Assembly (NCBI RefSeq): GCF_006334915.2
Contig: NZ_VDMA02000016.1
Location: forward strand, 1-64,000
Direction of reading: 5' to 3'
DNA from: Microbispora catharanthi
Lineage (GTDB): Bacteria; Actinomycetota; Actinomycetes; Streptosporangiales; Streptosporangiaceae
DNA length: 64,000 nt
Shown here: one piece after another, positions 1-64,000 of the stretch
Layout: every line of letters begins with the position of its first letter
How positions within the stretch are numbered: the stretch's first letter is position 1
The notes under the pieces: model-generated
Told to the model about the DNA's origin: nothing
Databases searched by the model: none
Seen by the model: only the letters and a program-made list of their open reading frames with translations
Position numbers and translations under genes: made by a program

Positions 1-227
1 ATCCACGCTTTGGCGGTGGGGGTGGCGAAGCCCCAGCCGAACAGCTTGTCCAGGAAGGCCCACAGGAACACCCAGCCGATGGCGATGCGGGCGGCGGCCC
101 AGGCGTACCGGGCCGGGCCGGCGGTGGTCGTCTGTGTGGTCGTCCGGGGCGCGGCGGTCTGGGCCGTGACGGGGGGAGTGGCGTCGTACACGTGGTTGCC
201 GTGGTGGCGCCTTTCGATGGTGGCCAT
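1..227 (-). CDS. DoxX-family membrane protein (C-terminus cut by window edge)
   Basis: The minus strand reads from an ATG at 227 (AGGGG ribosome site just upstream) and runs off the left edge, giving about 75 residues. It starts with a polar Thr/Pro-rich tail (MATIERRHHG...) followed by the first membrane helix, ARIAIGWVFLWAFLDKLFGW, the usual N-terminus of actinobacterial DoxX/thiosulfate-quinone-oxidoreductase-like membrane proteins. These are four-helix membrane proteins tied to redox or sulfur stress. It diverges from the hemerythrin gene, with a DevR-like box between them. The family call rests on one helix and its flanks only. Confidence 0.6.
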   Translation of the reverse strand, partial: MATIERRHHGNHVYDATPPVTAQTAAPRTTTQTTTAGPARYAWAAARIAIGWVFLWAFLDKLFGWGFATPTAKAW

Positions 228-343
228 GACCGGCCCCTTTCAACGTCTTCTCGCTCTTTCGACACTTCAAGCAAACCGCGATCACCGGCCGTGCCGCAGG
301 AGCAGTACGGCACGCTCCGGTCGTCCCGAAGTCCCGTGATCGC

Positions 344-357
344 GGGACCTTCGGCCC
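344..357. promoter_or_regulatory. DevR/DosR-like box between divergent DoxX and hemerythrin genes
   Basis: GGGACCTTCGGCCC matches 11 of 14 positions of the DevR/DosR core GGGACTTTAGTCCC. It sits about 117 bp upstream of the DoxX-like start and 158 bp upstream of the hemerythrin start, and the genes on both sides (hemerythrin, bd oxidase) are of the kind controlled by this hypoxia/NO regulator. No DevR gene is visible in the window, so the assignment is inference. Confidence 0.4.
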
Positions 358-515
358 AGCCGGTCCCCCGGCTGAGGAATGCCCATGGAACGGGTGACAC
401 GGGACCCGTACGGAGAGGTCCAAGGTCCCTGCCCGGCCGGTCCGGCAGCCGGGCACCGTTGGGTGAGTCCGGCGGTGTGACCGCGCTCGGAGCACTCTTG
501 GGGGATCGAAGGCAT

Positions 516-992
516 ATGTGCGAGTACTGCGGCTGCCAGGCCGTGACCGCGATCGACGAACTGACCCGCGAGCACGATCTGGTGGTCAACCTGATCGCGG
601 ACGCGCGCACGGCGCACACCGCCGGCGACGCGGACGCCATGGCCGTGATCGCCAGACGGATCGCCGAGGTGCTCGGCCCGCACACCGAGGTCGAGGAGCA
701 CGGCCTGTTCCCCGCCCTGGCGGACGAGTTCCCCGAGCAGATCGCCGGGCTGGAAGCGGAGCATCGGCGCATCGAGGCCGTCCTCGGTGAGGCCGCGGAC
801 GCCACGCCTGCCGATCCCGGCTGGCCGCTCAGGCTGCTCGACGCTCTGAACCTGCTGCGCGCCCACATCCTCAAAGAGCAGGACGGAGTGTTTCCGGCGG
901 CGTTGGCCGGCCTGAGCACCGAGGACTGGGAAGCCGTCGAGGCGGTCAGGGCCCGGGCCGGCACGCTGCTGCGGGCTGCCGGCGGTCAGTGA
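516..992 (+). CDS. Hemerythrin HHE-domain protein
   Basis: This 158-residue cytoplasmic protein is a hemerythrin-like four-helix bundle expected to bind a di-iron centre, with O2/NO sensing or iron storage roles. The ATG at 516 was chosen because the homologous part starts there; the frame is open further upstream but low in similarity. The N-terminus MCEYCGCQ adds a CxxCxC cluster. Metal-ligand candidates follow in order: REHD near residue 22, PHTEVEEHGLFP near 58, EAEHRRIE near 82, and HILKEQDGVFP near 115. Its neighbours cydAB and the His-rich gene suggest a low-oxygen or metal context. Promoter strength and oligomer state cannot be judged. Confidence 0.85.
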   Translation: MCEYCGCQAVTAIDELTREHDLVVNLIADARTAHTAGDADAMAVIARRIAEVLGPHTEVEEHGLFPALADEFPEQIAGLEAEHRRIEAVLGEAADATPADPGWPLRLLDALNLLRAHILKEQDGVFPAALAGLSTEDWEAVEAVRARAGTLLRAAGGQ

Positions 993-1181
993 ATCGCGGC
1001 TCACCCGATCGTGGCCCTGCCATGAGGGCCGGCACGCGGTGGCCGGGAACGGCGCCGTCCCTCAAACGGCGGTAGAACCTCTCATCGGCTTGCGCAAAAG
1101 CCGGTCGGGGCGCTGCCTCCGGCGTACGCGCGCGGGTACTTACGCACCAGTCCGCGGTTCTCGCGAGAGGGGAATCCCCCC

Positions 1182-1484
1182 ATGACCACAATGTCCAAGC
1201 ACCACCCGCACACGGGACACGATCATCACCATGGCGCCGACTGCGGCCATGTCGCGGTGCCGCACGGCGACCACGTGGACTACGTCCACGACGGCCACAT
1301 GCACCGGGTTCACGAGAACCATGTCGACGAGTGCGAGGTGAGCGGGCACGTCGTACACGACGCGCACGACCACGAGCACGGGCCGGGGTGCGGGCACGTG
1401 GCCGTGCCGCACGGCGACCACGTCGACTACATCCACGACGGGCATCACCACATGCACCACGACGGTCACTGGGATGACCACTAG
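1182..1484 (+). CDS. Histidine-rich metal-binding protein with internal duplication
   Basis: A 100-residue protein in which 31 residues are histidine, plus Cys21, Cys51 and Cys70. Two near-identical repeats, CGHVAVPHGDHVDY-(V/I)-HDGH, span roughly residues 21-39 and 70-88 and end in HxH clusters. There is no signal peptide or membrane helix, so a cytoplasmic Ni/Zn/Co/Cu chelator or metallochaperone is the likely role. It starts 40 bp ahead of cydA in the same direction and may be cotranscribed. A second in-frame ATG at 1191 is possible. Function is inferred from composition only. Confidence 0.75.
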   Translation: MTTMSKHHPHTGHDHHHGADCGHVAVPHGDHVDYVHDGHMHRVHENHVDECEVSGHVVHDAHDHEHGPGCGHVAVPHGDHVDYIHDGHHHMHHDGHWDDH

Positions 1485-1523
1485 GACACTCCCCTGCCGG
1501 GGCTCCCCGGCAGGGAGGCGACG

Positions 1524-2891
1524 ATGCGACCGGCGCTCGCGGCGCCGCTGATCGTCGCGGCCGGCCCGGCCGGCGGGGCCGACCTGGCCGCGGCGCGGAC
1601 CCAGATGGCCCTGTCCCTCGGATGGCACATCATCGTCGCGTGCCTGGGGGTGGGCATGCCCGCCCTGCTGCTGTTCACCGAGTGGCGGGGGCTGCGGAGA
1701 GGCGATGACGACTACCTGCGCCTCGCCCGTCGCTGGGCGAAGGCGGTGGCCGTCCTGTTCGCCGTCGGGGCCGTGTCGGGCACGATCCTCAGCTTCGAGA
1801 TGGGCCTGCTGTGGCCGGGCCTGATGGGCGTGTACGGCCAGGTGATCGGGCTTCCGTTCGCGCTGGAGGGCATCGCGTTCTTCCTTGAGGCGATCTTCAT
1901 CGGGATCTATCTCTACGCGTGGGACCGGCTCTCGCCCAGGGCCCACCTGCTGAGCGGGGTACCGGTGATGGTCGCCGGTGTGGCCTCGGCGTTCTTCATC
2001 GTCTCGGCCAACGCGTGGATGAACCAGCCGCGCGGCTTCCTCCTTCAGGGCGGCCGCGTCACGCACGTGTCGCCCTGGGCGGCCATGTTCAATCCCGCCA
2101 CCCCGCCACAGACGATCCACATGATCGTCGCGGCGTTCATGGTGTCGGGCTTCGCCACCGCGTCCGTCTACGCCGTGGCCCTGCTGCGCGGGCGGCGGGA
2201 CCGTTACCACCGCCTCGGCTTCCTCGTGCCCTTCACCGTCGCGGGGGCGCTGGCGCCCGTGCAGATCCTGGTGGGCGACTACGCCGCGCGATTCCTCGCC
2301 GGCTACCAGCCCACCAAGCTCGCCGCCATGGAAGGCGTGACCAGGACCGGCCCGCACGCGCCGTTGAGCGTCGGCGGGATCTTCGTGGACGGCCGTCTGC
2401 GCTACGCGCTGGAGATCCCCAACGGACTGTCGCTGCTGGTCGGCTACAGCCCGGACACCGTCGTGCAGGGGCTGGACCGCACGCCGCCCGCCGACCGGCC
2501 GCCCGTCACGCCGGTCCACCTGTGTTTCGACACGATGGTCGGCATCGGCGTCCTGCTCGTGCTGCTGGCGGCCTGGCTCGCCTTCGGCTGGTGGCGGCGG
2601 CGCGAGATCCCGCGCTCCCGCCTGTTCCTGTGGCCGGCGGCCGCCTCCGGCGTGCTCGCGGTCGTCGCCGTCGAGGCGGGCTGGGTGGTGACCGAGCTCG
2701 GCCGTCAGCCGTGGGTCGTGTACGTCAGGCTGCGCACCGCCGACGCGGTCAACCCCGCGCCCAATCTGTGGGCGGGACTGCTGCTGCTGGTCGCCGTATA
2801 CACGGTCCTCACGGTGTCGACCGTGTACGTGCTGCGGCTCATGGTCCGCGCCCGGCCGGTGGCCGCGCCGCAGGAACGGGAGACGGCCTGA
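1524..2891 (+). CDS. cydA: Cytochrome bd-type quinol oxidase subunit I
   Basis: Integral membrane subunit (455 aa) carrying the hemes of the high-affinity bd terminal oxidase, which oxidises menaquinol and reduces O2. Visible family marks are an early heme-ligand histidine in SLGWHIIVA (H35), the second in QTIHMIVAAF near residue 200, the quinol/heme segment ELGRQPWVVY near residue 394, and about nine hydrophobic helices. The Q-loop is short, as in Gram-positive CydA (E. coli is about 520 aa). The ATG at 1524 follows a GGGAGG site. The stop overlaps the cydB start (TGATG), so the two are translationally coupled. No cydDC is present here. Confidence 0.95.
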   Translation: MRPALAAPLIVAAGPAGGADLAAARTQMALSLGWHIIVACLGVGMPALLLFTEWRGLRRGDDDYLRLARRWAKAVAVLFAVGAVSGTILSFEMGLLWPGLMGVYGQVIGLPFALEGIAFFLEAIFIGIYLYAWDRLSPRAHLLSGVPVMVAGVASAFFIVSANAWMNQPRGFLLQGGRVTHVSPWAAMFNPATPPQTIHMIVAAFMVSGFATASVYAVALLRGRRDRYHRLGFLVPFTVAGALAPVQILVGDYAARFLAGYQPTKLAAMEGVTRTGPHAPLSVGGIFVDGRLRYALEIPNGLSLLVGYSPDTVVQGLDRTPPADRPPVTPVHLCFDTMVGIGVLLVLLAAWLAFGWWRRREIPRSRLFLWPAAASGVLAVVAVEAGWVVTELGRQPWVVYVRLRTADAVNPAPNLWAGLLLLVAVYTVLTVSTVYVLRLMVRARPVAAPQERETA

Positions 2892-3904
2892 TGGAGGCGG
2901 CGCAGGTCCTGCTCGGGGTCATGTGGGTCGGACTGACCCTGTACGCGCTGCTCGGCGGTGCCGACTTCGGCGGCGGCCTGTGGGACCTGCTGGCCGGGGG
3001 CAGCCGGGCGGGCATGCCCCAGCGGCGGCTCATCGAGCACTCGCTCGGCCCTGTCTGGGAGGCCAACCACGTCTGGCTGATCTTCGTGCTCGTGGTGCTG
3101 TGGACCGGTTTCCCGCCGGTCTTCGCGGCGGTGATGTCCACGCTCTACATCCCGCTCACGCTGGCCGCGTTCGGGATCATCGGCAGGGGGGCCGCGTTCG
3201 CGTTCCGCAAGAGCAGCACCGAGCTGTGGCAGCAGCGCCTGTTCGGTGCGGCCTTCGCGCTGTCGTCGGTGCTCACGCCGTTCTTCCTCGGCACGGTGGC
3301 CGGGGCCGTCGCGTCCGGCCGGGTGCCGCCCGGCCTGGCCAGGGGACGCCTGGTGGGCGCGTGGGTCAACCCGACCTCGATGCTGGGCGGCGTCCTGGCG
3401 GTGGCCGTCTGCGCCTACCTGGCCGCGGTCTTCCTGTGCGACGACGCGGTGCGGTCCCGCCTGCCCGGAATGGCCGAGGTCTTCCGGCGCAGGGCGCTGG
3501 CCGTGGCCGCCGTCACCGGTGTGGTCGCCCTCGGCGGCATCGGGGTGCTGCACGCCGACGCCCCCCGGCTCTTCACCGGCCTCACCCACCGCGCGCTGCC
3601 GCTCGTCCTGGCGAGCGCCGTGCTCGGCGTCGCCTCCATCGCGCTGCTGTGGCTGCGGCGCTACCTGCTCGTACGCGGCACCGCGGCCCTGGCCGTGGCC
3701 GCCGTGTTGTGGGGGTGGCCGGTGGCGCAGTATCCGCTCATGCTGCCGCCGGCGGTCTCCTTCCGGCAGGTGGCGGCGGAGCCGGCGGTGATCACGGCGG
3801 TTCTCGTGGTCGCCGGGGCGGGCGCGCTGCTGGTGCTGCCGTCGATCGCGTGGCTGCTCGCCGTCCAGCACCGCCTGCCGTTCGAGCGGGGCAGCCCCGG
3901 CTGA
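2891..3904 (+). CDS. cydB: Cytochrome bd-type quinol oxidase subunit II
   Basis: This 337-residue polytopic protein is the partner subunit of CydA. The start ATG overlaps the cydA stop by one base. Family marks are LYALLGGADFGGGLWDLL at the N-terminus and GPVWEANHVWLIFVLVVLWTGFP around residues 57-79, typical of CydB. A longer open frame upstream is only the shadow of cydA. Together with the upstream hemerythrin and the DevR-like box, it suggests a microaerobic respiration module; the following gene, an MFS exporter, is 69 bp away and functionally unrelated. Confidence 0.95.
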   Translation: MEAAQVLLGVMWVGLTLYALLGGADFGGGLWDLLAGGSRAGMPQRRLIEHSLGPVWEANHVWLIFVLVVLWTGFPPVFAAVMSTLYIPLTLAAFGIIGRGAAFAFRKSSTELWQQRLFGAAFALSSVLTPFFLGTVAGAVASGRVPPGLARGRLVGAWVNPTSMLGGVLAVAVCAYLAAVFLCDDAVRSRLPGMAEVFRRRALAVAAVTGVVALGGIGVLHADAPRLFTGLTHRALPLVLASAVLGVASIALLWLRRYLLVRGTAALAVAAVLWGWPVAQYPLMLPPAVSFRQVAAEPAVITAVLVVAGAGALLVLPSIAWLLAVQHRLPFERGSPG

Positions 3905-3973
3905 GCCGCGCCGACGGCGGGCGCCGCGGGCCGTTCCGACCTGCGGGGATAGGCTGGGTGCAGGGGTCGGAGG

Positions 3974-5392
3974 ATGCGTGATCTGCTGAGGGAGTCGCGC
4001 CGCCCCCACCGCGTGCGCGAGCACCCGTACGCCCCCTGGTTCGCCGTGGGCGCGGTGTGCATCGGCGCGTTCATGGGACAGCTGGACGCGAGCATCGTCA
4101 CCCTGGCCTTCCCCGCCCTGGAAGGAGAGTTCGGCGCCTCGCTGGCGGCCGTGCAATGGGTGTCCCTGGGCTACCTGCTGGTGCTGGTCGCGTTGCTGGC
4201 CGGGGCCGGCAGGCTCGCCGACGTGGCGGGCCGCAAACTGGTCTACCTCTACGGCTTCGTCGTGTTCACCGTCGCCTCGGCCGCCTGCGGGCTGGCGCCG
4301 TCCCTGGCGGTGCTGGTGGCCTGCCGGCTGGTGCAGGCGGCGGGCGCGGCGATGCTCCAGGCCAACAGCGTGGCCCTGGTCGTGTCGAGCGTCCCCCGGG
4401 CGCGGATGCGGGCCGGCCTCGGCATGCAGGCGGCGGCCCAGGCGCTCGGCCTGGCCCTCGGGCCGGCCCTCGGCGGAGTGCTGGTCGCCACGGCGGGATG
4501 GCGGTGGGTGTTCTGGATCAACGTGCCGGTCGGCTGCGCCGCGTTGATCGCCGGGCGTTACCTGCTGCCGCGCACGCGGCAACGGGGGAGGGGCGGCCGC
4601 TTCGACTGGCAGGGACTGGTCCTGCTCGGGGCCTCCACCAGCGCCCTGCTGCTCGCCGCCTCCGTGATCTCGGGCCTGGAGCTGCCGTCCTGGTCCGTCC
4701 CCGTCCTGCTCGCCGTCGCCGCCGGGGCCGCGATCGGCTTCTGGCGGTGGGAGGCGCGGGTGCCGTCCGCGCTCATCGACACCGCCCTGCTCCGCAACCG
4801 GGTCGTCACGGCGGGGCTCTCCGGAGCGCTGGGCGGCTACCTGGTGCTGTTCGGCCCGCTGGTGTCGATCCCGCAGGTCCTCGTGGCCGGCGGGACCGGC
4901 GAACTGGTCGCCGGCCTGGTCCTGACGGCGCTGCCCGGGGGCTTCGCGGTGAGCGCCCTCATGGGCGACCACCTGCTGCCCCGGGCCTGGGGCGACCGGC
5001 GCAGGTGCGTCGTCGGCGCCGTGGCGGCGGCCGCCGGCTGCGCGCTGCTGGCCGCGGATCCCGCCGCCGAGGGCTGGGCCGGGGCCTGCCTGGCGCTGAC
5101 GGGTGCCGGGCTCGGCCTGTTCGTGCCCGCCAACAACACCGTCGTCATGGCCGCCGTCCCCGAACGGGTGTCCGCCACAGCCGGCGGCATGGTGAACATG
5201 GCGCGCGGCATCGGCACGGCGCTCGGCATCGCGGCGGTGACCCTGGCCCTGCACCTCGCGGGGGGCGCGCATGAGGAGGCGGGCGCCCGCGCCGCGCCGG
5301 CCGTCCTGGCGGCCGTGGCGTTGCTGGCCGCCCTCACCGCTTCGGGCCGGGTGGTGCGGCCGGGGGCCGGCCCCTACCCTGGTCGCTCATGA
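3974..5392 (+). CDS. MFS drug-efflux transporter (DHA2/EmrB-QacA type)
   Basis: A 472-residue major-facilitator protein with about 14 membrane helices, expected to export drugs or small molecules by proton antiport. Marks: GQLDASIVTLAFPAL in helix 1 (motif D1), GRLADVAGRK (motif A) near residue 77, and LGPALGGVL in helix 5 (motif C, antiporter signature). The ATG at 3974 has a GGAGG site. No regulator is attached. Substrate unknown. Confidence 0.85.
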   Translation: MRDLLRESRRPHRVREHPYAPWFAVGAVCIGAFMGQLDASIVTLAFPALEGEFGASLAAVQWVSLGYLLVLVALLAGAGRLADVAGRKLVYLYGFVVFTVASAACGLAPSLAVLVACRLVQAAGAAMLQANSVALVVSSVPRARMRAGLGMQAAAQALGLALGPALGGVLVATAGWRWVFWINVPVGCAALIAGRYLLPRTRQRGRGGRFDWQGLVLLGASTSALLLAASVISGLELPSWSVPVLLAVAAGAAIGFWRWEARVPSALIDTALLRNRVVTAGLSGALGGYLVLFGPLVSIPQVLVAGGTGELVAGLVLTALPGGFAVSALMGDHLLPRAWGDRRRCVVGAVAAAAGCALLAADPAAEGWAGACLALTGAGLGLFVPANNTVVMAAVPERVSATAGGMVNMARGIGTALGIAAVTLALHLAGGAHEEAGARAAPAVLAAVALLAALTASGRVVRPGAGPYPGRS

Positions 5393-5416
5393 CGACCGTG
5401 CGAAGGAGCGAGCCGC

Positions 5417-5806
5417 GTGAGCGATGAGGACGTGGCGGCCCGGCTCCGGGAGATCTGCCTGAACCTGCCGGAGGCCGTGGAGAAGCCGTTCGGGGGCCAC
5501 ACCGCGCCCTCATACCGGGTCGGCGACAGGTTGTTCGCGATGACCAGTGAGGACGGGCGGTCGCTGACGTTCAAGGCCGGACCGGGGGTGCAGGACGCCC
5601 TCGTGGCCTCGGACCCGGAGCGCTTCTTCGTCCCGCCGTACGTCGGCCGCAACGGCTGGGTGGGCGCGCACCTGGACGCCGAGCAGGACTGGGACGAGAT
5701 CGCCGGGCTGATCGAGGACAGCTACCGGCTGATCGCGCCGAAACGACTGGTCCGGCTCCTCGACGAACGGCCGACCGCTTGGCCGGTGCCTCACAGCGGC
5801 GGGTAG
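5417..5806 (+). CDS. MmcQ/YjbR family protein
   Basis: This 129-residue protein starts with GTG after GAAGGAG. It carries the YjbR/MmcQ (CyaY-like DNA-binding fold) pattern: LPEAVEKPFGGHTAPSYRVGDRLFAM, TFKAGP, PERFFVPPYVGRNGWVG and a C-terminal DSYRLIAPKRL helix. The precise cellular role of the family is unclear. Its last 16 bases overlap the convergent end of the GH6 gene, and it follows the MFS gene by 24 bp, so it may share that transcript. Confidence 0.85.
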   Translation: MSDEDVAARLREICLNLPEAVEKPFGGHTAPSYRVGDRLFAMTSEDGRSLTFKAGPGVQDALVASDPERFFVPPYVGRNGWVGAHLDAEQDWDEIAGLIEDSYRLIAPKRLVRLLDERPTAWPVPHSGG

Positions 5807-7131
5807 GCGTTGGCGAGGAGCTGCCGGAACTGCGCCCCGAACCACTGCCCGGCCGGCGGGGCGTACGGCAGTGCTCCGCTGGGCACGGTCGCCTGGGAGT
5901 ATGTGGGATCGCACATCGGGTCGGGCCTGATGCCGTCGGGACTCGTGACGTTCACGCTCGAGCCGTCGGAGACGCCCGGCGGCTTGATCCACGCATACGC
6001 GTCGATGCCGGCGGCGGGGATGGCCGTGGGCCGCGCGCCGAGCCCGGCGCCGGCCTGGTTGCACCAGTCGCCGACGCTGTGACGGCGGTCCGTCCGGGAC
6101 TCGTCGACGAACCTGTTCACGTCGCCGGAGGTGCTCCCGCGAACCGGGCGATACGGGCCGCCCCAGCCGCCGCGCGAGGTGTCGATCACCATGCCGATGC
6201 CGGACCCGAAGCCGGCCGCGATGAGGCGCTGCCGGAACGCCTGGGCGAACGACAGCTCGTCCACGTAGTCGTTTCCGGCCACCCACCGCGAGCTCTTCAC
6301 CGGCAGGCCCATCTGGGTGTTGTAGTACGGCTCGACCAGGGCGCCGTAGCCCGCGACGTTCACCGTGAAGCCGTGCACGGGCGTCGATGCTCCCCCGCTC
6401 GCGCCCGCGATGCTCGCGAGCAGGTCGGCGGCCCGGCCGAAGTTGTCCGGATGGCCGGCGACGCCGTGATCGGAGGCGTCGAGGTAGACGTACACGTTGG
6501 GGATGGCGTGCAGCCGGGTCATCGCGTACCGCACCGCCGCGGGGTAGGCGCCGCTCGCCTGTACGGCGGCGCAGCGGGAGGTGGCGGCGGGCAGGAGCAA
6601 CCCGGGCAGGAAGTCGGGTTCGACGATCGCCACGATGCGCAACCGCTGGTAGGCCGGGTCGGCCAGGATCTCGGCGATCGGATCGACGTACTCGGTCCGG
6701 TAGCGGTTCAGGCCGTCGGACGTCACGCTGAAGTCTCCGTTGGAGACCAGGTGGGTGCAGTTCCGGTCGGGCAGGTCGTCCAGCACGATCTGGATCGTGA
6801 GCGGGGCCGGGCCGAAGGCGTCCTGCAGGACGGCCTCGTTCAGATGCGCGCGAAGCCCGGGGGAGGAGGCGGTGCCCTCGATGAGGGAGAGGCGGTCGAG
6901 CCAGACGCCGGTCGGCTGGTCGGCCACCGCCCCACCGCCGGGCTCCGCCGCGGCCGACGCCGACCACCAGGGATCGACGTAGCGTTCGGCGGCCACGTAG
7001 GGGTTGTCGACGCGGGTGTCCGCGGCGGCGGGGGTGCCCGTGAGGACCGCCGTGACCGGCAGGAGGATCATCGCCGCGACCATCGCCATGAGACGCGCTC
7101 CCAGCCGCACCGCCATGCCGTGCCTCCCCAC
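5791..7131 (-). CDS. Secreted glycoside hydrolase family 6 cellulase/cellobiohydrolase
   Basis: A 446-residue exported enzyme that hydrolyses beta-1,4-glucan with inversion. Residues 1-37 form a Sec signal peptide (basic start, hydrophobic core, AAA cleavage). GH6 marks: DLPDRNC near residue 120 (catalytic-acid region), VYVYLDASDHGVAG, FTVNVAGY, GMVIDTSRGGWGGP, GDWCNQAGAGLGARPT, DAYAWIKPPGVSDG and MCDPTY. The long C-terminal loops and paired cysteines favour an exo-acting form. No carbohydrate-binding module or linker is present. ATGs at 7116, 7089 and 7080 are alternative starts. It stands alone, with no sugar transporter or perfect CebR box nearby. Confidence 0.9.
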   Translation of the reverse strand: MGRHGMAVRLGARLMAMVAAMILLPVTAVLTGTPAAADTRVDNPYVAAERYVDPWWSASAAAEPGGGAVADQPTGVWLDRLSLIEGTASSPGLRAHLNEAVLQDAFGPAPLTIQIVLDDLPDRNCTHLVSNGDFSVTSDGLNRYRTEYVDPIAEILADPAYQRLRIVAIVEPDFLPGLLLPAATSRCAAVQASGAYPAAVRYAMTRLHAIPNVYVYLDASDHGVAGHPDNFGRAADLLASIAGASGGASTPVHGFTVNVAGYGALVEPYYNTQMGLPVKSSRWVAGNDYVDELSFAQAFRQRLIAAGFGSGIGMVIDTSRGGWGGPYRPVRGSTSGDVNRFVDESRTDRRHSVGDWCNQAGAGLGARPTAIPAAGIDAYAWIKPPGVSDGSSVNVTSPDGIRPDPMCDPTYSQATVPSGALPYAPPAGQWFGAQFRQLLANAYPPL

Positions 7132-7286
7132 CGCGCGAGATCTTCGTCACCACGCACGATTCACCGGCCGGTCGGGCGCGTACAGCGCCCGACCGCACCG
7201 CCCGCCGTACGCCAGGGCGCGCCGGGGAAGATCACCCGCTCTCATCTCGGCGAACGCCGCACCGCCCATGCCGCCGCGCGCCGCGT

Positions 7287-7321
7287 CGCCTGAAAGCTTC
7301 AGCGCCCGGAAGCTTCAGGCG
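7287..7321. terminator. Imperfect hairpin in the 7132-7525 intergenic stretch
   Basis: CGCCTGA-(A)-AGCTTC and GAAGCTTCAGGCG can pair as a 13-bp stem with one bulge and an 8-nt loop. It lies between the start of the GH6 gene and the leader-peptide gene. It could be an operator or a terminator. Apart from this and the Crp-like site, I see nothing else in 7132-7525. Confidence 0.35.
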
Positions 7322-7465
7322 CGACGCTCGGGCTGACAACGCCAACCCCGGCAGCCCCAGTCCGTACGGCTGCGCGAGGACCCTTTGAGCTACGCGGTGC
7401 CTGGCCGGTCGCGCCTGGCCGGTCGGATTTCGGGTGCGGTTGAGGCTTCTCCCGCGCAGCGGAAC

Positions 7466-7479
7466 GTGATACGGATCAC
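7466..7479. promoter_or_regulatory. Crp/Fnr-type palindrome
   Basis: GTGATACGGATCAC is a perfect GTGAT-N4-ATCAC palindrome of the Crp type. It lies 60 bp upstream of the leader-peptide ATG at 7526 and may regulate the leader/symporter transcript. Regulator unknown. Confidence 0.4.
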
Positions 7480-7525
7480 AGAGGAAGCCGGAATTTATGG
7501 CCGGTTGAGGAGGCTTTGTCGCATT

Positions 7526-7609
7526 ATGAGGTTCTTCCCGGTGATCGTGTGGCTCGTGGAGCGACTGCACGTCGACCTGTGCCGCCTGAACAGTCGCCTC
7601 TGTCCCTGA
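7526..7609 (+). CDS. 27-codon HVDL-type leader peptide
   Basis: A short reading frame with a GAGGAGG site 13 nt upstream encodes MRFFPVIVWLVERLHVDLCR followed by LNSRLCP and a stop. The tail HVDL-x-R-x(2)-S-x(2)-C resembles the short cysteine-ended leader peptides that precede sulfur-assimilation and transport genes in actinomycetes. It ends 76 bp before the symporter gene, with a hairpin in between. The likely role is sensing translation of its Cys codons (attenuation). This family resemblance is recalled, not searched. Confidence 0.55.
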   Translation: MRFFPVIVWLVERLHVDLCRLNSRLCP

Positions 7610-7639
7610 GCGCAGTCACCACTCCTTCCCCCTCACCTC

Positions 7640-7664
7640 GCATGCCGCCTCGGCGTCAGCATGC
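7640..7664 (+). promoter_or_regulatory. Leader hairpin between leader peptide and symporter
   Basis: GCATGC-CGCCTCGGCG-TCA-GCATGC folds into a 6-bp stem extended by CGC/GCG inner pairs with a three-base bulge. It lies 22 nt before the GTG start of the symporter, close to its ribosome-binding region. It is a candidate part of an attenuator or translation switch driven by the leader peptide. Confidence 0.4.
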
Positions 7665-7685
7665 CCTTCTGCCGGAGTCTCGTTC

Positions 7686-8984
7686 GTGAAGAAACTCTCC
7701 TTCTCCCTGCAGTTGCTGCTCGGTCTGGTGATAGGCGCCGCCCTCGGGTTCGTCGCCCGCGCCGGTGACGTCACCTGGCTCACCGCCACCCTCACCGAAG
7801 TCGGCAAGATCTTCGTCCAGCTCCTCAAACTCGCGGTCGCGCCGCTGGTCTTCACCGCGGTCGTCGTCAGCGTGGCCAACCTGCGCAACGTCAGCGGCGC
7901 CGCCAGGCTCGCGGGAAAGACGCTGCTGTGGTTCCTGATCACCTCGCTGATCGCGGTGGTCTTCGGCCTCGGCCTCGGCCTGATTCTCAATCCCGGCCAG
8001 GGCGTCACCATCTCCACCGCCGGGGCGAAGGCCGTCGACCTGGAGGGCGCGGGAACCTGGCTGGACTTCCTGACCGGCATCATCCCGACCAACATCGTCA
8101 CCGCCTTCACCGAGCTCAACGTCCTCCAGATCGTCTTCCTGGGGGTCGTCCTCGGAGCCGCCGCCCTGGCGGTCGGCGAGAAGGCCGAGCCGTTCCTCGG
8201 CTTCAGCCGGTCGGTCCTCGATGTGGTCCAGAAGGCTCTGTGGTGGGTCATCAGGCTGGCCCCGATCGGCACCGCCGGTCTGATCGGCAAGTCGGTGGCC
8301 AGTTACGGCTGGGACCTGCTCGCCCCGCTCGCAAAGCTCAGCGCGGGCGTGTACATCGGCTGCCTGCTGGTGCTCCTGGTGAGCTACCCGCTGCTGCTCG
8401 CCTTCGTCGGCAAGGTCAGCCCGCTCACCTTCTATCGCAAGGCCTGGCCCGCGATCGAGCTGGCCTTCGTCTCCCGCTCCTCAGTCGGGACCATGCCGCT
8501 CACCCAGCGGGTCACCACCGAGCGCCTGGGTGTGGACCGCGGCTACGCCGCCTTCGCGGTGCCTTTCGGAGCGACCACCAAGATGGACGGCTGCGCCGCC
8601 ATCTATCCCGCGCTCGCGGCGATCTTCGTGGCCCAGGTGTTCGGCGTCCATCTCGGCGTGGGGCACTACCTGCTGATCGCGTTCGTCTCCGTGGTCGGCT
8701 CGGCCGCGACCGCCGGTTTGACCGGCGCGATCGTGATGCTCACCCTGACGCTGAGCACGCTGGGCCTGCCCCTGGAGGGCGTCGGGCTGCTCCTGGCGAT
8801 CGACCCGATCCTCGACATGATCCGTACCGCGACCAACGTCACGGGGCAGATGGTGGTGCCCGTCCTGGTCGCCCGTTCCGAGGGCCGTCTCGACGAGGCG
8901 GTGTTCAACGCTCCACCGCAGCCTCTGGACGAGGCCCCCGCCGCGGTTCGTCCCGCGTCGGGTCCCGAACCCGCTCTCACCTGA
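7686..8984 (+). CDS. DAACS-family dicarboxylate/amino acid (possibly cystine):cation symporter
   Basis: A 432-residue inner-membrane symporter of the glutamate/dicarboxylate/cystine family (DctA, GltP, TcyP). Marks: SRSSVGTMPLT (serine-rich HP1), GATTKMDGCA (equivalent of the NMDGT motif) and DPILDMIRTATNVTGQ in helix 8, which keeps both Asp and the substrate Arg of the family but has Gln where GltPh has its last Na+-site Asp. The start is GTG at 7686. The upstream cysteine-type leader peptide raises cystine or a sulfur compound as the substrate rather than C4-dicarboxylate; the sequence alone does not decide. Terminator hairpin at 9012-9042. Confidence 0.85.
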   Translation: MKKLSFSLQLLLGLVIGAALGFVARAGDVTWLTATLTEVGKIFVQLLKLAVAPLVFTAVVVSVANLRNVSGAARLAGKTLLWFLITSLIAVVFGLGLGLILNPGQGVTISTAGAKAVDLEGAGTWLDFLTGIIPTNIVTAFTELNVLQIVFLGVVLGAAALAVGEKAEPFLGFSRSVLDVVQKALWWVIRLAPIGTAGLIGKSVASYGWDLLAPLAKLSAGVYIGCLLVLLVSYPLLLAFVGKVSPLTFYRKAWPAIELAFVSRSSVGTMPLTQRVTTERLGVDRGYAAFAVPFGATTKMDGCAAIYPALAAIFVAQVFGVHLGVGHYLLIAFVSVVGSAATAGLTGAIVMLTLTLSTLGLPLEGVGLLLAIDPILDMIRTATNVTGQMVVPVLVARSEGRLDEAVFNAPPQPLDEAPAAVRPASGPEPALT

Positions 8985-9011
8985 CCCCGTCCCGTCCGTC
9001 GGTGGCGACGG

Positions 9012-9042
9012 CCTCGCCCACGACTCCGGGTCATGGGCGAGG
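9012..9042 (+). terminator. Intrinsic terminator-like hairpin after the symporter
   Basis: CCTCGCCCA and TGGGCGAGG pair as a perfect 9-bp stem with a 13-nt loop, 27 bp after the symporter stop. No T-run follows, as is common in high-GC actinomycetes. Confidence 0.5.
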
Positions 9043-9183
9043 ACCGTCCGCCCGCTCGCGGACCTGCCGTCAGCGCGCCTACCGCGCTCGTCGATCCCGT
9101 AGTACGCGGCGCGCGCGGACTGGTCGTCGGATGCGAGGCAGAGGCGACACGTCTTTGTCGGACCCACCGGGCACGATGGCCGC

Positions 9184-11271
9184 ATGACTGAAGCGCCCCC
9201 GATCGACGCGATCCCCGACGAGACCGCCTACGCCGAGGCGGTCCAGCTGGCGGCCGACGCGGCCGCGGCCTACTACGGTGACGGCACCTCCTCCCTGGAC
9301 GATGACGCCTACGACAGGCTCGTCCGTGGCATCGCGGCCTACGAGAAGGCCCACCCCGATCACGTGCTGGAGGCCTCGCCGACGGGCAAGGTCGCCGGAG
9401 TCGTGGGTGATGTCCCGCACACGGTGCCCATGCTCAGCTTGGACAACGTGTTCGGGCCTGAGGAGCTGGCCGGCTGGACCGCCTCGCTGGAACGCCGCCT
9501 CGGCCGTCCGGTAACCGCATGGTCCGTGGAGCCGAAGTTGGACGGGCTGGCGATCGCCGCCCGCTACCGTGACGGCCGCCTCGTCCAGTTGGTCACCCGC
9601 GGCGACGGGAGCGCAGGCGAGGACGTCTCACACGCGATCGGCACGATCGTCGGTCTCCCCGGGCGGCTGGCCGATTCGGTCACCGTGGAGCTGCGTGGCG
9701 AGGTGATGATGACCGCCCGGCAGTTCGAGGAGGCGTGTGCGAAACGGCAGGCGCATGACGGGACCACGTTCGCGAACCCGCGCAGTGCCGCCGCGGGCAC
9801 GCTGAGGGCGCAGGACCGGCCGTACGTGTGCGAGCTGACGTTCTTCGGGTATGGCGCCTTGCCGGTGCCTGGTGACACGACCGACCTCGCGACGCGGCTC
9901 CGGGAGTTGCCGCACAGCCAGGTGATGGACTGGGTCGCCGGGCAGGGTGCGCAGACCACGGCCGGGACCGCGGTCGCCGGGATCGTCGCGACGACTGTGG
10001 AGCGGGTGCAGCAGCGGATCGAGGAGATCGCGGCCGCGCGGCCGGAGCTGCCGTTCGGGATCGACGGCATCGTGATCAAGGCGGACGATGCGGCGGATCA
10101 GGCGCAGGCCGGGTTCGGCTCGCGGGCGCCGCGGTGGGCGATCGCCTACAAGCTGCCCGCCGTGCAGAAGATCACGAAGCTGCTCAAGGTGGAGTGGAAC
10201 ACCGGCCGGACCGGTGTGATCGCCCCGCGGGCGGTTCTGGAGCCGGTGGAGCTGGACGGCTCCGTCGTGACGTACGCGACGCTGCACAACCCCTCCGACA
10301 TCAAGCGCCGTGGGCTGATGCTGATGGACAGTGTCGTCGTCTACAAGGCCGGCGACGTGATCCCGCGGGTGGAGTCCCCGGTGGTGCACCTGCGCACCGG
10401 CGACGAGCAGCCCATCGTGTTCCCGGAGGTGTGCCCGACCTGCGCCGGTGAGATCGACACGTCGCAGGAGCGGTGGAGGTGCGTGCGAGGCCGAGACTGC
10501 CGCGCGATCGCCTCGATCCGGTACGCCGTCGGCCGCGACCAATTGGACGTGGAAGGGCTGGCCGACAACCGCGTCCAGCAGATGCTGGACGCCGGGTTGA
10601 TCGCCGACTTCGGCGATCTGTTCTTCCTCACACGCGAGCAGCTACTGGGCCTGGAGCGGATGGGGGAGGTGTCCACCGACAACCTCCTGACCGCCATCGA
10701 CAGGGCCAAGACCAGGCCGTTGAGCCGGGTGTTCTGCGCGCTCGGGGTCAGGGGGACGGGGCGCTCGATGAGCCGCCGCATCGCCCGGCACTTCGGCACG
10801 ATGGAGGCCATCCGTGCGGCCGACGCCGAGGGGTTCCAGAAGGTGGACGGCATCGGCCCGGAGAAGGCGCCCGTGATTGTCGCTGAGCTAACCGAGTTGA
10901 GCGACCTCATCGACAAGCTCGTCCGCGCCGGGGTGAACATGGTCGAGCCCGGTGTGGCGGTGGTGGCCGGTGACGAGGGCGGCACGACCACACCGACGTC
11001 GGGCGGCGACGAGCCGGCTGCTCTGCCACTGGCCGGGATGACGGTCGTGGTCACGGGCGCGATGAGCGGGCAGCTGGCAGCATTGTCCCGCAACCAGATG
11101 AACGAGCTGATCGAAAAGGCCGGAGGCCGGGCGTCGTCCAGCGTCTCGGCGAAGACCTCGTTGGTCGTCGCGGGAGACAACGCGGGGTCGAAGCGGGCGA
11201 AGGCCGAATCCCTCGGCGTGCGGATCGTTTCTCCGGAGGAGTTCGCCGAGATGGTCGCGCAGCTGTCGTAG
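9184..11271 (+). CDS. ligA: NAD+-dependent DNA ligase
   Basis: This 695-residue ligase seals nicks using NAD+. Domains in order: Ia NAD-binding region (shortened; YYGDG...LDDDAYDRL), adenylation domain with the catalytic Lys118 in [17 protein letters not shown]-equivalent [11 protein letters not shown] fold ([17 protein letters not shown]), a four-Cys zinc finger (VCPTC...CVRGRDC), HhH repeats ([10 protein letters not shown]) and a C-terminal BRCT domain ([13 protein letters not shown]). The usual LigA neighbours (gatCAB, mnmA, cysteine desulfurase) are absent and the Ia domain is short, so this may be a second, accessory LigA like ligA2 of some actinomycetes. That point is inference. Confidence 0.93.
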
Positions 11272-11381
11272 GCGGCCCTGTCATCCGCGTGTAGCCACAT
11301 CCGACGGGCGAGACGAGCACGCTCAGGCGAGAGGTCACGAAGAAGATCAACAGCTGGTGCAGAGGATTCGCCCGGGCGCAG

Positions 11382-11846
11382 TCAGGTGGCCTCGCCCAAC
11401 TGCTCGGCAAGCCGCTCCAGGCCGCCTCTGATGAGCTGTCCATACTCGTCGTCGCCAAGCGCGCCGATCTCGGCCCGCGCCCGCTGGAGGTGCTCACGGG
11501 CGCGGCCGATATCGCCCAGCTTCCGATAGCACTCACTCACGTTCAGGTGCAACGACGGATACAAGCCGGCCACTGAAAGTGGCACCCCAGCTTGGGCGAC
11601 CCGTTCATCGGTGACGAGATCGGCGGCGGCAAGCGCTCGCAGATCCCACATCAGCTCCTGGTGCACGTCGTCTTGCACGTCGGCCATCGAGTGGGCAAGG
11701 ACACAAACATGCAGCGGGTCGCCTTGCTCACCGCCGATGTCGTCCCAGATCTGCGCGAACAAGTCGCGAGCGGCTTCACGCTGACCTTGGTGGTGATGCA
11801 ACTCCACCGCCTGGCCGATCCGGGTCATCGTCGGGTCGATGGTCAT
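11382..11846 (-). CDS. TPR-like hypothetical protein
   Basis: 154 residues from the ATG at 11846, chosen over a start at 11915 because AAGGA lies 9 nt upstream of it. The sequence is all-helical with tetratricopeptide-like pairs (GQAVELHHHQGQREAARDLFAQIWDDI; LHLNVSECYRKLGDIGRAREHLQRAR). Such small TPR proteins are common in actinomycetes and usually mediate protein contacts. No partner gene is adjacent. Confidence 0.65.
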   Translation of the reverse strand: MTIDPTMTRIGQAVELHHHQGQREAARDLFAQIWDDIGGEQGDPLHVCVLAHSMADVQDDVHQELMWDLRALAAADLVTDERVAQAGVPLSVAGLYPSLHLNVSECYRKLGDIGRAREHLQRARAEIGALGDDEYGQLIRGGLERLAEQLGEAT

Positions 11847-12012
11847 GAGCAGTCCTTCACCGTCGCGGGCGATCGCGGTCAGCCTACTTGCCTGAGGTGC
11901 CTCAACGACCTTCAAGCTGCTGACCGGCTCCCGCGACCACCACGCGAGCAGGGCCGCGTCGAGGGCTGGGTGTTCCTGCGGGCATGGTGCGGCTCCTCTG
12001 GGAGTTACTTTT

Positions 12013-12074
12013 GGTCACCGATGTACTCTTCGATAACCGCTAACAGGAACATGACTTGGTCACCATGAGGTGAC
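12013..12074. promoter_or_regulatory. Repeated GGTCACC motifs upstream of the HxlR gene
   Basis: GGTCACC occurs at 12013-12019 and again at 12058-12064, 45 bp apart. The second copy is half of a perfect inverted repeat GTCACC-ATGA-GGTGAC (12059-12074) just ahead of the HxlR ribosome site. This fits autoregulation by the following gene. Confidence 0.4.
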
Positions 12075-12091
12075 GGAGGAGGCGGGAGCCC

Positions 12092-12514
12092 ATGTCGCAC
12101 CAGGCCGAGGCGGACAGGGTGCTGCGTTCGTTGGGCAGGGCCTGTCTCGAGCACGACCCGGATGTTCTCCGATCCGTGCTGGACCGGGTCGGTGACAAGT
12201 GGAGCCTGATCCTCATCGGGCTGCTCGACAAGGGGCCGATGCGCTTCACCGAGTTGCTGCGGACGGCCCCCGGTATCTCCCGCCGCATGCTGACGCTGAC
12301 GTTGCGCAGCCTGGAGCGTGACGGGCTCGTCAAGCGCGTGATCTATCCGGAGATCCCGCCCCGGGTCGAGTACGAGGTCACCCCGTTCGGACGCACCCTG
12401 TCCGAGCCCGTCCTGGCACTCACCCGGTGGGCGGCCGACAACCAGGACACGATCCGCGCCAACCGCCACGCCTTCGACAAGGCGGCCGGCTTCGACACCG
12501 ACGATCTCGACTGA
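12092..12514 (+). CDS. HxlR-family transcriptional regulator
   Basis: 140-residue winged-helix regulator. Marks: VLDRVGDKWSLILIGLLDKGPMRFTELLRTAPGISRRMLTLTLRSLERDGLVKR, the core HxlR recognition fold, then a wing (PPRVEYEVTPFGRTL). HxlR proteins usually sense electrophiles or redox state through a cysteine; the candidate here is Cys18 near the N-terminus (GRACLEHDP). Start ATG at 12092 follows GGAGGAGG. It is separated from the flavin-dependent oxidoreductase pair by about 450 bp that contain operator-like repeats, so it may control them. Confidence 0.85.
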   Translation: MSHQAEADRVLRSLGRACLEHDPDVLRSVLDRVGDKWSLILIGLLDKGPMRFTELLRTAPGISRRMLTLTLRSLERDGLVKRVIYPEIPPRVEYEVTPFGRTLSEPVLALTRWAADNQDTIRANRHAFDKAAGFDTDDLD

Positions 12515-12523
12515 GACCTGGCC

Positions 12524-12584
12524 GGTTCACTCCATGTGACCACGGTTCAATTGAAGTGACCGGTTACCGGCGTGTACTCAGTAC
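12524..12584. promoter_or_regulatory. Two 18-bp operator-like repeats and a GTACTCAGTAC palindrome
   Basis: GGTTCACTCCATGTGACC (12524-12541) and GGTTCAATTGAAGTGACC (12544-12561) are 20 bp apart, start to start, and share GGTTCA at the left and GTGACC at the right. A perfect GTACT-C-AGTAC palindrome follows at 12574-12584. They resemble the GGTCACC motifs ahead of the HxlR gene. Likely binding sites for that regulator controlling the downstream oxidoreductases. Confidence 0.35.
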
Positions 12585-12959
12585 TCGGAAGTTATCGAGG
12601 CCGACGGTGAGCCCTGCTCCACCGCCGGCGCACGTACGGAGATGATCGGTATGTCTGGCGTGCCGGAATGGCCGTCCGCTGCCGGCCCGGGCGAGGTAGG
12701 GGACGGGGATCCCGCCCGCCGTCATGGCCGACGGCCCGCTGGTTTCACCCACCCCTGACTTCACCGATGGCTAAGCGATGACCCGCCGGCCGGGCAGGTG
12801 ACAAGAGTCCCGACCAGCCGGCTCCCCCAGGCCGTCTGACCTGTGCCGCCCAGCCGACTCCGCCGGGCCGCCTGACCCGTGCCGGCGGGGCTGTTCCGCG
12901 CGTCCCGGCCGGCACGGTGATCCCCACATACCTCACCCACGATGCAAGCAGGAGGAACC
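12585..12959. other. Intergenic stretch with an imperfect ~38-bp duplication
   Basis: No convincing gene is visible. The stretch around 12811-12887 contains two imperfect copies of a GC-rich unit (both run ...CCCAG...CCG..TGACC.GTGCCG). A strong AGGAGG site lies at 12950-12955, just ahead of the next gene. Confidence 0.3.
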
Positions 12960-14024
12960 ATGACCGTCGGCAGGACCGAACCCCCGAACTTCGAGCTGGG
13001 GCTCAACTCGTTCGGGGAGGTGGCGACGGACGGCGGGCGCGTGCTCGACGACGCCGAGACCGTGCGCCTGCTCGTGGAGGAGGCCCGGCTGGCCGAGGCG
13101 GTGGGGCTGGACGTCTTCAGCCTGGGGGAACACTACCGGGATGGGCACAACGACTCCGCGACCCCGGTGCTCCTCGCCGCGATCGCCACCGCCACGCGAC
13201 GCATCGGGCTCGGCACGTCGGTGACGGTGCTGAGCACGAACGACCCGGTCCGGCTGTACCAGGAGTTCTCCACCCTCGACGCGGTGTCCGGCGGCCGTGC
13301 CCGGATCGTGTTGGGCCGTGCCTCCGCGACCGAGTCGTTCCCGCTGTTCGGCTACGACCTGGCGGACTACGAGCGGCTGTTCGAGGAGAAGCTCGATCTC
13401 TTCCTGCGGCTCGAACGCGAGGAGCATGTGACCTGGTCGGGCACGGTGCGGCCGCCGCTCACCGGGCAGCGGCTGCACCCCCGGATGCGGCCGGGAGGCA
13501 TCCCCACCTGGATCGGCGTGGGCGGCAGCCCCGACTCCGTGGTGCGCGCCGCCCGTCACGGCCTGCCCCTCATGATGGCCATTATCGGCGGACGGCCGCA
13601 GCGGTTCGCGAGGAACGTCGAACTGTACCTCAAGGCGCTTGATCGCTTCGGCCGTCCCGAACTGCCGATCGGCCAGCACTCGCTCGGCCTCGTCGCGGAC
13701 ACCGACGAGGAGGCCGTCGAGACCTGGTGGCGATACTGGCAGCCCGTCGTCGAGGATCTCGCGGCCGAGCGCGGCTTCTACGCGCCGAATCGGGAGCGGT
13801 ACGAGGCCGAGGTCGAGCACGGCGCGCTCTTCGTCGGATCGCCTGAGACGGTCGCCCGCAAGATCGTCAGGATGGCCCGTGATCTCCGCCTGAGTCGTTT
13901 CGATCTCAAGTACGACATCATGCACCTTCCTCGCGACGCCCGCACTCGCACGATCGAACTGCTCGGCCGCGAGGTCGCCCCGCGCGTACGCGAGCTGCTC
14001 GCAGCGGACACGGTCCACGCGTGA
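12960..14024 (+). CDS. LLM-class flavin-dependent oxidoreductase (luciferase-like monooxygenase)
   Basis: A 354-residue TIM-barrel enzyme of the bacterial luciferase family using FMN or F420. Marks: [70 protein letters not shown] near residues 45-115 and [25 protein letters not shown] near 185. It starts at ATG 12960 after AGGAGG. The stop overlaps the next start by four bases (GTGA), linking it to the NADP-binding oxidoreductase; the pair suggests F420 or flavin chemistry on an unknown substrate. Confidence 0.88.
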
Positions 14025-14764
14025 CCCGTCAACGACTCGGAGCGACCATGAAACCCGGCGACGTTCGCACCATCGGCATCCTCGGCGCCGGCAAGGTCGG
14101 CACCGTCCTGGCCCGCCTCGCGGTCGCGGCCGGCTACCGCGCCCTGATAGCGGGCTCCGGGGAGGCCGCACGGATCTCCCTCATCGTCGAGGTCGTCACG
14201 CCCGGGGCGGTCGCGGTGACCGCGGTGGAGGCCGCGTCCGAGGCGGATGTCGTGGTGCTGGCCCTGCCACTTGGTAAGCATCGCAACGTCCCCGCCGAGG
14301 CGCTGCGGGGCAAGCTGGTGCTCGACGCGATGAACTACTGGTGGGAGGTGGACGGGGTGCGGGACGACCTCACCGACCCGCGTACGTCCTCCAGCGAGAT
14401 CGTCCAGGCGTTCCTGCCTCACTCCCGGGTCGTCAAGGCCTTCAACCACATGGGCTACCACGACCTGGAAGAAAGCGCCCGTCCCGCCGGCGCTCCCGGC
14501 CGCCGCGCGATCGCCATCGCCGGCGACGATCCGGACGACGTCGAGGTCGTCGCCTCGATCGTGGACGCGCTCGGCTTCGACCCGGTTATTGTCGGCCCGC
14601 TCGCCGAGGGTGTCCGCATGGAGCCGGGGACGGAGCCGTTCGGCGCGAACGTCGACGCGGCCGAACTGCGCGCCCTGCTTGACCGTTTCCCCGATTCGCA
14701 GCGCGGCGGCGAGGTGCTCCGCGCGCGCGGCGGCGTGACGTCGTCACCCCATCCGACGTCCTGA
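14021..14764 (+). CDS. F420-dependent NADP reductase-like NAD(P)-binding protein
   Basis: 247 residues from GTG 14021 (overlapping the previous stop), or 238 from ATG 14048, where the conserved part starts. Rossmann fold: [24 protein letters not shown] with GxGxxG, then [34 protein letters not shown] and [16 protein letters not shown], as in F420:NADP oxidoreductases and related reductases. It probably cooperates with the LLM enzyme upstream. The first 10 residues may not be translated. Confidence 0.82.
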
Positions 14765-14853
14765 TCGGCGCGGAGGGCGCGGAGGAGACCGACCTGCCCG
14801 TCGAGACCAGCCGCGCGGCGGTGCTGGAAATCACCCACCTGCCTACCACTCGT

Positions 14854-14883
14854 GCCGCCTCCGGCGGCCCTGCCGGAGGCGGC
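14854..14883. terminator. Bidirectional terminator hairpin
   Basis: GCCGCCTCCGGC and GCCGGAGGCGGC form a perfect 12-bp stem with a 6-nt loop between two convergent genes. No T-run on either side. Confidence 0.65.
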
Positions 14884-14892
14884 GAGGTCCCA

Positions 14893-15288
14893 TCACGCGA
14901 CGGCGGTCCCCTCAAGCTCGACCATCAGGTCGGGGATCGCCAGCCGTGTCACCCCGAGCATCGTGGTGGACGGTGCAACCCCGGCGGCGCCCAACCGCGA
15001 CGCCAGCACGCCGTAGTGCTCGAAGAGCCGATCGACGTCGGTGGTGTAGACGTTGAGCCGGACGAGGTTCGCAAGGGACATGCCGGCCTCGCCGAGCACG
15101 GCCTCCAGGTTGTCGAGGCTCAGCGCCAACTGCGCCGCCATGTCACCGGCATGCAGGGGCTTGCCGTCGCCGCCCATCGCGGTCTGCCCGGCGCAGTACA
15201 GGGTCCGGGTGTGCCCGGAGACGATCTCACCCTGGTTGTATCCCAGCTCCACCGACCACGTCCACGGGTTGACCGCCGTTCGCTCCAT
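14893..15288 (-). CDS. RidA-family protein
   Basis: 131-residue YjgF/YER057c/UK114 fold protein. Family marks: GYNQGEIVSGHTRTLYCAGQTAMGGDGKPLHAGDMAAQLALSLDNLEAVLGEAGMSLANLVRLNVYTTD. RidA members deaminate reactive enamines/imines; the key Arg of true RidA (in an R-x-CV context near residue 105) is not evident, so this may be a subfamily member with another job. It diverges from the WYL regulator across a 118-bp gap that contains a palindrome. Confidence 0.88.
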   Translation of the reverse strand: MERTAVNPWTWSVELGYNQGEIVSGHTRTLYCAGQTAMGGDGKPLHAGDMAAQLALSLDNLEAVLGEAGMSLANLVRLNVYTTDVDRLFEHYGVLASRLGAAGVAPSTTMLGVTRLAIPDLMVELEGTAVA

Positions 15289-15367
15289 GCCACATCAGCT
15301 CCATTCGATTCGTCGACATCAGGTACGTCGATCGGCTTTGGCCGCGTTCATGAGCCTCCCAACGAAT

Positions 15368-15386
15368 CACGACATCCTGTGTCGTG
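15368..15386. promoter_or_regulatory. Palindromic operator in the RidA/WYL divergent promoter
   Basis: CACGACATCCTGTGTCGTG has perfect 7-bp arms (CACGACA/TGTCGTG) and a 5-nt spacer, 21 bp before the WYL start. It probably binds the WYL regulator and controls both divergent genes. Confidence 0.6.
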
Positions 15387-15406
15387 TATTTCGGTAAAGT
15401 CCTCGT

Positions 15407-16378
15407 ATGCGCGCCGACCGTTTGGTCTCGCTGGTGCTGCTGCTGCGGCAGCACGGTCGGCTGTCCGCGGCCGCGCTGGCCCGCGAGCTGGAGGTATCCA
15501 CCCGCACCGTGCTGCGCGACATCGAGGCGCTGTCCGCAGCCGGCGTCCCGGTCTACGCCGAACGCGGGCGGCACGGCGGTTTCGCGTTGTTGCCCGGTTT
15601 CCGGACCGAGCTCACCGGACTCAACCACGACGAGGCTCTTGCCCTGCTGGTCGCCGGATCGCGGCGCGGCGCGCAGGCGTTCGGCCTCGGCTCGGCGCTC
15701 GCTTCGGCGATGCTCAAGGTGGTTGACGCGCTACCCGAAAGCTATCGGGACACCGCGGCCGGCGCTGCCGAGCGATTGCTCATCGATCCGGAGACCGACC
15801 TCCTCTCGCGTCGGCTGGTCGCCGAGGAGGTCCCCGACGCCATAGTGGCCGAGGTCCTGCGCGCCGTGTTCGCCGGACACAAGCTGCAGATCCACTACGC
15901 CGCTGTGGACCAGACCCCGGAGTGGCGCACGGTGGACCCGATCGGCCTGGTCACCGTACGCGACCGGGGTTACTTGCTGGCCACGAAGTCCGGCGCCGAC
16001 CGCACCTACCGGCTGTCCCGGATCTTGGCCGCCAAGCGACTCGCCGAACCCGCCCAGCGACCGGACCGGGTCGATCTCGGCCGGGCCTGGCAGGAACGCA
16101 GCACGCGGTTTCGGACCGGCGGCGACCAAGTCGCCGTGCTGGTACGGGTGGACCCGGCGCGGCGGGAGGACCTGGTGAGCACCGCGCTGGCCGTCCGCGC
16201 CGAGGAATCCGACCCAGACGGCTGGCTGCGGATGGAGGTGACCTTCCAAGATCCGAGACACGCCGAATGGGCGCTGTGGCAGCTCACCACGAACGCGGAA
16301 GCCCTGACCCCGCAGTGGTTGCGCAACTCCCTGCGCAACCGCGCCGCCGCGATCGCCACCCGCTACGCAGTGTCCTGA
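15407..16378 (+). CDS. WYL-domain (YafY-type) transcriptional regulator
   Basis: 323 residues. N-terminal HTH (RADRLVSLVLLLRQHGRLSAAALARELEVSTRTVLRDIEALSAAGVPVYAERGRHGGFALLPG, residues 2-65), a middle WYL domain (LQIHYAAVDQTPEWRTVDPIGLVTVRDRGYLLATKS...RTYRLSRI) and a C-terminal WCX region. WYL domains bind small ligands or nucleic acid. The palindrome at 15368-15386 suggests autoregulation and control of the divergent RidA gene. Confidence 0.9.
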   Translation: MRADRLVSLVLLLRQHGRLSAAALARELEVSTRTVLRDIEALSAAGVPVYAERGRHGGFALLPGFRTELTGLNHDEALALLVAGSRRGAQAFGLGSALASAMLKVVDALPESYRDTAAGAAERLLIDPETDLLSRRLVAEEVPDAIVAEVLRAVFAGHKLQIHYAAVDQTPEWRTVDPIGLVTVRDRGYLLATKSGADRTYRLSRILAAKRLAEPAQRPDRVDLGRAWQERSTRFRTGGDQVAVLVRVDPARREDLVSTALAVRAEESDPDGWLRMEVTFQDPRHAEWALWQLTTNAEALTPQWLRNSLRNRAAAIATRYAVS

Positions 16379-16425
16379 GAATCGGCGTCTTCCATGGGTC
16401 GCCGCCGACGCGCTTCCTCGGGACG

Positions 16426-16444
16426 AGGTTAGGCTTACCTAAGC
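16426..16444 (+). promoter_or_regulatory. IdeR/DmdR-type iron box
   Basis: The 19-bp site centred on TTAGGCTTACCTAA matches the actinobacterial iron-box core TTAGGTTAGGCTAACCTAA. It lies 22 bp upstream of the siderophore-interacting protein start, so Fe2+-loaded DmdR/IdeR should repress that gene. Confidence 0.85.
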
Positions 16445-16466
16445 AATCTGATGAAGGGAACCACCT

Positions 16467-17318
16467 ATGGCGACGACCGAACCGGCACGGCGCGCACCCC
16501 GGGCGACCACCGGCGTGGTGGAGCGCACCGAGCGGCTGACCCCGCACATGATCCGGGTGGTGCTCGGCGGTGAGGGGCTCGCCGGTTTCGAGGCGGGCGA
16601 GTTCACCGACCACTACGTGAAGCTGCTGTTCCCGCTGCCGGGAGCGGCCTATCCGGAGCCGTTCGACATGGCGGTGATCCGTGCCGAGTTGCCCCGCGAC
16701 CAGTGGCCGAAGACCCGGACCTACACCGTCCGGGCCTGGGACCCGGAGGCGCGGGAGCTGACCATCGACTTCGTCTACCACGGGGACGAGGGACTGGCCG
16801 GGCCCTGGGCGCTGCGGGCCCGGCCGGGCGACGTGATCCACTTCATGGGCCCCGGCGGGGCGTACGCGCCGAGCGCGGAGGCGGACTGGCACCTGCTGGC
16901 CGGGGACGAGAGTGCGCTCCCGGCGATCGGCGCCGCACTGGAGCGGCTCCCCGCAGGGACGCCCGCCCGGGTGTTCGTGGAGGTGGAGGGCCCGGAGGAG
17001 GAGCAGAAGCTGCAGACGGAGGGCGATGCGGGGATCGTGTGGCTGCACCGCCGCGGCGCGCAGGTGGGCGAGGCGCTGGTGCGGGCGGTGCGGGAGCTGG
17101 AGTTCCCCGAGGGCGTCGTGCACGCCTTCGTCCACGGCGAGGCGAACTTCGTCAAGGAACTGCGGCGATACCTGCGGGTGGAGCGCGGCCTGCCGCTGGA
17201 GTGGTTGTCGATTTCCGGCTACTGGCGGCGGGGCCGTGACGAGGACGGCTGGCAGTCCTCCAAGCGGGAGTGGAACCGCAGTATCGAGGAAGAGGAGTCC
17301 GCCGCCCTCGGCGACTGA
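16467..17318 (+). CDS. Siderophore-interacting protein (FAD/NAD(P)H ferric reductase)
   Basis: 283-residue cytosolic flavoprotein that reduces ferric siderophores to release iron. SIP family marks: FAD-binding RTYTVRAWDPEARELTIDFVYHGDEGLAGPWALRARPGDVIHFMGPGGAY (residues 76-133), then HLLAGDESALPAIGAALERLP and the C-terminal SISGYWRRGRDEDGWQSSKREWN. The iron box immediately upstream shows iron control. No siderophore biosynthesis or uptake genes accompany it in the window. Confidence 0.93.
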   Translation: MATTEPARRAPRATTGVVERTERLTPHMIRVVLGGEGLAGFEAGEFTDHYVKLLFPLPGAAYPEPFDMAVIRAELPRDQWPKTRTYTVRAWDPEARELTIDFVYHGDEGLAGPWALRARPGDVIHFMGPGGAYAPSAEADWHLLAGDESALPAIGAALERLPAGTPARVFVEVEGPEEEQKLQTEGDAGIVWLHRRGAQVGEALVRAVRELEFPEGVVHAFVHGEANFVKELRRYLRVERGLPLEWLSISGYWRRGRDEDGWQSSKREWNRSIEEEESAALGD

Positions 17319-17711
17319 CAACGGCCACACGGCCTGGTCTTCGCGCAAGCGCCCGAAGGGCACCAGAGGACAACCGGCGTCAGCGGGAGATCGATGCCCG
17401 GAAGATCGGCCCTCTCATGGAGAGCCGGCGGCGGGCAGGCTCGGTGCGTAGGCGACCGCGTACAGAGTCGCGAGCATCCAGGGCGCCTCGGACCCGGCGC
17501 GTTCGAGCGCGCGGACGCCGGGGTGGCGGCCGATGGCCTGTGCCGCCGCACCGGCGTCCGGCGGCGGACACTACCTGCCACATGGCGGACGCGGCGAACG
17601 GGGACACATCAGGCGGGTGCACGCGGCGCCGGGCTGTTTTAGATCCGCGTTACGCGCTCGCGGCTATGGTGACGCCCGAGGATGTCTCGGGGAGCGGTCT
17701 CGGGAGTGCCG
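17319..17711. other. Gene-free stretch
   Basis: Several frames are open because of high GC, but none has a believable composition or ribosome site. I see no RNA, repeat or operator here. Confidence 0.4.
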
Positions 17712-18032
17712 ATGTCACAGCGAAAGGTGAAGCGCATGCGCGCCGCCATGCGGCGCGAGGAAGCCATGCGGCGCGAGGAGCGCAGGCGGCTGACGCGCAG
17801 GGTCACGTACGCCACCGCCGCGGTCGTGGCGGTGGTGGCCGTCGCGACCGGGGTGCTGGTCTTCGTCTCCGCCGGAGCGCCGGACACGGCGACGCCCGTC
17901 GCGAACGCCTCGCCGCATCCGTCCGCCTCGGCCACGGGATCGGCGGCGAACTCGGCCACGCCGTCGTCGCCCGCGTCGCCCGCGTCGCCGTCAGCCGGCA
18001 CGTCACGTGAGGCGACGGCATCCGGCCGATGA
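17712..18032 (+). CDS. Small single-pass membrane protein with Ser/Ala/Pro-rich tail
   Basis: 106 residues from ATG 17712 (GGGAG site 5 nt upstream; an ATG at 17682 is the alternative). An Arg/Met-rich cytoplasmic start (SQRKVKRMRAAMRREEAMRREERRR) precedes one membrane helix (YATAAVVAVVAVATGVLVFV) and an extracellular tail made mostly of Ala, Ser, Pro and Thr. No known domain. Composition fits a small actinomycete surface protein, but the gene could also be spurious. Confidence 0.45.
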   Translation: MSQRKVKRMRAAMRREEAMRREERRRLTRRVTYATAAVVAVVAVATGVLVFVSAGAPDTATPVANASPHPSASATGSAANSATPSSPASPASPSAGTSREATASGR

Positions 18033-18186
18033 CGCGGCCCGGAGCGCCGAGCCCGGCACGGTGACCGGGCGGCCGGGCGGGGGGTTCACCGCGCCCGGGC
18101 CGGGATGCACCGCGCCGGCCTTCTCCTGCCCGCGCGCGGACGTGCGCCGCGACGGCCTTCCCCCCCGCGTGGACGGGCGACCCGGC

Positions 18187-18438
18187 CTACCCGACGACGC
18201 CGGAGACGCTGGGCGGCCAGATGCCGACGTTCAGGAGCCGGTGCGCGTAGAAGTAGGCCACGAGCTGACTGCGGTTGCTACAGGCGAACTGGACGAGCAG
18301 CTTGCTGATGCGCTCCGCCACGGTGTACCGGCTGAGGTGCATCTCGCGGGCGATCCTCGTCGTCGTGTAGCCCCTGGCCAGCATGACGATCAGCCACCTG
18401 TCGCGATCATTTATCAGGCCGTCGGAAACAAGGTCCAT
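18187..18438 (-). CDS. Stand-alone LuxR-type HTH regulator
   Basis: 83 residues consisting almost only of a LuxR/FixJ C-terminal DNA-binding domain: DRDRWLIVMLARGYTTTRIAREMHLSRYTVAERISKLLVQFACSNRSQLVAYFYAHRLL. There is no receiver or ligand domain. It is transcribed away from the RiPP cluster and starts 138 bp from the CCCAC-N4-GTGGG promoter of the left operon, so it is the best candidate for the cluster's activator. The ribosome site is weak. Confidence 0.75.
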   Translation of the reverse strand: MDLVSDGLINDRDRWLIVMLARGYTTTRIAREMHLSRYTVAERISKLLVQFACSNRSQLVAYFYAHRLLNVGIWPPSVSGVVG

Positions 18439-18537
18439 GTGCAGTCCCGGGTCGGATCGCCGTTCGACTGAAGGGAGCCTGGTAGGGGTCCCTTTTGCGC
18501 GACCCTAGAAAGGGGCGCTTAACGATCGGTATGGCTT

Positions 18538-18559
18538 GACCATGGCCCCGGTTATGGTC
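18538..18559. promoter_or_regulatory. GACCAT-N10-ATGGTC inverted repeat
   Basis: Perfect 6-bp arms with a 10-bp spacer lie between the LuxR-type gene and the left RiPP operon promoter, on the LuxR side. Possible regulator site for the LuxR gene. Confidence 0.35.
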
Positions 18560-18575
18560 CTCCCGGCCACGCCGG

Positions 18576-18650
18576 TAGCCCACGTTTGTGGGGTTGTGTT
18601 ACCTGCTCGTCCCCGGCTCATACTCGACCTGCGACGCGTTCCGGTCAGGC
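18576..18650 (+). promoter_or_regulatory. Left RiPP operon promoter (twin of 29474-29548)
   Basis: The palindrome CCCAC-GTTT-GTGGG (18579-18592) is followed by a TTGTGT -35-like element, a 19-bp spacer and a CATACT -10 (18619-18624). The first 22 bases are identical to the right operon promoter in the same orientation to transcription, and I count 59 identities in 75 ungapped positions. With a start near 18631, the palindrome centre lies near -45, an activator position. Confidence 0.8.
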
Positions 18651-18724
18651 CGGGGACGAGCGGAGAGCCGCTCACATCGCTCGGGAGCAGACCGACAGCG
18701 GGAGGGCGAAGTGAAGGGCAGGCT

Positions 18725-19666
18725 GTGTTGAGAGATGTCGTGACGGCCGTGGGGCTCACCAAACGCTATCGAGGCAGCGAGAGACCGGCCGTGGACGACG
18801 TCTCCTTCGAGATCGCCGAGGGGGAGACCGTCGGACTCCTGGGCCCCAACGGCGCCGGCAAGACGACACTGATCAAGATGATCTGCGGGGTCACCACCCC
18901 CACCTCCGGTGAGATCCGGGTCTTCGACGCCGATCCGGTGCGCCAGCCCGTCCTCGCGAAGAGCGGCATCGGGGCGATGCACCAGACCGGTCCGTTCGAC
19001 ATGATGCTGCCGGCGCTCGACAACCTGCGGATCGCCGCCCGGTTCCGCGGGCTGCGGTGGCGCGACGTGCGGCCGTGGGCGTTGGAGGTGGCGGACTTCC
19101 TCGGCCTCACCGGTGCGATGCAGCGCCTGGTCTTCCAGATGTCGGGCGGCCAGCGGCAGCGGTTGCAACTGGTGCGGGCGTTGCTCACCATCCCGCAGCT
19201 GCTCATCCTCGACGAGCCCTCCGCGGGCCTGGACGTCGCGGGGCGGCGCCAGGTCGAGCGCTTCGTGACCTGGCTGCGCGAGGAGCACGGCGTGACCGTG
19301 CTGTGGACCAGCCACCACATCGACGAACTTGAGCGCAACAGCCAACGCGTCCTCGTCATCGACCGCGGGAAGGTGCTGCGCTTCGCTAAGCCGCGCGAAC
19401 TCGTGGAGGAGTTCGGCAGCACCCACCTGCTGGTGACCGTCGAGGACCCCGGCTCTGGCGGTCTCGTGGCCACCTGGGCGGAGTCCGCGGGGCTGCGGGC
19501 CAAGGCCGAGGACGACGAGGTGCGCATCGACGACGCGAACGCGCGCGACGTGCTGCCGGAGCTGTCCCGATACTGCCAGGACCACGCGATCGCGATCACG
19601 GGAGTGTCGACCGCCGTGGACTCGCTTGAGGAGGTCTTCCTCCGGATGACCGGGAACGAGGGGTGA
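18725..19666 (+). CDS. ABC transporter ATP-binding protein (RiPP export/immunity)
   Basis: 313 residues from GTG 18725; an open frame continues upstream through the promoter and is not coding. Walker A GPNGAGKTTL, Q-loop MHQTGPFD, signature MSGGQRQRL, Walker B LLILDEPSAGLD and H-loop TSHHID are all present, followed by a C-terminal DrrA-type extension. It pairs with the ABC-2 permease whose start overlaps its stop. Likely exports the mature peptide or gives self-protection. Confidence 0.92.
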   Translation: MLRDVVTAVGLTKRYRGSERPAVDDVSFEIAEGETVGLLGPNGAGKTTLIKMICGVTTPTSGEIRVFDADPVRQPVLAKSGIGAMHQTGPFDMMLPALDNLRIAARFRGLRWRDVRPWALEVADFLGLTGAMQRLVFQMSGGQRQRLQLVRALLTIPQLLILDEPSAGLDVAGRRQVERFVTWLREEHGVTVLWTSHHIDELERNSQRVLVIDRGKVLRFAKPRELVEEFGSTHLLVTVEDPGSGGLVATWAESAGLRAKAEDDEVRIDDANARDVLPELSRYCQDHAIAITGVSTAVDSLEEVFLRMTGNEG

Positions 19667-20481
19667 TGATGGCCGCCGGGCTGCACTTCCACACCGCGCC
19701 CCCCGCCCGGACCGCGAGGGCGGCCGACCTGTCCGCGGTGCTCTACCGGGAGTACGCGCTGCTCGCCCGCAACCGGGTCTACCTCATCCTCGGCCTGACG
19801 CCGATGCTGGTGTACCTGCTGCTGGTGAACACCTCGCTGAGCAACCTCGTCAGGGTCGTCGACTACAAGGGCGTCAGCGTGGGGTTCGCGGTCTTCCTGC
19901 TCCCCATGACGCTGGCGATGTCGGTCGTCAGCGCGGCGGGCACGTCCGCGATGGCCGTGTTCCAGGAGGAGATGAGCGGGGTGGCCACGCAGTTGTGGTC
20001 GTACCCCATGCGCAGGTCGCGCTTCCTGCTCGGCAAGATGATCGCCGGAGTGTCGCTCGTGCTGGGGCAGACCCTGCTGGGCCTCGCCGTCGCGGCGATC
20101 ATGTTCAACCTCCCGTTCGGCCCGGAGAACTGGTTAGGGCTGCTGACGGCGCTCACGCTGTCGGCCCTGGCCCTCAACGGGCTGTACCTGGCGGCCGCGA
20201 TCACGATCACGGACTATCAGGCCTTCATGGTGCTGTCGAACGTGTCGATGCCCGTTCTCGTCTTCAGCGCCCCGTCGATGTACACCACCGAGAGCATGCC
20301 CACCGTGCTGCAGTGGATCTCCGTGGTCAACCCGCTGACGTACGCGATCAACGGCATGCGGGACGCCGCGATCTTCGGTTTCGGCGAGGCATGGGTGGAC
20401 CTGCTCGTGCTGGCGGTCATGGCGGTCGTCGGCTACGCCGTGGGCGGCCGGGCCCTGCTCAACCGCGCCGGCAACATCTGA
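19666..20481 (+). CDS. ABC-2 type transporter permease
   Basis: 271 residues, six predicted helices, with the ABC-2 pattern YREYALLARNRVYLILGLTPMLVYLLL at the N-terminus and MYTTESMPTVLQWISVVNPLTYAINGMRDAAIFG near residues 205-240. GTG 19663 and ATG 19666/19669 are all possible starts; the stop-start overlap with the ATPase gene indicates translational coupling. It forms the membrane half of the cluster exporter. Confidence 0.9.
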   Translation: MMAAGLHFHTAPPARTARAADLSAVLYREYALLARNRVYLILGLTPMLVYLLLVNTSLSNLVRVVDYKGVSVGFAVFLLPMTLAMSVVSAAGTSAMAVFQEEMSGVATQLWSYPMRRSRFLLGKMIAGVSLVLGQTLLGLAVAAIMFNLPFGPENWLGLLTALTLSALALNGLYLAAAITITDYQAFMVLSNVSMPVLVFSAPSMYTTESMPTVLQWISVVNPLTYAINGMRDAAIFGFGEAWVDLLVLAVMAVVGYAVGGRALLNRAGNI

Positions 20482-20526
20482 GCCAGGAACATCCGAGCCG
20501 GCACCATCTGAGCGCACCATCCGACC
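20470..20526 (+). repeat. Short tandem repeats at the permease-YcaO junction
   Basis: Three to four degenerate copies of a 14-16-bp unit (GGCAACATCTGAGCC, GGAACATCCGAGCC, GGCACCATCTGAGCG, CACCATCCGACC) begin in the last permease codons and run into the spacer. One of several such junction repeats in this cluster. Confidence 0.6.
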
Positions 20527-20573
20527 CCGCCGGCTCGATCCCGGCACCTCACCTCGACCAGGGCAAGGGGACG

Positions 20574-21737
20574 ATGCGGACAGACACCTCCTCCCACTCA
20601 TGGATCCTCTCCCTTTCCGACCAGTCGAAGGTCCGGTTGCCGGGAACGGACCGGGCCCGGGACCCTGCCGCCTCGCTGGAGATGGCCGGCCATGCCGGGC
20701 GCAGGGCCGGGATCACCCGGGTCGCGGACATCACGATGCTCGACACCCTCGGCATCCCGACGTTCCAGGCGATAAGGCCAACCGCCCGGACTCTCGCCGT
20801 CTCCCAGGGGAAGGGCGTCACCCCCGACCTGGCGAAGCTGTCGGCGATGATGGAGGCCATCGAGCTCTGGCACGCGGAGCAGCCCATGCGGCCGGTCACG
20901 ACGGCCTCCCCCCGCGAGGTGGCCGGGACGCTGGGCTACGACGTCCACGCCCTCCCGCCGTGCACGCCGACCCTGCTGCACGACGGCCTGCCGGTGGACT
21001 GGGTCGCCGCCAAGTCGCTGGTCGACGGGTCGCAGGCCCTCGTGCCGAGGGACGTGGTGGAGTTCACCCTCGTGCGCAGGACGGGCTGGAACCCGCCGGC
21101 GTTCTTCTCCTCGACCAACGGCCTGGCCAGCGGGAACACGCAGGCGGAGGCCGTCCTGCACGCGTTGTACGAGGTGATCGAACGGGACGCGGTGACGGGC
21201 TTCGTGACCGGCGGCGACCGGGGCGTCCGGATCGACCCGCGCTCGCTCGGGTCGCCGGTCGTCGACGACCTGTGCGTGACCATGGAGCGGGCCGGGGTCC
21301 GCCTGGAAGCGAGGTCGCTGACCTCGCCCACCGGGCTGCCGTGCTTCGTCGCCCGGATCACCTGCGACGACTATCCTCCGCCGTTCCTGGGCTTCGGCTG
21401 CCACCTGAGCTCGGAGATCGCGCTCAGCCGCGCCCTCACCGAGGCCGCGCAGGCCAGGCTGGGCTACGTCTCGGGCGCACGTGACGACCTGCGGCCCGAC
21501 ATCCAGGACGACCTGGCCGCCAAGCGCCGGCCGGAGCCGGCGCAGGAGGCCGGAGCGTCGATATCGCCCATGCACGCGCACGAGAGCCTGGTCGACGACC
21601 TGGAGGACGTGGTGAAACGCGCCGCGGTCGCCTTCTCGTACGCGCCCCTCGTCGTCAACCTGACGAGGGAGGACACCGGAGTCCCGGTCGTCAGGGTGCT
21701 GGCGCCGGGGAGCCGCGTCTGCCCAGAGGTCTTTTGA
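20574..21737 (+). CDS. YcaO-domain peptide backbone-modifying enzyme (TfuA-associated)
   Basis: 387 residues. YcaO enzymes activate a peptide amide with ATP to form azolines, amidines or, with TfuA, thioamides. Visible ATP/Mg-site motifs: SAMMEAIELWHAE near residue 95, HALYEVIERDAVTGF near 195 and LSRALTEAAQARLGY near 285. The C-terminus lacks the PxPxP motif of azoline-forming cyclodehydratases, and the next gene is TfuA, so thioamidation is the favoured reaction. No E1-like or ocin-ThiF partner is present. Start ATG 20574 follows AAGGGG. The stop begins a tandem repeat of start-codon modules. Confidence 0.93.
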   Translation: MRTDTSSHSWILSLSDQSKVRLPGTDRARDPAASLEMAGHAGRRAGITRVADITMLDTLGIPTFQAIRPTARTLAVSQGKGVTPDLAKLSAMMEAIELWHAEQPMRPVTTASPREVAGTLGYDVHALPPCTPTLLHDGLPVDWVAAKSLVDGSQALVPRDVVEFTLVRRTGWNPPAFFSSTNGLASGNTQAEAVLHALYEVIERDAVTGFVTGGDRGVRIDPRSLGSPVVDDLCVTMERAGVRLEARSLTSPTGLPCFVARITCDDYPPPFLGFGCHLSSEIALSRALTEAAQARLGYVSGARDDLRPDIQDDLAAKRRPEPAQEAGASISPMHAHESLVDDLEDVVKRAAVAFSYAPLVVNLTREDTGVPVVRVLAPGSRVCPEVF

Positions 21738-21794
21738 TGAGCAGGGTTTTCTGATGAGCCAGGGTTTTTTGATGAGCGAGGGTGTTCTGATGAG
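21735..21794 (+). repeat. Tandem 17/18-bp repeat of SD-TGATGAGC start modules at the YcaO-TfuA junction
   Basis: The unit GATGAGC-n-AGGGTTTTnT occurs as GATGAGC-AGGGTTTTCT (17 bp), GATGAGCCAGGGTTTTTT, GATGAGCGAGGGTGTTCT and a partial copy. It yields ATGs at 21737, 21754, 21772 and 21790, each preceded by an AGGG/GAGG Shine-Dalgarno-like stretch. The first ATG is out of frame and reads only five codons before a TGA that overlaps the second ATG; the last three are in frame with TfuA. Confidence 0.85.
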
Positions 21795-23121
21795 CTCGCC
21801 GAACGTGGTCGTCTACACCGGCCCGACGATCTCCCGTGACGAGGTCCTGAGCGTCATGCCACAGGCGCGGGTGCGGCCGCCCGTGGCCCGGGGCGACCTC
21901 CTCGCCGAGACCTGGAACCCGGACGACACCGCCGTCATCATCGACGGCTACTACCGCGAGCGGCTGTCGGTGGGCCACAAGGAGATCCTCTGGCTGCTCG
22001 ACGAGGGCGTCCACGTCATCGGCGCGGCCAGCATGGGCGCGTTGCGCGCGGCGGAGCTGAGCCCGTACGGCATGAGCGGCGCAGGGACCGTGTTCGACAT
22101 GTACGCGACCGGCCAGGTCGACGGGGACGACGAGGTCGCCGTGGTGCACGGACCGGCCGAGCGGGGATACCCGGCCGGGACGGTGGCGCTGGTCAACATC
22201 CGGTACGGCTGTCGCGAGGGCGCGCGGACGGGCCTGATCCCGGCGGCGGCAGGGGAGCGGATCGTGCGGGCCGCGAAGGCGCTGCCCTTCATGCGGCGGA
22301 CCTGGCGCGAGCTGGAGGCGGCGGTCGACTCCGGCGACCGCGACCATCTCGGCACGCTGGAGCGGCTGATCGGCACGGGCGAGTGGGACGTCAAGCGGCT
22401 GGACGCGATGGCGGCGCTGCGGGCGGTCGGCGAGGGCCGCGGCGAGAGGTCCGCGGACTGGGCGGCCGACACGGCGCTGACGGGGATCACCCACTACGAG
22501 GCGCTCAAACGGCGGTCGAGGCGTGAGTACGCGCCCGGCAGGTGGATGACAGACCTCGACGTCGTGAACGCGGGGCGGCTGTTCGGCGACGACTACCCGC
22601 GCCTGCACGAGGAGGCGCTGACCGGCCTGCTGACGGACTTCGCCGCAGCTGAAGGCCTCGGCCTGGAGGCGTACGCCCGTGCCGGGCTCGGGGTCGCCGA
22701 GCCCGCCGCCCTGCCGCCCGTCCTCGCGTCGTGGCTCACGGAAACGGAGCTCGCCGCCCTGCCGGTCGCCGAGCAGCTCCGGCTGGTCATGGTGCGGGTC
22801 TGGCCGGTCTGGCAGTCGGAAGACTGGAGGCCGGTCGTCCTGGAACGGGTCAGGGAGTCGGGCCACTGGCACGAGTGGTCCGAGATCGTCGCCCGCGCCG
22901 ACGAGGCGGCGGAGCGGACCCGGGGCAGGCTCGCCGTCCCGCCGCCGGAGATCTGCGCGAAGATCTTCCTGCGCCACTGGCGCCGCAAGGGGACCTCGGC
23001 GGAGGTGGAGTTGGCCCGGCGGGGCTTCACCGGCATGCAGGAGCTGGGAAACACCGTCAGGAGGTTCTTCGCCCTCGACGTCCAGAACGCGCGTGCCGCC
23101 GAGCGGCGAGCCGACGAGTGA
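21790..23121 (+). CDS. tfuA: TfuA-like protein (thioamidation partner of YcaO)
   Basis: 443 residues from ATG 21790; ATGs at 21754 and 21772 would add 12 or 6 residues encoded by the tandem repeat. The TfuA core is clear: NVVVYTGPTISRDEV at the start, then AVIIDGYYRERLSVGHKEILWLLDEGVHVIGAASMGALRAAELSPYGMSGAGTVFDMY. TfuA is thought to deliver sulfide or recruit a sulfurtransferase for YcaO-catalysed thioamide formation. The C-terminal 250 residues are an extension without recognised domains. It lies 50 bp behind YcaO in the same operon. Confidence 0.9.
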   Translation: MSSPNVVVYTGPTISRDEVLSVMPQARVRPPVARGDLLAETWNPDDTAVIIDGYYRERLSVGHKEILWLLDEGVHVIGAASMGALRAAELSPYGMSGAGTVFDMYATGQVDGDDEVAVVHGPAERGYPAGTVALVNIRYGCREGARTGLIPAAAGERIVRAAKALPFMRRTWRELEAAVDSGDRDHLGTLERLIGTGEWDVKRLDAMAALRAVGEGRGERSADWAADTALTGITHYEALKRRSRREYAPGRWMTDLDVVNAGRLFGDDYPRLHEEALTGLLTDFAAAEGLGLEAYARAGLGVAEPAALPPVLASWLTETELAALPVAEQLRLVMVRVWPVWQSEDWRPVVLERVRESGHWHEWSEIVARADEAAERTRGRLAVPPPEICAKIFLRHWRRKGTSAEVELARRGFTGMQELGNTVRRFFALDVQNARAAERRADE

Positions 23122-23280
23122 GCGAAGCGGTGGGCCGAGGGACGAGGCCGCCCGCGTAGCGAACGAGGAGGGGAGCGCGACCATGAGCCGAGCGGCGAGC
23201 CGACGAGTGAGCGGAGCGGGTGTGGGTCGAGGGACGAGGCCGCTCGCGTAGCGAACGAGGAGGGGAGCGCGACCATGAGC
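23101..23280 (+). repeat. Tandem ~88/91-bp duplication at the TfuA-P450 junction
   Basis: Copy 1 (23101-23188) and copy 2 (23190-23280) both run from GAGCGGCGAGCCGACGAGTG to GAGGAGGGGAGCGCGACC-ATGAGC, differing by a few substitutions and about 3 bp. Copy 1 contains the last TfuA codons; each copy ends in a strong ribosome site plus ATG. Confidence 0.9.
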
Positions 23281-23367
23281 ACGGGAGCCGCTGACGCCGG
23301 CCGGGTGCGCCCCGGCGGACGGCCGTGTCCGGAACCGTCGGTGCGCCCCGCGAGGAGAGGGTCATGA
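23275..23367 (+). CDS. Possible 30-codon ORF coupled to P450
   Basis: ATG 23275 follows GAGGAGGGG and encodes MSTGAADAGRVRPGGRPCPE followed by PSVRPARRGS. Its TGA overlaps the P450 ATG (ATGA), so translating it could couple P450 synthesis. It has no resemblance to the precursor peptide. It may only be a by-product of the repeat that carries its ribosome site. Confidence 0.3.
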   Translation: MSTGAADAGRVRPGGRPCPEPSVRPARRGS

Positions 23368-24629
23368 CCGCGACCACGCTCGAGCAGCCGTTCGACCCGG
23401 CGGCCGCACGGCATCGTCCGAACCCCCACCCGCTGTTCCACCGCATGCGCGAGCACGCGCCGGTCTACCGGTTCGTGAGCCCGGCGAGCGGCCGGGTGCT
23501 GTGGTACCTGACGCGGTACGCCGACGTGCAGCGTGCGCTGCTCGACCCGGACGTCGGGCGTCAGCTCGACCGGCTGCCCCCCGATCTCGCCGCGCCGCAC
23601 CGCCGGGCGGAGAGCCGCGACCCGCTGGCCATGCTGCGGCGCAACGTGTTCCATCTCGACCCGCCCGACCACACCCGCATACGCCGGCTGATGGCGCCGG
23701 CCTTCGGCACCCGTACGGTGGCCGTGCTGGAGCGGCACGTCCACCGGGTCGCGGGCGAACTGGTGGACGGCATGGCGGCCGCCGGTGGCGGGGCCGACCT
23801 GATCCGGGACCTGGCGCTGCCGCTGCCGATCCTGGTCGTCGCCGAGCTGCTCGGCCTGCCCGTCGAGGACCGCGCCCGGCTGCGCGGGTGGAGCGACGAG
23901 ATCGTGGGCAGCGGGGATCCGTTCCGGGTGCGCCGCGCCGGCATGGAGTTCATGGCGTACGCCAACGAGAGGATCGACGAGCGGCGGGCGCACCCGGGGG
24001 AGGACCTGCTGTCCCGGCTCGCCGAGGCGGAGCGGGCGGGTGGGATCAGCCGCGTCGAACTGATCTCCAGCGTGTTCCAGCTGCTGCTCGCCGGGGACGA
24101 GACGACGGTCAACCTGATCGGGAACGGCGTGCTGGAGCTGCTGCGGCACCCACACGAGCTGGAGCGGCTGCGCGCCCGCCCCGAGCTGATCGGGTCGATG
24201 GTCGAGGAGGCGCTGCGGTACAACGGCCCGGTCGGGCACTCCCGGCCGCTGTATGCCCTCGCCGACGTCGAGATCGGCGGGACCGTGATCCCCCGCGGGG
24301 ACATCGTGGTGCCGGTGCTGCTGGCGGCCAACCGCGACCCGGCGGTCTTTCCCCGGCCGGACGTCTTCGACATCGGCCGCAGCCCGAACCGTCACCTGGG
24401 CTTCGGCCACGGCGTCCACTTCTGCCTCGGCGCGGCGCTGGCGCGGCTGCAGGCCGCGGCCGCGATCGGCGCGCTGGTGCGCCGCTTCCCCGAAATCGCC
24501 CTGGTGGTCGATCCCGCCGATCTCGAGTGGACGCCCGACCTGTTCCTGCACGGGGTGCGCCGCCTCCCCCTGCGGCTACGCGCTCGCCAGACACCTGTCA
24601 GACGCCGAAAGGAGCCGGCCCATGAGTGA
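23364..24629 (+). CDS. Cytochrome P450
   Basis: 421-residue soluble bacterial P450 that oxidises or cross-links a substrate using ferredoxin electrons. Marks: HLDPPDHTRIRRLMAPAF (C helix), I-helix LLLAGDETTVNL, ExxR in EEALRYN, and heme loop FGHGVHFCLGAALAR with the proximal Cys. The start overlaps the 30-codon ORF and the end overlaps the methyltransferase start by 8 bp, fixing it in the operon. The likely substrate is the modified peptide (hydroxylation or aryl coupling at Trp83). No ferredoxin gene is in the cluster. Confidence 0.94.
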   Translation: MTATTLEQPFDPAAARHRPNPHPLFHRMREHAPVYRFVSPASGRVLWYLTRYADVQRALLDPDVGRQLDRLPPDLAAPHRRAESRDPLAMLRRNVFHLDPPDHTRIRRLMAPAFGTRTVAVLERHVHRVAGELVDGMAAAGGGADLIRDLALPLPILVVAELLGLPVEDRARLRGWSDEIVGSGDPFRVRRAGMEFMAYANERIDERRAHPGEDLLSRLAEAERAGGISRVELISSVFQLLLAGDETTVNLIGNGVLELLRHPHELERLRARPELIGSMVEEALRYNGPVGHSRPLYALADVEIGGTVIPRGDIVVPVLLAANRDPAVFPRPDVFDIGRSPNRHLGFGHGVHFCLGAALARLQAAAAIGALVRRFPEIALVVDPADLEWTPDLFLHGVRRLPLRLRARQTPVRRRKEPAHE

Positions 24630-25656
24630 CCGAGCGCGAGGCCTCGCGGGGTACGCGAACCTGTCCCGAATGGCCTTCGGCTACGCGTCCTCGCAGATCC
24701 TCTACGCGGCCGTCCGGCTCGGCGTGCCGGATCTGCTGGCGCAGGGGGACGTACCGGTGACGCGGCTCGCCGAGGCGACCGAATCGGACCCGCACGCGCT
24801 GGGCCGGCTGCTGCGCGCGCTGGTGGTGCTGGGCGTGGCGGAGGAGGGGGAGCCCGGGTGGTTCGGGCTGACGGAGCAGGGGCAGCCGCTGCGCGCCGAC
24901 CACCCGTGGTCGATGCGCTCCAGCCTCCTGCTGCTCGGCGACCCCGACACCTGGCGGGCGTGGGGGGCGCTGACCCACAGCGTCCGGACCGGTGAGGCGG
25001 CGTGGGAGCACGTGCACGGCAGGCCGCTTTTCGACCACCTCGCCCGCCACCCGGAGCTGTCGGCGGTGTTCAACAGGGCGATGCGCGAGGGCACAGAACA
25101 GATCGCGCCCGCGCTCCCCAGGGCGTACGACTTCAACGGCGCCCACACCCTGGTCGACGTCGGCGGCGGGAACGGCTCGCTGCTGGCCGCGGTGCTGGCC
25201 GCGACCCCCGGCATCAAGGGAATCCTGTTCGACACCGCCGAGGGGGTCGCGGGCGCCGCCGAGGAGCTCCGGCTGGCGGGGCTGTCCGACCGGTGCTCCA
25301 TCGAGACCGGCGACTTCTTCGAGGCGGTGCCCGAGGGGGACGTCATGCTGGTGAAGGGCGTCCTGCACGACTGGGACGACCGGCGCTGCATCGCTCTTCT
25401 GCGCAGTTGCCGCAGGTCGATAGCGGCGGACGGCCGCCTGCTCGTGCTGGAGCCGGTCATGCCGTCCGGCCTCGGCACGCCGGAGGCGGCGGGGGCCGTC
25501 ATGAGCGACATCGCCATGCTCGTCTACACCGGCGGCCGGGAACGCGGCATGACCGAGTTCCGGGACCTGTTCGCCGCGGCCGGCTTCGAGCTGGCCGAGG
25601 TCACGCCTCCGCTGGGGGGCTCGGCGATCCGGGCGCTCGTCGCGAAGCCGGCCTGA
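24622..25656 (+). CDS. SAM-dependent O-methyltransferase (COMT type)
   Basis: 344 residues. N-terminal winged-helix dimerisation domain (ASSQILYAAVRLGVPDLLAQGDVPVTRLAEATESDPHALGRLLRALVVLGV) and a C-terminal Rossmann domain with VDVGGGNGSLLAAVL (SAM), ETGDFFEAVPEGDVMLVKGVLHDWDD (catalytic His in the LHDW motif) and EPV. It resembles plant-COMT-like natural-product O-methyltransferases. In this cluster it may methylate a hydroxyl introduced by the P450, or the peptide C-terminus. Confidence 0.92.
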   Translation: MSDRARGLAGYANLSRMAFGYASSQILYAAVRLGVPDLLAQGDVPVTRLAEATESDPHALGRLLRALVVLGVAEEGEPGWFGLTEQGQPLRADHPWSMRSSLLLLGDPDTWRAWGALTHSVRTGEAAWEHVHGRPLFDHLARHPELSAVFNRAMREGTEQIAPALPRAYDFNGAHTLVDVGGGNGSLLAAVLAATPGIKGILFDTAEGVAGAAEELRLAGLSDRCSIETGDFFEAVPEGDVMLVKGVLHDWDDRRCIALLRSCRRSIAADGRLLVLEPVMPSGLGTPEAAGAVMSDIAMLVYTGGRERGMTEFRDLFAAAGFELAEVTPPLGGSAIRALVAKPA

Positions 25657-25702
25657 GCTCGGCCCCCGGATCGCGCTGTGAACCCGTGAGGCGGGCACGG
25701 GG

Positions 25703-25785
25703 CTTTCAGCGGGTGCGGAGCTCAGCGGGTGCAGGCTTTCAGCGGCGGAGTTCAGCGGCGGAGCTCAGCGGGTGCGGACTCAGCT
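25703..25785. repeat. Degenerate ~15-bp tandem repeats between the convergent operons
   Basis: About six copies of a unit like GCTCAGCGGGTGCGGA or TTCAGCGGCGGAG fill the 123-bp gap between the methyltransferase and FAD-oxidoreductase genes and reach the stop codon of the latter. Confidence 0.7.
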
Positions 25786-27237
25786 GGTCGCGGCGGCGAA
25801 CCGCGAGCGCCGCCACGCGGCCAGGACCGGGTACTGCCCGATCGCCTCCTCGCCGGTGAGAAGGGGCTCCGGCCGCCCGGTCAGCACCCGGGCGATCTCC
25901 GACCTGTCCGTCGCGGTGTCGCCGGAGATCAACGTCTGGACGCCGAAGAAGTCGGCGGCGAGCCGCGGGCTGCTCAGCTTCGCCTGGGCCAGGCGGGTGC
26001 GGATCTCGAGTTCGAACGCGTTGGGCTCCCGTCGCGGTGCACCGTCGAGGCCGGCCCGCTCTGTGACCCGCTCCCCGGCCCGCTCTGTGACCCGCTCCCC
26101 GGCCCGCTCTGTCACCCGCTCTCCGTCCTGCTCGATCGCCATCCGCCAGGACCGCTCCGCCTCCGCCGCGAGGGCGGCCTGGAGCCCGGCGAACAGGGAC
26201 GGCCCGAGCCCGTGCCGTGCCAGCTCCTCGCGCAGCCTGAGCGCGCCGAGCGCGGCGACCGACATCCCGTGCGAGTGGACGGGATTCACCGCGACGGCCG
26301 CGTCGCCGACGACGGCGAAACCGGCGGGCAGGCGCGCCCGCTCGAAGAACCGCCTTCTGTTGACGGTGTCGCGGTACGGCCGGACGACGCCGAGGGGGGT
26401 GGCCTCCGCCATGAGGTCCGCCACGATCGGGTGGCGCAGCGAGCGCGCGAAGGCCGTGAAGCCCTGCTCGTCCGTCGGCGGCTCGCCGCCCCGGGTGCCG
26501 GTCAGCGTGACGATCCACCGGCGGTCCTCGACGGGGAACAACGTCGCCCCGCGAGCCGGCTGCCCCTTCGCCGTCCCCGGGTGCAGCATGATCGCCGGGA
26601 TCGCGGCGGCCAGGTCGCCGGGCGCCTGGTAGAGGCGCGTCGCGTAGGCCAGCCCGGTGGCGACCGACACCTCCTCGACTTCCCCGGCACCGATCTGGGC
26701 GAGCCACCGGGGCGACTGCGACCGGCGTCCCGTCGCGTCGACGACGAGGTCCGCACGTACGGTCTCGGGCGGGGCGCCCTGCCGGCTGACCGAGACGCCG
26801 GTGATCCGGGCCTCGTCTCCGGTGAGCCCGAGCGCCCGCGTGTCCTCCCAGACCTCGACGTCGCCGCCGCCGAGCGCCCGCCGCCGCACCACCTGGTCCA
26901 GCAGTCCACGGGTGCAGGAGATCAGGTGGGCGTCGGTGTGGAGACGGTGGAACCAGCCGTCGGCGGAGTAGATGAGGGCGTCGCCGGGCAGGCCCCGCAG
27001 GTGGGCGCCGTTCGCGAGCAGGGCGTCGACCGTTCCGGGCAGCAACGCGTCCAGCGCCCGCGCGCCGCCGGCCACGAGCACGTGACTGTGGTGCGACTGG
27101 GGCAGCCCCCGCCGCGGGCGTGGACCGGACGGGTAGCGGTCGCCTTCGACCAGGACCACCTCGTCCGCGTGCCCGGCGAGCACGGCGGCGGCGAGCACGC
27201 CCGCGAGGCCACCGCCGAGGACGACCGCCCTGCTCAT
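25780..27237 (-). CDS. FAD-dependent oxidoreductase/halogenase-like enzyme of the RiPP cluster
   Basis: 485 residues from ATG 27237. N-terminal FAD fold SRAVVLGGGLAGVLAAAVLAGHADEVVLVEGDRYP, then DLVVDATGRRSQSPRWL and GFAVVGDAAVAVNPVHSHGMSVAALGALRLREEL, the GD motif of group A flavoproteins related to squalene-monooxygenase-like and halogenase-like enzymes. A WxWxIP halogenase motif is not visible. Near residue 380 lies a tandem GERVTERA repeat (three copies) absent from typical relatives. Last gene of the precursor operon. Probable role: oxidation of the peptide. Confidence 0.85.
   Translation of the reverse strand: MSRAVVLGGGLAGVLAAAVLAGHADEVVLVEGDRYPSGPRPRRGLPQSHHSHVLVAGGARALDALLPGTVDALLANGAHLRGLPGDALIYSADGWFHRLHTDAHLISCTRGLLDQVVRRRALGGGDVEVWEDTRALGLTGDEARITGVSVSRQGAPPETVRADLVVDATGRRSQSPRWLAQIGAGEVEEVSVATGLAYATRLYQAPGDLAAAIPAIMLHPGTAKGQPARGATLFPVEDRRWIVTLTGTRGGEPPTDEQGFTAFARSLRHPIVADLMAEATPLGVVRPYRDTVNRRRFFERARLPAGFAVVGDAAVAVNPVHSHGMSVAALGALRLREELARHGLGPSLFAGLQAALAAEAERSWRMAIEQDGERVTERAGERVTERAGERVTERAGLDGAPRREPNAFELEIRTRLAQAKLSSPRLAADFFGVQTLISGDTATDRSEIARVLTGRPEPLLTGEEAIGQYPVLAAWRRSRFAAATS
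26051..26122 (-). repeat. Three 24-bp in-frame repeats inside the FAD oxidoreductase gene
   Basis: The 24-bp unit starting CCGGCCCGCTCTGTGACCCG occurs three times with one or two changes and encodes three copies of GERVTERA. It is in frame and likely forms a charged helical insert between the FAD core and the C-terminal region. Confidence 0.85.
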
Positions 27238-27304
27238 CGGGCCAGGCCAGGCGGACGCGCGACCGGCGGACACGGCGCCGGCGGATGCGCGGCCGGCGGA
27301 CGCG

Positions 27305-27616
27305 TCACGACAGCGACTCTTCCTTGACCGCGGGCTCCTCGGCCGGGATCTCCTCGATGAGGCCCTGCTCGATCATCGCGCCGAGGAACTCCTCGACGTC
27401 GGCCACGATGCGCCTGCTCATCGCGGAGTTGCTGCCGGCGAACTCGCGGGACAGCTTGAACATGACCGGCTCCCGTTCGCCGTCGCTCGCAACCAGCCTC
27501 CATATCCGGGAGCCGGTGTCGTTCAGGCTGTGGAAGTCGCCCGTCTCGGTGTTGTAGAGCGAGACGCCCTCCCCGGTCTCCTGCCAGATCACGGCCTCAC
27601 TGATCCGCAGTGACAC
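27305..27616 (-). CDS. PqqD-like RiPP recognition element protein
   Basis: 103 residues from a GTG at 27616 with GAGGAGG upstream. The sequence SLRISEAVIWQETGEGVSLYNTETGDFHSLNDTGSRIWRLV and DVEEFLGAMIEQGLIEE matches the PqqD winged-helix fold that binds RiPP leader peptides and presents them to a radical SAM enzyme. It follows the radical SAM gene by 11 bp. It probably binds the helical leader (residues 1-50) of the 91-aa precursor. Confidence 0.85.
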   Translation of the reverse strand: MSLRISEAVIWQETGEGVSLYNTETGDFHSLNDTGSRIWRLVASDGEREPVMFKLSREFAGSNSAMSRRIVADVEEFLGAMIEQGLIEEIPAEEPAVKEESLS

Positions 27617-27627
27617 ATCGACCTCCT

Positions 27628-29100
27628 CTATACCGGCGTGATGGGAAGCAACTCGCCGACCCTGACGGTGCCGCGCGAGGGGAGAACATAGGTCTTCCAG
27701 TCGTCGAAGACGGGATGGACGTCGCCGTTGACGACCAGGCGGGGTGTCGTCATCTCGCGCTCGTCGGCGGCGAGCTCCGAGCGGCTGACACCGGCCTCCA
27801 TCCACAGCTGCGTGGCGACGCCGTGCCGCAGGATCCGGCACTGGTGGCGGCTGTTGCGCCGCAGGTCCCCGGACTCCGCCATGTGCGCGGCCCGGCATCC
27901 GCCGCCGCAGGACGCCTTGATGTAGCACTTCGCGCAGTCGGCGTGGTAGTCGCCGCCGAGCACGGTGCTGGTGCGCATCCCGCGCAGGAGCGGCCCGGCG
28001 AAGATCTCCGACAGCGGCTGCCGCCGTACGTTGCCCGCGTGGTGCGACCGTCCGGTGACGAGCTTGCACGGATACACGTCGCCCAGCGAGTTGATGTAGA
28101 TCTCGTTGCCGCCCATCCCGCAGTTGGCCTTCACCGAGCACGGCGTGATCGGCCGCGGGCCGTCGGGCAACAGCTTGCCTGCGGCCGGAGACGTCCAGGT
28201 GATCTGCTGGATCCGCATGTGGTCTTCCCAGCCGAAGTCGTACTCGTCGGTCTCGCCCCGGCCCAGGTCGTTGTGGTACATCAGCCGGATGCTGTGGACC
28301 TCGAGCCCCTCGGCGAACCTCGCGAAGTCCTCCAGCTCGTCCACGTTGTCGGAGGTGACGATGTGGTTGATCCGCGGCACCACACCGGCGTCGTTGAGCA
28401 GCCGCAGCGCGCGGTAGGTCCGGGCGAAGGAGCCGGCGCCGCGGGTGCGGTCGTGGGTCTCGGCCGTTCCGCCGTCGACGCTCACCGTGACCATGCCGAA
28501 CAGCTCGGCGAAGCGCTTGGCCTGCGCGGGCGTCCTGATCATCGTGGCGTTGGTGACGATGTTCGACGTCAGTCCGCTGTCGTTGGCGTACTCCACGATG
28601 CGGAACAGGTCCTTGCGGAGCATGGGCTCGCCGCCGGTGAAGATCATGGTCTTCGCTCCGATGGCGGCGACCTGGGAGACCAGGCCGAGCGACTCGGCGG
28701 TGGTGAGCTCCCCGGGCAGGCACTTCTCCGAGGAGGCGTAGCAGTACGGGCAGCGGAGGTTGCAGCCGTCGGTGATCGCGTAATACACCTGGCGGAGCGC
28801 CGGCTCCTTGATGCTGAGCTTCGGACGGTTCCCGTTGTAGTAGACGATGCAGTTCAGGATGAGCTTGGCGAGGGTCCGCTCGGTCTCGCCGGTCTCGTCG
28901 GTCTCGCCGAGGGGGGCCGGCTCCCCGCCCGCCCGGGGACGGGCCAGGGCCGCCAGGACGGCGAACTCACGCGCGTCGAGGACGATCCGGCCGCCCACCT
29001 GCGGGTTGAGGACCAGATACTTCCCGTCGTGCACGAAGTAGGTCAGGTCTGCCGGTACGTCGATCAACGAGCGGTTCCGGGCGAGTTTCCCAGGCATCAT
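27628..29100 (-). CDS. Radical SAM/SPASM peptide maturase
   Basis: 490 residues (or 489 from the ATG at 29097, better spaced from AAAGGGG). An N-terminal RRE-like segment (YFVHDGKYLVLNPQVGGRIVLDAREFAVLAAL), then the radical SAM core with CNLRCPYCY (Cys113, 117, 120 for the 4Fe-4S cluster) and FTGGEPMLRKD, and a C-terminal SPASM region with auxiliary-cluster cysteines (TPCSVKANC, DVYPCKL, CAKCYIKASCGGGC, HQC). Such enzymes make thioether, C-C or C-N cross-links in peptides. The probable substrate is the CLC/Trp core of the adjacent precursor. Confidence 0.94.
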   Translation of the reverse strand: MMPGKLARNRSLIDVPADLTYFVHDGKYLVLNPQVGGRIVLDAREFAVLAALARPRAGGEPAPLGETDETGETERTLAKLILNCIVYYNGNRPKLSIKEPALRQVYYAITDGCNLRCPYCYASSEKCLPGELTTAESLGLVSQVAAIGAKTMIFTGGEPMLRKDLFRIVEYANDSGLTSNIVTNATMIRTPAQAKRFAELFGMVTVSVDGGTAETHDRTRGAGSFARTYRALRLLNDAGVVPRINHIVTSDNVDELEDFARFAEGLEVHSIRLMYHNDLGRGETDEYDFGWEDHMRIQQITWTSPAAGKLLPDGPRPITPCSVKANCGMGGNEIYINSLGDVYPCKLVTGRSHHAGNVRRQPLSEIFAGPLLRGMRTSTVLGGDYHADCAKCYIKASCGGGCRAAHMAESGDLRRNSRHQCRILRHGVATQLWMEAGVSRSELAADEREMTTPRLVVNGDVHPVFDDWKTYVLPSRGTVRVGELLPITPV

Positions 29101-29183
29101 TCCCCTTTACGCTCAGCCGCAGGTGCGGCCCCAGACTCTGTGGGTGACGCGCGGCCGGAGCCGCACCCGCGAAACCGTCCTGA

Positions 29184-29459
29184 CTAGTCCGCCCCGGACC
29201 CGGAGCCCGACCAGGCTCCGCACAGGCACTTGCCCTCGACCGGCACGGTGTGGGCCTCGACCTCGGGCCGGGACCACTCGCCACCGGCGCCGGCGTGCGC
29301 CAGCACACCGGGCAGCGCGGCGGGGAGCTTGTCCTTGAGCGAGATGAGCAGGGCGACTTCCTCCCGGGTCAAGGTGGCGAACGCCTCCTCGACTTCGGCG
29401 GCCAGCGGGCTGTTCAGGATGCCGGCTTCACGCAGAGCTTCCCTCGGATCGAAGGCCAT
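29184..29459 (-). CDS. RiPP precursor peptide, 91 aa, core CLCGAWSGSGSGAD
   Basis: ATG 29459 follows GAGAGG. Residues 1-50 are an amphipathic acidic leader (DPREALREAGILNSPLAAEVEEAF, then LTREEVALLISLKDKLPAALP), 51-77 a linker, and 78-91 the likely core CLCGAWSGSGSGAD with Cys78, Cys80 and Trp83. No cysteine occurs elsewhere. It is the first gene of the right operon, ahead of radical SAM and PqqD-like genes. I do not recognise a named precursor family. The Lys77/Cys78 cleavage point is a guess. Confidence 0.85.
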   Translation of the reverse strand: MAFDPREALREAGILNSPLAAEVEEAFATLTREEVALLISLKDKLPAALPGVLAHAGAGGEWSRPEVEAHTVPVEGKCLCGAWSGSGSGAD

Positions 29460-29473
29460 GCCTTCACCTCTCT

Positions 29474-29548
29474 GTCTGACGGGAATGCGGTGTATGTCGA
29501 GTATGTGCTGGTGAGAAGTGGGTGAGACAACCCCACAAACGTGGGCTA
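29474..29548 (-). promoter_or_regulatory. Right RiPP operon promoter (twin of 18576-18650)
   Basis: Read on the minus strand, the first 22 bases are identical to the left promoter, including CCCAC-GTTT-GTGGG (29532-29545). A TTGTCT -35-like element and CATACT -10 (29500-29505) follow at the same spacing. Transcription should start near 29493, giving a 34-nt leader before the precursor ATG. Confidence 0.8.
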
Positions 29549-29569
29549 GCCGCGATGGGCGGCGAGGTC

Positions 29570-29690
29570 GTCAGGCCTCGGGGACGCCGTCCCCGAGCAC
29601 CCGGGCCGGCACGGTGGTCCGGATCCTCGGCGCGGCCGCCGTGCCACGCGACGTGCTGGTCGGGCCGCACCAGCACCAGGGCGGCAGCGG
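29570..29690 (-). pseudogene. Remnant of a flavin monooxygenase C-terminus
   Basis: A minus-strand frame reads AAALVLVRPDQHVAWHG, the closing motif of PHBH-type FAD aromatic hydroxylases; one frameshift further on gives ARVLGDGVPEA and a stop, as expected for that family. An in-frame TGA lies just upstream and nothing of the rest of the enzyme remains. A hairpin CTCGGGGAC-GCC-GTCCCCGAG (29577-29597) falls in it. Confidence 0.55.
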
Positions 29691-29758
29691 CGCCTCATGG
29701 GCGGGCGGGGGAAGCCGCACGGTCACTCCCCGGCCTCCCCGGTCGCCGGTCGCCAGGC

Positions 29759-29819
29759 GCCTGCCATTGAGCGGCAGGCCTTCTCACCACGGCGTACCAC
29801 CGGTCTGCCCTCAGCAGAC
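29759..29819 (+). promoter_or_regulatory. Two PopR-type boxes upstream of the clpP pair
   Basis: GCCTGCC-ATTGAGC-GGCAGGC (29759-29779) and GTCTGCCCTCAGCAGAC (29803-29819) are both CTGC/GCAG inverted repeats. The second matches 11 of 14 fixed positions of the recalled Streptomyces PopR motif TTCTGCC-N3-GGCAGAA, which is reported to be tandem. They end 42 bp before the first clpP start. Confidence 0.6.
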
Positions 29820-29860
29820 ATAGCGACAGGTCGCGGGGCTGCGGCGGATACAACTGCGCC

Positions 29861-30469
29861 ATGAGTGTTTCACCGAGCACGAGTTACCGGGATCGGCTGA
29901 ACGAGAAGCTGTTCCAGCAACGGACCCTGTTGCTGACCGGAGAGGTCGACGACGAGATGGCCGAGCGGGCGTGCGCCGAAATGGTGTTGCTGGCCTCGGC
30001 GGATCCCGAACGCGACATCATCCTGTACATCAATTCGCCGGGAGGGTCGGTGCTGGCCGGGCTGGCGATCTACGACACGATGAAGCTGGTGCCGAACGAC
30101 GTGGTCACCGTCGCGCTGGGGATGGCGGCGAGCATGGGGCAGGTGCTGCTGGCGTCCGGCACCCACGGCAAGCGGATCAGCCTCGCGCACAGCCGGATCA
30201 TGATGCACCAGCCGTCGGCGGGCATCGGCGGCACGGCGATCGACATCTCGATCCAGGCCGAGAACCTCAAGTACATGAAGCGGCAGTCCGAGGAGATCCT
30301 CGCCGCGGAGACGGGACGCACGATCGAGGAGATCTCCGCCGACAGCGACCGGGACCGCTGGTTCACCCCGGAGCAGGCCCGCGACTACGGGATGATCGAC
30401 ACGATCGTCGACTCCTTCCACAGCATCGCGCCGTACGCCGTTCCCAACCGGATGGGGTTCTCGTCATGA
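29861..30469 (+). CDS. clpP: ATP-dependent Clp protease proteolytic subunit (ClpP3-like)
   Basis: 202-residue serine protease subunit. Catalytic Ser in [10 protein letters not shown], His in MMHQPSAG and Asp in DRDRW. The oligomer degrades ClpX/ClpC-delivered substrates. The stop overlaps the second clpP start (ATGA). The PopR boxes upstream and the PopR-like gene downstream identify this as the inducible, non-essential clpP3-clpP4-type operon rather than housekeeping clpP1P2. Confidence 0.95.
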
Positions 30470-31056
30470 GCCAGTACACGATCCCGTACGTGGTCGAGAA
30501 GACCCCGGTGGGGGAGCGGTCGTTCGACATCTTCAGCCGGCTGCTCAACGAGCGCATCATCTTCCTCGGAACGGAGATCGACGACGGCGTCGCCAACGTC
30601 GTGATGGCACAGTTGCTGCACCTGGAGGCGGAGAGCCCTGACCAGGAGATCAACCTGTACATCAACTCCCCGGGCGGCTCGTCGACCGCGATGCTCGCCA
30701 TCTACGACACCATGCAGTTCATCCGCGCGAAGGTCGCGACGTACTGCATGGGCCAGGCGGCCTCCGCCGCCGCGGTGCTGTTCGCCGCCGGCGCCCCCGG
30801 ACGGCGGTTCATGCTCGGCCACTCCCGCGTGCTGCTGCACCAGCCGTCCACGCAGGGGCAGGGGACGATCTCCGACCTGACCCTGCAGGCGGCCGAGGTG
30901 ATGCGTGTGCGCGCGCAGACCGAGGAGATCCTCAGCCGTCACACCGGGGTCGACGTCGCCAGGCTGCGCGAGGACACCGACAGGGACCGCGTCTTCAGCG
31001 CTCGCGAGGCCGTCGAGTACGGCCTCGCCGACGAGCTCATCATGACCCGCGAGTAG
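30466..31056 (+). CDS. clpP: ATP-dependent Clp protease proteolytic subunit (ClpP4-like)
   Basis: 196 residues, translationally coupled to the upstream clpP. It keeps His in [11 protein letters not shown] and DRDRVF, but the region equivalent to the catalytic serine reads [11 protein letters not shown]: Ser is present at the second position of ASA as GQAASAAA, the usual variant context of ClpP4-type subunits. The two probably form a mixed tetradecamer. The convergent PopR-like gene starts its stop codon only 3 bp away. Confidence 0.94.
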
Positions 31057-31059
31057 CGC

Positions 31060-31437
31060 TCACGCCGCCAGCAGCTGCACCCGTGGCGTACCGGCCGACC
31101 CAGGCGTCGCGATACGCCGCGACGCCGTGATCCGCCGGACGGCACGGGTGAGCAGGTGCTCGATCGGCAACCCGAGGGCGTCGCACACCGAACGCAGCAT
31201 CTCCGACGACGGCTCCTTGCGGCCGCGCTCGACCTCCGACAGATACTGCTTCGACATGCCCACCGCACGCGCCACGTCGTCGAGCGTGCGGTCCTGGTCC
31301 AGCCGCTCGTCGCGGAGGATCTCCCCGTACACCCTGCGTAGCAACGGGTCCGGGCCGTCGGGAATGGCCGGGCCGCGCTCCTTGCCGGCCCGGCGCGTCC
31401 GGATGTCGATGACCACTGATCGGCCCGAGGCTGCCAT
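31060..31437 (-). CDS. popR: PopR/ClgR-type HTH activator with C-terminal Leu-Ala-Ala
   Basis: 125 residues from ATG 31437. XRE-type HTH: LRRVYGEILRDERLDQDRTLDDVARAVGMSKQYLSEVERGRKEPSSEMLRSVCDALGLPIEHLL. The protein ends in ...RVQLLAA. In Streptomyces lividans, PopR activates clpP3-clpP4 and is degraded by ClpP1P2 through its terminal Ala-Ala, so position, fold and tail all agree. A CTGCCA-N4-TGGCAG palindrome covers its own start codon. Confidence 0.8.
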   Translation of the reverse strand: MAASGRSVVIDIRTRRAGKERGPAIPDGPDPLLRRVYGEILRDERLDQDRTLDDVARAVGMSKQYLSEVERGRKEPSSEMLRSVCDALGLPIEHLLTRAVRRITASRRIATPGSAGTPRVQLLAA

Positions 31438-31446
31438 GTCTGGCAG
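31431..31446. promoter_or_regulatory. CTGCCA-N4-TGGCAG palindrome over the popR start
   Basis: CTGCCATGTCTGGCAG has perfect 6-bp arms and overlaps the ATG of popR. It shares CTGCC/GGCAG with the boxes upstream of clpP, so popR may control itself. Confidence 0.5.
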
Positions 31447-31573
31447 TCTGGCACGCCCCGACCCTGAGCGGACCGCGTGTTCGCGGACAGGTGAGCGGGC
31501 CGACCGGACGGGGGTGGAGAGGGCGCAGGCGAGACCACGAGGGGTCGAGTGCCCCGAGGTGCGGTGACGCACG

Positions 31574-32359
31574 TCAGGGCCCGCCGAGCCCCCGGGTGAT
31601 CGAGCGTGCCGCCGTCCGTACGGCAGGCCCGAGCAGCCGCGGTTCGGCGTGCTCCTCCGGCAGGACCACGGACAACGCCGCCGCGATCCGGCCCCGGCGG
31701 CGAAGACGGGCGCCGCCACGGTGACCAGCGGCTCGGGAGCGTGGCGACGGACCGTGGCCAGCCCCTCCCGCCGCACCTCGGCCGGCGTCCGCCGCAACTC
31801 GGCGGGGGACCGCGCTCCGCTCCGGCTCGTGCACGAGCGGCCGGGCGAGGATCTCCTCCTGGAATCCGGGTTCGGCGAAGGCCGGCAGGACCAGCCCCAC
31901 GCCCGTGGAGTGCAGCGGAAGCCGTCCGCCGACGCGGTAGAGCACCGGCATCGCCTGGTGCGCGGAGAGCCTCTCGACCAGCACCGCATCGTCGCTCTCG
32001 CGTACGGCGAGCAGCACGTGCTGGCGGGTGACCTCGGCGAGGTCGCCCATGTAGGGCATCGCCACCTGCCGAAGCCCTTGGCCTCGCGGCGCGAGCGAGG
32101 CCACCTCCCACAGGCGCAGTCCGATCGAGAAGCGGCCGTCGTCTCCCCGTTCGAGCGCGCCCCACGCGGTCAGCCGTGAGGCCAGGCGCAGCGCCGAACT
32201 CGCCGGAATCCCGCTGCGCCTGCTCAGCTCGGCGAGCGTCAGATGGCAGTGCCGGGTGTCGAAGGCGGCCAGGAGCGACAGCGCCCGATCGACCACCGGA
32301 TCGCCGTGCGGCGGCCGGCTGCCCCTGACCCGGTGCGCGGGCGCCCCCGGGCCGTTCAT
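31574..32359 (-). pseudogene. IclR-family regulator disrupted by two compensating frameshifts
   Basis: The N-terminal HTH (DRALSLLAAFDTRHCHLTLAELSRRSGIPASSALRLASRLTAWGALER) and first ligand-domain half are intact from ATG 32359. Near 31815 the conserved reading moves to another frame (ELRRTPAEVRREGLATVRRHAPEPLVTVAAPVFAAG) and near 31695 it returns to the first (RIAAALSVVLPEEHAEPRLLGPAVRTAARS). Either two compensating indels changed about 40 residues, or these are sequencing errors in GC-rich DNA. No obvious target gene. Confidence 0.7.
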
Positions 32360-32406
32360 GGGGAAGTCTCCGCGCTCGTCTTGCCTGCTGGCACTGGATC
32401 CCGGCG

Positions 32407-33144
32407 TCAGGGGGTGAGCCGGTGACCGCCCAGTGAGATCGGCGACTCGGGCATGGGAGCGAAGAAGTCGAAGTTGGGCGGCGGGCCGACCCTCCGCTCC
32501 AGCGTCTTCACGACGTGCCTGGCGTCGTCGTTGGGGCCCGCGAGGTAGAAGGGCCTGCCGTCCTTGCCGAAGGTGATGGCCGCCTTCTCCTCCCACGTGC
32601 CGAGGTGTCCGGCCGCCCCGGCGAAGTCCGCCGCCGGTTCGAAGCCGAGGTCACGGGCGTAGTCGACCGCGCCGAAGACGAGGTGCCGCACCAGGTCGAG
32701 CGGCGCCTCCCGCGAGCCGTACGGGTAGATCCTGAACCACTTGGGGAGGAAGCGATGCAGCTCCACCTCGCTCATCACGTCGGGGCCGAGGGCGTGCTTG
32801 ACGCCAAGGCAGTAGACGTCGACGAGGTAGGCGCAGACCGACAGCTTGTCCCAGCCGTGCTTGCGCGCCACCACCACGCTCACCGTGCCCGCGGTCTCCT
32901 GACCGTCCGGGACGTCGTCCGCCCAGCCGCTCGTGTCCGGGACGCCCAGTCCCTCGCCCCAGCCGGCGTTGATCCAGCAACCCGCGAGTTCGGGTTCGGC
33001 GGCCTGCCCGCCCGTCTGCTCGGCCACCGCCCTGACGTACGGTGCGACCGCCGCCGGCGCCATGCCCAGGGCGCGGGCGATCTGCTTGGGAGAGTGGCCC
33101 TGTCCGCGGAGCTCGCGGACCTTCTCCAAGATCGAGCTGTCCAT
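32407..33144 (-). CDS. HTH-domain protein of unknown function
   Basis: 245 residues. A short N-terminal HTH (ILEKVRELRGQGHSPKQIARALGMAPAAVAPYVRAVAE) is followed by about 200 residues seen in actinomycete hypothetical proteins (VSVVVARKHGWDKLSVCAYLVDVYCLGVKHALGP...WFRIYPYGSREAPLDLVRHLVFGAVDYARDLGFEP). The second part recalls plasmid-type or SEC-C-associated hypothetical proteins, but I cannot name a function. It diverges from kptA by 91 bp and could regulate it. Confidence 0.7.
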   Translation of the reverse strand: MDSSILEKVRELRGQGHSPKQIARALGMAPAAVAPYVRAVAEQTGGQAAEPELAGCWINAGWGEGLGVPDTSGWADDVPDGQETAGTVSVVVARKHGWDKLSVCAYLVDVYCLGVKHALGPDVMSEVELHRFLPKWFRIYPYGSREAPLDLVRHLVFGAVDYARDLGFEPAADFAGAAGHLGTWEEKAAITFGKDGRPFYLAGPNDDARHVVKTLERRVGPPPNFDFFAPMPESPISLGGHRLTP

Positions 33145-33235
33145 AGGGTCCGAAGCCTACCGGTCATGCAAGGCGGGCCAGGGGCTGCCGCATAACCGGC
33201 ACCATAGGGTGCGAGGCAGCGGGCACTGGAGGAAA

Positions 33236-33784
33236 ATGGACGAGCGGCGGTTGGTGCGGGTCTCGAAGTACCTGGCCAAGCATCTTCGGCACCAGCCCGA
33301 GCGCATCGGCATCGAACTCGACGCGCACGGCTGGGTGGACATCGACGCCCTGCTGACGGCGGCGGCCTCGCACGGGTTTCCGATCTCGCGTGGCGAACTG
33401 GAGCAGGTGGTCGCCGACAACGACAAGCGGCGATACGTGATCGAGGGCGATCGGATCCGGGCCAGCCAGGGGCACTCGGTGCCCGTCGACCTCGACCTGC
33501 CGGTGGTCGAGCCGCCCCCGATCCTCTATCACGGCACGGTCGCCCGGAACGCTGCGGCGATTCGCGCGGAGGGGCTGCGGCCGATGGCACGTCATCACGT
33601 CCACCTGTCGCCCGACCGGGAGACCGCGACCCGCGTCGGCGCGCGCAGGGGGAAGCCGGTCGTGCTCGTGGTGGACGCGGCGGCGATGCACGCCGCCGGG
33701 CGTCACTTCCGGGTGAGCGCCAACGGCGTCTGGCTGGTGGACCACGTCCCGCCGTACTTCATCCGATGGGGAAGCGACCGATAG
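33236..33784 (+). CDS. kptA: RNA 2'-phosphotransferase (Tpt1/KptA)
   Basis: 182 residues from ATG 33236 (GGAGGAAA site). KptA removes an internal RNA 2'-phosphate using NAD+. Marks: VSKYLAKHLRHQPERIGIELDAHGWVDIDALL (N-lobe with Arg-His), NDKRRYVI.E..RIRASQGHSVPVDL, ILYHGTVARNAAAIRAEGLRPMARHHVHLSPDRETATRVGARRGKPVVLVVDA (NAD+-site His, Arg). Bacteria have no spliced tRNA route that needs it, so it points to RNA repair or ADP-ribosylation. The next gene overlaps or follows closely, and structured RNAs come after it. Confidence 0.93.
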   Translation: MDERRLVRVSKYLAKHLRHQPERIGIELDAHGWVDIDALLTAAASHGFPISRGELEQVVADNDKRRYVIEGDRIRASQGHSVPVDLDLPVVEPPPILYHGTVARNAAAIRAEGLRPMARHHVHLSPDRETATRVGARRGKPVVLVVDAAAMHAAGRHFRVSANGVWLVDHVPPYFIRWGSDR

Positions 33785-33864
33785 ACGGCTTCCCTGGGCT
33801 GAGGCCGCTACGGCGGCCCATTTTCAGTGGCGATCCGCGCATATCCGGCCTATATCTTTCCTAC

Positions 33865-35985
33865 GTGGAGGATCTGATCATTTCCCGGCGCCTGCGTGTT
33901 CCCGTCGACGATGCGGGGGACGACACGCCCGGTTGGGGTGGGGTGGCTGCGCGGCAGCTCGACGCGGCGCTGCTCAGCGTCGGCTTCACCTGCTCGCCGG
34001 CGCTGCTCGACCGCCTGACCCGGCTGCCCGGCGAGCAGGTGATCGACCTTGGCGTACGCGTCCTGGCCGCGGTCCGCCGCCTGGTCGGCGACCACGTCGA
34101 ACACAACGCCTACTTCATCGACTTCCCGAAGAACGTCCCGGACACCGTTGAGTTCTGGGCGGGGCTGCTGCGCGAGGCCATGCTCGACCCGGTCGCCGCC
34201 GCCCGGCTCCAGCCGGGCATCCTCAACCTGCTCGACCTGCCGCGATACGGCAGCTATCAGCACACCTACGCCGACCTGCTGGCCGCGCACGCCGAGCTGA
34301 TCCCCCTGGCCAAGGACCGGGTGACCGTGCTGGAGCTGGGCGGAAGCCTGCGGGACGAAGCACGAGAGCTCTACCTCTCGCTGGCCGGATCCGAGGTTCC
34401 GCTCGCCGCCGAGGACCTGGCCGCTCTGCGCGCGCTGGCCGCGTTCTGCGCCGACTTCTGGGCCGACTTCCGCGCCGACGACAAGCCCGAGCACGTCCCG
34501 GTACGCGAGAACCGGGCCGTCGTCAACGAGGCGCGGCTGGCCGCCGGGCAGCCGCTGCTCGTCGACACCGTGACAGACGTGCTCCGGCTGGCCGCGCTCT
34601 GCTCCGGCGGCGACGTCACTCTGGCCACCCCCACCCGCCTGCGCTCCTTCCGCCGCGCCGAACGCCGCATCCTGCTGGCCGCCCTGGACGCCGTCCCGGC
34701 CGCCAAACACGGGGACGTGCTACGTCACAGAGAGCAGTGGAAGCGGCTCGGCGAGCGGCTGCACCCCCACGAGCATCCGCGGTTTCCGCGGGCCGCCCAG
34801 GTCTTCGACGTGGCCAGGGGTGTGCGCAAGGCGGCGAGCTTCGGCAGCCGGGTCGAGGCCGCGCTGGCCGCGGGCCGTACCGAAGAGGCCGTCCCGCTGC
34901 TGGAGCACACGCCCGGCGCACTGCTGCGCCGCCTCGACCATCTGCTGCGTGCGGGTGGCGGCTCCGCCGTGCTGGAGGCGGCGGAGAGGGCCGCCGCCCG
35001 CGCCTCCGGCCGCGTGCTGCTGTCCCTGCGCGAGCACCTGCAGAACCGGCTCACTCCCGCGAACCGGGTCTTCACCAATCGGTTCGGCAGGGCGTGGGCG
35101 ACACCCGACACCCGTGCCCCGCTCGACGAGGACGCCCTCAACCGGGTGCTCACCATCCTGGACGAGGAGATCAGCCGCCGCCTGCCCGACCCCGGCGAGT
35201 TGATCGTCGACCCCGCCGTACTCGACGTGGCGCTGCCCCTGTCGGGCAAGGCGGTCGCGCCCGGGCTCGGGATGCTGCCCCGCGGCTCGCTGTCGCCCGT
35301 GGAGGGTGAGCTGCTCCGATTCTTCGTGCACTGGCGACAGGCCGAGCGGCGCACCGACTACGACCTGTCCGCGCTCATGCTCGACCCCACCTATGACAAC
35401 CCGACCAACATTTCGTGGACGTCCTACGCCAACGAATTCGCGACCTACTCGGGCGACCTCACCGAGGCTCCCGACGGCGCCTCGGAGTTCATCGACGTCA
35501 GTCTGTCCCGCGCCACCAAGCCGATCATCATTCCTCAGGTCAACATCTACGCCGGGGAGCGGTTCGACGAGGCCGCCGAGGCCTTCTTCGGCTATATGAC
35601 GAGGGACGCCGCCCAGGAGGGCAGGCCGTTCGAGCCGCGCACCGTGCGGATGAAGTCCGACCTGCGCGGATCCGGCCGCATCGCGCTCCCACTCGTCTTT
35701 CTGCGCGGGGACGACGATGCCTGGCGGGTGAAGTGGTTGCACCTTTACCTGTCGGGCCATCCGGCGTTCAACCAGGTGGAGGGCAACCGGGTCACCGCGT
35801 CGCTGCTCGTACGCTCGATCGTGGAGCGGGACTACCTCCGGGTCGGTTACCTGGCCGACCTGCTACGGGCCAAGCCCTCCACGGGCGGGCACGTCACGTA
35901 CATCGGGCTTGAGGCACCCGCGGACCTCTCGGAAGGGGCGCGTATCTACACACCGGCCACGCTGCACGAGCTGATCCCGGCCTGA
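33865..35985 (+). CDS. MXAN_6230/SCO0854-type protein with C-terminal TerD-like domain, lacking the RING cysteines
   Basis: 706 residues from GTG 33865; an ATG at 33766 inside kptA would give 739. GTG 33865 has TATATCT 7 nt upstream and no ribosome site, the look of a leaderless start. The middle (VLRLAALCSGGDVTLATPTRLRSFRRAERRILLAALDAVPA...RHREQWKRLGERLHPHEHPRFP) and C-terminus (SEFIDVSLSRATKPIIIPQVNIYAGERFDEAAEAFFGYM...WRVKWLHLYLSG) match this family; the end is a TerD-like stress domain. The zinc RING usual near residue 140 is replaced by a Cys-free stretch. Role unknown, tied to stress and RNA repair by context. Confidence 0.72.
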   Translation: MEDLIISRRLRVPVDDAGDDTPGWGGVAARQLDAALLSVGFTCSPALLDRLTRLPGEQVIDLGVRVLAAVRRLVGDHVEHNAYFIDFPKNVPDTVEFWAGLLREAMLDPVAAARLQPGILNLLDLPRYGSYQHTYADLLAAHAELIPLAKDRVTVLELGGSLRDEARELYLSLAGSEVPLAAEDLAALRALAAFCADFWADFRADDKPEHVPVRENRAVVNEARLAAGQPLLVDTVTDVLRLAALCSGGDVTLATPTRLRSFRRAERRILLAALDAVPAAKHGDVLRHREQWKRLGERLHPHEHPRFPRAAQVFDVARGVRKAASFGSRVEAALAAGRTEEAVPLLEHTPGALLRRLDHLLRAGGGSAVLEAAERAAARASGRVLLSLREHLQNRLTPANRVFTNRFGRAWATPDTRAPLDEDALNRVLTILDEEISRRLPDPGELIVDPAVLDVALPLSGKAVAPGLGMLPRGSLSPVEGELLRFFVHWRQAERRTDYDLSALMLDPTYDNPTNISWTSYANEFATYSGDLTEAPDGASEFIDVSLSRATKPIIIPQVNIYAGERFDEAAEAFFGYMTRDAAQEGRPFEPRTVRMKSDLRGSGRIALPLVFLRGDDDAWRVKWLHLYLSGHPAFNQVEGNRVTASLLVRSIVERDYLRVGYLADLLRAKPSTGGHVTYIGLEAPADLSEGARIYTPATLHELIPA

Positions 35986-35997
35986 TATCTTGCTGAC

Positions 35998-36092
35998 CGC
36001 AAGGCCATGGGAGAGCTTCCTTCTCACCTCTTTTGGAACCGGTCTGCCCGTACGGGCGCCGGTCTGGATCTAGCTCTCCCGCTTTCCTTGCG
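35998..36092 (+). ncRNA. Structured RNA 1 of a tandem pair (Y-RNA-like architecture)
   Basis: The ends pair: CGCAAGG (35998-36004) with CCTTGCG (36086-36092), then GGGAGAGCT (36009-36017) with AGCTCTCCC (36072-36080). The loop holds a pyrimidine-rich strand (CTTCCTTCTCACCTC) and a hairpin ACCGG-TCT-GCCCGTACGGGC-G-CCGGT (36038-36063). TATCTT at 35986-35991 is spaced to start transcription at 35998. It shares GGCCAT, CTTCCTTCT-n-ACCT and ATCTAGC with RNA 2. Confidence 0.6.
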
Positions 36093-36095
36093 CCC

Positions 36096-36199
36096 GGCGG
36101 GTGAGGCCATTCCGAGGCTTCCTTCTAACCTGGTTCAATTCCAGGTGGGCCTGTAAAGGCCTGCTGGTACATCTAGCGTCCGAGCCCTCCTCACCCGCC
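36096..36199 (+). ncRNA. Structured RNA 2 of a tandem pair, with a tRNA-like T-arm
   Basis: GGCGGGTGAGG (36096-36106) pairs perfectly with CCTCACCCGCC (36189-36199). Inside, ACCTGG-TTCAATT-CCAGGT (36128-36146) is a 6-bp stem with a canonical 7-nt T-loop, followed by GGCCT-GTAA-AGGCC (36148-36161), a hairpin with a GNRA tetraloop. Conserved blocks shared with RNA 1 sit at the same places. The closed end-stem plus tRNA-like module recalls bacterial Y RNAs (YrlA), but no Ro60/TROVE gene is in the window. Confidence 0.6.
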
Positions 36200-36274
36200 C
36201 GGCCGGCGAACCGCTCCACAGCAGGTCTTCGCCCCCCGTTCCGCCGATCGCTGCAGCAGACAACCGAGCGACCC

Positions 36275-36291
36275 GCTCCCGCCTCGGGAGC
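36275..36291 (+). terminator. Hairpin downstream of the structured RNAs
   Basis: GCTCCCG-CCT-CGGGAGC forms a 7-bp stem with a 3-nt loop followed by CAAAGAAGA; a possible end of the RNA transcript. Confidence 0.4.
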
Positions 36292-36405
36292 CAAAGAAGA
36301 CCGCCCCGAGAAGACCACGAGGGCGGGTAGAACTTAGGGTAACGGATTAATTACTTTAAGCAACATTCAGGTTGCCGTCCGTCTCGGCACAGATACGGTC
36401 ACGCA

Positions 36406-37299
36406 GTGGCACTAGCCGAACACGAAGCCCTCGTCCGTCTGTTCTGCGAACGACCCGACCTCGCTGCCGACCTGCTCACGCGCTCCCTCAGAGTCCAACT
36501 GCCCGACTACGACTACGCGGGCCTCGAATCGGCCGATCTCACCGAGGTCACACCCACCGAACGTCGCGCCGACTCGGTCATAGCCTTCCGTCGTAAGAGC
36601 CCCGACGACGAGCCCGAACCCGTCCTGGCTGTGATCGTGGAAGTCCAGCGCGACCGTGATTCGGACAAGCTCTGGTCTTGGCCGCTGTACCTCAGCAGTC
36701 TGCGCAGCCGGTTGAGATGTCCTGTCATGCTCCTGGTCGTCGCGCCCGATGCGGCGATCGCCCGTTGGTGCGCCCGCCCCATCGGGCTGGGGCACCCCGG
36801 TATGGTGCTGACCCCGCTCGTTGTCGGACCAGCCGAGGTTCCGGTGATCACCGACCCCGGCCAGGTGGCAGAGGATCTCGAACTCGCCGTACTGTCGGTG
36901 ATCCATCATGCCGACACGCCGCAGGGTCCGGAGATCCTCGAAGCCCTGCTCACCGCGTTGCACAATCTCGACCGCGATCAGGCGGGTATGTACGCTGACA
37001 TGGTGCGTGCGGCGCTGCCTGGCGAGATCTGGGATCACTTGGAGAAGCACTTGAAGACCGAGACCTACGAGTACCTGAGTGACTGGGCCCGCGACAACAT
37101 CGCCAAAGGCAAGGCGGAAGGCAAGGCGGAGGGGCAGGCCGAGGCAATCCTGACGGTTCTGTCGGCCCGAGGCATCGAGGTGCCTGAGGACATTTCCGAA
37201 AAGATCCGGAAGTGTCATGACCTCGACAGGCTGGCTGCCTGGCTGCGAGCAGCCGCCACGGTCGACTCTTCTGACGCGCTGCTCGACGACGTTTCCTGA
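36406..37299 (+). CDS. Rpn-family recombination-promoting nuclease/putative transposase (PD-(D/E)XK)
   Basis: 297 residues. GTG 36406 has TACGGT 6 nt upstream and no ribosome site, so a leaderless start is likely. The nuclease core includes LSEVTPTERRADSV-like DLTEVTPTERRADSVIAF, EPVLAVIVEVQRDRDSDKLWSWPLYL (E-x-Q variant of the catalytic E-x-K). The C-terminus carries a charged KGKAEGKAEGQAE repeat typical of the family. Rpn genes are mobile-type, often multicopy in actinomycete genomes. Its AT-rich promoter (36331-36371) stands out from the surroundings. Confidence 0.85.
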   Translation: MALAEHEALVRLFCERPDLAADLLTRSLRVQLPDYDYAGLESADLTEVTPTERRADSVIAFRRKSPDDEPEPVLAVIVEVQRDRDSDKLWSWPLYLSSLRSRLRCPVMLLVVAPDAAIARWCARPIGLGHPGMVLTPLVVGPAEVPVITDPGQVAEDLELAVLSVIHHADTPQGPEILEALLTALHNLDRDQAGMYADMVRAALPGEIWDHLEKHLKTETYEYLSDWARDNIAKGKAEGKAEGQAEAILTVLSARGIEVPEDISEKIRKCHDLDRLAAWLRAAATVDSSDALLDDVS

Positions 37300-37662
37300 C
37301 GCCGTCCGGGTGACATGGCCCCCGCTGTGCCGGGCGCCCAGGGGAGATCGCATGACCTCTGATCACGACGGCGGCGATGGCGACAGCTCGTGTCGACCTG
37401 CCGGCGCTGCCGGAGTCCGCCGGGCAGAGGGCTTCGTGGTGGACGGTGGGTCTTGAAGAAGAACGGCTCGCCGTGGTCGATCGCGCGGAACTCCCGTCCG
37501 CTTGAGGGCCGCCAGAAGTTCACCTCGCGAGGCCCGGACGCTCCGCTTACCTGCGAGCGCTGACCTCAGCCGTGCCCCGGAGGACGAGCTCTGATGCCCG
37601 GCCGCCTGATCGCCCGGCGCGAACGGTGGCGATCAGGCGACCGGTGACTCGGCCTACGCGTG
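37300..37662. other. Intergenic stretch with a terminator hairpin at 37604-37638
   Basis: GCCTGATCGCC (37604-37614) and GGCGATCAGGC (37628-37638) form a perfect 11-bp stem with a 13-nt loop just past the end of the CocE gene (minus strand). Two short frames starting at 37352 and 37375 look fragmentary and I do not call them genes. Confidence 0.55.
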
Positions 37663-39255
37663 TCAGCGGGGGACGATCGGCAGCGTGATGTACGAGTCGG
37701 GGAAGACCTTCTGGTGCTGGACGACCAGGTCCGCCTCGGTCGCCCCGACCCGGCCGGTGCCGGGGTTGCGGTCGAAACGGGGGAAGTTGGAGCTGGAGAT
37801 CTCCACCCGGATGCGGTGACCGGCCTTGAAGACCTGACTGGTGGCGACCAGGTCGATGGCGAAGGTCCCGGAGGGCTCGAAAACGCGGACGATGCCGTCG
37901 ATCACGCTCATCGCCCGGCCGTCGGGATACACGTCCACGAGCTTGGCCGTCCAGTCCGTCGAGGCGGCCGAGGTCTCCGCATGCAGGGTCACCGACACCG
38001 GGCCCGTCACCTCGACATCGCTGGTGAGCACGTCGGTCGAGTAGCAGAGCACGTCGGGGCGCCGCTCCACGTCGCGCTGGTCCTGCGGCCCGACGTTGGT
38101 GGGGTCGGGCAGCAGGGTCGGGCCGCCGACGGTCGGGACCGGGTCGCGCGGGTCGAAGGCGAAGGTCGCCGGCTCGGACGCCGAGGAAGGCTCGGGAGAG
38201 AGCAGGCCGCCGGTGTGCAGGTAGTAGGGGGTCTCGACGGCGCGCTCCAGCGGCCAGGCCTCCTCGTCCCGCCAGACGTCGTCGCCCATCACGAAAAGCT
38301 TCACCGCGGGGCCGGTGTCCTCGCCCTTCAGGAACGCGAGCTCCCGCTGCTCGAGCTGGATCGCCTGCGCGGAGGCGGCGCTCCCGAAGAACAGCCGCCC
38401 GGTGCCCGTGGCGCCCGGTGCGAGGTGGGACCAGGGCCCGATGACCAGAGGGCCGCCAAGTCGGCGGTGGTTTTCCAGCGTCCCGCCGAGGAACAGGTCG
38501 AACCAGCCCGCCACGTGCATGACCGGCACCTCGACGCGGTCGTGGCGCAGGGTCTCGGCCAGTTCCTCCCAGTAGGCGTCGCGTTCCACGTGAGAGGTCC
38601 AGTCGCGCCACCAGGGGATGCCCGGGATGTCGCCCACCGGCAGGGTGCGCGCCGCGGCGTCCTGGTCACCCAGCATGGGCAGAACGGCGGCGAGCCCCGC
38701 GCCGGCGTCCTCGCCCGCCTCGGCGGCGTGCAGCAGGCCGAGCATCGTCTGGAAGGCGCCCCAGTTGAGGGCCGACCCCAGCGCGAACGCGCCGCCGTGA
38801 TACTTCAGGCCGTCGTGGAAGTCGTGCGGCGTCATCGAGGCGACCACGGCCTTCAGCCCGGGCGGGCGCGTCGCCGCCGCCTGCAGCGCGCACCCGGCGA
38901 GGTAGGACATGCCGCTCATCACGACCTCGCCGTTCGACCAGGGCTGGGAGGTGATCCAGGTGATCGTGTCGTGCCCGTCTGCGCCCTCGTCCACCCACGG
39001 CCGGAACTCGCCGTCGCTGCTCCCGCGCCCCCGGCAGTGCTGCAGCACCACGGCGAAGCCGGCCCGCAGCGCGGGCGTCACCGGCGCCATCCGGAACGAG
39101 TCCTCGCCGTACGGCGTGCGCATGAGCAGCGCCGGGAACGGACCGCCGTCGACCGGCCGGTGGACGGTGCCCCGCAGAGTGGTGCCGTCCCGCATCGGCA
39201 TCGGGACGTCGTGCTCGACGGCGACCGGAAGCGGGGGGCGGTCGAGCTTCGGCAT
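37663..39255 (-). CDS. CocE/NonD-family hydrolase
   Basis: 530-residue alpha/beta hydrolase related to cocaine esterase and X-Pro dipeptidyl-peptidase. N-terminal HDVPMPMRDGTTLRGTVHRPVDGGPFPALLMRTPYG, GRGSSDGEF, nucleophile loop MSGMSYLAG (catalytic Ser), PVMHVAGWFDLFLGG (Asp), LVIGPWSHL (His), then the jelly-roll domain PVSVTLHAETSAASTDWTAKLVDVYPDG. Hydrolyses esters, amides or lactones. It is the last gene of a minus-strand operon with DUF3237 and a flavin monooxygenase, suggesting aromatic-compound degradation. Confidence 0.92.
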   Translation of the reverse strand: MPKLDRPPLPVAVEHDVPMPMRDGTTLRGTVHRPVDGGPFPALLMRTPYGEDSFRMAPVTPALRAGFAVVLQHCRGRGSSDGEFRPWVDEGADGHDTITWITSQPWSNGEVVMSGMSYLAGCALQAAATRPPGLKAVVASMTPHDFHDGLKYHGGAFALGSALNWGAFQTMLGLLHAAEAGEDAGAGLAAVLPMLGDQDAAARTLPVGDIPGIPWWRDWTSHVERDAYWEELAETLRHDRVEVPVMHVAGWFDLFLGGTLENHRRLGGPLVIGPWSHLAPGATGTGRLFFGSAASAQAIQLEQRELAFLKGEDTGPAVKLFVMGDDVWRDEEAWPLERAVETPYYLHTGGLLSPEPSSASEPATFAFDPRDPVPTVGGPTLLPDPTNVGPQDQRDVERRPDVLCYSTDVLTSDVEVTGPVSVTLHAETSAASTDWTAKLVDVYPDGRAMSVIDGIVRVFEPSGTFAIDLVATSQVFKAGHRIRVEISSSNFPRFDRNPGTGRVGATEADLVVQHQKVFPDSYITLPIVPR

Positions 39256-39264
39256 GAGGACTCC

Positions 39265-39714
39265 TCAGGTCAGGGCGTAGGCGTCGTAGCGTACGGCGGT
39301 GGCCACGCGGGCGGCCGAGGCCACGGCGAGGGTGCGGTTGAGCCACAGATATCGATCGTCGCCGGTCTCGAAGCGGCAGAACAGCCGGAAGTAGTACTCC
39401 GACGGGTCCACGTCCTCGCCCCGCGCGAGGCGGCCGAGCACCTCGGGGGAGCCGTGCCGGACTCCGCTGGTGGTGATGTAGACGTGCGCGCCGTCGTGGG
39501 TGCGCAGCGTGTAGCGCGTGTCGATACTGATCATGCCGTCGGCGTGCACGACCTGCCAGTCGGCGCCGCCGGGCAGCACGGTGCCCGACAGGCGGGGACC
39601 GTCGAACGTGCCGCCCACGATGTTGACCACACGGCGGTGGCCCCACTGCGAGTCGCCGAGGTCGAGCACGGGGTCGAGATCCACGCGGAACGTCGCGAGC
39701 GGTTCCAGGTTCAC
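39265..39714 (-). CDS. DUF3237-domain protein
   Basis: 149 residues from GTG 39714, which overlaps the monooxygenase stop (GTGA). Marks: VVNIVGGTFDGPRLSGTVLPGGADWQVVHADGMISIDTRYTLRTHDGAHVYITTSGVRHG and EYYFRLFCRFETGDDRYLWLNRTLAVASAAR, typical of this beta-rich family of unknown function found in catabolic operons. Probably an accessory hydrolase/isomerase-like protein in the same pathway. Confidence 0.88.
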   Translation of the reverse strand: MNLEPLATFRVDLDPVLDLGDSQWGHRRVVNIVGGTFDGPRLSGTVLPGGADWQVVHADGMISIDTRYTLRTHDGAHVYITTSGVRHGSPEVLGRLARGEDVDPSEYYFRLFCRFETGDDRYLWLNRTLAVASAARVATAVRYDAYALT

Positions 39715-40892
39715 GAGGCGGCACTCCGATCGACGCTCCAGGAGGGACGTTCGCTGAGCGAGGCGGGGTCGAACCCGGCCGTGCGCTTGTAGGAGGCGGC
39801 GATCTCCGCCCGCTCCGCGTGGGGGACGACCTGCTCGATGTCGTCGAACCCGCCGGGGGCGCGTTCGTGGGCGAGCTTCATCACGACCTCCGGGCCCATC
39901 TCGCGGTTGGACAGTTGCAGCGCCGTCGTGGCCGGGCGGCGCATCTCCTCGTACGACGCCAGGTCGCCCCGGGCGAGGGCGTACGCCAGCACCCGGGCAT
40001 CGATGATCGCCTGGGAGGCGCCGTTGGAGCCGATCGGATACATGGCGTGCGCCGCGTCGCCGAGCAGCGTGACGTCGCCGAAGGTCCAGCGGGGGAGCGG
40101 GTCGCGGTCCACCATCGGGTACTCGTACGCGGTCTCGGCTCCGGCGATGATCCCCGGCACGTCGAGCCAGTCGAAGCGCCAGCCGGCGAAGTGCCTGCCG
40201 ATCTCGGCCAGGTCGGCGGGGCGGTTCCAGTTCCCCCGGTCGGGGGCCTCGCCATCCAGGGGCCGCTCCGCGATCCAGTTGATCAGCGTGCGCTCGCCGG
40301 TCTCGATCGGGTAGGCCACGAACTTCTGTGTGCCGTCGCCCGCCATGATCATGGATCGACCGGTCAGGAACGGCTCGCCGTAGGTGACGCCGCGCCACAG
40401 GACCAGGCCGTTCCACGGCGGCGGGCCCTCGCCGGGGTACAGATGGGCGCGCACGGCCGAGTGGATCCCGTCCGCGCCGACCAGCAGGTCCTCCGTGCCG
40501 GGGCCGGTGATCCGGCTGCCGGTCCGCACGGCGTCCGGGCCCAGCCGCTCCACCACCGCCTTGAGCAGGAGCATCTGCAGCCTCCCGCGGTGGACGGAGT
40601 ACTGCGGCCAGGCGTAGCCCGCGGCCAGTCCCCGGGGCTCGGACCAGATCGGCGTGCCGTAGCGGTTGAAGTAGGCCAGCTCGGCCGTGGCCACGCCGAT
40701 CTCCGCCAGCCGGTCGGCCAGTCCCAGCTCGGTCAGCTCCCGCACGGCATGCGGGAGGAGGTTGATCCCGACGCCGAGCGGCCCGATCTCGGGGGCGGCC
40801 TCGTGCACGGTCACGTCCTCGAACCCGGCCGCGTGCAGGCTGAGCGCGGCGGTCAGCCCGCCGATGCCCGCTCCGGCGATGACGATGCGCAC
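39711..40892 (-). CDS. FAD-dependent aromatic monooxygenase (PHBH/PhzS-like), internally shortened
   Basis: 393 residues. GxGxxG FAD site at RIVIAGAGIGGLTAALSLHAAG, DG motif LLVGADGIHSAVRA, GD motif DVTLLGDAAHAMYPIGSNGASQAIIDA. The enzyme would hydroxylate an aromatic ring with NAD(P)H and O2. Between VRTGSRITG and LLVGADG relatives have about 25-30 more residues (a beta sheet); here only PGTED remains, a possible in-frame deletion. First gene of the operon; divergent from a MarR regulator. Confidence 0.88.
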   Translation of the reverse strand: MRIVIAGAGIGGLTAALSLHAAGFEDVTVHEAAPEIGPLGVGINLLPHAVRELTELGLADRLAEIGVATAELAYFNRYGTPIWSEPRGLAAGYAWPQYSVHRGRLQMLLLKAVVERLGPDAVRTGSRITGPGTEDLLVGADGIHSAVRAHLYPGEGPPPWNGLVLWRGVTYGEPFLTGRSMIMAGDGTQKFVAYPIETGERTLINWIAERPLDGEAPDRGNWNRPADLAEIGRHFAGWRFDWLDVPGIIAGAETAYEYPMVDRDPLPRWTFGDVTLLGDAAHAMYPIGSNGASQAIIDARVLAYALARGDLASYEEMRRPATTALQLSNREMGPEVVMKLAHERAPGGFDDIEQVVPHAERAEIAASYKRTAGFDPASLSERPSWSVDRSAAS

Positions 40893-40914
40893 AGGCGCCT
40901 CCGGAAGAACGAAG

Positions 40915-40932
40915 TTGTTATGGCCGTAACAA
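40915..40932. promoter_or_regulatory. MarR-type operator in divergent promoter
   Basis: TTGTTATGGCCGTAACAA is palindromic at 16 of 18 positions. It lies 22 bp from the monooxygenase start and 38 bp from the MarR start. Probably bound by the adjacent MarR protein. Confidence 0.65.
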
Positions 40933-40970
40933 TATTCAGGACACCCCTGCGGCTACGCAAGACTTGAGCG

Positions 40971-41513
40971 GTGAACAGCGAGCCCGACACCCGGCCGGAC
41001 CTCGGCGTGGACATGCCGCCGGACCTGCGCTACGCGGCCTACGCGCGCGAGCGCCTGGCGACCATGTCGCCTCCGGCCGACGCCGAGGCGTTCGCGCTGG
41101 CCCACCACCTGCTCCAGCTCGCCTACCTGCTGGTCACCGACCTGGAGACCCGGATCCACCGCCCGCGCGGTCTGACGCTGCCCGGATTCCGGCTGATGTT
41201 CAAGCTCTGGCTGCTCGGCCCCACCCAGCCCGTACGGCTCGCCGAGATCTCGGCCATGTCGCGGTCCGCGGTGACCAACGCCGTCAACACCCTCGAACGC
41301 GGCGGTCTGGTCGAACGCCGGCCGGTGCCGGAGGACGGCCGCGCGGTGGTCGTCGCGCTGACCGCGGCGGGCGAGGCGGCCGTGCGTGAGGCCTTCGCCG
41401 AGCAGACCCGCAGGGAACGGGAGTGGTTCGCCTGCCTCGGTCCCGCCGAGCGCGAGCAGATGACGGCCCTGCTGGCCCGGATCCTCCACAGCCGGCCGGC
41501 GGATCTTCCATAG
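40971..41513 (+). CDS. MarR-family transcriptional regulator
   Basis: 180 residues from GTG 40971. Winged HTH: LFGPTQPVRLAEISAMSRSAVTNAVNTLERGGLVERRPVPEDGRAVVVALTAAGEAAV (written from LLGPTQPV). An N-terminal extension of about 25 residues is acidic. It is divergent from the monooxygenase/DUF3237/CocE operon and likely represses it until an aromatic ligand binds. Confidence 0.9.
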   Translation: MNSEPDTRPDLGVDMPPDLRYAAYARERLATMSPPADAEAFALAHHLLQLAYLLVTDLETRIHRPRGLTLPGFRLMFKLWLLGPTQPVRLAEISAMSRSAVTNAVNTLERGGLVERRPVPEDGRAVVVALTAAGEAAVREAFAEQTRREREWFACLGPAEREQMTALLARILHSRPADLP

Positions 41514-41608
41514 GACGAACCGGGGCAGTCGCCCAGAAGCTACGCGTACAGTTCTCGCAGGCGTCCCCGGGGGCGGGACGCGCCCGCTTCACCGTGAGGA
41601 CCGCACCA

Positions 41609-41809
41609 GTGGCCGTTTCCGAGCAGTTCCCGCCGTTCGCGGCGCCGGACGCCGACGCCGCAGCCGAGGACGAGCCCGGCGGCGCGGAGCCGGACCCGTT
41701 CTCCGGCGACACGCACTGGTACGACCTGCCGGACGACGACGCCGCGCCGGAGGAGGGCGATCCCCTTCCATGGGGAAGGCGCCTGTGGCGCGCGCTGGGG
41801 CGGCGCTGA
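41609..41809 (+). CDS. Small acidic protein with basic C-terminus
   Basis: 66 residues from GTG 41609 (GTG 41594 is an alternative). A strongly acidic, disordered body (PDADAAAEDEPGGAEPDPFSGD, DLPDDDAAPEEGDP) ends in LPWGRRLWRALGRR. No domain recognised. The coding look is better than its shadows on the other strand. Confidence 0.45.
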   Translation: MAVSEQFPPFAAPDADAAAEDEPGGAEPDPFSGDTHWYDLPDDDAAPEEGDPLPWGRRLWRALGRR

Positions 41810-41825
41810 AGCGCCTCCCGCTTTG

Positions 41826-41970
41826 GCGGCTACGCCACCGCCCACGTGCCCGAGCCGTTCGACGCCCGCCACCACTGGTCAGGATCTTCGCGATCGATCT
41901 GGTCCACGAGCTTGTCCGCGCTGGGCGCGCTTGAGGAGGTGGAGCGTAGTCGCCGTTGAGGCTGTCGTGC
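41826..41970 (-). pseudogene. Possible degraded gene end
   Basis: Minus-strand reading gives DSLNGDYAPPPQ, a frameshift, then DKLVDQIDREDPDQWWRASN and GSGTWAVA with a stop, which looks like the tail of a protein rather than random sequence. No start or body is visible. Apart from this, 41810-42110 shows nothing but a duplicated TGTCGGATCG. Confidence 0.3.
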
Positions 41971-42110
41971 TGTCGGATCGCCGACGACCGGCGTCCCGGG
42001 AGATTTTTCAGAAGAAGTCTCGGGAGGCGGTGTCGGATCGGGGCGGTGGTGTTCGTAGCAGGGGTGAGACCGCCCGCAAGGGGCGGCGCCAAGGCAGAGG
42101 AACCGCGATC

Positions 42111-42716
42111 ATGAAGCTGACGACCATGACTCAGGTCACCATCGATGGAGTGATGCAGGGAAACGGCGGTGCGTCGGATGAGGACCGCAGGAACGGATTC
42201 GAGCGCGGCGGATGGGCCCGGGGGAAGGGCGACGACGAGACCAGGACGTTCATCACGCAGACCTACCAGCGCGCCGAGGCGTTCCTGTTCGGCCGGCGCA
42301 CCTACGAACTGTTCGCCGGCTCCTGGGGATCAATCGACCAGACACATCCCATCGGCGTGGCCTTGAACGAGGCCCCCAAGTACGTTGCCTCGACCACGCT
42401 CACCGCGCCGCGTTGGAAGGACACGACCGTTCTCCGCGGTGACCTCGCGGCGGCCATCAGTGAGCTGAAGGCCAAGCCCCGGGGTGAGCTGCAGGTGCAC
42501 GGCAGTGGCGCCCTGACCCGGTGGCTGCTGGAGAACGGTCTGGTCGACGAGATGACTCTGATCGTGATCCCGGTGATCCTCGGCCAGGGCGCGAGACTGT
42601 TCCCGGAAACCGGCCCGGATCTCGCGCTCGACCTGGTCGAGTCGCGCGTCGACTCGAAGGGCGTGACGATCCAGGTCTACCGGCCGGCCGGGCGTCCGCG
42701 GTATGCAACGGCCTGA
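42111..42716 (+). CDS. Dihydrofolate reductase/RibD-C family protein
   Basis: 201 residues from ATG 42111. Marks: MTQVTIDGVMQGNGG, FLFGRRTYELFAGSWG, KYVASTTL, GELQVHGSGALTRWLLENGLVDEMTLIVIPVILGQGARLFPE. These stand-alone RibD C-terminal-like proteins are common in actinomycetes; their substrate is unknown. Followed by a YCII-domain gene 53 bp downstream, a frequent pairing with ECF sigma factors. Confidence 0.9.
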   Translation: MKLTTMTQVTIDGVMQGNGGASDEDRRNGFERGGWARGKGDDETRTFITQTYQRAEAFLFGRRTYELFAGSWGSIDQTHPIGVALNEAPKYVASTTLTAPRWKDTTVLRGDLAAAISELKAKPRGELQVHGSGALTRWLLENGLVDEMTLIVIPVILGQGARLFPETGPDLALDLVESRVDSKGVTIQVYRPAGRPRYATA

Positions 42717-42769
42717 AGTCCCTGACCACCGAATCACGCTGTCTTGACACCACAGGAGATGATCTCCAG

Positions 42770-43093
42770 ATGCGATACCTGGTTTCCGTGATCGATGACA
42801 AGAGCAATCCCGGCGGCACGGACAGACGGCCTGCCATCAGCGCGTTCAACGAACGACTGATCGCCGAGGGCTACTGGGTTTTCGCGGGCGGACTCGCGGA
42901 CACCGACGCGGCCACGGTCATCGACAACCGGGGCGAGCAGGCGGTGTTCAGCGACGGGCCTTACGTGGAGTCGAAGGAGTACCTCGCCGGCGTCTGGGTG
43001 TGGGAGGCCCCCGATCTGGATGTGGCGCTCAAGCTGGCAGCCGAGGCGTCGAAGGTCTGCGATCGGAAGATCGAGGTGCGGCCGTTCCTGTGA
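42770..43093 (+). CDS. YCII-domain protein
   Basis: 107 residues: RYLVSVIDDKSNPGGTDRRPAISAFNERLIAEGYWVFAGGLAD, SDGPYVESKEYLAGVWVWEAPDLDVALKLAAEASKVCDRKIEVRPF, the YciI-like (DGPF) fold. Usually encoded just before an ECF sigma factor of the SigJ/ECF42 type; here only a truncated start of such a gene follows, overlapping the stop. Confidence 0.9.
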   Translation: MRYLVSVIDDKSNPGGTDRRPAISAFNERLIAEGYWVFAGGLADTDAATVIDNRGEQAVFSDGPYVESKEYLAGVWVWEAPDLDVALKLAAEASKVCDRKIEVRPFL

Positions 43094-43228
43094 ACAGGAT
43101 CGACGTCCGCGAGGCGATCACCACGTCGCAGATCTCGCGGACCGGCGCGGCCGACAGGTGCAGGCCGTCGCGCGCCCGCCCTGACCGTCCACAGCGACCG
43201 GCGCGTCACCGCCTGTGTGAAGGCATCG
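43090..43228 (+). pseudogene. Possible truncated ECF sigma factor start
   Basis: GTG 43090 overlaps the YCII stop and reads VNRIDVREAITTSQ, like the first residues of ECF42-type sigma factors that normally follow YCII genes. Similarity then ceases and the frame runs on without sigma motifs until the convergent VOC gene. Likely the remains of a deletion. Confidence 0.35.
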
Positions 43229-43582
43229 TCAGCTGGGCTGCCACAGTTCGATTCGATTGCCCTCAGGATCGGTGACCCAGCCGAACCGGCCCACACCCTC
43301 CATGTCCTGAGTCTCCCCGGCCACGTCCGCTCCCTTGGCGCGCAACTGCGCGAGCATCGCATCGAGGTCGCGGACGCGGAAATTGAGCATCGTCTGCTGG
43401 GCGCGGGAGCCGAAATACTCGGTCTCGGACTCGAAAGCCGCGAACACCGTCACCCCGGCTTCCTGACGCCACATGCCGTTCTCATCGGCGTCCAGGCCCA
43501 GGCAATCGCGATACCAGGCACTCAGGGCCACCGGGTCGGCGGCCCGCATGAAGTATCCGCCGATTCCAAGCACACGCTCCAT
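43229..43582 (-). CDS. VOC-superfamily (glyoxalase-like) protein
   Basis: 117 residues from ATG 43582. MERVLGIGGYFMRAADPVALSAWYRDCLGL, GVTVFAAFESETEYFG, MLNFRVRDLDAMLAQLRAKGADVAGE and GRFGWVTDPEGNRIELWQP show a vicinal-oxygen-chelate fold. Glu at the last metal-ligand position is present, while the first His is not obvious. Small-molecule binding or antibiotic sequestration are possible. Confidence 0.9.
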   Translation of the reverse strand: MERVLGIGGYFMRAADPVALSAWYRDCLGLDADENGMWRQEAGVTVFAAFESETEYFGSRAQQTMLNFRVRDLDAMLAQLRAKGADVAGETQDMEGVGRFGWVTDPEGNRIELWQPS

Positions 43583-43705
43583 GCGGCCATCCTGCCAGGA
43601 CCATGATCGCCGCTTCACACCCCGTCATAATCGCTGGGAACTCGTTATCTGGCGGCTTGCCGAGCCTCGGAATTCCCGCGCCGTAACCGGCCTGCTCGGC
43701 GTCCT

Positions 43706-46555
43706 TCAGGCGGTGACCTCGTCGAGAAGTTCGAGCAGGTGGTGGTAGGTCTTTCCGGTGGCGCGGGTCATGCCGATCTCGCATGTGCGGTTGACCGACG
43801 CGTGGGCGGCGAAGCCGCCCTCGGCCACCGAGGCGGCCTCGGCGCGGGTGGCCGAGGCGGTCAGTTCCGGGTGCAGCAGCCCCCGGTCGCCGGCGAAGGC
43901 GCAGCACTGCCAGCCGTCCGGAACGACGACCTCCTTCGCCACCGCCTCGGCCACCCTGGCGACGGCGGCGTCGAGGCCGAGCCGGACGGACGAGCAGGTC
44001 GGATGCAGGGCGAGCGAGGTCAGCCTGCGGTCCTCCGGCGGCTGCGGCAGCCGCGGCAGGACGTGTTCGGCCACGAAGGTCACGGCGTCGAGCACCCGGA
44101 CGGCGGGGGTGGCCGCCTTGGGCCGCTCGGATCCCGCGGCGGTCAGCCGTTCGAACCCTTCCGTGCAGGAGGCGGCGTCGCTGACGACCGGAAGCCGGCC
44201 GCCGTCGGTCGCCGACAGGAGCGTCTCCCGCACCCGGCGGCGCATCACCTCGTAGCCCTCGTCGAAGCCCTTGGAGGACCACGGCGTGCCGCAGCACAGG
44301 CCCCCGACGCCCTCCGGCACGTGCAGGCGCAGGCCGGCCCGCTCGGCGAGCCGCCGTACCGCGGCCATGACGCCGGGCCCGCCGTCGGCGGGGGCGAACA
44401 TGGTGTTGAGGCACGAGGGCACGTACACCGCGTCGGCCTGGTGACGCGGCGCGGGGCGGCGGGGCGTGCCGCCGCGCGGCAGGTCACGGCTCCACTGGGG
44501 GACGGTGTCGGGGTCGCCGACGGCGCGGGCGGCCCGGCTCGCTCCCTCGGCGAGCCCGGCCGGGGCCGCGGCGGCCGCGTCCATCGCGAGGTCCATCGCC
44601 CGGGTCACCGCGCCCCAGTGCTTCGCGGCGGTTTTCCAGCCCGCCCGCGCCGGGCGCCCGTGACGACCGCCGCGCAGGCGCTTGGTGAGGTCACCGGTGT
44701 TGATCAGCACCGGGCAGGCGGTGGCGCACATGCCGTCCACGGCGCAGGTGTCGAGGGCGTCGTAGTCGTACTCCTCGGTGAGCTGCCGGGCGAGCGCGTG
44801 GTCGCCGGCCGCCTCGGCCGCGGCGATCTCGCGGCGCAGCACGATGCGCTGGCGCGGGGTGGTGGTGAGGTCGCGGCTGGGACAGACCGGCTCGCAGTAG
44901 CCGCACTCCACGCACCGATCGACCTCGGGCTCTACGCTGACGACGGTCTTGAGGTCGCGCAGGTGCGCCTTCGGGTCGTCGGTGAGCACGACGCCGGGAT
45001 TGAGAGTGCCGGCCGGGTCGCACAGCCGTTTGATCTCCCGCATCACCTCGTACAGTTCGTCGCCGTACTGGCGGCGCACGAAGGGGGCCATGACCCGTCC
45101 GGTGCCGTGCTCGGCCTTGAGCGTGCCGCCGCGGTCGAGCACGGCGGCGACCATCTCCTCGGTGAAGTCGGCGTAGCGGTCGAGGTCGGTGCCGAAGTGC
45201 TCGTTCAGCATGAAGTGCAGGTTGCCGTCCTTGGCGTGCCCGAAGATCACGCTGCGCTCGTACCTGTGCTTCGCGAACAGCTCGGCCAGGTCGTCGCAGA
45301 GATCCGCCAGGGCGGGCACGGGGACGGCCACGTCCTCCAGCAACGCCGTCGTGCCGCTGGGCCGAGCCCCGGCGACCGCGGCGTACAGGTTCTTGCGGAT
45401 GCGCCACAGGGCCGCCCGGCCGGCGCTGTCCCCGCTGAGCCGGGCGGGGGCGGCGAGGTTCAGCCGGGTGAACACCCGCTCGGCCTCCCGCTCGCGTGCG
45501 GTGAGCGGTTCGGGGTCGGGCTCCTGCCACTCCACCAGCAGCGCCGCGTGATCGCGCACCTCCAGCGTCCGCAGGACGTCGTCGGCCTGCGGGTCGAGCC
45601 GGGCCACCCGCAGTGACTCGGCGTCGAGCAGCTCGACGGCGGCGGGGCCGGCCGCGACCAGCTCGGGCGTGGCGGCCATCGCCTCCCGTAGCGAGGAGAA
45701 GACCAGCAGGCCGGTCGCGGCGAGGCGGTGCGCCGGCACGGTGCGCAGCACCGCCTCGGCGACGAAACCGAGGGTGCCCTCGCTGCCGACGACCAGGTGG
45801 GCGAGGATCTGCGCCGGGCTGTCGTGGTCGAGGAAGCTGTTCAGGCCGTAGCCCATGGTGTTCTTGATGGCGAACTGCGCCGTGATCCGGCGTACCGATT
45901 CGGGGTTGCCGCGGATGCGGTCGCGCAGCCGCTCCAGGCCCTCGGCCAGGGCGGGTTCGAGGGCGCGCAGCCGGGCGTCGGCGTCGGGCGCGCCGGTGTC
46001 GATCACAGTGCCGCTGGGCAGCACCAGGACCATCGACTCCAGCGTCCGGTAGGTGTTGGCGTGGGTGCCGCAGGTCATCCCGCTGGAGTTGTTGGCCACC
46101 ACCCCGCCGATCGTGCACGCCGACTCACTGGCCGGGTCGGGGCCCAGCCTGCGGCCGTAGGCCGCGAGGCGGGCGTTGACCTGCCGCAGCACGGCCCCGG
46201 GCTGCACCCGCACCCGCTCGCCGTTGTCGAGGACCTCGATGCCTCTGAAGTGCCTGCGGGTGTCGACCAGCAGGTGGCTGGTGACGCCCTGCCCGGACAG
46301 GCTGGTGCCGCCGGAGCGGAAGGTCAGCGGCAGTCCGGCCCGCATCAGCGCCGCCACCTGCGCGGCGCTTTCCGGCACCACGACGGCCTGCGGGGTCAGC
46401 AGGTAGTGTGAGGCGTCGTGCGCCATGCCGAGCCGGTCGCTCGCCCGCGCACGGGTGATCCCCGGGACGGCGGCCTCCACGGCCGCCAGTACGGCGGGGT
46501 CGGACGGCGCCGGCCGTCGCGGTTCTGCAAGGGTTCCGGCATCGGTAAGGCTCAT
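43706..46555 (-). CDS. FAD-linked D-2-hydroxyacid dehydrogenase with fused Fe-S/CCG domains
   Basis: 949 residues. FAD-binding type 4 (PCMH) domain: LTFRSGGTSLSGQGVTSHLLVD, ESACTIGGVVANNSSGMTCG, HLVVGSEGTLGFVAEA; C-terminal FAD-oxidase domain with GHAKDGNLHFML and AEHGTGRVMAPFVRRQYG; two ferredoxin motifs (CVECGYCEPVCPSRD, CAVDGMCATACPV); and a CCG-type domain (GGLCCGTPWSSKGF, WQCCAFAGDRG). The layout is a GlcD-GlcF/Dld-II fusion oxidising lactate- or glycolate-like acids and passing electrons to quinone. It ends the operon with ADH and SMP-30 genes. Confidence 0.93.
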   Translation of the reverse strand: MSLTDAGTLAEPRRPAPSDPAVLAAVEAAVPGITRARASDRLGMAHDASHYLLTPQAVVVPESAAQVAALMRAGLPLTFRSGGTSLSGQGVTSHLLVDTRRHFRGIEVLDNGERVRVQPGAVLRQVNARLAAYGRRLGPDPASESACTIGGVVANNSSGMTCGTHANTYRTLESMVLVLPSGTVIDTGAPDADARLRALEPALAEGLERLRDRIRGNPESVRRITAQFAIKNTMGYGLNSFLDHDSPAQILAHLVVGSEGTLGFVAEAVLRTVPAHRLAATGLLVFSSLREAMAATPELVAAGPAAVELLDAESLRVARLDPQADDVLRTLEVRDHAALLVEWQEPDPEPLTAREREAERVFTRLNLAAPARLSGDSAGRAALWRIRKNLYAAVAGARPSGTTALLEDVAVPVPALADLCDDLAELFAKHRYERSVIFGHAKDGNLHFMLNEHFGTDLDRYADFTEEMVAAVLDRGGTLKAEHGTGRVMAPFVRRQYGDELYEVMREIKRLCDPAGTLNPGVVLTDDPKAHLRDLKTVVSVEPEVDRCVECGYCEPVCPSRDLTTTPRQRIVLRREIAAAEAAGDHALARQLTEEYDYDALDTCAVDGMCATACPVLINTGDLTKRLRGGRHGRPARAGWKTAAKHWGAVTRAMDLAMDAAAAAPAGLAEGASRAARAVGDPDTVPQWSRDLPRGGTPRRPAPRHQADAVYVPSCLNTMFAPADGGPGVMAAVRRLAERAGLRLHVPEGVGGLCCGTPWSSKGFDEGYEVMRRRVRETLLSATDGGRLPVVSDAASCTEGFERLTAAGSERPKAATPAVRVLDAVTFVAEHVLPRLPQPPEDRRLTSLALHPTCSSVRLGLDAAVARVAEAVAKEVVVPDGWQCCAFAGDRGLLHPELTASATRAEAASVAEGGFAAHASVNRTCEIGMTRATGKTYHHLLELLDEVTA

Positions 46556-46594
46556 GATCTCAACGCTTCCGTCCGGAGGCGCGATGCGCCCCCT

Positions 46595-47608
46595 CTATCG
46601 CCGAGGGTCGATGTGGATCTTCGGGCCCGGACCCGCGCCGGCCGGGCGGTGCCCCGCCAGCACGCCGGCGGCGTCGTCCAGGCCGACGGTGGCGGCCACG
46701 AGCGGGCGGGCGTCGACCGACCCGTCCGCGTACGCCTCGATGGTCCCGGCCAGACCGGCCGATCCGCTGAGCACGCCGACGGCGGTGACGTCCCTGAACA
46801 CGAGGTCGCGGGTGTCGATGCGGCTGGGGGACCCGGCGAGACCGATATAGACTACCCGGCCCGCGGGCCTGACCAGGTCGAGCGCGAGCGCCGGCAGGTC
46901 CGCCGCGTTGGACGCGTCGACCACGGCGTCCCATGGCAGGGACGGCAGTGACGCCCGGGTCCACGCGCCCGCGAAGCCGAGGTCGCGGGCCAGGAGGAGG
47001 GCGGGCTCGTCTCGGCCCATCAGATGCACCTGCGCGCCCCGCGCCCGTGCGAGCAGCGCGACGAGCAGGCCGATCGTGCCCGTGCCCAGCACCAGCAGCC
47101 GATCACCTGATTGCAGGGCGGCGCCGCGCACCGCACGCAGGGCGTTGCCGCCGGGTTCGACCAGCGCGCCCATCGTCGCGTCGATCGTCTCGGGCAGCGC
47201 GTGCAGCGCCCACGCCGGTACGGCGAGCCGCTCGGCGAGCGCCCCGGGGAAGCCCTTGCGAATGCCGATCTCGGCCCGGTCGGGACAGACGTGGTGCAGT
47301 CCGTCGCCGCAGAGGCGGCAGCGCCCGCAGCCGAGCTGGGTGTCGCCGGTGACGCGGCGGCCCAGCCAGCGGGGGTCGACGCCCTCCCCGAGCGCCGTGA
47401 CGACGCCGCACCACTCGTGGCCGGGGCGCAGCGGATACCAGGCGTGGCCGGAGTGCAGATAGCTCATCTCGCCGGTGAACAGCTCCACGTCGGTGCCGCA
47501 GACGCCGACCCGCTCGACGTCGACGACCACCTGCCCGGGCGCCGCGACCGGCGGCTCGAGGTCCGCGACCTCGGCCCTGCCGGGGCCGGTGACGACCAGT
47601 GCCCGCAC
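46595..47608 (-). CDS. Zinc-dependent alcohol/polyol dehydrogenase (threonine/sorbitol-DH type)
   Basis: 337 residues from GTG 47608; the frame is open further upstream into the next gene but not similar. Catalytic zinc: VCGTDVELF and PGHEWCG; structural zinc: GCGRCRLCGDGLHHVC; Rossmann LLVLGTGTIGLLVALLARARG. No clear ribosome site. It oxidises a secondary alcohol of a sugar or polyol. With the lactonase and hydroxyacid dehydrogenase on either side, an oxidative sugar route is plausible. Confidence 0.88.
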   Translation of the reverse strand: MRALVVTGPGRAEVADLEPPVAAPGQVVVDVERVGVCGTDVELFTGEMSYLHSGHAWYPLRPGHEWCGVVTALGEGVDPRWLGRRVTGDTQLGCGRCRLCGDGLHHVCPDRAEIGIRKGFPGALAERLAVPAWALHALPETIDATMGALVEPGGNALRAVRGAALQSGDRLLVLGTGTIGLLVALLARARGAQVHLMGRDEPALLLARDLGFAGAWTRASLPSLPWDAVVDASNAADLPALALDLVRPAGRVVYIGLAGSPSRIDTRDLVFRDVTAVGVLSGSAGLAGTIEAYADGSVDARPLVAATVGLDDAAGVLAGHRPAGAGPGPKIHIDPRR

Positions 47609-47687
47609 TACCGGGAGAAGGGGAGGGGCGCGAGGGCGCCGATGCGGGTGAGGGGCAAGGTCCTGTCTCCTTGACGGGGATCGGGGC

Positions 47688-48620
47688 TCATGATCGAGGC
47701 GGCACCCAGTAGGGCGTCGCCAGGCCGCGTACGCCCACTTGGGCGGTGAACAGGTGCCCGGACCCCGGGTGTTCGGCCGGATCGACGCCACTGGCGGACG
47801 TGGTGATGACGAGGACGTCGAGATCGGGTCCGGCGAAGGCGGGGCAGGTGACGTTGGGCGCGCCGACCTCGACCGTGGCGAGCAGGCGCCCGCCGGGATC
47901 GCGGCACTCCACCCGGCCGCCGCCGAACACCGCGATCCACAGGTTGCCCTCGGCGTCGGCGCACATCCCGTCGGGCATGCCGTCGGCGAGCCTGAACAGC
48001 TCCCGCCGCGGCCCGGTCCGTCCTGTGGCGGGGTCGTAGTCGCGCTCCCACACCACGTGCGGGGTGCTGTCGATGCTGTACATGCGGTCGCCCGCGGGGC
48101 TCCAGGCCAGGCCGTTCGACAGGGTCAGGTCGTCGTCGAGGCGGACGCAGGCCGTGCCGTCGAGGCGGACCAGCACCTCCTGGCCCTCCCGGTCGTCCAG
48201 CGCCATGCTGCCGATCAGGAAGCGCCCGGCCGGGTCCACGGCGCCGTCGTTGAGCCTGCTCGGCACGCCGGGAGGCAGCACCCGGGCGAGCTCGGTGCGG
48301 CGGCCTGCGGTGTCGACCAGGGTGAGGACCTCGCGCTCGGCGACGACGAGCTCTCCGCCGGCGGAGACGGCGACCGCGCCCACGGTGTTGCCCACGGTGT
48401 TGCCTACCGTGTTGCCCGCTGTGCCCCCCACCGTGCCGCCGAAGGTGTGCGCAGTGGTGGCGGCGACGGCGCCGGTCGCGGGGTCGAGCCGTCCCTCGTG
48501 CACCGCCCCCGCGTCGATGTCCACCCACAGAAGGCGCTGCCTGGCGGGATCCCACACGGGGCCCTCGCCGAGGGCGTACACCTCGCCGGATGCCTGGGTG
48601 GCGGTGAACTGCCTGGTCAT
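47688..48620 (-). CDS. SMP-30/gluconolactonase family lactonase
   Basis: 310-residue six-bladed beta-propeller with metal-site motifs LGEGPVWDPARQRLLWVDID, SRLNDGAVDPAGRFLIGSM, LSNGLAWSPAGDRMYSIDS and DGMCADAEGNLWIAVFGGGRVECRDPGG. It would hydrolyse a sugar lactone. Residues 60-81 hold an unusual (G/N)TVG repeat, GGTVGGTAGNTVGNTVGNTV, encoded by a 12-bp tandem repeat. First gene of the operon. Start ATG 48620. Confidence 0.92.
   Translation of the reverse strand: MTRQFTATQASGEVYALGEGPVWDPARQRLLWVDIDAGAVHEGRLDPATGAVAATTAHTFGGTVGGTAGNTVGNTVGNTVGAVAVSAGGELVVAEREVLTLVDTAGRRTELARVLPPGVPSRLNDGAVDPAGRFLIGSMALDDREGQEVLVRLDGTACVRLDDDLTLSNGLAWSPAGDRMYSIDSTPHVVWERDYDPATGRTGPRRELFRLADGMPDGMCADAEGNLWIAVFGGGRVECRDPGGRLLATVEVGAPNVTCPAFAGPDLDVLVITTSASGVDPAEHPGSGHLFTAQVGVRGLATPYWVPPRS
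48375..48435 (-). repeat. 12-bp tandem repeat inside the SMP-30 gene
   Basis: About five copies of a unit like CCCACGGTGTTG code for GNTV/GGTV repeats in a propeller loop. In-frame, so copy number can vary without loss of function. Confidence 0.8.
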
Positions 48621-48833
48621 GGCATCTCCTGTCCGGCGGGGACCGCACGGATGGACGGCAGGCCGTCGGGAACCGCCCGCGGCGGGGCGAGCGGAAGCGT
48701 GGTCATGTTCCGGATACTAGAGCCGATTTCGGGCGGGAGAAAAGGTCCTCACCGTGGGTTCGGCTTCCTCGCCGGCTCCAGCGGCCACCGCGTGTCCCGC
48801 GAGTCGCACCAGCGGTGTGCCACCGCGTCGTCT

Positions 48834-49517
48834 TCAGAGGTCGCGGGCGCGGAGGTACGCGTCCAGGTCGGCGGCGCCCTTGAGCATGGCGCGGCCCCGG
48901 GCGGACAGGCGGGCCTGCCAGTCGCGCAGGGTCGACTCCAGCGGGGCGACCCCTCCGGCGGAGCGGACCTGAGCGATCAGCGGGGCGATCTGCTCCAGCA
49001 GATAGCCGCCCCGCCTGAGCTGGTGGGCCAGCCGGACGTCGCGTACGTCGGCCGCGCCGTAGATCCGATAGCCCGTCTGCGGATCGCGGCGCGGCCGGAC
49101 CAGCCCGGCGTTCTCCCATTTGCGCAGCGTGGCGGGGCGCAGGCCGAGCCGCCTGGCCAGGGGGCCGATGAACGTGTCGCCGCGTTCCTGCGGCACGGGC
49201 GCCAGATCGCGGAGCGCGGCCTCGACGGTCTGGAGGGTGCGGCGGTCGTCGAGGAGCCGGGCGTGGCTCTCGTCGACGAGCCGCAGCGCGTCCTCGATGG
49301 CGCCCCGGTTGACCGCCTGCATGATCGACGTGGCCGTCTGGTGACCGTGCCCGGGCACGAGGGCGAGGAACGCGCGCAGGGCCTGCGCGTGCAGCGGCGT
49401 GTAGGTGCGGTAGCCGTGGTCGGTGCGTCCGGCGGCGGGCAGGATGCCGGCGTCCTCGTAGTTCCTGATCGCCTGGGTGGACAGGCCGTGCTCGCGCGCC
49501 AGGTCCACTGGCCTCAT
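48834..49517 (-). CDS. MerR-type regulator with two MerR HTH domains (TioE-like)
   Basis: 227 residues. An N-terminal MerR HTH (VDLAREHGLSTQAIRNYEDAGILPAAGRTDHGYRTYTPLHAQALRAF) and a second one (PLARRLGLRPATLRKWENAGLVRPRRDPQTGYRIYGAADVRDVRLAHQLRRGGYLLEQIAPLI). This duplicated layout matches the TioE family linked to resistance genes. It is divergent from an erythromycin-esterase-family gene 91 bp away and probably controls it. Confidence 0.88.
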   Translation of the reverse strand: MRPVDLAREHGLSTQAIRNYEDAGILPAAGRTDHGYRTYTPLHAQALRAFLALVPGHGHQTATSIMQAVNRGAIEDALRLVDESHARLLDDRRTLQTVEAALRDLAPVPQERGDTFIGPLARRLGLRPATLRKWENAGLVRPRRDPQTGYRIYGAADVRDVRLAHQLRRGGYLLEQIAPLIAQVRSAGGVAPLESTLRDWQARLSARGRAMLKGAADLDAYLRARDL

Positions 49518-49607
49518 GGATGCATCACCGATTGAAGGTCCGTCGCGGTGAGAGAGGGGTTTTCGGGGAAAAGTTTACACCGAATGTTCAACGATACCGT
49601 CAAAGGT

Positions 49608-50774
49608 ATGGATATCAAGGACACGGCCCGGCCGCTCGACGGCGCGGGAGTCTCGGCGTTCCTCGGGTCGCTTCCCGCCCGGCCCCTGCTGCTCGGCCTG
49701 GGCGAGGCCAGGCACTTCGTGGGGGAGCTGGGCGAGGTGCGCAACGAGATCTTCCGGCATCTGGTCGAGCACGAGGGTTACCGGTCGTTCGCCATCGAGA
49801 GCGACTGTCTCAAGGGCCTCGTGGTGGACGACTACATCACGACGGGCGCGGGCACCCTCGACGACGTCATGGAACGCGGCTTCAGCCACGGCTTCGGCGC
49901 GTCACCGGCCAACCGCGAGCTCGTGCGCTGGATGCGGGCGTACAACGAGGAGCATGACGAGAAGCTCCGGTTCTTCGGGTTCGACGGCCCGCTCGAGTAT
50001 TGGGCGGCGAGCCCGCGCCAGGCGCTCACCGCCCTCTACGCCCTCCTCGACGGCCCGCTCCCCGGCACCGTGGTGACCGGGGAAGCCCTCGACGCTCTGC
50101 TGGGCCAGGACGACCGGTGGTCGAACGAGGCCGCGGCCATGGATCCGTCCCAGTCGATCGGCCGGTCCGCCGACGCCCAGCGGCTGCGGCTGATCGCCGA
50201 CGACCTGGTGGCGCTGCTCGAGACGCAGGCGCCGCAGCTGAGCACGGAGGACGGGGAGCGGGCGGCACTGTACGCACGCACCGCCGTCGGCCTGCTCCGC
50301 TACCACTACTGGATGGCCGACGCGTCCCCGGCACGGTGGACCCGGCTGTCGGCCCTGCGGGACGCGATGATGGCCGCCAACCTGCGTGCCGTCGCCGGGC
50401 ACGGCCCGGCCCTGGTCTTCGCGAGCAACCTCCACCTGCAGCGGAACAAGAGCGTGATGCCGTTCGGCGACCAGCAGCTGGAGTGGTGGAGCGCGGGGGC
50501 CATCACCGCGACGCACCTGGGCGACCGGTACGCCTTCCTGGCCTCGGCCTTCGGCACGGCCGGCGACGACACCCCGCCCCCGGACACCGTGGAGGGCATC
50601 CTGTCCACGCTCCCGTGGGAGCACTCCCTCGTCGACGCCCGCCGCCTGGCCGAGGCCGTCACGGAGCCCGTCCCGCGCGTCTCCCGCGATTTCGCCTATT
50701 TCCCGCTGGACCCGGCCCAGCTCGGCATGATCGACGGCGTCGTCTTCCTCAGGCGGGTTGTCACGCCGGGTTGA
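49608..50774 (+). CDS. Erythromycin esterase-family protein
   Basis: 388 residues from ATG 49608; TACCGT lies 7 nt upstream and no good ribosome site is present, so a leaderless start is likely. Marks: LLLGLGEARHFVGELGEVRNEIFRHLVEHEGYRSFAIESD, GFSHGFGASPANRELVRWMRAYNEEHDEKLRFFGFDGPLEY, and GPALVFASNLHLQRN, matching EreA/EreB-like hydrolases (erythromycin lactone esterase or succinoglycan-type relatives). The canonical GEASHG glycine-histidine reads GEARHF here. Divergent MerR regulator. Confidence 0.88.
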   Translation: MDIKDTARPLDGAGVSAFLGSLPARPLLLGLGEARHFVGELGEVRNEIFRHLVEHEGYRSFAIESDCLKGLVVDDYITTGAGTLDDVMERGFSHGFGASPANRELVRWMRAYNEEHDEKLRFFGFDGPLEYWAASPRQALTALYALLDGPLPGTVVTGEALDALLGQDDRWSNEAAAMDPSQSIGRSADAQRLRLIADDLVALLETQAPQLSTEDGERAALYARTAVGLLRYHYWMADASPARWTRLSALRDAMMAANLRAVAGHGPALVFASNLHLQRNKSVMPFGDQQLEWWSAGAITATHLGDRYAFLASAFGTAGDDTPPPDTVEGILSTLPWEHSLVDARRLAEAVTEPVPRVSRDFAYFPLDPAQLGMIDGVVFLRRVVTPG

Positions 50775-50856
50775 CGGAAGTGCGTGCGTGTCAGGCCCGG
50801 CCGGCGTGCACGCGCATCAAACACCCATCCGTGCCGCCCCTCACCGGGGCGGCACG

Positions 50857-51423
50857 TCACCTGCCCGCCGTAACGGCCTTCAGCTCGTCGAACGACTCTC
50901 GGACGATCTGCGACATATCCGGCTCGCCGGGGTCACTGATCCACTGTTCGAACGCGATCTTGAAGACGGCGATGCCCGTCTCGGCGGCCAGGCTCGCGGC
51001 CGGGTCCGCGACGCCGCGCCGCCGCAGCGTGTCGGCGAGCGCCGCGGACAGCGACGCGAGCTTGATCAGCTCCCGTTCCCGGAGTTCGGCGTTGGCGGCG
51101 ATGACGGTCTGCCGCTGCCGGGCGCTCTCGCGGCGCTCCTGGAACACGGCGCCGACGCTCTCGACGGCTCCGGCTATCGCGTCGATCGGCGCGGCGGAGT
51201 CCGGCGCGGCGGCGACGGCGTTCACGAGGTGATCCCGCAGTGTTCCCGAGCCCCAGAACAGCACCTCGCGCTTGTCGGCGAAGTGCCGGAAGAACGTGCG
51301 CTCCGTCAGCCCCGCCCGCTTGGCGATCTCCGCCACGGTCGTCTGCTCGTATCCGCGTTCGATGTAGAGCTCGATCGCCGCCTGCTCGAGACGGCCGCGC
51401 GCGTTCGGCTCCCATCGACCCAT
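50857..51423 (-). CDS. TetR-family transcriptional regulator
   Basis: 188 residues from ATG 51423. HTH: RGRLEQAAIELYIERGYEQTTVAEIAKRAGLTERTFFRHFADKREVLFWG, the AcrR-like subtype common in actinomycetes, then a helical ligand domain with SFDELKAVTAG at the end. It is divergent from the epimerase gene; twin operator-like repeats lie between them. Confidence 0.93.
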   Translation of the reverse strand: MGRWEPNARGRLEQAAIELYIERGYEQTTVAEIAKRAGLTERTFFRHFADKREVLFWGSGTLRDHLVNAVAAAPDSAAPIDAIAGAVESVGAVFQERRESARQRQTVIAANAELRERELIKLASLSAALADTLRRRGVADPAASLAAETGIAVFKIAFEQWISDPGEPDMSQIVRESFDELKAVTAGR

Positions 51424-51439
51424 GCCTCGGATCCTACCC

Positions 51440-51490
51440 TGATGACAGTCGCTGACATCAGTGCTACGTTGATGACAGTCACTGACATCG
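51440..51490. promoter_or_regulatory. Twin TetR operators
   Basis: Two 21-bp elements, 51440-51460 and 51470-51490, share TGATGACAGTC and CTGACATC and are each near-palindromic (TGATG-n-CAG...CTG-n-CATCA). The 30-bp period puts them on one face of the helix. Likely bound by the adjacent TetR protein. Confidence 0.75.
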
Positions 51491-51544
51491 CCGCCCGCTC
51501 GGGGTGACCCGGCGCGGAGGGCAATCGACCATTTGGAGTACGTC

Positions 51545-52471
51545 ATGCGCGTGTTCGTCACCGGCGCGTCCGGCTGGATCGGCTCCGCCGTCGTCCCCGA
51601 ACTCATCGGCGCGGGGCACGAGGTCGTCGGCCTGGCGCGGTCCGACGCCTCGGCCGCCGCACTCACCAGGGCCGGGGCGCGGGTGTGCCGCGGCACCATC
51701 GACGATCTCGACACCCTGCGGAGCGCGGCCGCGGAGTCGGACGGCGTGATCCACCTCGCGTTCAAGCACGACATCGCCTTCACCGGTGACTTCCAGGGCG
51801 CCGCCGACGCGGATCGTCGAGCCGTCGAGACGTTCGGCGAGGTGCTGGCGGGCTCTGACCGGCCGTTCGTCCTCGCCTCCGGCCTCCTCGGGCTGACACA
51901 GGGACGGGTGGCGACCGAAAGGGACGGGCGTGATTCCGGCTCCGCCGGGGCGCACGACGGCGGCCCGCAGGCCCGGCAGGCCACCGCGCTGAGGACGCTC
52001 GACCTCGCCTCCCACGGCGTCCGCTCGTCGGTGCTGCGCCTGCCCCCGACCGTGTACGGCGAGGGAGACCACGGCTTCATGGCGGCACTGGTCGGCATCG
52101 CCCGCGACAGGGGCGTCTCCGGTCACGTCGGCGACGGGTCCAATCGCTGGCCCGGTGTGCACCGGCTCGACGCCGCGCACCTGTTCCGCCTCGCGCTGGA
52201 GAAGGCCCCGGCGGGATCGGTGCTGCACGCGGTCACCGACGAGGGCGTGCCGATCCGCGCCGTCGCCGAGGTGATCGGCCGCCACCTCGGTCTGCCGGTG
52301 GTCTCGATCCCCCGCGAGGAGGCGAGCGAGCACTTCTCCTGGCTGGGCGGCATGATCGGGATCGACGCCCCGGCGTCGAGCGCGCTGACCCGTGAACTGC
52401 TGGGCTGGCAGCCGGTCCAACCGGGGCTGATCGACGACCTCGAAAAGGGCCACTACTTCCGCGCAGGGTGA
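51545..52471 (+). CDS. NAD(P)-dependent epimerase/dehydratase (extended SDR)
   Basis: 308 residues from ATG 51545 (GGAG site). GxxGxxG at RVFVTGASGWIGSAVVPELI; AAESDGVIHLAFKHD; VLRLPPTVYGEGDHGFMAAL; ALEKAPAGSVLHAVTDEGVPIRAVAEVIGRHLGLPV. The active-site YxxxK is not visible, as often in this atypical group. Probably a stress-induced reductase under control of the divergent TetR protein. Confidence 0.9.
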   Translation: MRVFVTGASGWIGSAVVPELIGAGHEVVGLARSDASAAALTRAGARVCRGTIDDLDTLRSAAAESDGVIHLAFKHDIAFTGDFQGAADADRRAVETFGEVLAGSDRPFVLASGLLGLTQGRVATERDGRDSGSAGAHDGGPQARQATALRTLDLASHGVRSSVLRLPPTVYGEGDHGFMAALVGIARDRGVSGHVGDGSNRWPGVHRLDAAHLFRLALEKAPAGSVLHAVTDEGVPIRAVAEVIGRHLGLPVVSIPREEASEHFSWLGGMIGIDAPASSALTRELLGWQPVQPGLIDDLEKGHYFRAG

Positions 52472-52524
52472 CCGGCGAGCGGTGACCGGCGAGCGGTGAC
52501 CGGCGAGCGGTGACCGGCGGGCGC
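52469..52524 (+). repeat. Four tandem copies of a 14-bp repeat at the epimerase stop codon
   Basis: TGACCGGCGAGCGG occurs three times in a row, followed by a fourth copy with one or two changes. The first copy contains the stop codon of the epimerase gene. Confidence 0.9.
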
Positions 52525-52539
52525 GCCGGTGCGGGATCG

Positions 52540-53187
52540 TCAGGGACGGGGCAGGGCGATGGAGGTCGCGATGTGCCCGTCGCTCACCACCCACCGCCCC
52601 GGCAGGGTGTTCGTCGCGATGGCCGGGTCGGCGACCAGGAGCCGTGCGCGGAACGTGCCCGAGGGCTCGATGTCCACGACCGCCCCGGTGAAGTCGAGCC
52701 AGCGGCCGGTCAGCGGGAACCACACCTTGTAGACCGACTCCTTGGCGCTGAACAGGATCCTGTCCCAGCAGACCTCGCCGTCCGCGTCGCCCATCGCCCG
52801 GAGGGCGGCGATCTCCTCGCGTGAGGCGATCGTGGAAAGGACCTCCTCCGGAAGGGGTTCGTGCGGTTCCGCGTCGATCCCGACCGCGCGCGCGACGTCC
52901 GCGGAGGCGACGGCCGCCGCGCGATAGCCCGAGCAGTGCGTGATGCTGCCGACCGTGCCGGCGGGCCAGACGGGCGCGCCCCGCTCGCCGCGCGGGATCG
53001 GCACCGGCCCGACGCCGATCCGGGCCAGCGCGAGCCGGGCGCAGTGGCGTCCGGTGACGAACTCGCGCCGCCGCCGGTCGACGGCCCGCGCGATGAGCGG
53101 CCTCTCCTCCGGGAACAGCGTCTCCTCCGGCACGTCGCCGAACTTCTCGGCCGACGCCACCCACGGGGGGAGGATCTCGTCGATCAT
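52540..53187 (-). CDS. 4'-phosphopantetheinyl transferase (Sfp/EntD type)
   Basis: 215 residues. Transfers phosphopantetheine from CoA to carrier proteins of PKS/NRPS/FAS. Marks: CoA-binding RRREFVTGRHCARLALARIG and PRGERGAPVWPAGTVGSITHC, Mg-site VGIDAEPHEPLP, and FSAKESVYKVWFPLTGRWLDF. No PKS or NRPS lies in the window, so it probably serves clusters elsewhere. Confidence 0.93.
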   Translation of the reverse strand: MIDEILPPWVASAEKFGDVPEETLFPEERPLIARAVDRRRREFVTGRHCARLALARIGVGPVPIPRGERGAPVWPAGTVGSITHCSGYRAAAVASADVARAVGIDAEPHEPLPEEVLSTIASREEIAALRAMGDADGEVCWDRILFSAKESVYKVWFPLTGRWLDFTGAVVDIEPSGTFRARLLVADPAIATNTLPGRWVVSDGHIATSIALPRP

Positions 53188-53325
53188 GCGGCCGTCCCCG
53201 GCGCCGCGAACATCCCCTCCACCGACGCGGCCATGTGTGGAGAGTACAGATGTCCGCGCGGCAGCGGAAGATCGATTCCGGCGGCCGTACGAGCGTGCGG
53301 GACCGATCGAGAGGGCGGGCCCTCG

Positions 53326-54294
53326 CTATTGGCGATCCCGGGCGGTCAGGTTCTTCCCTGAGGGCTCCTCGCGGCGGTTCCTGTATTCGCTCGCGCCCAC
53401 GGAGACCACGAGGCAGGCGCAGATGACCGCGAGCGACAGCCATACGGGGATCTTGTACACGTCCGCCAGGAGCATCTTCGCGCCGACGAACACGAGGATC
53501 GCCGCCAGGCCGTACCGCAGATAGCCGAACCGGTGCATGGCCCCGGCCAGCAGGAAGTACATCGCGCGCAGCCCCAGGATCGCGAACGCGTTGGAGGTGA
53601 AGACGAGGAACGGCTCGGAGGTGACGGCGAAGATCGCCGGGATCGAGTCGACCGCGAAGACGATGTCGCTGGTCTCCACCGCGACCAGGACGGCCAGCAG
53701 CGGCGTCGCGGCCCACCGGCGGCCCGGCCGCCCGTCCGCGTCCTGCCGCACGAGGAACCGCTGGCCCTGGTAGGAGTCGGTGACGGGGATGAGCCGGCGC
53801 ATCGCGCGCAGCACCGGGTTGCGGTCGGGGTGCACCTCGATCGCCGAATGCCTGGCCATCTTCACGCCGGTGTAGAGCAGGAACGCCCCGAAGACATACA
53901 GGATCCAGTGGAATCGGTCGAGCAGGACGGCGCCCGCGCCGATGAAGGCCGCACGGAAGACCAGCGCGCCGAGCACACCGAAGAACAGCACGCGGTGCTG
54001 CAGTTCGCGGGGGACCGCGAAGAACGAGAACAGCAGCGCGATCACGAAGACGTTGTCGACGGCCAGGGACTTCTCGATGAGATAACCGGCCAGGTACTCC
54101 CCGCCGGCCTCCGGCCCCCAGGCGAGCCAGACCACGGCCCCGAAGCCGAGGCCCAGCGCGATCCACACCCCCGACCAGGCCAGCGCCTCGCGGACGCCCA
54201 CCACGTGGGCCCGGCGATGGGCGAACAGGTCCACGGCGAGCATGGCGAGGATGACCGCCAGAACCGCGGCCCAGACCCACAGGGGCACAGACAT
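53326..54294 (-). CDS. TerC-family membrane protein (Alx/MeeY-like, probable Mn2+ exporter)
   Basis: 322 residues, seven to nine helices. ATG 54294 was chosen because GAGGAGG lies just upstream and homologues begin MSVPLWVW. Family marks: LFAHRRAHVVGVREALAWSGVWIALGLGF, EKSLAVDNVFVIALLFSFFAVP, VETSDIVFAVDSIPAIFAVT, all with membrane acidic residues for metal. A 150-nt leader with a yybP-ykoY-like riboswitch precedes it, which supports manganese homeostasis rather than tellurite resistance. Confidence 0.93.
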   Translation of the reverse strand: MSVPLWVWAAVLAVILAMLAVDLFAHRRAHVVGVREALAWSGVWIALGLGFGAVVWLAWGPEAGGEYLAGYLIEKSLAVDNVFVIALLFSFFAVPRELQHRVLFFGVLGALVFRAAFIGAGAVLLDRFHWILYVFGAFLLYTGVKMARHSAIEVHPDRNPVLRAMRRLIPVTDSYQGQRFLVRQDADGRPGRRWAATPLLAVLVAVETSDIVFAVDSIPAIFAVTSEPFLVFTSNAFAILGLRAMYFLLAGAMHRFGYLRYGLAAILVFVGAKMLLADVYKIPVWLSLAVICACLVVSVGASEYRNRREEPSGKNLTARDRQ

Positions 54295-54310
54295 CGTCAA
54301 CCTCCTCACC

Positions 54311-54437
54311 GCCGCATGGGCGGGCTCGGCAGGCCGACGGTCTCCCCGTGCCACCGCCAGCGGTGACCCTCGCGCCGGGACGCCCTACGACGGCGGCCGT
54401 GATGACGACGCTGAGGAAGCCGGGTACTCCCCCTCGA
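54311..54437 (-). promoter_or_regulatory. yybP-ykoY-like manganese riboswitch in the terC leader
   Basis: On the minus strand the leader contains CGAGGGGGAGTA (54436-54425), GTCGTCATCACG (54409-54398) and GGGTCACCG (54369-54361), with GAGACCGTCGGC near its 3' end. GGGGAGUA plus GUCGUCA..CG in this order is the yybP-ykoY signature, and TerC genes are the classic target. Boundaries are approximate; covariance was not tested. Confidence 0.65.
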
Positions 54438-54447
54438 ACTGTGTTCA

Positions 54448-54477
54448 AGTATTCACGAAATCAACTTCGTGCGTCAA
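54448..54477 (-). promoter_or_regulatory. terC promoter whose spacer is a perfect palindrome
   Basis: TTGACG (54477-54472), an 18-bp spacer CACGAA-GTTGAT-TTCGTG (54471-54454) and AATACT (54453-54448). The palindrome fills the spacer exactly, so a bound repressor would block RNA polymerase. It also overlaps the last codons of the upstream winged-helix gene, which may be that regulator. Confidence 0.65.
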
Positions 54478-54769
54478 CCGCCGCCCCGAACAGTTCGAGG
54501 AGCTCGCCGATGTGCCGGTGCCGCTCGACCGGGTGGCGGAACGGGGCCAGCGGGTTGATCGTGTAGTGGTTGCGCCGCCCCACGCGCTCACGGCGCAGGT
54601 AGCCTGCCGCCTCCAGGTCGGAGACGATCGTCTGGGCCGCCCGCTCGGTGATCCCGACCGACTCGGCGACGTCCCGCAGCCGCGCGTCGGGATCGCGGGA
54701 CAGCGCGAGCAGCACGTGCGCGTGGTTGGTGAGGAACGTCCAGCCGCCCGCGGGGGAGGAGGTGCTCAT
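54461..54769 (-). CDS. Small winged-helix (MarR/ArsR-like) regulator
   Basis: 102 residues: WTFLTNHAHVLLALSRDPDARLRDVAESVGITERAAQTIVSDLEAAGYLRRERVGRRNHYTINPLAPFRHPVE. A minimal winged HTH with no obvious ligand domain or metal cysteines. Its 3' end carries the terC promoter, so it may regulate terC or be unrelated. CATAAT and GAGG precede the ATG at 54769. Confidence 0.85.
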   Translation of the reverse strand: MSTSSPAGGWTFLTNHAHVLLALSRDPDARLRDVAESVGITERAAQTIVSDLEAAGYLRRERVGRRNHYTINPLAPFRHPVERHRHIGELLELFGAAVDARS

Positions 54770-54982
54770 ACCTCATTATGCGATGGCGGATTCGCGAAAC
54801 CCAGATCGGGCCACCCCGCCGCCGTACCCGCCCAGGTCGCGAGGGACAGGAGCGCGGCCGGCGAACCGCGCCGAGCGTGGCCGTACGGGTGCCGCCCGGC
54901 CCGGCGAGGAGCACGTGCACACGGAGGAGTGAGTCGCAGGCCGGGCAGAATGGGGCTTTCGGGATCTTCTGGGAGGCTTCAC

Positions 54983-56155
54983 GTGACCATCGACGTCGGA
55001 CGGGTGCGGGCGGACACGCCGGGATGCGAGCACGTCGTCCACTTCAACAACGCCGGTTCGTCCCTGCCGCCGCGGCAGGTGACCGACGCCGTGGTGGACC
55101 ACCTGCGCCTGGAGGAGCGCGTCGGCGGCTACGAGGCGGCCGCCGCCGCCCTCGACCGGTCGGAGCGGACCTACGACGCGCTGGCCGAGCTCGTCGGCGC
55201 GGACCGCGACGAGATCGCCCTCGTCGAGAACGCCACCCGCGCCTGGGACATGGCCTTCTACTCCCTGCCGTGGAAGCCGGGCGACCGTATCCTCACCTCG
55301 CGCGCCGAGTACGCCAGCAACGCGATCGCCTTCCTGCAGACCGCCAGGCGGCACGATGTGCGGGTCGAGGTGGTGCCCGACGACGAGAGCGGCGCCCTGT
55401 CCGTCGAGGCGCTGCGAGACATGATCGACGAGCGGGTCAAGCTGATCGCCGTCACCCACGTGCCGACCCAGGGCGGCCTGGTCAACCCGGCGGCAGAAAT
55501 CGGCGCCGTGGCACGGGAGGCGGGGGTGACGTTCCTGCTGGACGCCTGCCAGTCGATCGGGCAGTCGCGGGTCGACGTCCGGGAGATCGGCTGCGACCTG
55601 TTGTCGGCGACCGGCCGCAAGTTCCTGCGCGGGCCGCGTGGCACCGGGTTCCTGTACTGCTCGCGGCGGATGCTCGACCGCCTGGAGCCGCCGTTCCTCG
55701 ACCTGCACGCCGCCACCTGGACCTCCGCGGACTCCTACGAGGTGCGCGGCGACGCCCGGCGGTTCGAGAACTGGGAGGGCTATGTGGCCGGCAAGATCGG
55801 CCTCGGTGTGGCGGCCGACTACGCGCTGAGCCTCGGGCTCGACGCCATCGAGGAGCGGGTGACCGGCCTCGCCGGGGCGCTGCGCGGGCGGCTGGCCGCG
55901 ATCCCCGGGGTGACCGTGCACGACCGGGGCGCGCGGCGGTGCGGCATCGTGACGTTCACCGTGGACGGGCACGACAGCCGGGACGTGGCCGCCCGGCTGT
56001 CGGCCGCGAAGGTCAACGTCTCGGTGTCCGCGGCGTACTCCGCCCGATGGGACTTCGAGGCCCGGGCGCTGCCCTCGCTCGTGCGGTCCTCGGTGCACTA
56101 CTACAACACCGAGGACGAGCTGGACCGGCTGTGCGAGGCCCTGCCCTCCGCCTGA
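54983..56155 (+). CDS. Class V aminotransferase (PLP; cysteine desulfurase/isopenicillin-epimerase-like)
   Basis: 390 residues from GTG 54983 (GGGAGG site); the frame extends far upstream without meaning. Marks: VVHFNNAGSSLPPRQVTDAVVDHLRLEERVGGYEAAAAA, VENATRAWDMAFYSLPWKPGDRILTSRAEYASN, THVPTQGGLVNPAAEIG, LLDACQSIGQSRVDV and Schiff-base Lys in LLSATGRKFLRGPRGTGFLY. The NNAGSSLPP start is typical of the EgtE/isopenicillin-epimerase-like branch. No ergothioneine genes are nearby, so the substrate is open. Confidence 0.9.
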   Translation: MTIDVGRVRADTPGCEHVVHFNNAGSSLPPRQVTDAVVDHLRLEERVGGYEAAAAALDRSERTYDALAELVGADRDEIALVENATRAWDMAFYSLPWKPGDRILTSRAEYASNAIAFLQTARRHDVRVEVVPDDESGALSVEALRDMIDERVKLIAVTHVPTQGGLVNPAAEIGAVAREAGVTFLLDACQSIGQSRVDVREIGCDLLSATGRKFLRGPRGTGFLYCSRRMLDRLEPPFLDLHAATWTSADSYEVRGDARRFENWEGYVAGKIGLGVAADYALSLGLDAIEERVTGLAGALRGRLAAIPGVTVHDRGARRCGIVTFTVDGHDSRDVAARLSAAKVNVSVSAAYSARWDFEARALPSLVRSSVHYYNTEDELDRLCEALPSA

Positions 56156-56156
56156 G

Positions 56157-57119
56157 CTACAGACTCCAGTCGATGACCGGCCCCGCGGGCACGATGCGCA
56201 GGGGGTTGATCTTCGGGTGGGTGCCGTAGTAGTGCCGTTTGATGTGGGCGAAGTTCGTCGTGCCGCCGAAGGCCGGGTTCGCGTAGAGGTCGCGGGCGTA
56301 GCGCCAGAGGTTGGGGTAGTCGGACAGGCGGCGGAGGTTCGCCTTGAAGTGGGTCACGTAGACCGCGTCGAAGCGGGCCAGCGTGACCCACAGGCGGACG
56401 TCCGCCTCGGTGAGCCGGTCGCCGAACAGGTAGCGGCCGCCGCCCAGGCGCTCCTCGAGCTCGTCGAGCGCCGCGAACAACGTCGTCACGGCCGCGTCGT
56501 ACGCCTCCTGGCTCTCGGCGAAGCCGCACTTGTACACGCCGTTGTTGACGTCGGCGTACACGCGCTCGTTGAGCACGTCGATGTCGCCCCGCAGGTCCTC
56601 CGGGTAGAGGTCGATCCCCGGCCTGGCCCACCGCGCGAACGCCTGACCCAGGTCGAGGCTGATGTCGGGGAAGTTGTTGCTGACGATCCGGCGGGTGCGC
56701 CGGTCCCACAGGACGGGCACCGACACGTGGCCGTCGTAGCCGGGCTCGGTCGCCTCGTACGCCTCTCGCAGCAGCGTGAAGCCGTTCAGCTCGTCGGGGC
56801 CGTGGCCGGGGCCCTCGCGGAACGCCCACCCGCGACCGTCGCGCACGGGATCGACCACGGACATCGACACCACGTCCTCCAGGCCGAGGAGCGCCCGGAC
56901 GATGACCGAGCGGTGGGCCCACGGGCAGGCCAGCGACACGTACAGGTGATACCGGCCGGGCTCGGCGCGATATCCGCCGCTCCCGTCGGCCGTCACGCGG
57001 TCGCGGAAGCGGTACAGGGGCCGCTCGAACGACCCGTCCGGCCGGGTGGCCGCTTTGATCGTGTAGTCGCCGTAGGTCGCGAAGTCCACCGGACTCGCGA
57101 CGGGGGCCGTTGTCGTCAC
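56157..57119 (-). CDS. Xi-class glutathione S-transferase-like (S-glutathionyl/mycothiol-hydroquinone reductase)
   Basis: 320 residues from GTG 57119. YHLYVSLACPWAHRSVIVRALLGLEDVVSMSVVDP with the catalytic Cys of the CPWA motif, SVPVLWDRRTRRIVSNNFPDISLDLG, and the C-terminal YLFGDRLTEADVRLWVTLARFDAVYVTHFKANLRR. Relatives reductively remove thiol from hydroquinones; actinomycetes would use mycothiol. Convergent with the aminotransferase gene, 1 bp between them. Confidence 0.93.
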   Translation of the reverse strand: MTTTAPVASPVDFATYGDYTIKAATRPDGSFERPLYRFRDRVTADGSGGYRAEPGRYHLYVSLACPWAHRSVIVRALLGLEDVVSMSVVDPVRDGRGWAFREGPGHGPDELNGFTLLREAYEATEPGYDGHVSVPVLWDRRTRRIVSNNFPDISLDLGQAFARWARPGIDLYPEDLRGDIDVLNERVYADVNNGVYKCGFAESQEAYDAAVTTLFAALDELEERLGGGRYLFGDRLTEADVRLWVTLARFDAVYVTHFKANLRRLSDYPNLWRYARDLYANPAFGGTTNFAHIKRHYYGTHPKINPLRIVPAGPVIDWSL

Positions 57120-57312
57120 GCCGCCACCGTCCTCTCGTCTCCGACGAGACGAGCGTAACGGGAGCCGGTGACACGACCGCCATGGCGTGGCGTCGACCGC
57201 CGGCGTCGACCGCCTCGGGACGGTGGTCCCGGGCCCGGGACGGCGGTGCCGCGCCTGCGCGCCGCGTGGCCGGCGCGGGGCGGGGCGCCGCCAGCCGGAG
57301 GCCGGAGTCCGG

Positions 57313-57789
57313 TCAGTGGGCCGGTCCCATGTGCGCCGATCCCGTCGTGCGGAAGCCGCCGGGCTGCCCGCGCTCCATCATGCCGAACCGCATGGTCGCC
57401 AGGCCGAAGAGCAGGATGAGCGCGCCCACGACCACGTTGCTGATGATCGTCGCGGTGGTCGCCATGCCCCCGCGGATCACCCAGGGGGCGATGATGGTCC
57501 AGATACCGAGCAGCGGGGCGACCCAGGAGATTCCGTAGGTGCGCCCGAACGCCGAGCTGTACCCCATCGCCAGGAGCGCCACAGCGAGGCCCGTGATCAG
57601 GTTGTTCACGGCAAGCGGAGTTCGCGTGCCGCTGAATCCGACGATCCACGGCGAGAGCGCTAGATACAGGCCGCTCAGGAGCGTGAGACCGTCGGCGAGC
57701 TGCGCGGCGGGATTCGCCGCGGCGGCCTCGTAGCGAGCGCGCATCTGCATGATGTCGGGATGCGTCCCGATGTCGGCGCCGTGTGTCAT
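57313..57789 (-). CDS. SPW-repeat membrane protein
   Basis: 158 residues with four helices in two SPW units: GLYLALSPWIVGF...NNLITGLAVALLAMGYSS and LLGIWTIIAPWVIRG...SNVVVGALILLFGLAT. SPW proteins are small membrane proteins of unknown function, often stress-linked. N-terminus MTHGADIGTHPDIMQMRARYEAA is cytoplasmic. Divergent from csbD. Confidence 0.88.
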   Translation of the reverse strand: MTHGADIGTHPDIMQMRARYEAAAANPAAQLADGLTLLSGLYLALSPWIVGFSGTRTPLAVNNLITGLAVALLAMGYSSAFGRTYGISWVAPLLGIWTIIAPWVIRGGMATTATIISNVVVGALILLFGLATMRFGMMERGQPGGFRTTGSAHMGPAH

Positions 57790-57979
57790 ACGTCACACCA
57801 CCCTTCAGAGGTGTGTGCTGTAGTCCTTATTCCTAGCGTACGCCCGGTTCGTCACTTTTTCCCGTTTTGGTGGGATTGTGTTTGCGGGGTGTGAGCGGCG
57901 ACACGTCGAGCGGCGTTTAGCCCCTTCACCAGCGGAAAGAGGGAGTTCGTCAGCTTCTGGAACCGAGAGGAGCGTCCGG

Positions 57980-58174
57980 ATGAGCACGGAGGACAAGTTC
58001 CGCAACAAGTCGGAAGAGGTCGCCGGCAAGGCCAAGGAGGGGCTCGGCAGGATCACCGACGACGAGAGCCTGGAGGCCGAGGGCCGGGCCGACCAGTCCG
58101 AGAGCCACATGAAGCAGGCCGGCGAGAAGGTCAAGGACGCCGCCGGCAAGGTGAAGGACGCCTTCAAGGACTGA
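57980..58174 (+). CDS. CsbD-family general stress protein
   Basis: 64 residues: STEDKFRNKSEEVAGKAKEGLGRITDDESLEAEGRADQSESHMKQAGEKVKDAAGKVKDAF, a charged, helical CsbD repeat protein. ATG 57980 follows GAGAGGAG; the open frame further upstream has no homology. Usually under general-stress sigma control; I do not see a convincing SigB-type promoter. Confidence 0.93.
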   Translation: MSTEDKFRNKSEEVAGKAKEGLGRITDDESLEAEGRADQSESHMKQAGEKVKDAAGKVKDAFKD

Positions 58175-58321
58175 CCCGCGCGGGGACGACGATCCCGCGG
58201 GAGGTGACAGGCCGCAAAGGGCCCGGTCGGACGGGCCGGTGGCCGTCGCCGGGGGGCGAGGGGCCGCCGAGCCGGGCACGATCGCCCGGCGCTCCCGTCC
58301 CCATTGATGGTGTGGAGAGCG

Positions 58322-58343
58322 GCCGGCTCCGCGAGGAGCCGGC
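58322..58343 (+). terminator. GNRA-capped terminator hairpin after csbD
   Basis: GCCGGCTCC-GCGA-GGAGCCGGC is a perfect 9-bp stem with a GCGA tetraloop, 148 bp after the csbD stop. Confidence 0.55.
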
Positions 58344-58459
58344 TTCCGCGTTCACCGGGCTGTTCACTGACTGTTCACCTGACGCAACGGTCGTCTCGGG
58401 GAGAGCCGTTGGTTCCGGGCCGGCGGCTCCGGCCCGCGATGACGAAAGACGCCCGCCGG

Positions 58460-58585
58460 TCAGGCCGCGTGCGGCAGCCGGACGCGGAAGGTCGACGTCA
58501 CAAGAGCCTGGACGAGACGCACGAGCAGCGCCTCCAGGACCATGATGGCCGCCCGGGAGAGTACGGCGGCGAGGAACTCAGACAC
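58460..58585 (-). CDS. 41-residue amphipathic/hydrophobic small protein
   Basis: GTG 58585 has GAGG 9 nt upstream and encodes MSEFLAAVLSRAAIMVLEAL then LVRLVQALVTSTFRVRLPHAA. It is helical with periodic Arg/Glu, membrane-active in look. Small proteins of this LLEALVVRL type recur in actinomycetes without known function. Overlapping palindromes lie about 80 bp upstream. Confidence 0.55.
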   Translation of the reverse strand: MSEFLAAVLSRAAIMVLEALLVRLVQALVTSTFRVRLPHAA

Positions 58586-58661
58586 TTCACACCTCATTAG
58601 GACAAATCGGCTTCTATGGAAGAGTGACGCATCAACCTCCCAAAACGGCGTAGTTAAGGTT

Positions 58662-58688
58662 ACCGTTCGGTGAACGGTCGGTGACCGT
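58662..58688. promoter_or_regulatory. Two overlapping palindromes
   Basis: ACCGTTC-GGT-GAACGGT (58662-58678) and ACGGTC-GGT-GACCGT (58674-58688) are both perfect and share ACGGT. A regulator could bind either register. They lie upstream of the 41-residue gene. Confidence 0.6.
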
Positions 58689-58948
58689 TGCGGATACGCG
58701 TCCTGATCATGCGTCCCCTGCCATGTCCCCGATCATGATTCGCCCCCCGGGTGGCCGTGGGCGTGCCCCGGGCCACGCGACTCACGCGCCGGCCCCGCAC
58801 CGCTCCCGTGCCCGTGGTCGCCGCACAGTGGTCCCCGCACAGTGATCCCCGCACATCGCCCGCCGGATGCCGCCGGGCGCGGATGTCGCCGGGCGCGCGC
58901 CGATCGCGCGGTGCCGCCGGTTCGCGGACCCGCGCGAGGCGCCCCGCG
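58689..58948. other. Gene-free stretch with short repeats
   Basis: No credible gene. GATCATG occurs twice (near 58706 and 58732), and a CCCCGCACAGTG-like unit repeats three times near 58825-58858. Confidence 0.35.
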
Positions 58949-59611
58949 TTACTTGGCGCCGGCCCTGGTGCGCCGGGCGGTGGTGGTGCCGGTGGTGGCG
59001 GGGGTCTTCGCCTCGCCCTTGGCCGTGCTGGTTCTCCTCCCGGCCGCCCGCCCTGTCGTCGGCGTCGCGGGCTCCTGCATGGCTCCGGCTCCGGTGGCGG
59101 GCGTCCCCGGTGTGGGCGCCCCGCGGGTCTCCCTCTGCGCGCCGCCGAGGGGCGACCAGCGCTGCTCACGGCCCCTGGCGCGCTGGGCGATCATCGTTCC
59201 CGCGCCGATCGCCGCCGCCACCGGCCACTCCAGGATGCCGAGCGCGGCCAGTGCGCCGAGACCGCCGTAGTACATGATCCGCTCGGGCGGCGGAAGGAAC
59301 GTGCGGGCGACGTCCATGGCGTGCCCGACGTCACGTCCGCTGATGTGCGGCATGCCCACGTGCGGCAGGTGCATCTCGGGCGCCCGTAGCTGGAGCCGCA
59401 GGAACGGCAGGTTCAGGTCCAGCTGGGGCCGGTGCTCCTCCTTCATCTCCATGCCCGGGCCGGTGGGCGGAGCCGGAGTGGGCGTGGGTGTGGGCGGCGT
59501 GGTCGTCCGGGCACGGGTCGCCCGGCCCCGGGCGGTCGTCGTGCCGGTCGTGGCCGTGCCGGCAGTCGTGCCTGCCGTGGTCGTGCCCGGCGTCGCCTCG
59601 GTCGTGGTCAT
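58949..59611 (-). CDS. Low-complexity protein with a conserved hydrophobic centre
   Basis: 220 residues. Thr/Pro/Ala-rich start (residues 1-53, ending in a TPTPTPAPP run), a central conserved block (PQLDLNLPFLRLQLRAPEMHLPHVGMPHISGRDVGHAM and LPPPERIMYYGGLGALAALGILEWPVAAAIGAGTMIAQRA, with one membrane-type helix) and a basic Ala/Thr/Lys/Arg tail like a histone-H1 tail. Related mycobacterial and streptomycete hypothetical proteins share the central block. Possible membrane anchoring plus DNA or polymer binding. Confidence 0.7.
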   Translation of the reverse strand: MTTTEATPGTTTAGTTAGTATTGTTTARGRATRARTTTPPTPTPTPAPPTGPGMEMKEEHRPQLDLNLPFLRLQLRAPEMHLPHVGMPHISGRDVGHAMDVARTFLPPPERIMYYGGLGALAALGILEWPVAAAIGAGTMIAQRARGREQRWSPLGGAQRETRGAPTPGTPATGAGAMQEPATPTTGRAAGRRTSTAKGEAKTPATTGTTTARRTRAGAK

Positions 59612-59789
59612 GGATCCTCCCCGATGACGTGTCCCCGACGCGGATCTCTGCCCGATCCGCGAGAGCTTCGGGAAAATGACCTTTCTATCCTCTATCGAGC
59701 CCCCTGTGGTTGCTGGTGCTGATAGCGACTATTTGCCCACTTTTGCCGGTGCTTTCGTCTCCGTACGCCCCTGCGCGAGGATGGCGGGC

Positions 59790-60374
59790 ATGACACGGAT
59801 AGGGATCTTGCTGTTCGACCGGGTGGAGGAACTGGACGCGGTGGGCCCGTGGGAGGTCTTCGGCGTGTGGACGAAACTGTTCCCGGACGAGGCGGAGGTC
59901 GTCGCGTTCGCGCCGCGGGCGGGAGCCGTACGGGCGTCCAAGGGGCTGACGCTCCATGCCGACAGGTCGGCGGCCGACGTCGGCCACCTGGACGTCTTCC
60001 TGCACCCGGGCGGCGCCGGGACCCGTCCCCAGCTCAAGGACCCGGACCACCTCGCCTGGGTGCGGGACCTGCGCGGACGCGTGCCCCTGATGACCAGCGT
60101 CTGCACCGGGTCCCTCGTCCTCGCCGCGGCCGGGCTGCTGGCGGGCCGCCCGGCGACCACGCATTGGGGCGCCCTCGACCTGCTCGCCGAGCTGGACCCG
60201 ACCATCGACGTCCGGCGCGAGGAGCGCTTCGTCGACGACGGCGACGTCGTCACCTCGTCCGGGGTGTCGGCGGGCATCGACATGGCGCTCCACCTGGTGG
60301 CACGGCTCGCGGGGGTCGAGCGGGCCCGCGAGGTGCGCCGGCACATGCAGTACGACCCCGAGCCCCCCGTGTGA
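59790..60374 (+). CDS. DJ-1/PfpI family protein
   Basis: 194 residues from ATG 59790. TRIGILLFDRVEELDAVGPWEVFGVWTKLF, VFLHPGGAGTRPQL, nucleophile elbow MTSVCTGSLVLAAAGLLAGRPATTHWGALDLL (Cys) and TSSGVSAGIDMALHLVARLAG match the isonitrile-hydratase/AraC-N-terminal branch of the family. Stands alone with no HTH domain, so it is an enzyme or stress protein, not a GlxA regulator. Confidence 0.9.
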   Translation: MTRIGILLFDRVEELDAVGPWEVFGVWTKLFPDEAEVVAFAPRAGAVRASKGLTLHADRSAADVGHLDVFLHPGGAGTRPQLKDPDHLAWVRDLRGRVPLMTSVCTGSLVLAAAGLLAGRPATTHWGALDLLAELDPTIDVRREERFVDDGDVVTSSGVSAGIDMALHLVARLAGVERAREVRRHMQYDPEPPV

Positions 60375-60480
60375 TCACCCGGCCGGACGAGCGCCCCCCG
60401 GCAGTGCCAGGGCATACGGCGTGCGCACTGGATACGGCCGCGGTCGCCGGGGAGACGCCGAGCAGCAGGTGTGCGGTCTG

Positions 60481-61245
60481 TCACCAGGTCTGCTCGCCGG
60501 CGCGCACGAGGATCTCGTTGACGGCGACTCGACGGTCCCGGGTGACGATGTAGGAGACGGCGTCGGCGATGTCCTCCGGACGCAGCAACTCGATGTTCTC
60601 GATCTGGCGCTCTACGGCCTGTCGCACGCCGTCGCGGAGGTGGGAGCTCAGCTCGGTGTCCACCGTGCCGGGCTCGACCACGCTCACCCGGAGGCCCTTC
60701 CCCACGACCTCCTGCCGCAGGGCCTCGGTGAACCCGTTGACGCCGAACTTCGTCAGGTTGTAGACGGCCGTCCCGGGCCGGGCGACCCGGCCTGCCGTGG
60801 AACTGATGTTGACCAGGTCCGCCACCTTCCGCGGGGAGTCCTCCGCGGCGCGGAGGAGGTGCGGCAGGGCGGCATGGGTGGTGTACAGCAGGCCCTGGAC
60901 ATTGACCGCGAGCATGTGATCCCACTCCTCGAGCGGGGAATCCGCAGCCTGCCCCACGCCCATGAAACCGGCGTTGTTGACGAGGGTGTCCAGGCGGCCG
61001 AGCTTGGTCACCACGCTTTCCACCGCCGCTGCGGCCTGCCGCCGGTCGGTGATGTCGGCCTCCACGACGAGGGCGGTGCCGCCGTCGGCCCGGACCTTGT
61101 CCGCGAGCTCCTCCAGCCTGCCGCGTCGCCGCCCGAGGACGGCGACGGCCGCGCCCTCCGCGGCGAGGCCGCGGGCGGTCGCCTCGCCGATTCCGCTGCC
61201 GGCGCCGGTCACCAGCGCCACCGTCTTCCGTAGTCGTCCGGTCAT
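60481..61245 (-). CDS. Short-chain dehydrogenase/reductase
   Basis: 254 residues from ATG 61245 (GGAGGA site). Cofactor motif VALVTGAGSGIGEATARGL, NNAG (LVNNAGFMG), catalytic ISSTAG...YNLTK (Ser, Tyr, Lys), PGTVDTEL. A classical NADP(H)-type SDR of clavulanate-dehydrogenase-like type. Divergent from a TetR regulator with twin palindromes between them, so probably inducible by a toxic substrate. Confidence 0.93.
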   Translation of the reverse strand: MTGRLRKTVALVTGAGSGIGEATARGLAAEGAAVAVLGRRRGRLEELADKVRADGGTALVVEADITDRRQAAAAVESVVTKLGRLDTLVNNAGFMGVGQAADSPLEEWDHMLAVNVQGLLYTTHAALPHLLRAAEDSPRKVADLVNISSTAGRVARPGTAVYNLTKFGVNGFTEALRQEVVGKGLRVSVVEPGTVDTELSSHLRDGVRQAVERQIENIELLRPEDIADAVSYIVTRDRRVAVNEILVRAGEQTW

Positions 61246-61496
61246 GTCGTCTTCCTCCAGATGTCGTGGTCGTGGCCTTCGCGGGCCCCGAGCTGCGGCC
61301 GTCCGCGGCTGTGAACCTCGAGAGGGCCCGGCGAGTGTGTCGCCGCCGTGCCGCCTGCTGTGGAAAGTGCTTCCTGCTCGGGCCCGCCGGAGCTCACCCC
61401 GTGCCGGCGGGGGTGAGGAGCGGCGCGTGACGTCCGCCGGTGGACGGCCGAGTACGGCCGCTCGCGGAGAAGCCCGAAGCCGCGATAGCCTCGTAT

Positions 61497-61540
61497 CCGG
61501 AACCGGTTCCGGTTGAACCATAACCGGAACTGGTTCCGGT
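61497..61540. promoter_or_regulatory. Twin TetR palindromes
   Basis: CCGGAACCGGTTCCGG (61497-61512, perfect) and ACCGGAACTGGTTCCGGT (61523-61540, one central mismatch) have centres 27 bp apart. They end 27 bp before the TetR start and lie upstream of the divergent SDR gene. Confidence 0.85.
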
Positions 61541-61566
61541 TTCAAGCGTGAGAGAAAGGGCTGGGA

Positions 61567-62154
61567 TTGGCCGACAACGGCGAGGACGGCGCCGCACGGC
61601 GGCACAGGCCGCTGCGAGCCGACGCGAAGCGCAACGAAGACCGGCTGCTCAAGGCCGCGGCAGCCGTCTTCGCCCGCGACGGAGCCGACGCCTCGGTCAA
61701 GGACGTCGCCCGCGAGGCCGGCGTGGGTGTCGGCACGCTCTACCGCCGGTTCCCGTCCAAGGAACTGCTGATCGAGGCGGTGTACCGGCACGAAGTGCGG
61801 CTCCTGTGCGAGGCGGCGCCCGAGCTCGCGGCCTCGCTGCCCCCGGTGGACGCGCTACGGACGTGGATGGAGCGCTTCATCGACTTCATGGCCGCCAAGC
61901 ACGGCATGGCCGGCGCCCTCCGCGTGGTGCTGACCGACGACAGCGAGCGGCTGCAGACCCGCGCCGCCCTCGTCCAAGCAGTGGAACGCCTTCTCGCTGC
62001 CGGGAGGAGCCAAGGGGCCATGCGGGAACAGGCGAAGCCCCAGGACGTCCTGATGGCGCTCGGCGGCATCAGCTACATGGCCGGCGCCGAGCAGGAACCC
62101 GGCCTCGCCACAAGGCTCATCGACCTGCTCCTGCACGGCATCGTGACGAGCTGA
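61567..62154 (+). CDS. TetR-family transcriptional regulator
   Basis: 195 residues starting at TTG 61567 (AAAGGG site); no ATG or GTG fits. HTH: LKAAAAVFARDGADASVKDVAREAGVGVGTLYRRFPSKELLIEAVYRHEV, then a SBP-56/YcdC-like helical domain. It likely represses the SDR gene and itself through the two CCGGAAC-nGTTCCGG boxes. Confidence 0.93.
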   Translation: MADNGEDGAARRHRPLRADAKRNEDRLLKAAAAVFARDGADASVKDVAREAGVGVGTLYRRFPSKELLIEAVYRHEVRLLCEAAPELAASLPPVDALRTWMERFIDFMAAKHGMAGALRVVLTDDSERLQTRAALVQAVERLLAAGRSQGAMREQAKPQDVLMALGGISYMAGAEQEPGLATRLIDLLLHGIVTS

Positions 62155-62224
62155 ACGGCACCTGGCCCGCGACGCCGGCGTCGCCGGCGTGGTCCTGGTC
62201 GGCGTTATTCGAAAGAACGAAGCA

Positions 62225-63226
62225 CTAACGGTCGAGGACGTGCAGCGCGCGGGAGCCGGTGCTGAGCAGCTCCGGCCCCTCCTCACCGCACACGACCACG
62301 TCGGCCACCCGGGCGCCGAAGAGGTCGGGCAGGTAGATGGCGGGCTCCAGGCAGACGGCCATCCCGGCCTCGAACCTCTCCCCGGCCGCCAGCCAGGGCC
62401 CCTCCACCGGGCTCAGCCCGATGCCCCGGCCGGCCCGGGCGGCGGCGTAGTCGCCGTAGCCGCTGCCGTCGATGACCTCGCCGGCGATCGCCGCGGCCTC
62501 GGCACACGCCACTCCGGGGCGTACGAGGTCGACGGCGGCCCGCTGCGCGGCGAGAACGACCGAGTACATGGCGTCGAAGTCCTCCGGCGGCTCGGCGACC
62601 GCGAAGACCCGGGCGACCTCGGCGCAGTAGCCGTTCCAGCGCCCGCCGACCGAGACGAGCAGCGCGTCACCGGGGTTGATCACCCGCTCGCACGGCTGGT
62701 GACGCTCGTCGGCGGAGTGCTCGCCCGCCGCGACGAGCACGGAGGGCGCTCCCTCACAGCCCGTCTCGGCGAGCATCGCCCGCAGCCTGCGGGCCATCGC
62801 CAGCTCGGTGGCGCCGAACCACGCCAGCTCGCGGGCCGCGAGCAGCACGGCGTCGGCCGCCGCGGCGGCGTGCCGCATCGCGGTCACCTCGTCGGCCCGC
62901 TTGCGCAGGCGGAGCGGCGCGAGCACGGCCGAGGCCAGCACGAGCTCCGCGTCCAGGCGCAGCGCGAACAGCTCGGCGGCGTGCATCTGCGGGTCCACCG
63001 CCACGCGGCGGGCCGTCGGGGGCACGAGGGCCGCCGCCTGCGCGGGGTCGCCGGCCGGGGTGGGCGGCCCGTCGAGCGCCACCACGAGATAGCTCTCGTC
63101 GCCCGCGCCCGACAGCGGGGCCGCTCGCAGGTACCGGAAGTCCGGGGAGGGCCGCAGCACGAGGGCGTCGATGCCGGCCCCGGCCATTCCGGCGCGTACG
63201 TCCTCCAGCATGAGGGGGTCGATCAT
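62225..63226 (-). CDS. M24-fold (creatinase/prolidase-like) protein lacking metal ligands
   Basis: 333 residues from ATG 63226, whose ATGA overlaps the ABC ATPase stop. Creatinase N-terminal domain (LMLEDVRAGMAGAGIDALVLRPSPDFRYL) and pita-bread domain (RKRADEVTAMRHAAAAADAVLLAAREL, GDALLVSVGGRWNGYCAEVARVF, GRGIGLSPVEGPWL, AVCLEPAIYLPDLFGARVADVVVC). The two metal Asp of prolidases are Ser and Ala-Glu here, the GHGVG His is Arg, and the final Glu is lost, so it should be metal-free (creatinase-like) or inactive. Linked to peptide uptake by its neighbour. Confidence 0.85.
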   Translation of the reverse strand: MIDPLMLEDVRAGMAGAGIDALVLRPSPDFRYLRAAPLSGAGDESYLVVALDGPPTPAGDPAQAAALVPPTARRVAVDPQMHAAELFALRLDAELVLASAVLAPLRLRKRADEVTAMRHAAAAADAVLLAARELAWFGATELAMARRLRAMLAETGCEGAPSVLVAAGEHSADERHQPCERVINPGDALLVSVGGRWNGYCAEVARVFAVAEPPEDFDAMYSVVLAAQRAAVDLVRPGVACAEAAAIAGEVIDGSGYGDYAAARAGRGIGLSPVEGPWLAAGERFEAGMAVCLEPAIYLPDLFGARVADVVVCGEEGPELLSTGSRALHVLDR

Positions 63227-64000
63227 GACGGGGAGGACGGCTCCGGCTCGTGCAGCCAGCAGGCCACCGGCCCGAACTGCGCCGATCCACCCAAGGGCTC
63301 CCGCTCCCGGCACACGTCCATGACGAACGGGCAGCGGGGGTGGAACCGGCAGCCCGCCGGAGGATCGGCGGGGTCGGGCACGTCCCCGGGCAACTCGGCG
63401 GGCAGCACCCCGGCGCCGTCGGGGGAGGGGATCGCGGCGAGCAGCGCCCGCGTGTACGGGTGCTTGGGGTCGGCCCACACCTCCGCGGTCGGCCCGGTCT
63501 CCACGACCTTGCCGAGGTACATGACCGCGATCCGGTCGGCGATCAGCCGCACGACGGACAGGTCGTGGCTGATGAACAGCAGGCCCGCGCCGGACTCCAC
63601 GGCGAGGTCGCGCATCAGCCGGGCCACCTGAGCCTGGGCGGAGGCGTCCAGGGCGGAGATGGGCTCGTCGCCGATCAGCAGCGACGGCCGGGCGGCGAGC
63701 GCCCGCGCGATGGCGACGCGCTGCCGCTGCCCCCCGGAGAACTCGTGCGGGTATCGGCCGGCGAACGCGCGCGGCAGCCCGACCCGTTCGAGCAGGTCGG
63801 CGGGGCTGGTCGTGGTGTCGCCCGCCGTCCGCAGCCCGTCGGCGATCTGCGCGCCCACGCGGCGGCGGGGGTTCAGCGAGGAGTACGGATCCTGGAACAC
63901 CATCTGCACGCCGGTCAGCGCGGGGTCCCTGCGGCGCAGCCCGAGGGGCGTCACCGGGTGCCCGCCGATGAGGATCCGTCCGGAGGCAGCGCCGTGCAGC
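63223..64000 (-). CDS. Oligopeptide/dipeptide ABC transporter ATP-binding protein (N-terminus beyond window)
   Basis: 259 visible residues; the Walker A end lies past the right edge. Q-loop MVFQDPYSSLNPRRRVG, signature EFSGGQRQRVAIARALAARP, Walker B LLIGDEPISALD, H-loop FISHDLSVVRLIADR, and the C-terminal oligopeptide-type extension with CRFHPRCPFVMDVCRE, which is typical of OppD/OppF/DppF. It is followed, with a 4-bp overlap, by the M24 gene. Confidence 0.93.
   Translation of the reverse strand, partial: LHGAASGRILIGGHPVTPLGLRRRDPALTGVQMVFQDPYSSLNPRRRVGAQIADGLRTAGDTTTSPADLLERVGLPRAFAGRYPHEFSGGQRQRVAIARALAARPSLLIGDEPISALDASAQAQVARLMRDLAVESGAGLLFISHDLSVVRLIADRIAVMYLGKVVETGPTAEVWADPKHPYTRALLAAIPSPDGAGVLPAELPGDVPDPADPPAGCRFHPRCPFVMDVCREREPLGGSAQFGPVACWLHEPEPSSPS

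Follow-up and report, generated by a model that had tools for sequence, protein, structure and literature searches.

The soil bacterium Microbispora catharanthi carries, within the 64-kb stretch of DNA analysed here (the window), two convergent operons, of which the plus-strand operon encodes an ABC transporter, YcaO, TfuA, a cytochrome P450 and an O-methyltransferase (OMT), and the minus-strand operon a precursor peptide, a radical SAM (rSAM) enzyme, a PqqD-type protein and a flavin (FAD) enzyme (Table 1). An earlier note on this DNA had described a 91-aa precursor and convergent operons with these enzymes, and both are borne out by open frames in the expected place and by family matches; it was silent on the ABC exporter and the LuxR-type regulator. 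Pfam profile matches revealed no peptidase family among the cluster genes in the window. A ClpP pair beside the precursor (29861-31056) was considered as a self-resistance function and rejected, since, counting the window, it lies near the cluster in only 3 of 32 genomes. An HTH_3 regulator adjoins this pair, and in one relative (G206) the contig stops short of the ClpP place.

Table 1. Features of the locus, with positions in the window and the matches on which each assignment is based.
Feature	Position	Strand	Basis
LuxR-type (GerE) DNA-binding protein, 83 aa	18187-18438	-	PF00196 27.8 bits
Operator AGCCCACGTTTGTGGGGTTGT, upstream of plus operon	18577-18597	+	core restricted to both sites in genome
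ABC transporter ATPase, DrrA-like, TTG start assumed	18728-19666	+	PF00005 108 bits; TIGR01188 below cut-off
ABC-2 permease	19663-20481	+	PF01061 83 bits
YcaO, TfuA-partnered	20574-21737	+	PF02624 232 bits; nearest solved MJ1094 (6pe3), 100 bits
TfuA	21754-23121	+	PF07812 139 bits; 6xp8 94 bits, residues 18-184 of 455
Cytochrome P450	23325-24629	+	PF00067 101 bits; nearest solved PksS, PikC
O-methyltransferase (Methyltransf_2), HDWDD motif	24622-25656	+	PF00891 165 bits; CalO6 351 bits
Flavin enzyme, Lsd18/MonCI epoxidase family	25780-27273	-	8up4 (Lsd18/LasC) 333 bits
PqqD-type RRE, StsC counterpart	27305-27616	-	PF05402 37.7 bits
Radical SAM/SPASM sactipeptide maturase, StsB family	27628-29100	-	NF045574 909 bits, cut-off 625
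Precursor peptide, 91 aa	29184-29459	-	NF045559 142 bits, cut-off 75
Predicted core CLCGAWSGSGSGAD, residues 78-91	29187-29228	-	conserved motif
WSRP, leader WxxP recognition motif, residues 62-65	29265-29276	-	
Operator, second copy, upstream of precursor operon	29527-29547	-	identical 21-base site

The model that the precursor matches above cut-off, NF045559, is named 'StsA-related sactipeptide RiPP' in NCBIfam, and residues 4-55 also exceed the cut-off of the domain NF045560 (68.5 bits), both entries consisting of a name only. The short StsA model NF045558 (38 positions) left the window precursor unmatched at E values up to 0.001, and against its cut-off of 42 a Streptomyces relative scored 16.9 bits and an S. 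cattleya peptide 24 bits. Among the 33 distinct precursors found in 32 genomes the core motif CxC[GA]xWSG[SA]G is universal and always lies downstream of a WxxP leader motif, which extends to WxxPE in 32 of the 33, WxxPG replacing it in the second precursor copy of genome G239. Trp is the sole aromatic residue of every core, and 17 of the 33 cores are devoid of acidic residues. According to PMC12710340, WxxP is required for StsA-StsC binding, leader binding having been tested in that related pair.

The rSAM enzyme matched the PapB model with only 84 bits, compared with 909 bits for the StsB model, and its match to WgkB was also far below cut-off. CNLRCPYC and eight further Cys residues are invariant in all 33 rSAM proteins. 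When the StsB model was run phylum-wide, 386 of 396 genomes matched at E 0.001, but these loose matches are regarded as generic radical SAM enzymes because only the genome of M. catharanthi itself exceeded the cut-off. A family-wide search with the precursor model yielded matches at the same E value in 44 of 250 genomes; 19 of these fell below the cut-off and were excluded from the counts.

The 32 genomes, from Streptosporangiaceae and Streptomyces, were scored for the cluster genes by tblastn, since the gene caller had picked antisense frames for some of these genes. The precursor, rSAM, PqqD, FAD enzyme and permease were each present in all 32, and YcaO and TfuA accompanied the sactipeptide genes in 31. 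The LuxR-type regulator was found in 25 genomes, the fetched stretches of the other seven reaching no further than the ABC ATPase gene. The P450 was present in 25 and the OMT in 19, never without the P450, so that FAD enzyme, P450 and OMT are nested in their occurrence; P450 matches of 34-39% identity in three of the six Streptomyces genomes were scored as absent because the cluster P450s are at least 61% identical. Precursor and StsB models exceeded their cut-offs in the same six Streptomyces genomes (392 searched for each), all of which carry YcaO-TfuA in the neighbouring stretch. Viral contigs yielded no StsB relative, and plasmids no precursor match, the rSAM search of plasmids returning two S. 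cattleya records. The claim of the earlier note that a single precursor has YcaO-TfuA for its backbone and rSAM/SPASM for its side chains, along with oxidases and a methyltransferase, is upheld by their conservation together. The curated cut-offs exceeded and the recurrence in 32 genomes indicate that the grouping of these genes is more than chance.

All 31 YcaO relatives have ExxERDA, with two other rough patterns, the first and the third, in 29 and 20 of the 31, and GAASMGALRAAE is present in 30 of 31 TfuA relatives. The window TfuA extends about 270 residues past the part aligned to the solved TfuA domain (6xp8). HDWDD occurs in all 19 OMTs, and a rough pattern for the P450 haem motif in 16 of 25, window included; a rough pattern for the FAD nucleotide motif was found in 28 of the 32 FAD enzymes and a second rough pattern in 22 of them. 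The earlier note had called the last of these simply an FAD oxidoreductase; it is a flavin enzyme, but a PDB search allows a narrower description, the protein aligning over nearly its full length (residues 15-466 of 497) with Lsd18 (E 3.2e-98) and also with MonCI (273 bits, E 6.2e-80). A likeness to Lsd18/MonCI was also seen in the FAD enzyme of the one Streptomyces relative tested. By sequence the enzyme is a member of the Lsd18/MonCI polyether-epoxidase family, and the PDB result led to the demotion of an alternative identity as a QhpG-like Trp hydroxylase. The substrates of Lsd18 and MonCI are polyketide alkenes in polyether polyketide pathways, and oxidation of an indole by such an enzyme is therefore an extrapolation. 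We know of no Lsd18/MonCI-type flavin epoxidase in a RiPP pathway, and Lsd18 was not mentioned among the listed matches in the open-licence literature.

The identical 21-base site upstream of both operons is followed in each case, 21 nt on, by CATACTCGAC with a -10-like CATACT. With one mismatch allowed, its 17-base core is found nowhere else in the 9.25-Mb genome. Streptosporangiaceae relatives have the same site before both operons; in Streptomyces it was detected only before the precursor, with none before the ABC-YcaO-TfuA genes. Regulation itself and the choice of regulator are inferred: the two operons are probably jointly regulated, and the 83-aa LuxR-type protein is the likely cluster regulator. 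The shared site might serve as a handle to switch the cluster on.

RiPPs with backbone thioamides are established, as are RiPPs with thioethers made by rSAM enzymes. In the open-licence literature we found neither a characterised product with both a thioamide and a thioether nor a report of the product of this cluster. Precord et al. reportedly described the StsABC sactipeptide system in 2023, with StsB biochemistry on the short StsA (NF045558). The window shares with StsABC the StsB-family rSAM, the stand-alone PqqD-type RRE and the WxxP leader motif, but it differs in a precursor unmatched by the short StsA model and in the addition of YcaO, TfuA, FAD enzyme, P450 and OMT, the comparison being with StsABC alone rather than with the whole S. 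sparsogenes cluster. A minimal cluster on S. cattleya pSCAT (L150) has an rSAM 57.7% identical to that of the window (738 bits against NF045574), together with a WxxP motif, CxC core, RRE and ABC pair; its precursor is 36 aa as against 91 aa, and no match to YcaO, TfuA, FAD enzyme, P450 or OMT was found within 33 kb.

The claim of the earlier note that the cluster is undescribed is not supported: NCBIfam already names the precursor StsA-related and the rSAM an StsB maturase, others have examined how StsC of the related pair binds the StsA leader (PMC12710340), and clusters of this composition appear in a 2021 survey. In the accessible text of that survey, Malit et al. (PMC8120280) list TfuA-YcaO clusters from Microbispora, Herbidospora and Sphaerisporangium with the same stand-alone PqqD, TfuA, YcaO, rSAM/SPASM, P450 and OMT, labelled ranthipeptide and with no product named; that text gives no StsB assignment, epoxidase-type flavoenzyme or operator. 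Compared by gene composition only, the loci of their figure 5B from Microbispora, Herbidospora and Sphaerisporangium album hold all six genes and that of S. melleum lacks the OMT. The available portion of PMC6511847 names none of Microbispora, Herbidospora and Nonomuraea. Characterised YcaO-TfuA RiPPs comprise, in the accessible part of a 2026 preprint (PMC13174530), thioviridamide-like compounds, thiovarsolins, thioamidated thiopeptides, chimeric lanthipeptides and std; the adjacent YcaO and TfuA genes are common to these and the window, but that list includes no sactipeptide. At the gene level the window has what defines a YcaO-TfuA RiPP, the two genes side by side and a precursor nearby. 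What is new is the co-occurrence of YcaO-TfuA with sactipeptide genes, the universal core motif, the shared operator, the family of the FAD enzyme and the links of the OMT to the P450 and to a core Ala (below).

With confidence a little better than even, we read the locus as a jointly regulated RiPP pathway that would lead to a sactionine-bridged, thioamidated, Trp-oxidised and O-methylated peptide. The gene families and their conservation, the motif for the RRE, the shared site, the nesting of OMT within P450 and of P450 within FAD enzyme, and the tie of the OMT to Ala are seen in the sequences themselves, whereas each chemical step, its site and its order are inferred. The PqqD-type RRE would hold the precursor via its WxxP motif whilst the StsB-family rSAM would form sactionines by linking one or both Cys of CxCGxWSGSG to alpha-carbons in the tail rich in Gly and Ser, and YcaO with TfuA would put sulfur in place of the carbonyl oxygen at one or more backbone positions, an invariant core Gly being a plausible site. 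The Lsd18/MonCI-like flavoenzyme may oxygenate the invariant Trp at its indole, the P450 would then oxidise it further and the OMT would cap the newly made hydroxyl. The leader would be cut by a protease encoded elsewhere than at the locus, the ABC exporter would carry the product out, and one regulator, probably the LuxR-type protein, would switch both operons via the shared site. It is a tentative suggestion that the product is a thioamidated sactipeptide, possibly the first, made with a polyether-type flavin epoxidase oxidising Trp in a RiPP, its CxCGxWSGSG core bearing sactionines, at least one Gly thioamide and an indole that is oxidised, P450-elaborated and O-methylated.

It is also conceivable, though unlikely, that the product is a Trp-oxidised sactipeptide with no peptide thioamide, YcaO-TfuA making some other backbone change or being unneeded. 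One genome (G233) retains the precursors with the same core motif, the rSAM, RRE, FAD enzyme and P450 and has lost the cluster YcaO-TfuA; relocation of the pair was considered and rejected, the sole TfuA in that genome sitting elsewhere and being of another type (33% identical). Thioamidation, if it occurs, has therefore been dispensable at least once, and the minimal S. cattleya cluster likewise has StsB-like, RRE and ABC genes without YcaO-TfuA. Against this stand the retention of YcaO-TfuA in all the other genomes and the affinities of the YcaO: it scored 105 bits with the SagD-type model and is closer both to MJ1094 and to TIGR03266, the model for McrA thioamidation, where its 205 bits are below cut-off. 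A ranthipeptide or other rSAM product, in which the SPASM enzyme would form a beta- or gamma-thioether or a carbon-carbon cross-link, appears improbable: the label that antiSMASH gives to such clusters (PMC8120280, accessible text) and the sub-cut-off PapB and WgkB matches favour it, but it has to contend with the far higher StsB score and with the cores that offer no acidic residue as ranthionine acceptor. A sactionine is the most probable form of the cross-link.

It is highly improbable that two separate pathways merely adjoin, with the YcaO-TfuA operon acting on another peptide. The opposite strands of the operons in the window, the existence of a minimal StsB cluster without YcaO-TfuA and the restriction of the shared site to the precursor side in Streptomyces would suit such an arrangement, but the same site precedes both operons in the window and its Streptosporangiaceae relatives, the gene sets are co-retained in 31 of 32 genomes, and two relatives (L046 and L053) have everything from the ABC genes to the FAD enzyme consecutively on one strand, which makes two unrelated products unlikely. 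Equally remote is a redox-cofactor-like product, in which Trp would become a quinone or be joined to Cys as in the tryptophylquinone cofactors made by QhpD-QhpG logic. The FAD enzyme does have sub-cut-off matches to QhpG (5e-9), LodB and GoxB, and CxCGxW places Cys near Trp, but among solved structures Lsd18 and MonCI are by far the nearest to this enzyme.

Members of this cluster family occur in several genera, and some have naturally lost YcaO-TfuA, the P450 or the OMT; each tailoring step is therefore testable by comparison of producers. In each of the 32 genomes, presence or absence of the OMT agrees with presence or absence of an Ala before the core Trp. This pattern amounts to three parsimony changes, and 70 of 200,000 random three-change characters matched it; set against the link, it depends on about three events and on a tree in which several deep nodes have support of 50-79. 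The link to the Ala before Trp would predict the position of the methyl group.

One regulatory gene and ten genes for biosynthesis or transport make up the cluster, with those for the ABC ATPase, permease, YcaO, TfuA, P450 and O-methyltransferase (OMT) in that order on the plus strand, and those for the 91-aa precursor, the radical SAM/SPASM enzyme (rSAM), the PqqD-type protein and the FAD enzyme on the minus strand, whose far end is occupied by a small LuxR-type gene. Reading frames and family matches bear out the gene list and convergent layout of an earlier note, which had left the exporter and the regulator unnamed. The same note proposed that an undescribed cluster combines backbone and side-chain chemistry on one core; the hybrid idea holds, yet clusters of this type are already on record and both the rSAM and the precursor have family names. 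The precursor matches the NCBIfam model 'StsA-related sactipeptide RiPP' (142 bits against a cut-off of 75), with residues 4-55 matching the 'aroma-sacti' domain, and the rSAM matches 'StsB family sactipeptide maturase' (909 bits, cut-off 625). Short StsA has a separate model, NF045558, to which the window precursor gave no match in an NCBIfam profile search. StsB of Streptomyces sparsogenes reportedly forms sactionines.

TfuA-YcaO clusters with rSAM/SPASM, PqqD, P450 and OMT genes have been described from Sphaerisporangium, Microbispora and Herbidospora and were labelled ranthipeptide by antiSMASH; the section describing them names no product (Malit et al. 2021, PMC8120280). A passage on the Sts system, for which Precord et al. 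2023 is cited, presents StsC as a discrete recognition element (RRE) binding the WxxP motif of StsA (PMC12710340). No thioamidated sactipeptide was found in the passages of open-licence PMC papers covered by literature searches. As far as we could search, the new points are the assignment of StsB within TfuA clusters, a flavoenzyme of epoxidase type, an operator shared by both operons, natural gene losses and the link between the OMT and a core alanine.

Matches to the precursor model above its cut-off came from 25 of the 250 genomes searched in the family, from 4 of 394 in a sample of the class (each belonging to the same genus as the window) and from 6 of 392 Streptomyces; the StsB model exceeded its cut-off in a single one of 396 phylum genomes, that of the window itself (9.25 Mb in 68 contigs), and in the same six of the 392 Streptomyces. 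The 25 family genomes, Nonomuraea aurantiaca and the six Streptomyces make up the 32 genomes compared. Among named relatives, Microbispora rosea, M. amethystogenes and M. hainanensis come closest by precursor. The co-occurrence in other genomes that the earlier note had put forward as a check was found, the gene set recurring across the 32 with losses of some genes. It is a real and conserved set with open frames, and the cluster very probably makes one product.

Precursor, rSAM, PqqD-type protein, FAD enzyme and permease each occur in 32/32 genomes and the ABC ATPase in 31, the remaining stretch ending inside that gene. YcaO and TfuA are likewise present in 31; the exception, G233, has naturally lost both and kept the rest of the cluster, its sole TfuA being of a distant type encoded elsewhere in the genome, which makes it a convenient strain for comparisons on the thioamide step. 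The P450 is found in 25 genomes, missing in the six Streptomyces and in G239, and the OMT in 19, never without the P450. This nested occurrence of FAD enzyme, P450 and OMT fits a predicted stepwise series of reactions. An S9 peptidase, present in ten genomes and never together with the OMT, comes after the FAD gene in the five loci inspected for gene order (L046, L052, L053, L061, L120).

Thirty-five precursor genes, 33 of them distinct, were collected from the 32 genomes. All 33 distinct sequences contain WxxP and the core CxC[GA]xWSG[SA]G, in which Trp is the sole aromatic residue; WxxPE is kept in 32, the second G239 copy having WxxPG instead. The computed [M+H]+ of the core CLCGAWSGSGSGAD is 1270.483 unmodified and 1312.439 with two sactionines, one O-to-S exchange, one O and one CH2. 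The residue before the core Trp is Ala in 19/19 genomes with the OMT and Leu, Ile or Val in 13/13 without it. On the concatenated tree, in which several deep nodes have support of 50-79, the OMT pattern needs three changes, and 70 of 200,000 random three-change characters equalled it; Sphaerimonospora, sister to Microbispora with support of 100, has no OMT and carries Ile before Trp, as in the locus of S. thailandensis. The match with Ala, taken with the tree and the random characters, points, short of proof, to an OMT target at or beside the Trp. Two StsA-type precursors in one cluster were seen in three loci (table).

With no Tyr in the core, the simplest acceptor for the OMT would be a hydroxyl that the FAD enzyme or the P450 adds to Trp. 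The OMT itself comes closest to CalO6 (351 bits); its HDWDD motif is kept in 19/19 OMTs. Among solved structures, both the FAD enzyme and a Streptomyces relative come closest to the polyether epoxidases Lsd18/LasC (333 bits, E 3.2e-98, for the window enzyme) and MonCI (273 bits); flavin enzymes of tryptophylquinone cofactors gave weak matches below cut-off. YcaO is nearest to MJ1094, TfuA to 6xp8 and the P450 to PksS and PikC.

Both operons are preceded by the site AGCCCACGTTTGTGGGGTTGT, with 130 nt between it and the assumed ABC start at 18728 and 67 nt between it and the precursor start at 29459; CATACTCGAC follows each copy 21 nt downstream. Genome-wide, with one mismatch allowed, the 17-base core of the site has no copy beyond these two. 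With 0-4 changes the site precedes the precursor gene in Herbidospora, Nonomuraea, Sphaerisporangium, Sphaerimonospora and Streptomyces, and also the ABC operon in Streptosporangiaceae loci whose stretch extends that far; the search of the six Streptomyces located it before the precursor only. We infer a putative activator site overlapping the -35 region, for which the LuxR-type protein is the most likely predicted binder.

The Streptomyces cattleya megaplasmid pSCAT, for which the plasmid table lists no genes, carries a minimal cluster of the StsB type. This cluster shares with the window an StsB-like rSAM (57.7% identical; 738 bits against the StsB model), an RRE and ABC genes, and has a 36-aa WxxP/CxC precursor, but YcaO, TfuA, FAD enzyme, P450 and OMT gave no match within 33 kb.

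A subtilase lies in the cluster region of 23/25 non-Microbispora genomes, usually accompanied by a cyclase-AAA protein and a GAF protein; a family search of the window cluster genes found no peptidase, and a related subtilase module sits on another contig (C67) of the same genome. That module, which recurs in Streptomyces and other relatives, may be a peptide-sensing system from which the precursor leader acquired its domain. Two ClpP-type genes adjoin the precursor (the first by Pfam match, the second by sequence and position); because the pair occurs near the cluster in only 3/32 genomes, the window among them, it is hardly a cluster part and probably a chance neighbour.

Coordinates of features in the window and in stretches fetched around other loci (L numbers)
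Feature	Stretch	Positions	Remark
Biosynthetic cluster	window	18187-29548	
Two adjacent ClpP-type genes	window	29861-31056	beside precursor
HTH_3 regulator	window	31060-31989	next to the ClpP-type pair
X-Pro dipeptidyl-peptidase family (S15) protein	window	37663-39255	outside cluster
Erythromycin-esterase family protein	window	49548-50774	PF05139, 153.7 bits; far from cluster
Two StsA-type precursors	L052 (G233)	5794-6659	tandem
Two StsA-type precursors	L053 (G239)	5926-6568	tandem
Two StsA-type precursors	L044 (Sphaerisporangium melleum)	8970-9257, 9842-10267	divergent
Minimal StsB-type cluster	L150 (S. cattleya pSCAT)	15765-19545	
Subtilase module without StsA core	L135 (G000:C67:18000-37999)	9965-14763	60-70-aa protein with precursor's leader domain but no core, cyclase-AAA protein, subtilase, GAF protein
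Same module	L126, L127, L129-L132, L136, L137; partly L128, L134		
653-aa protein beside cluster in relatives	L045 and homologues	17644-19605 (L045)	BTAD/SARP-type activator part; N-terminal half looks ATP-grasp-like by eye
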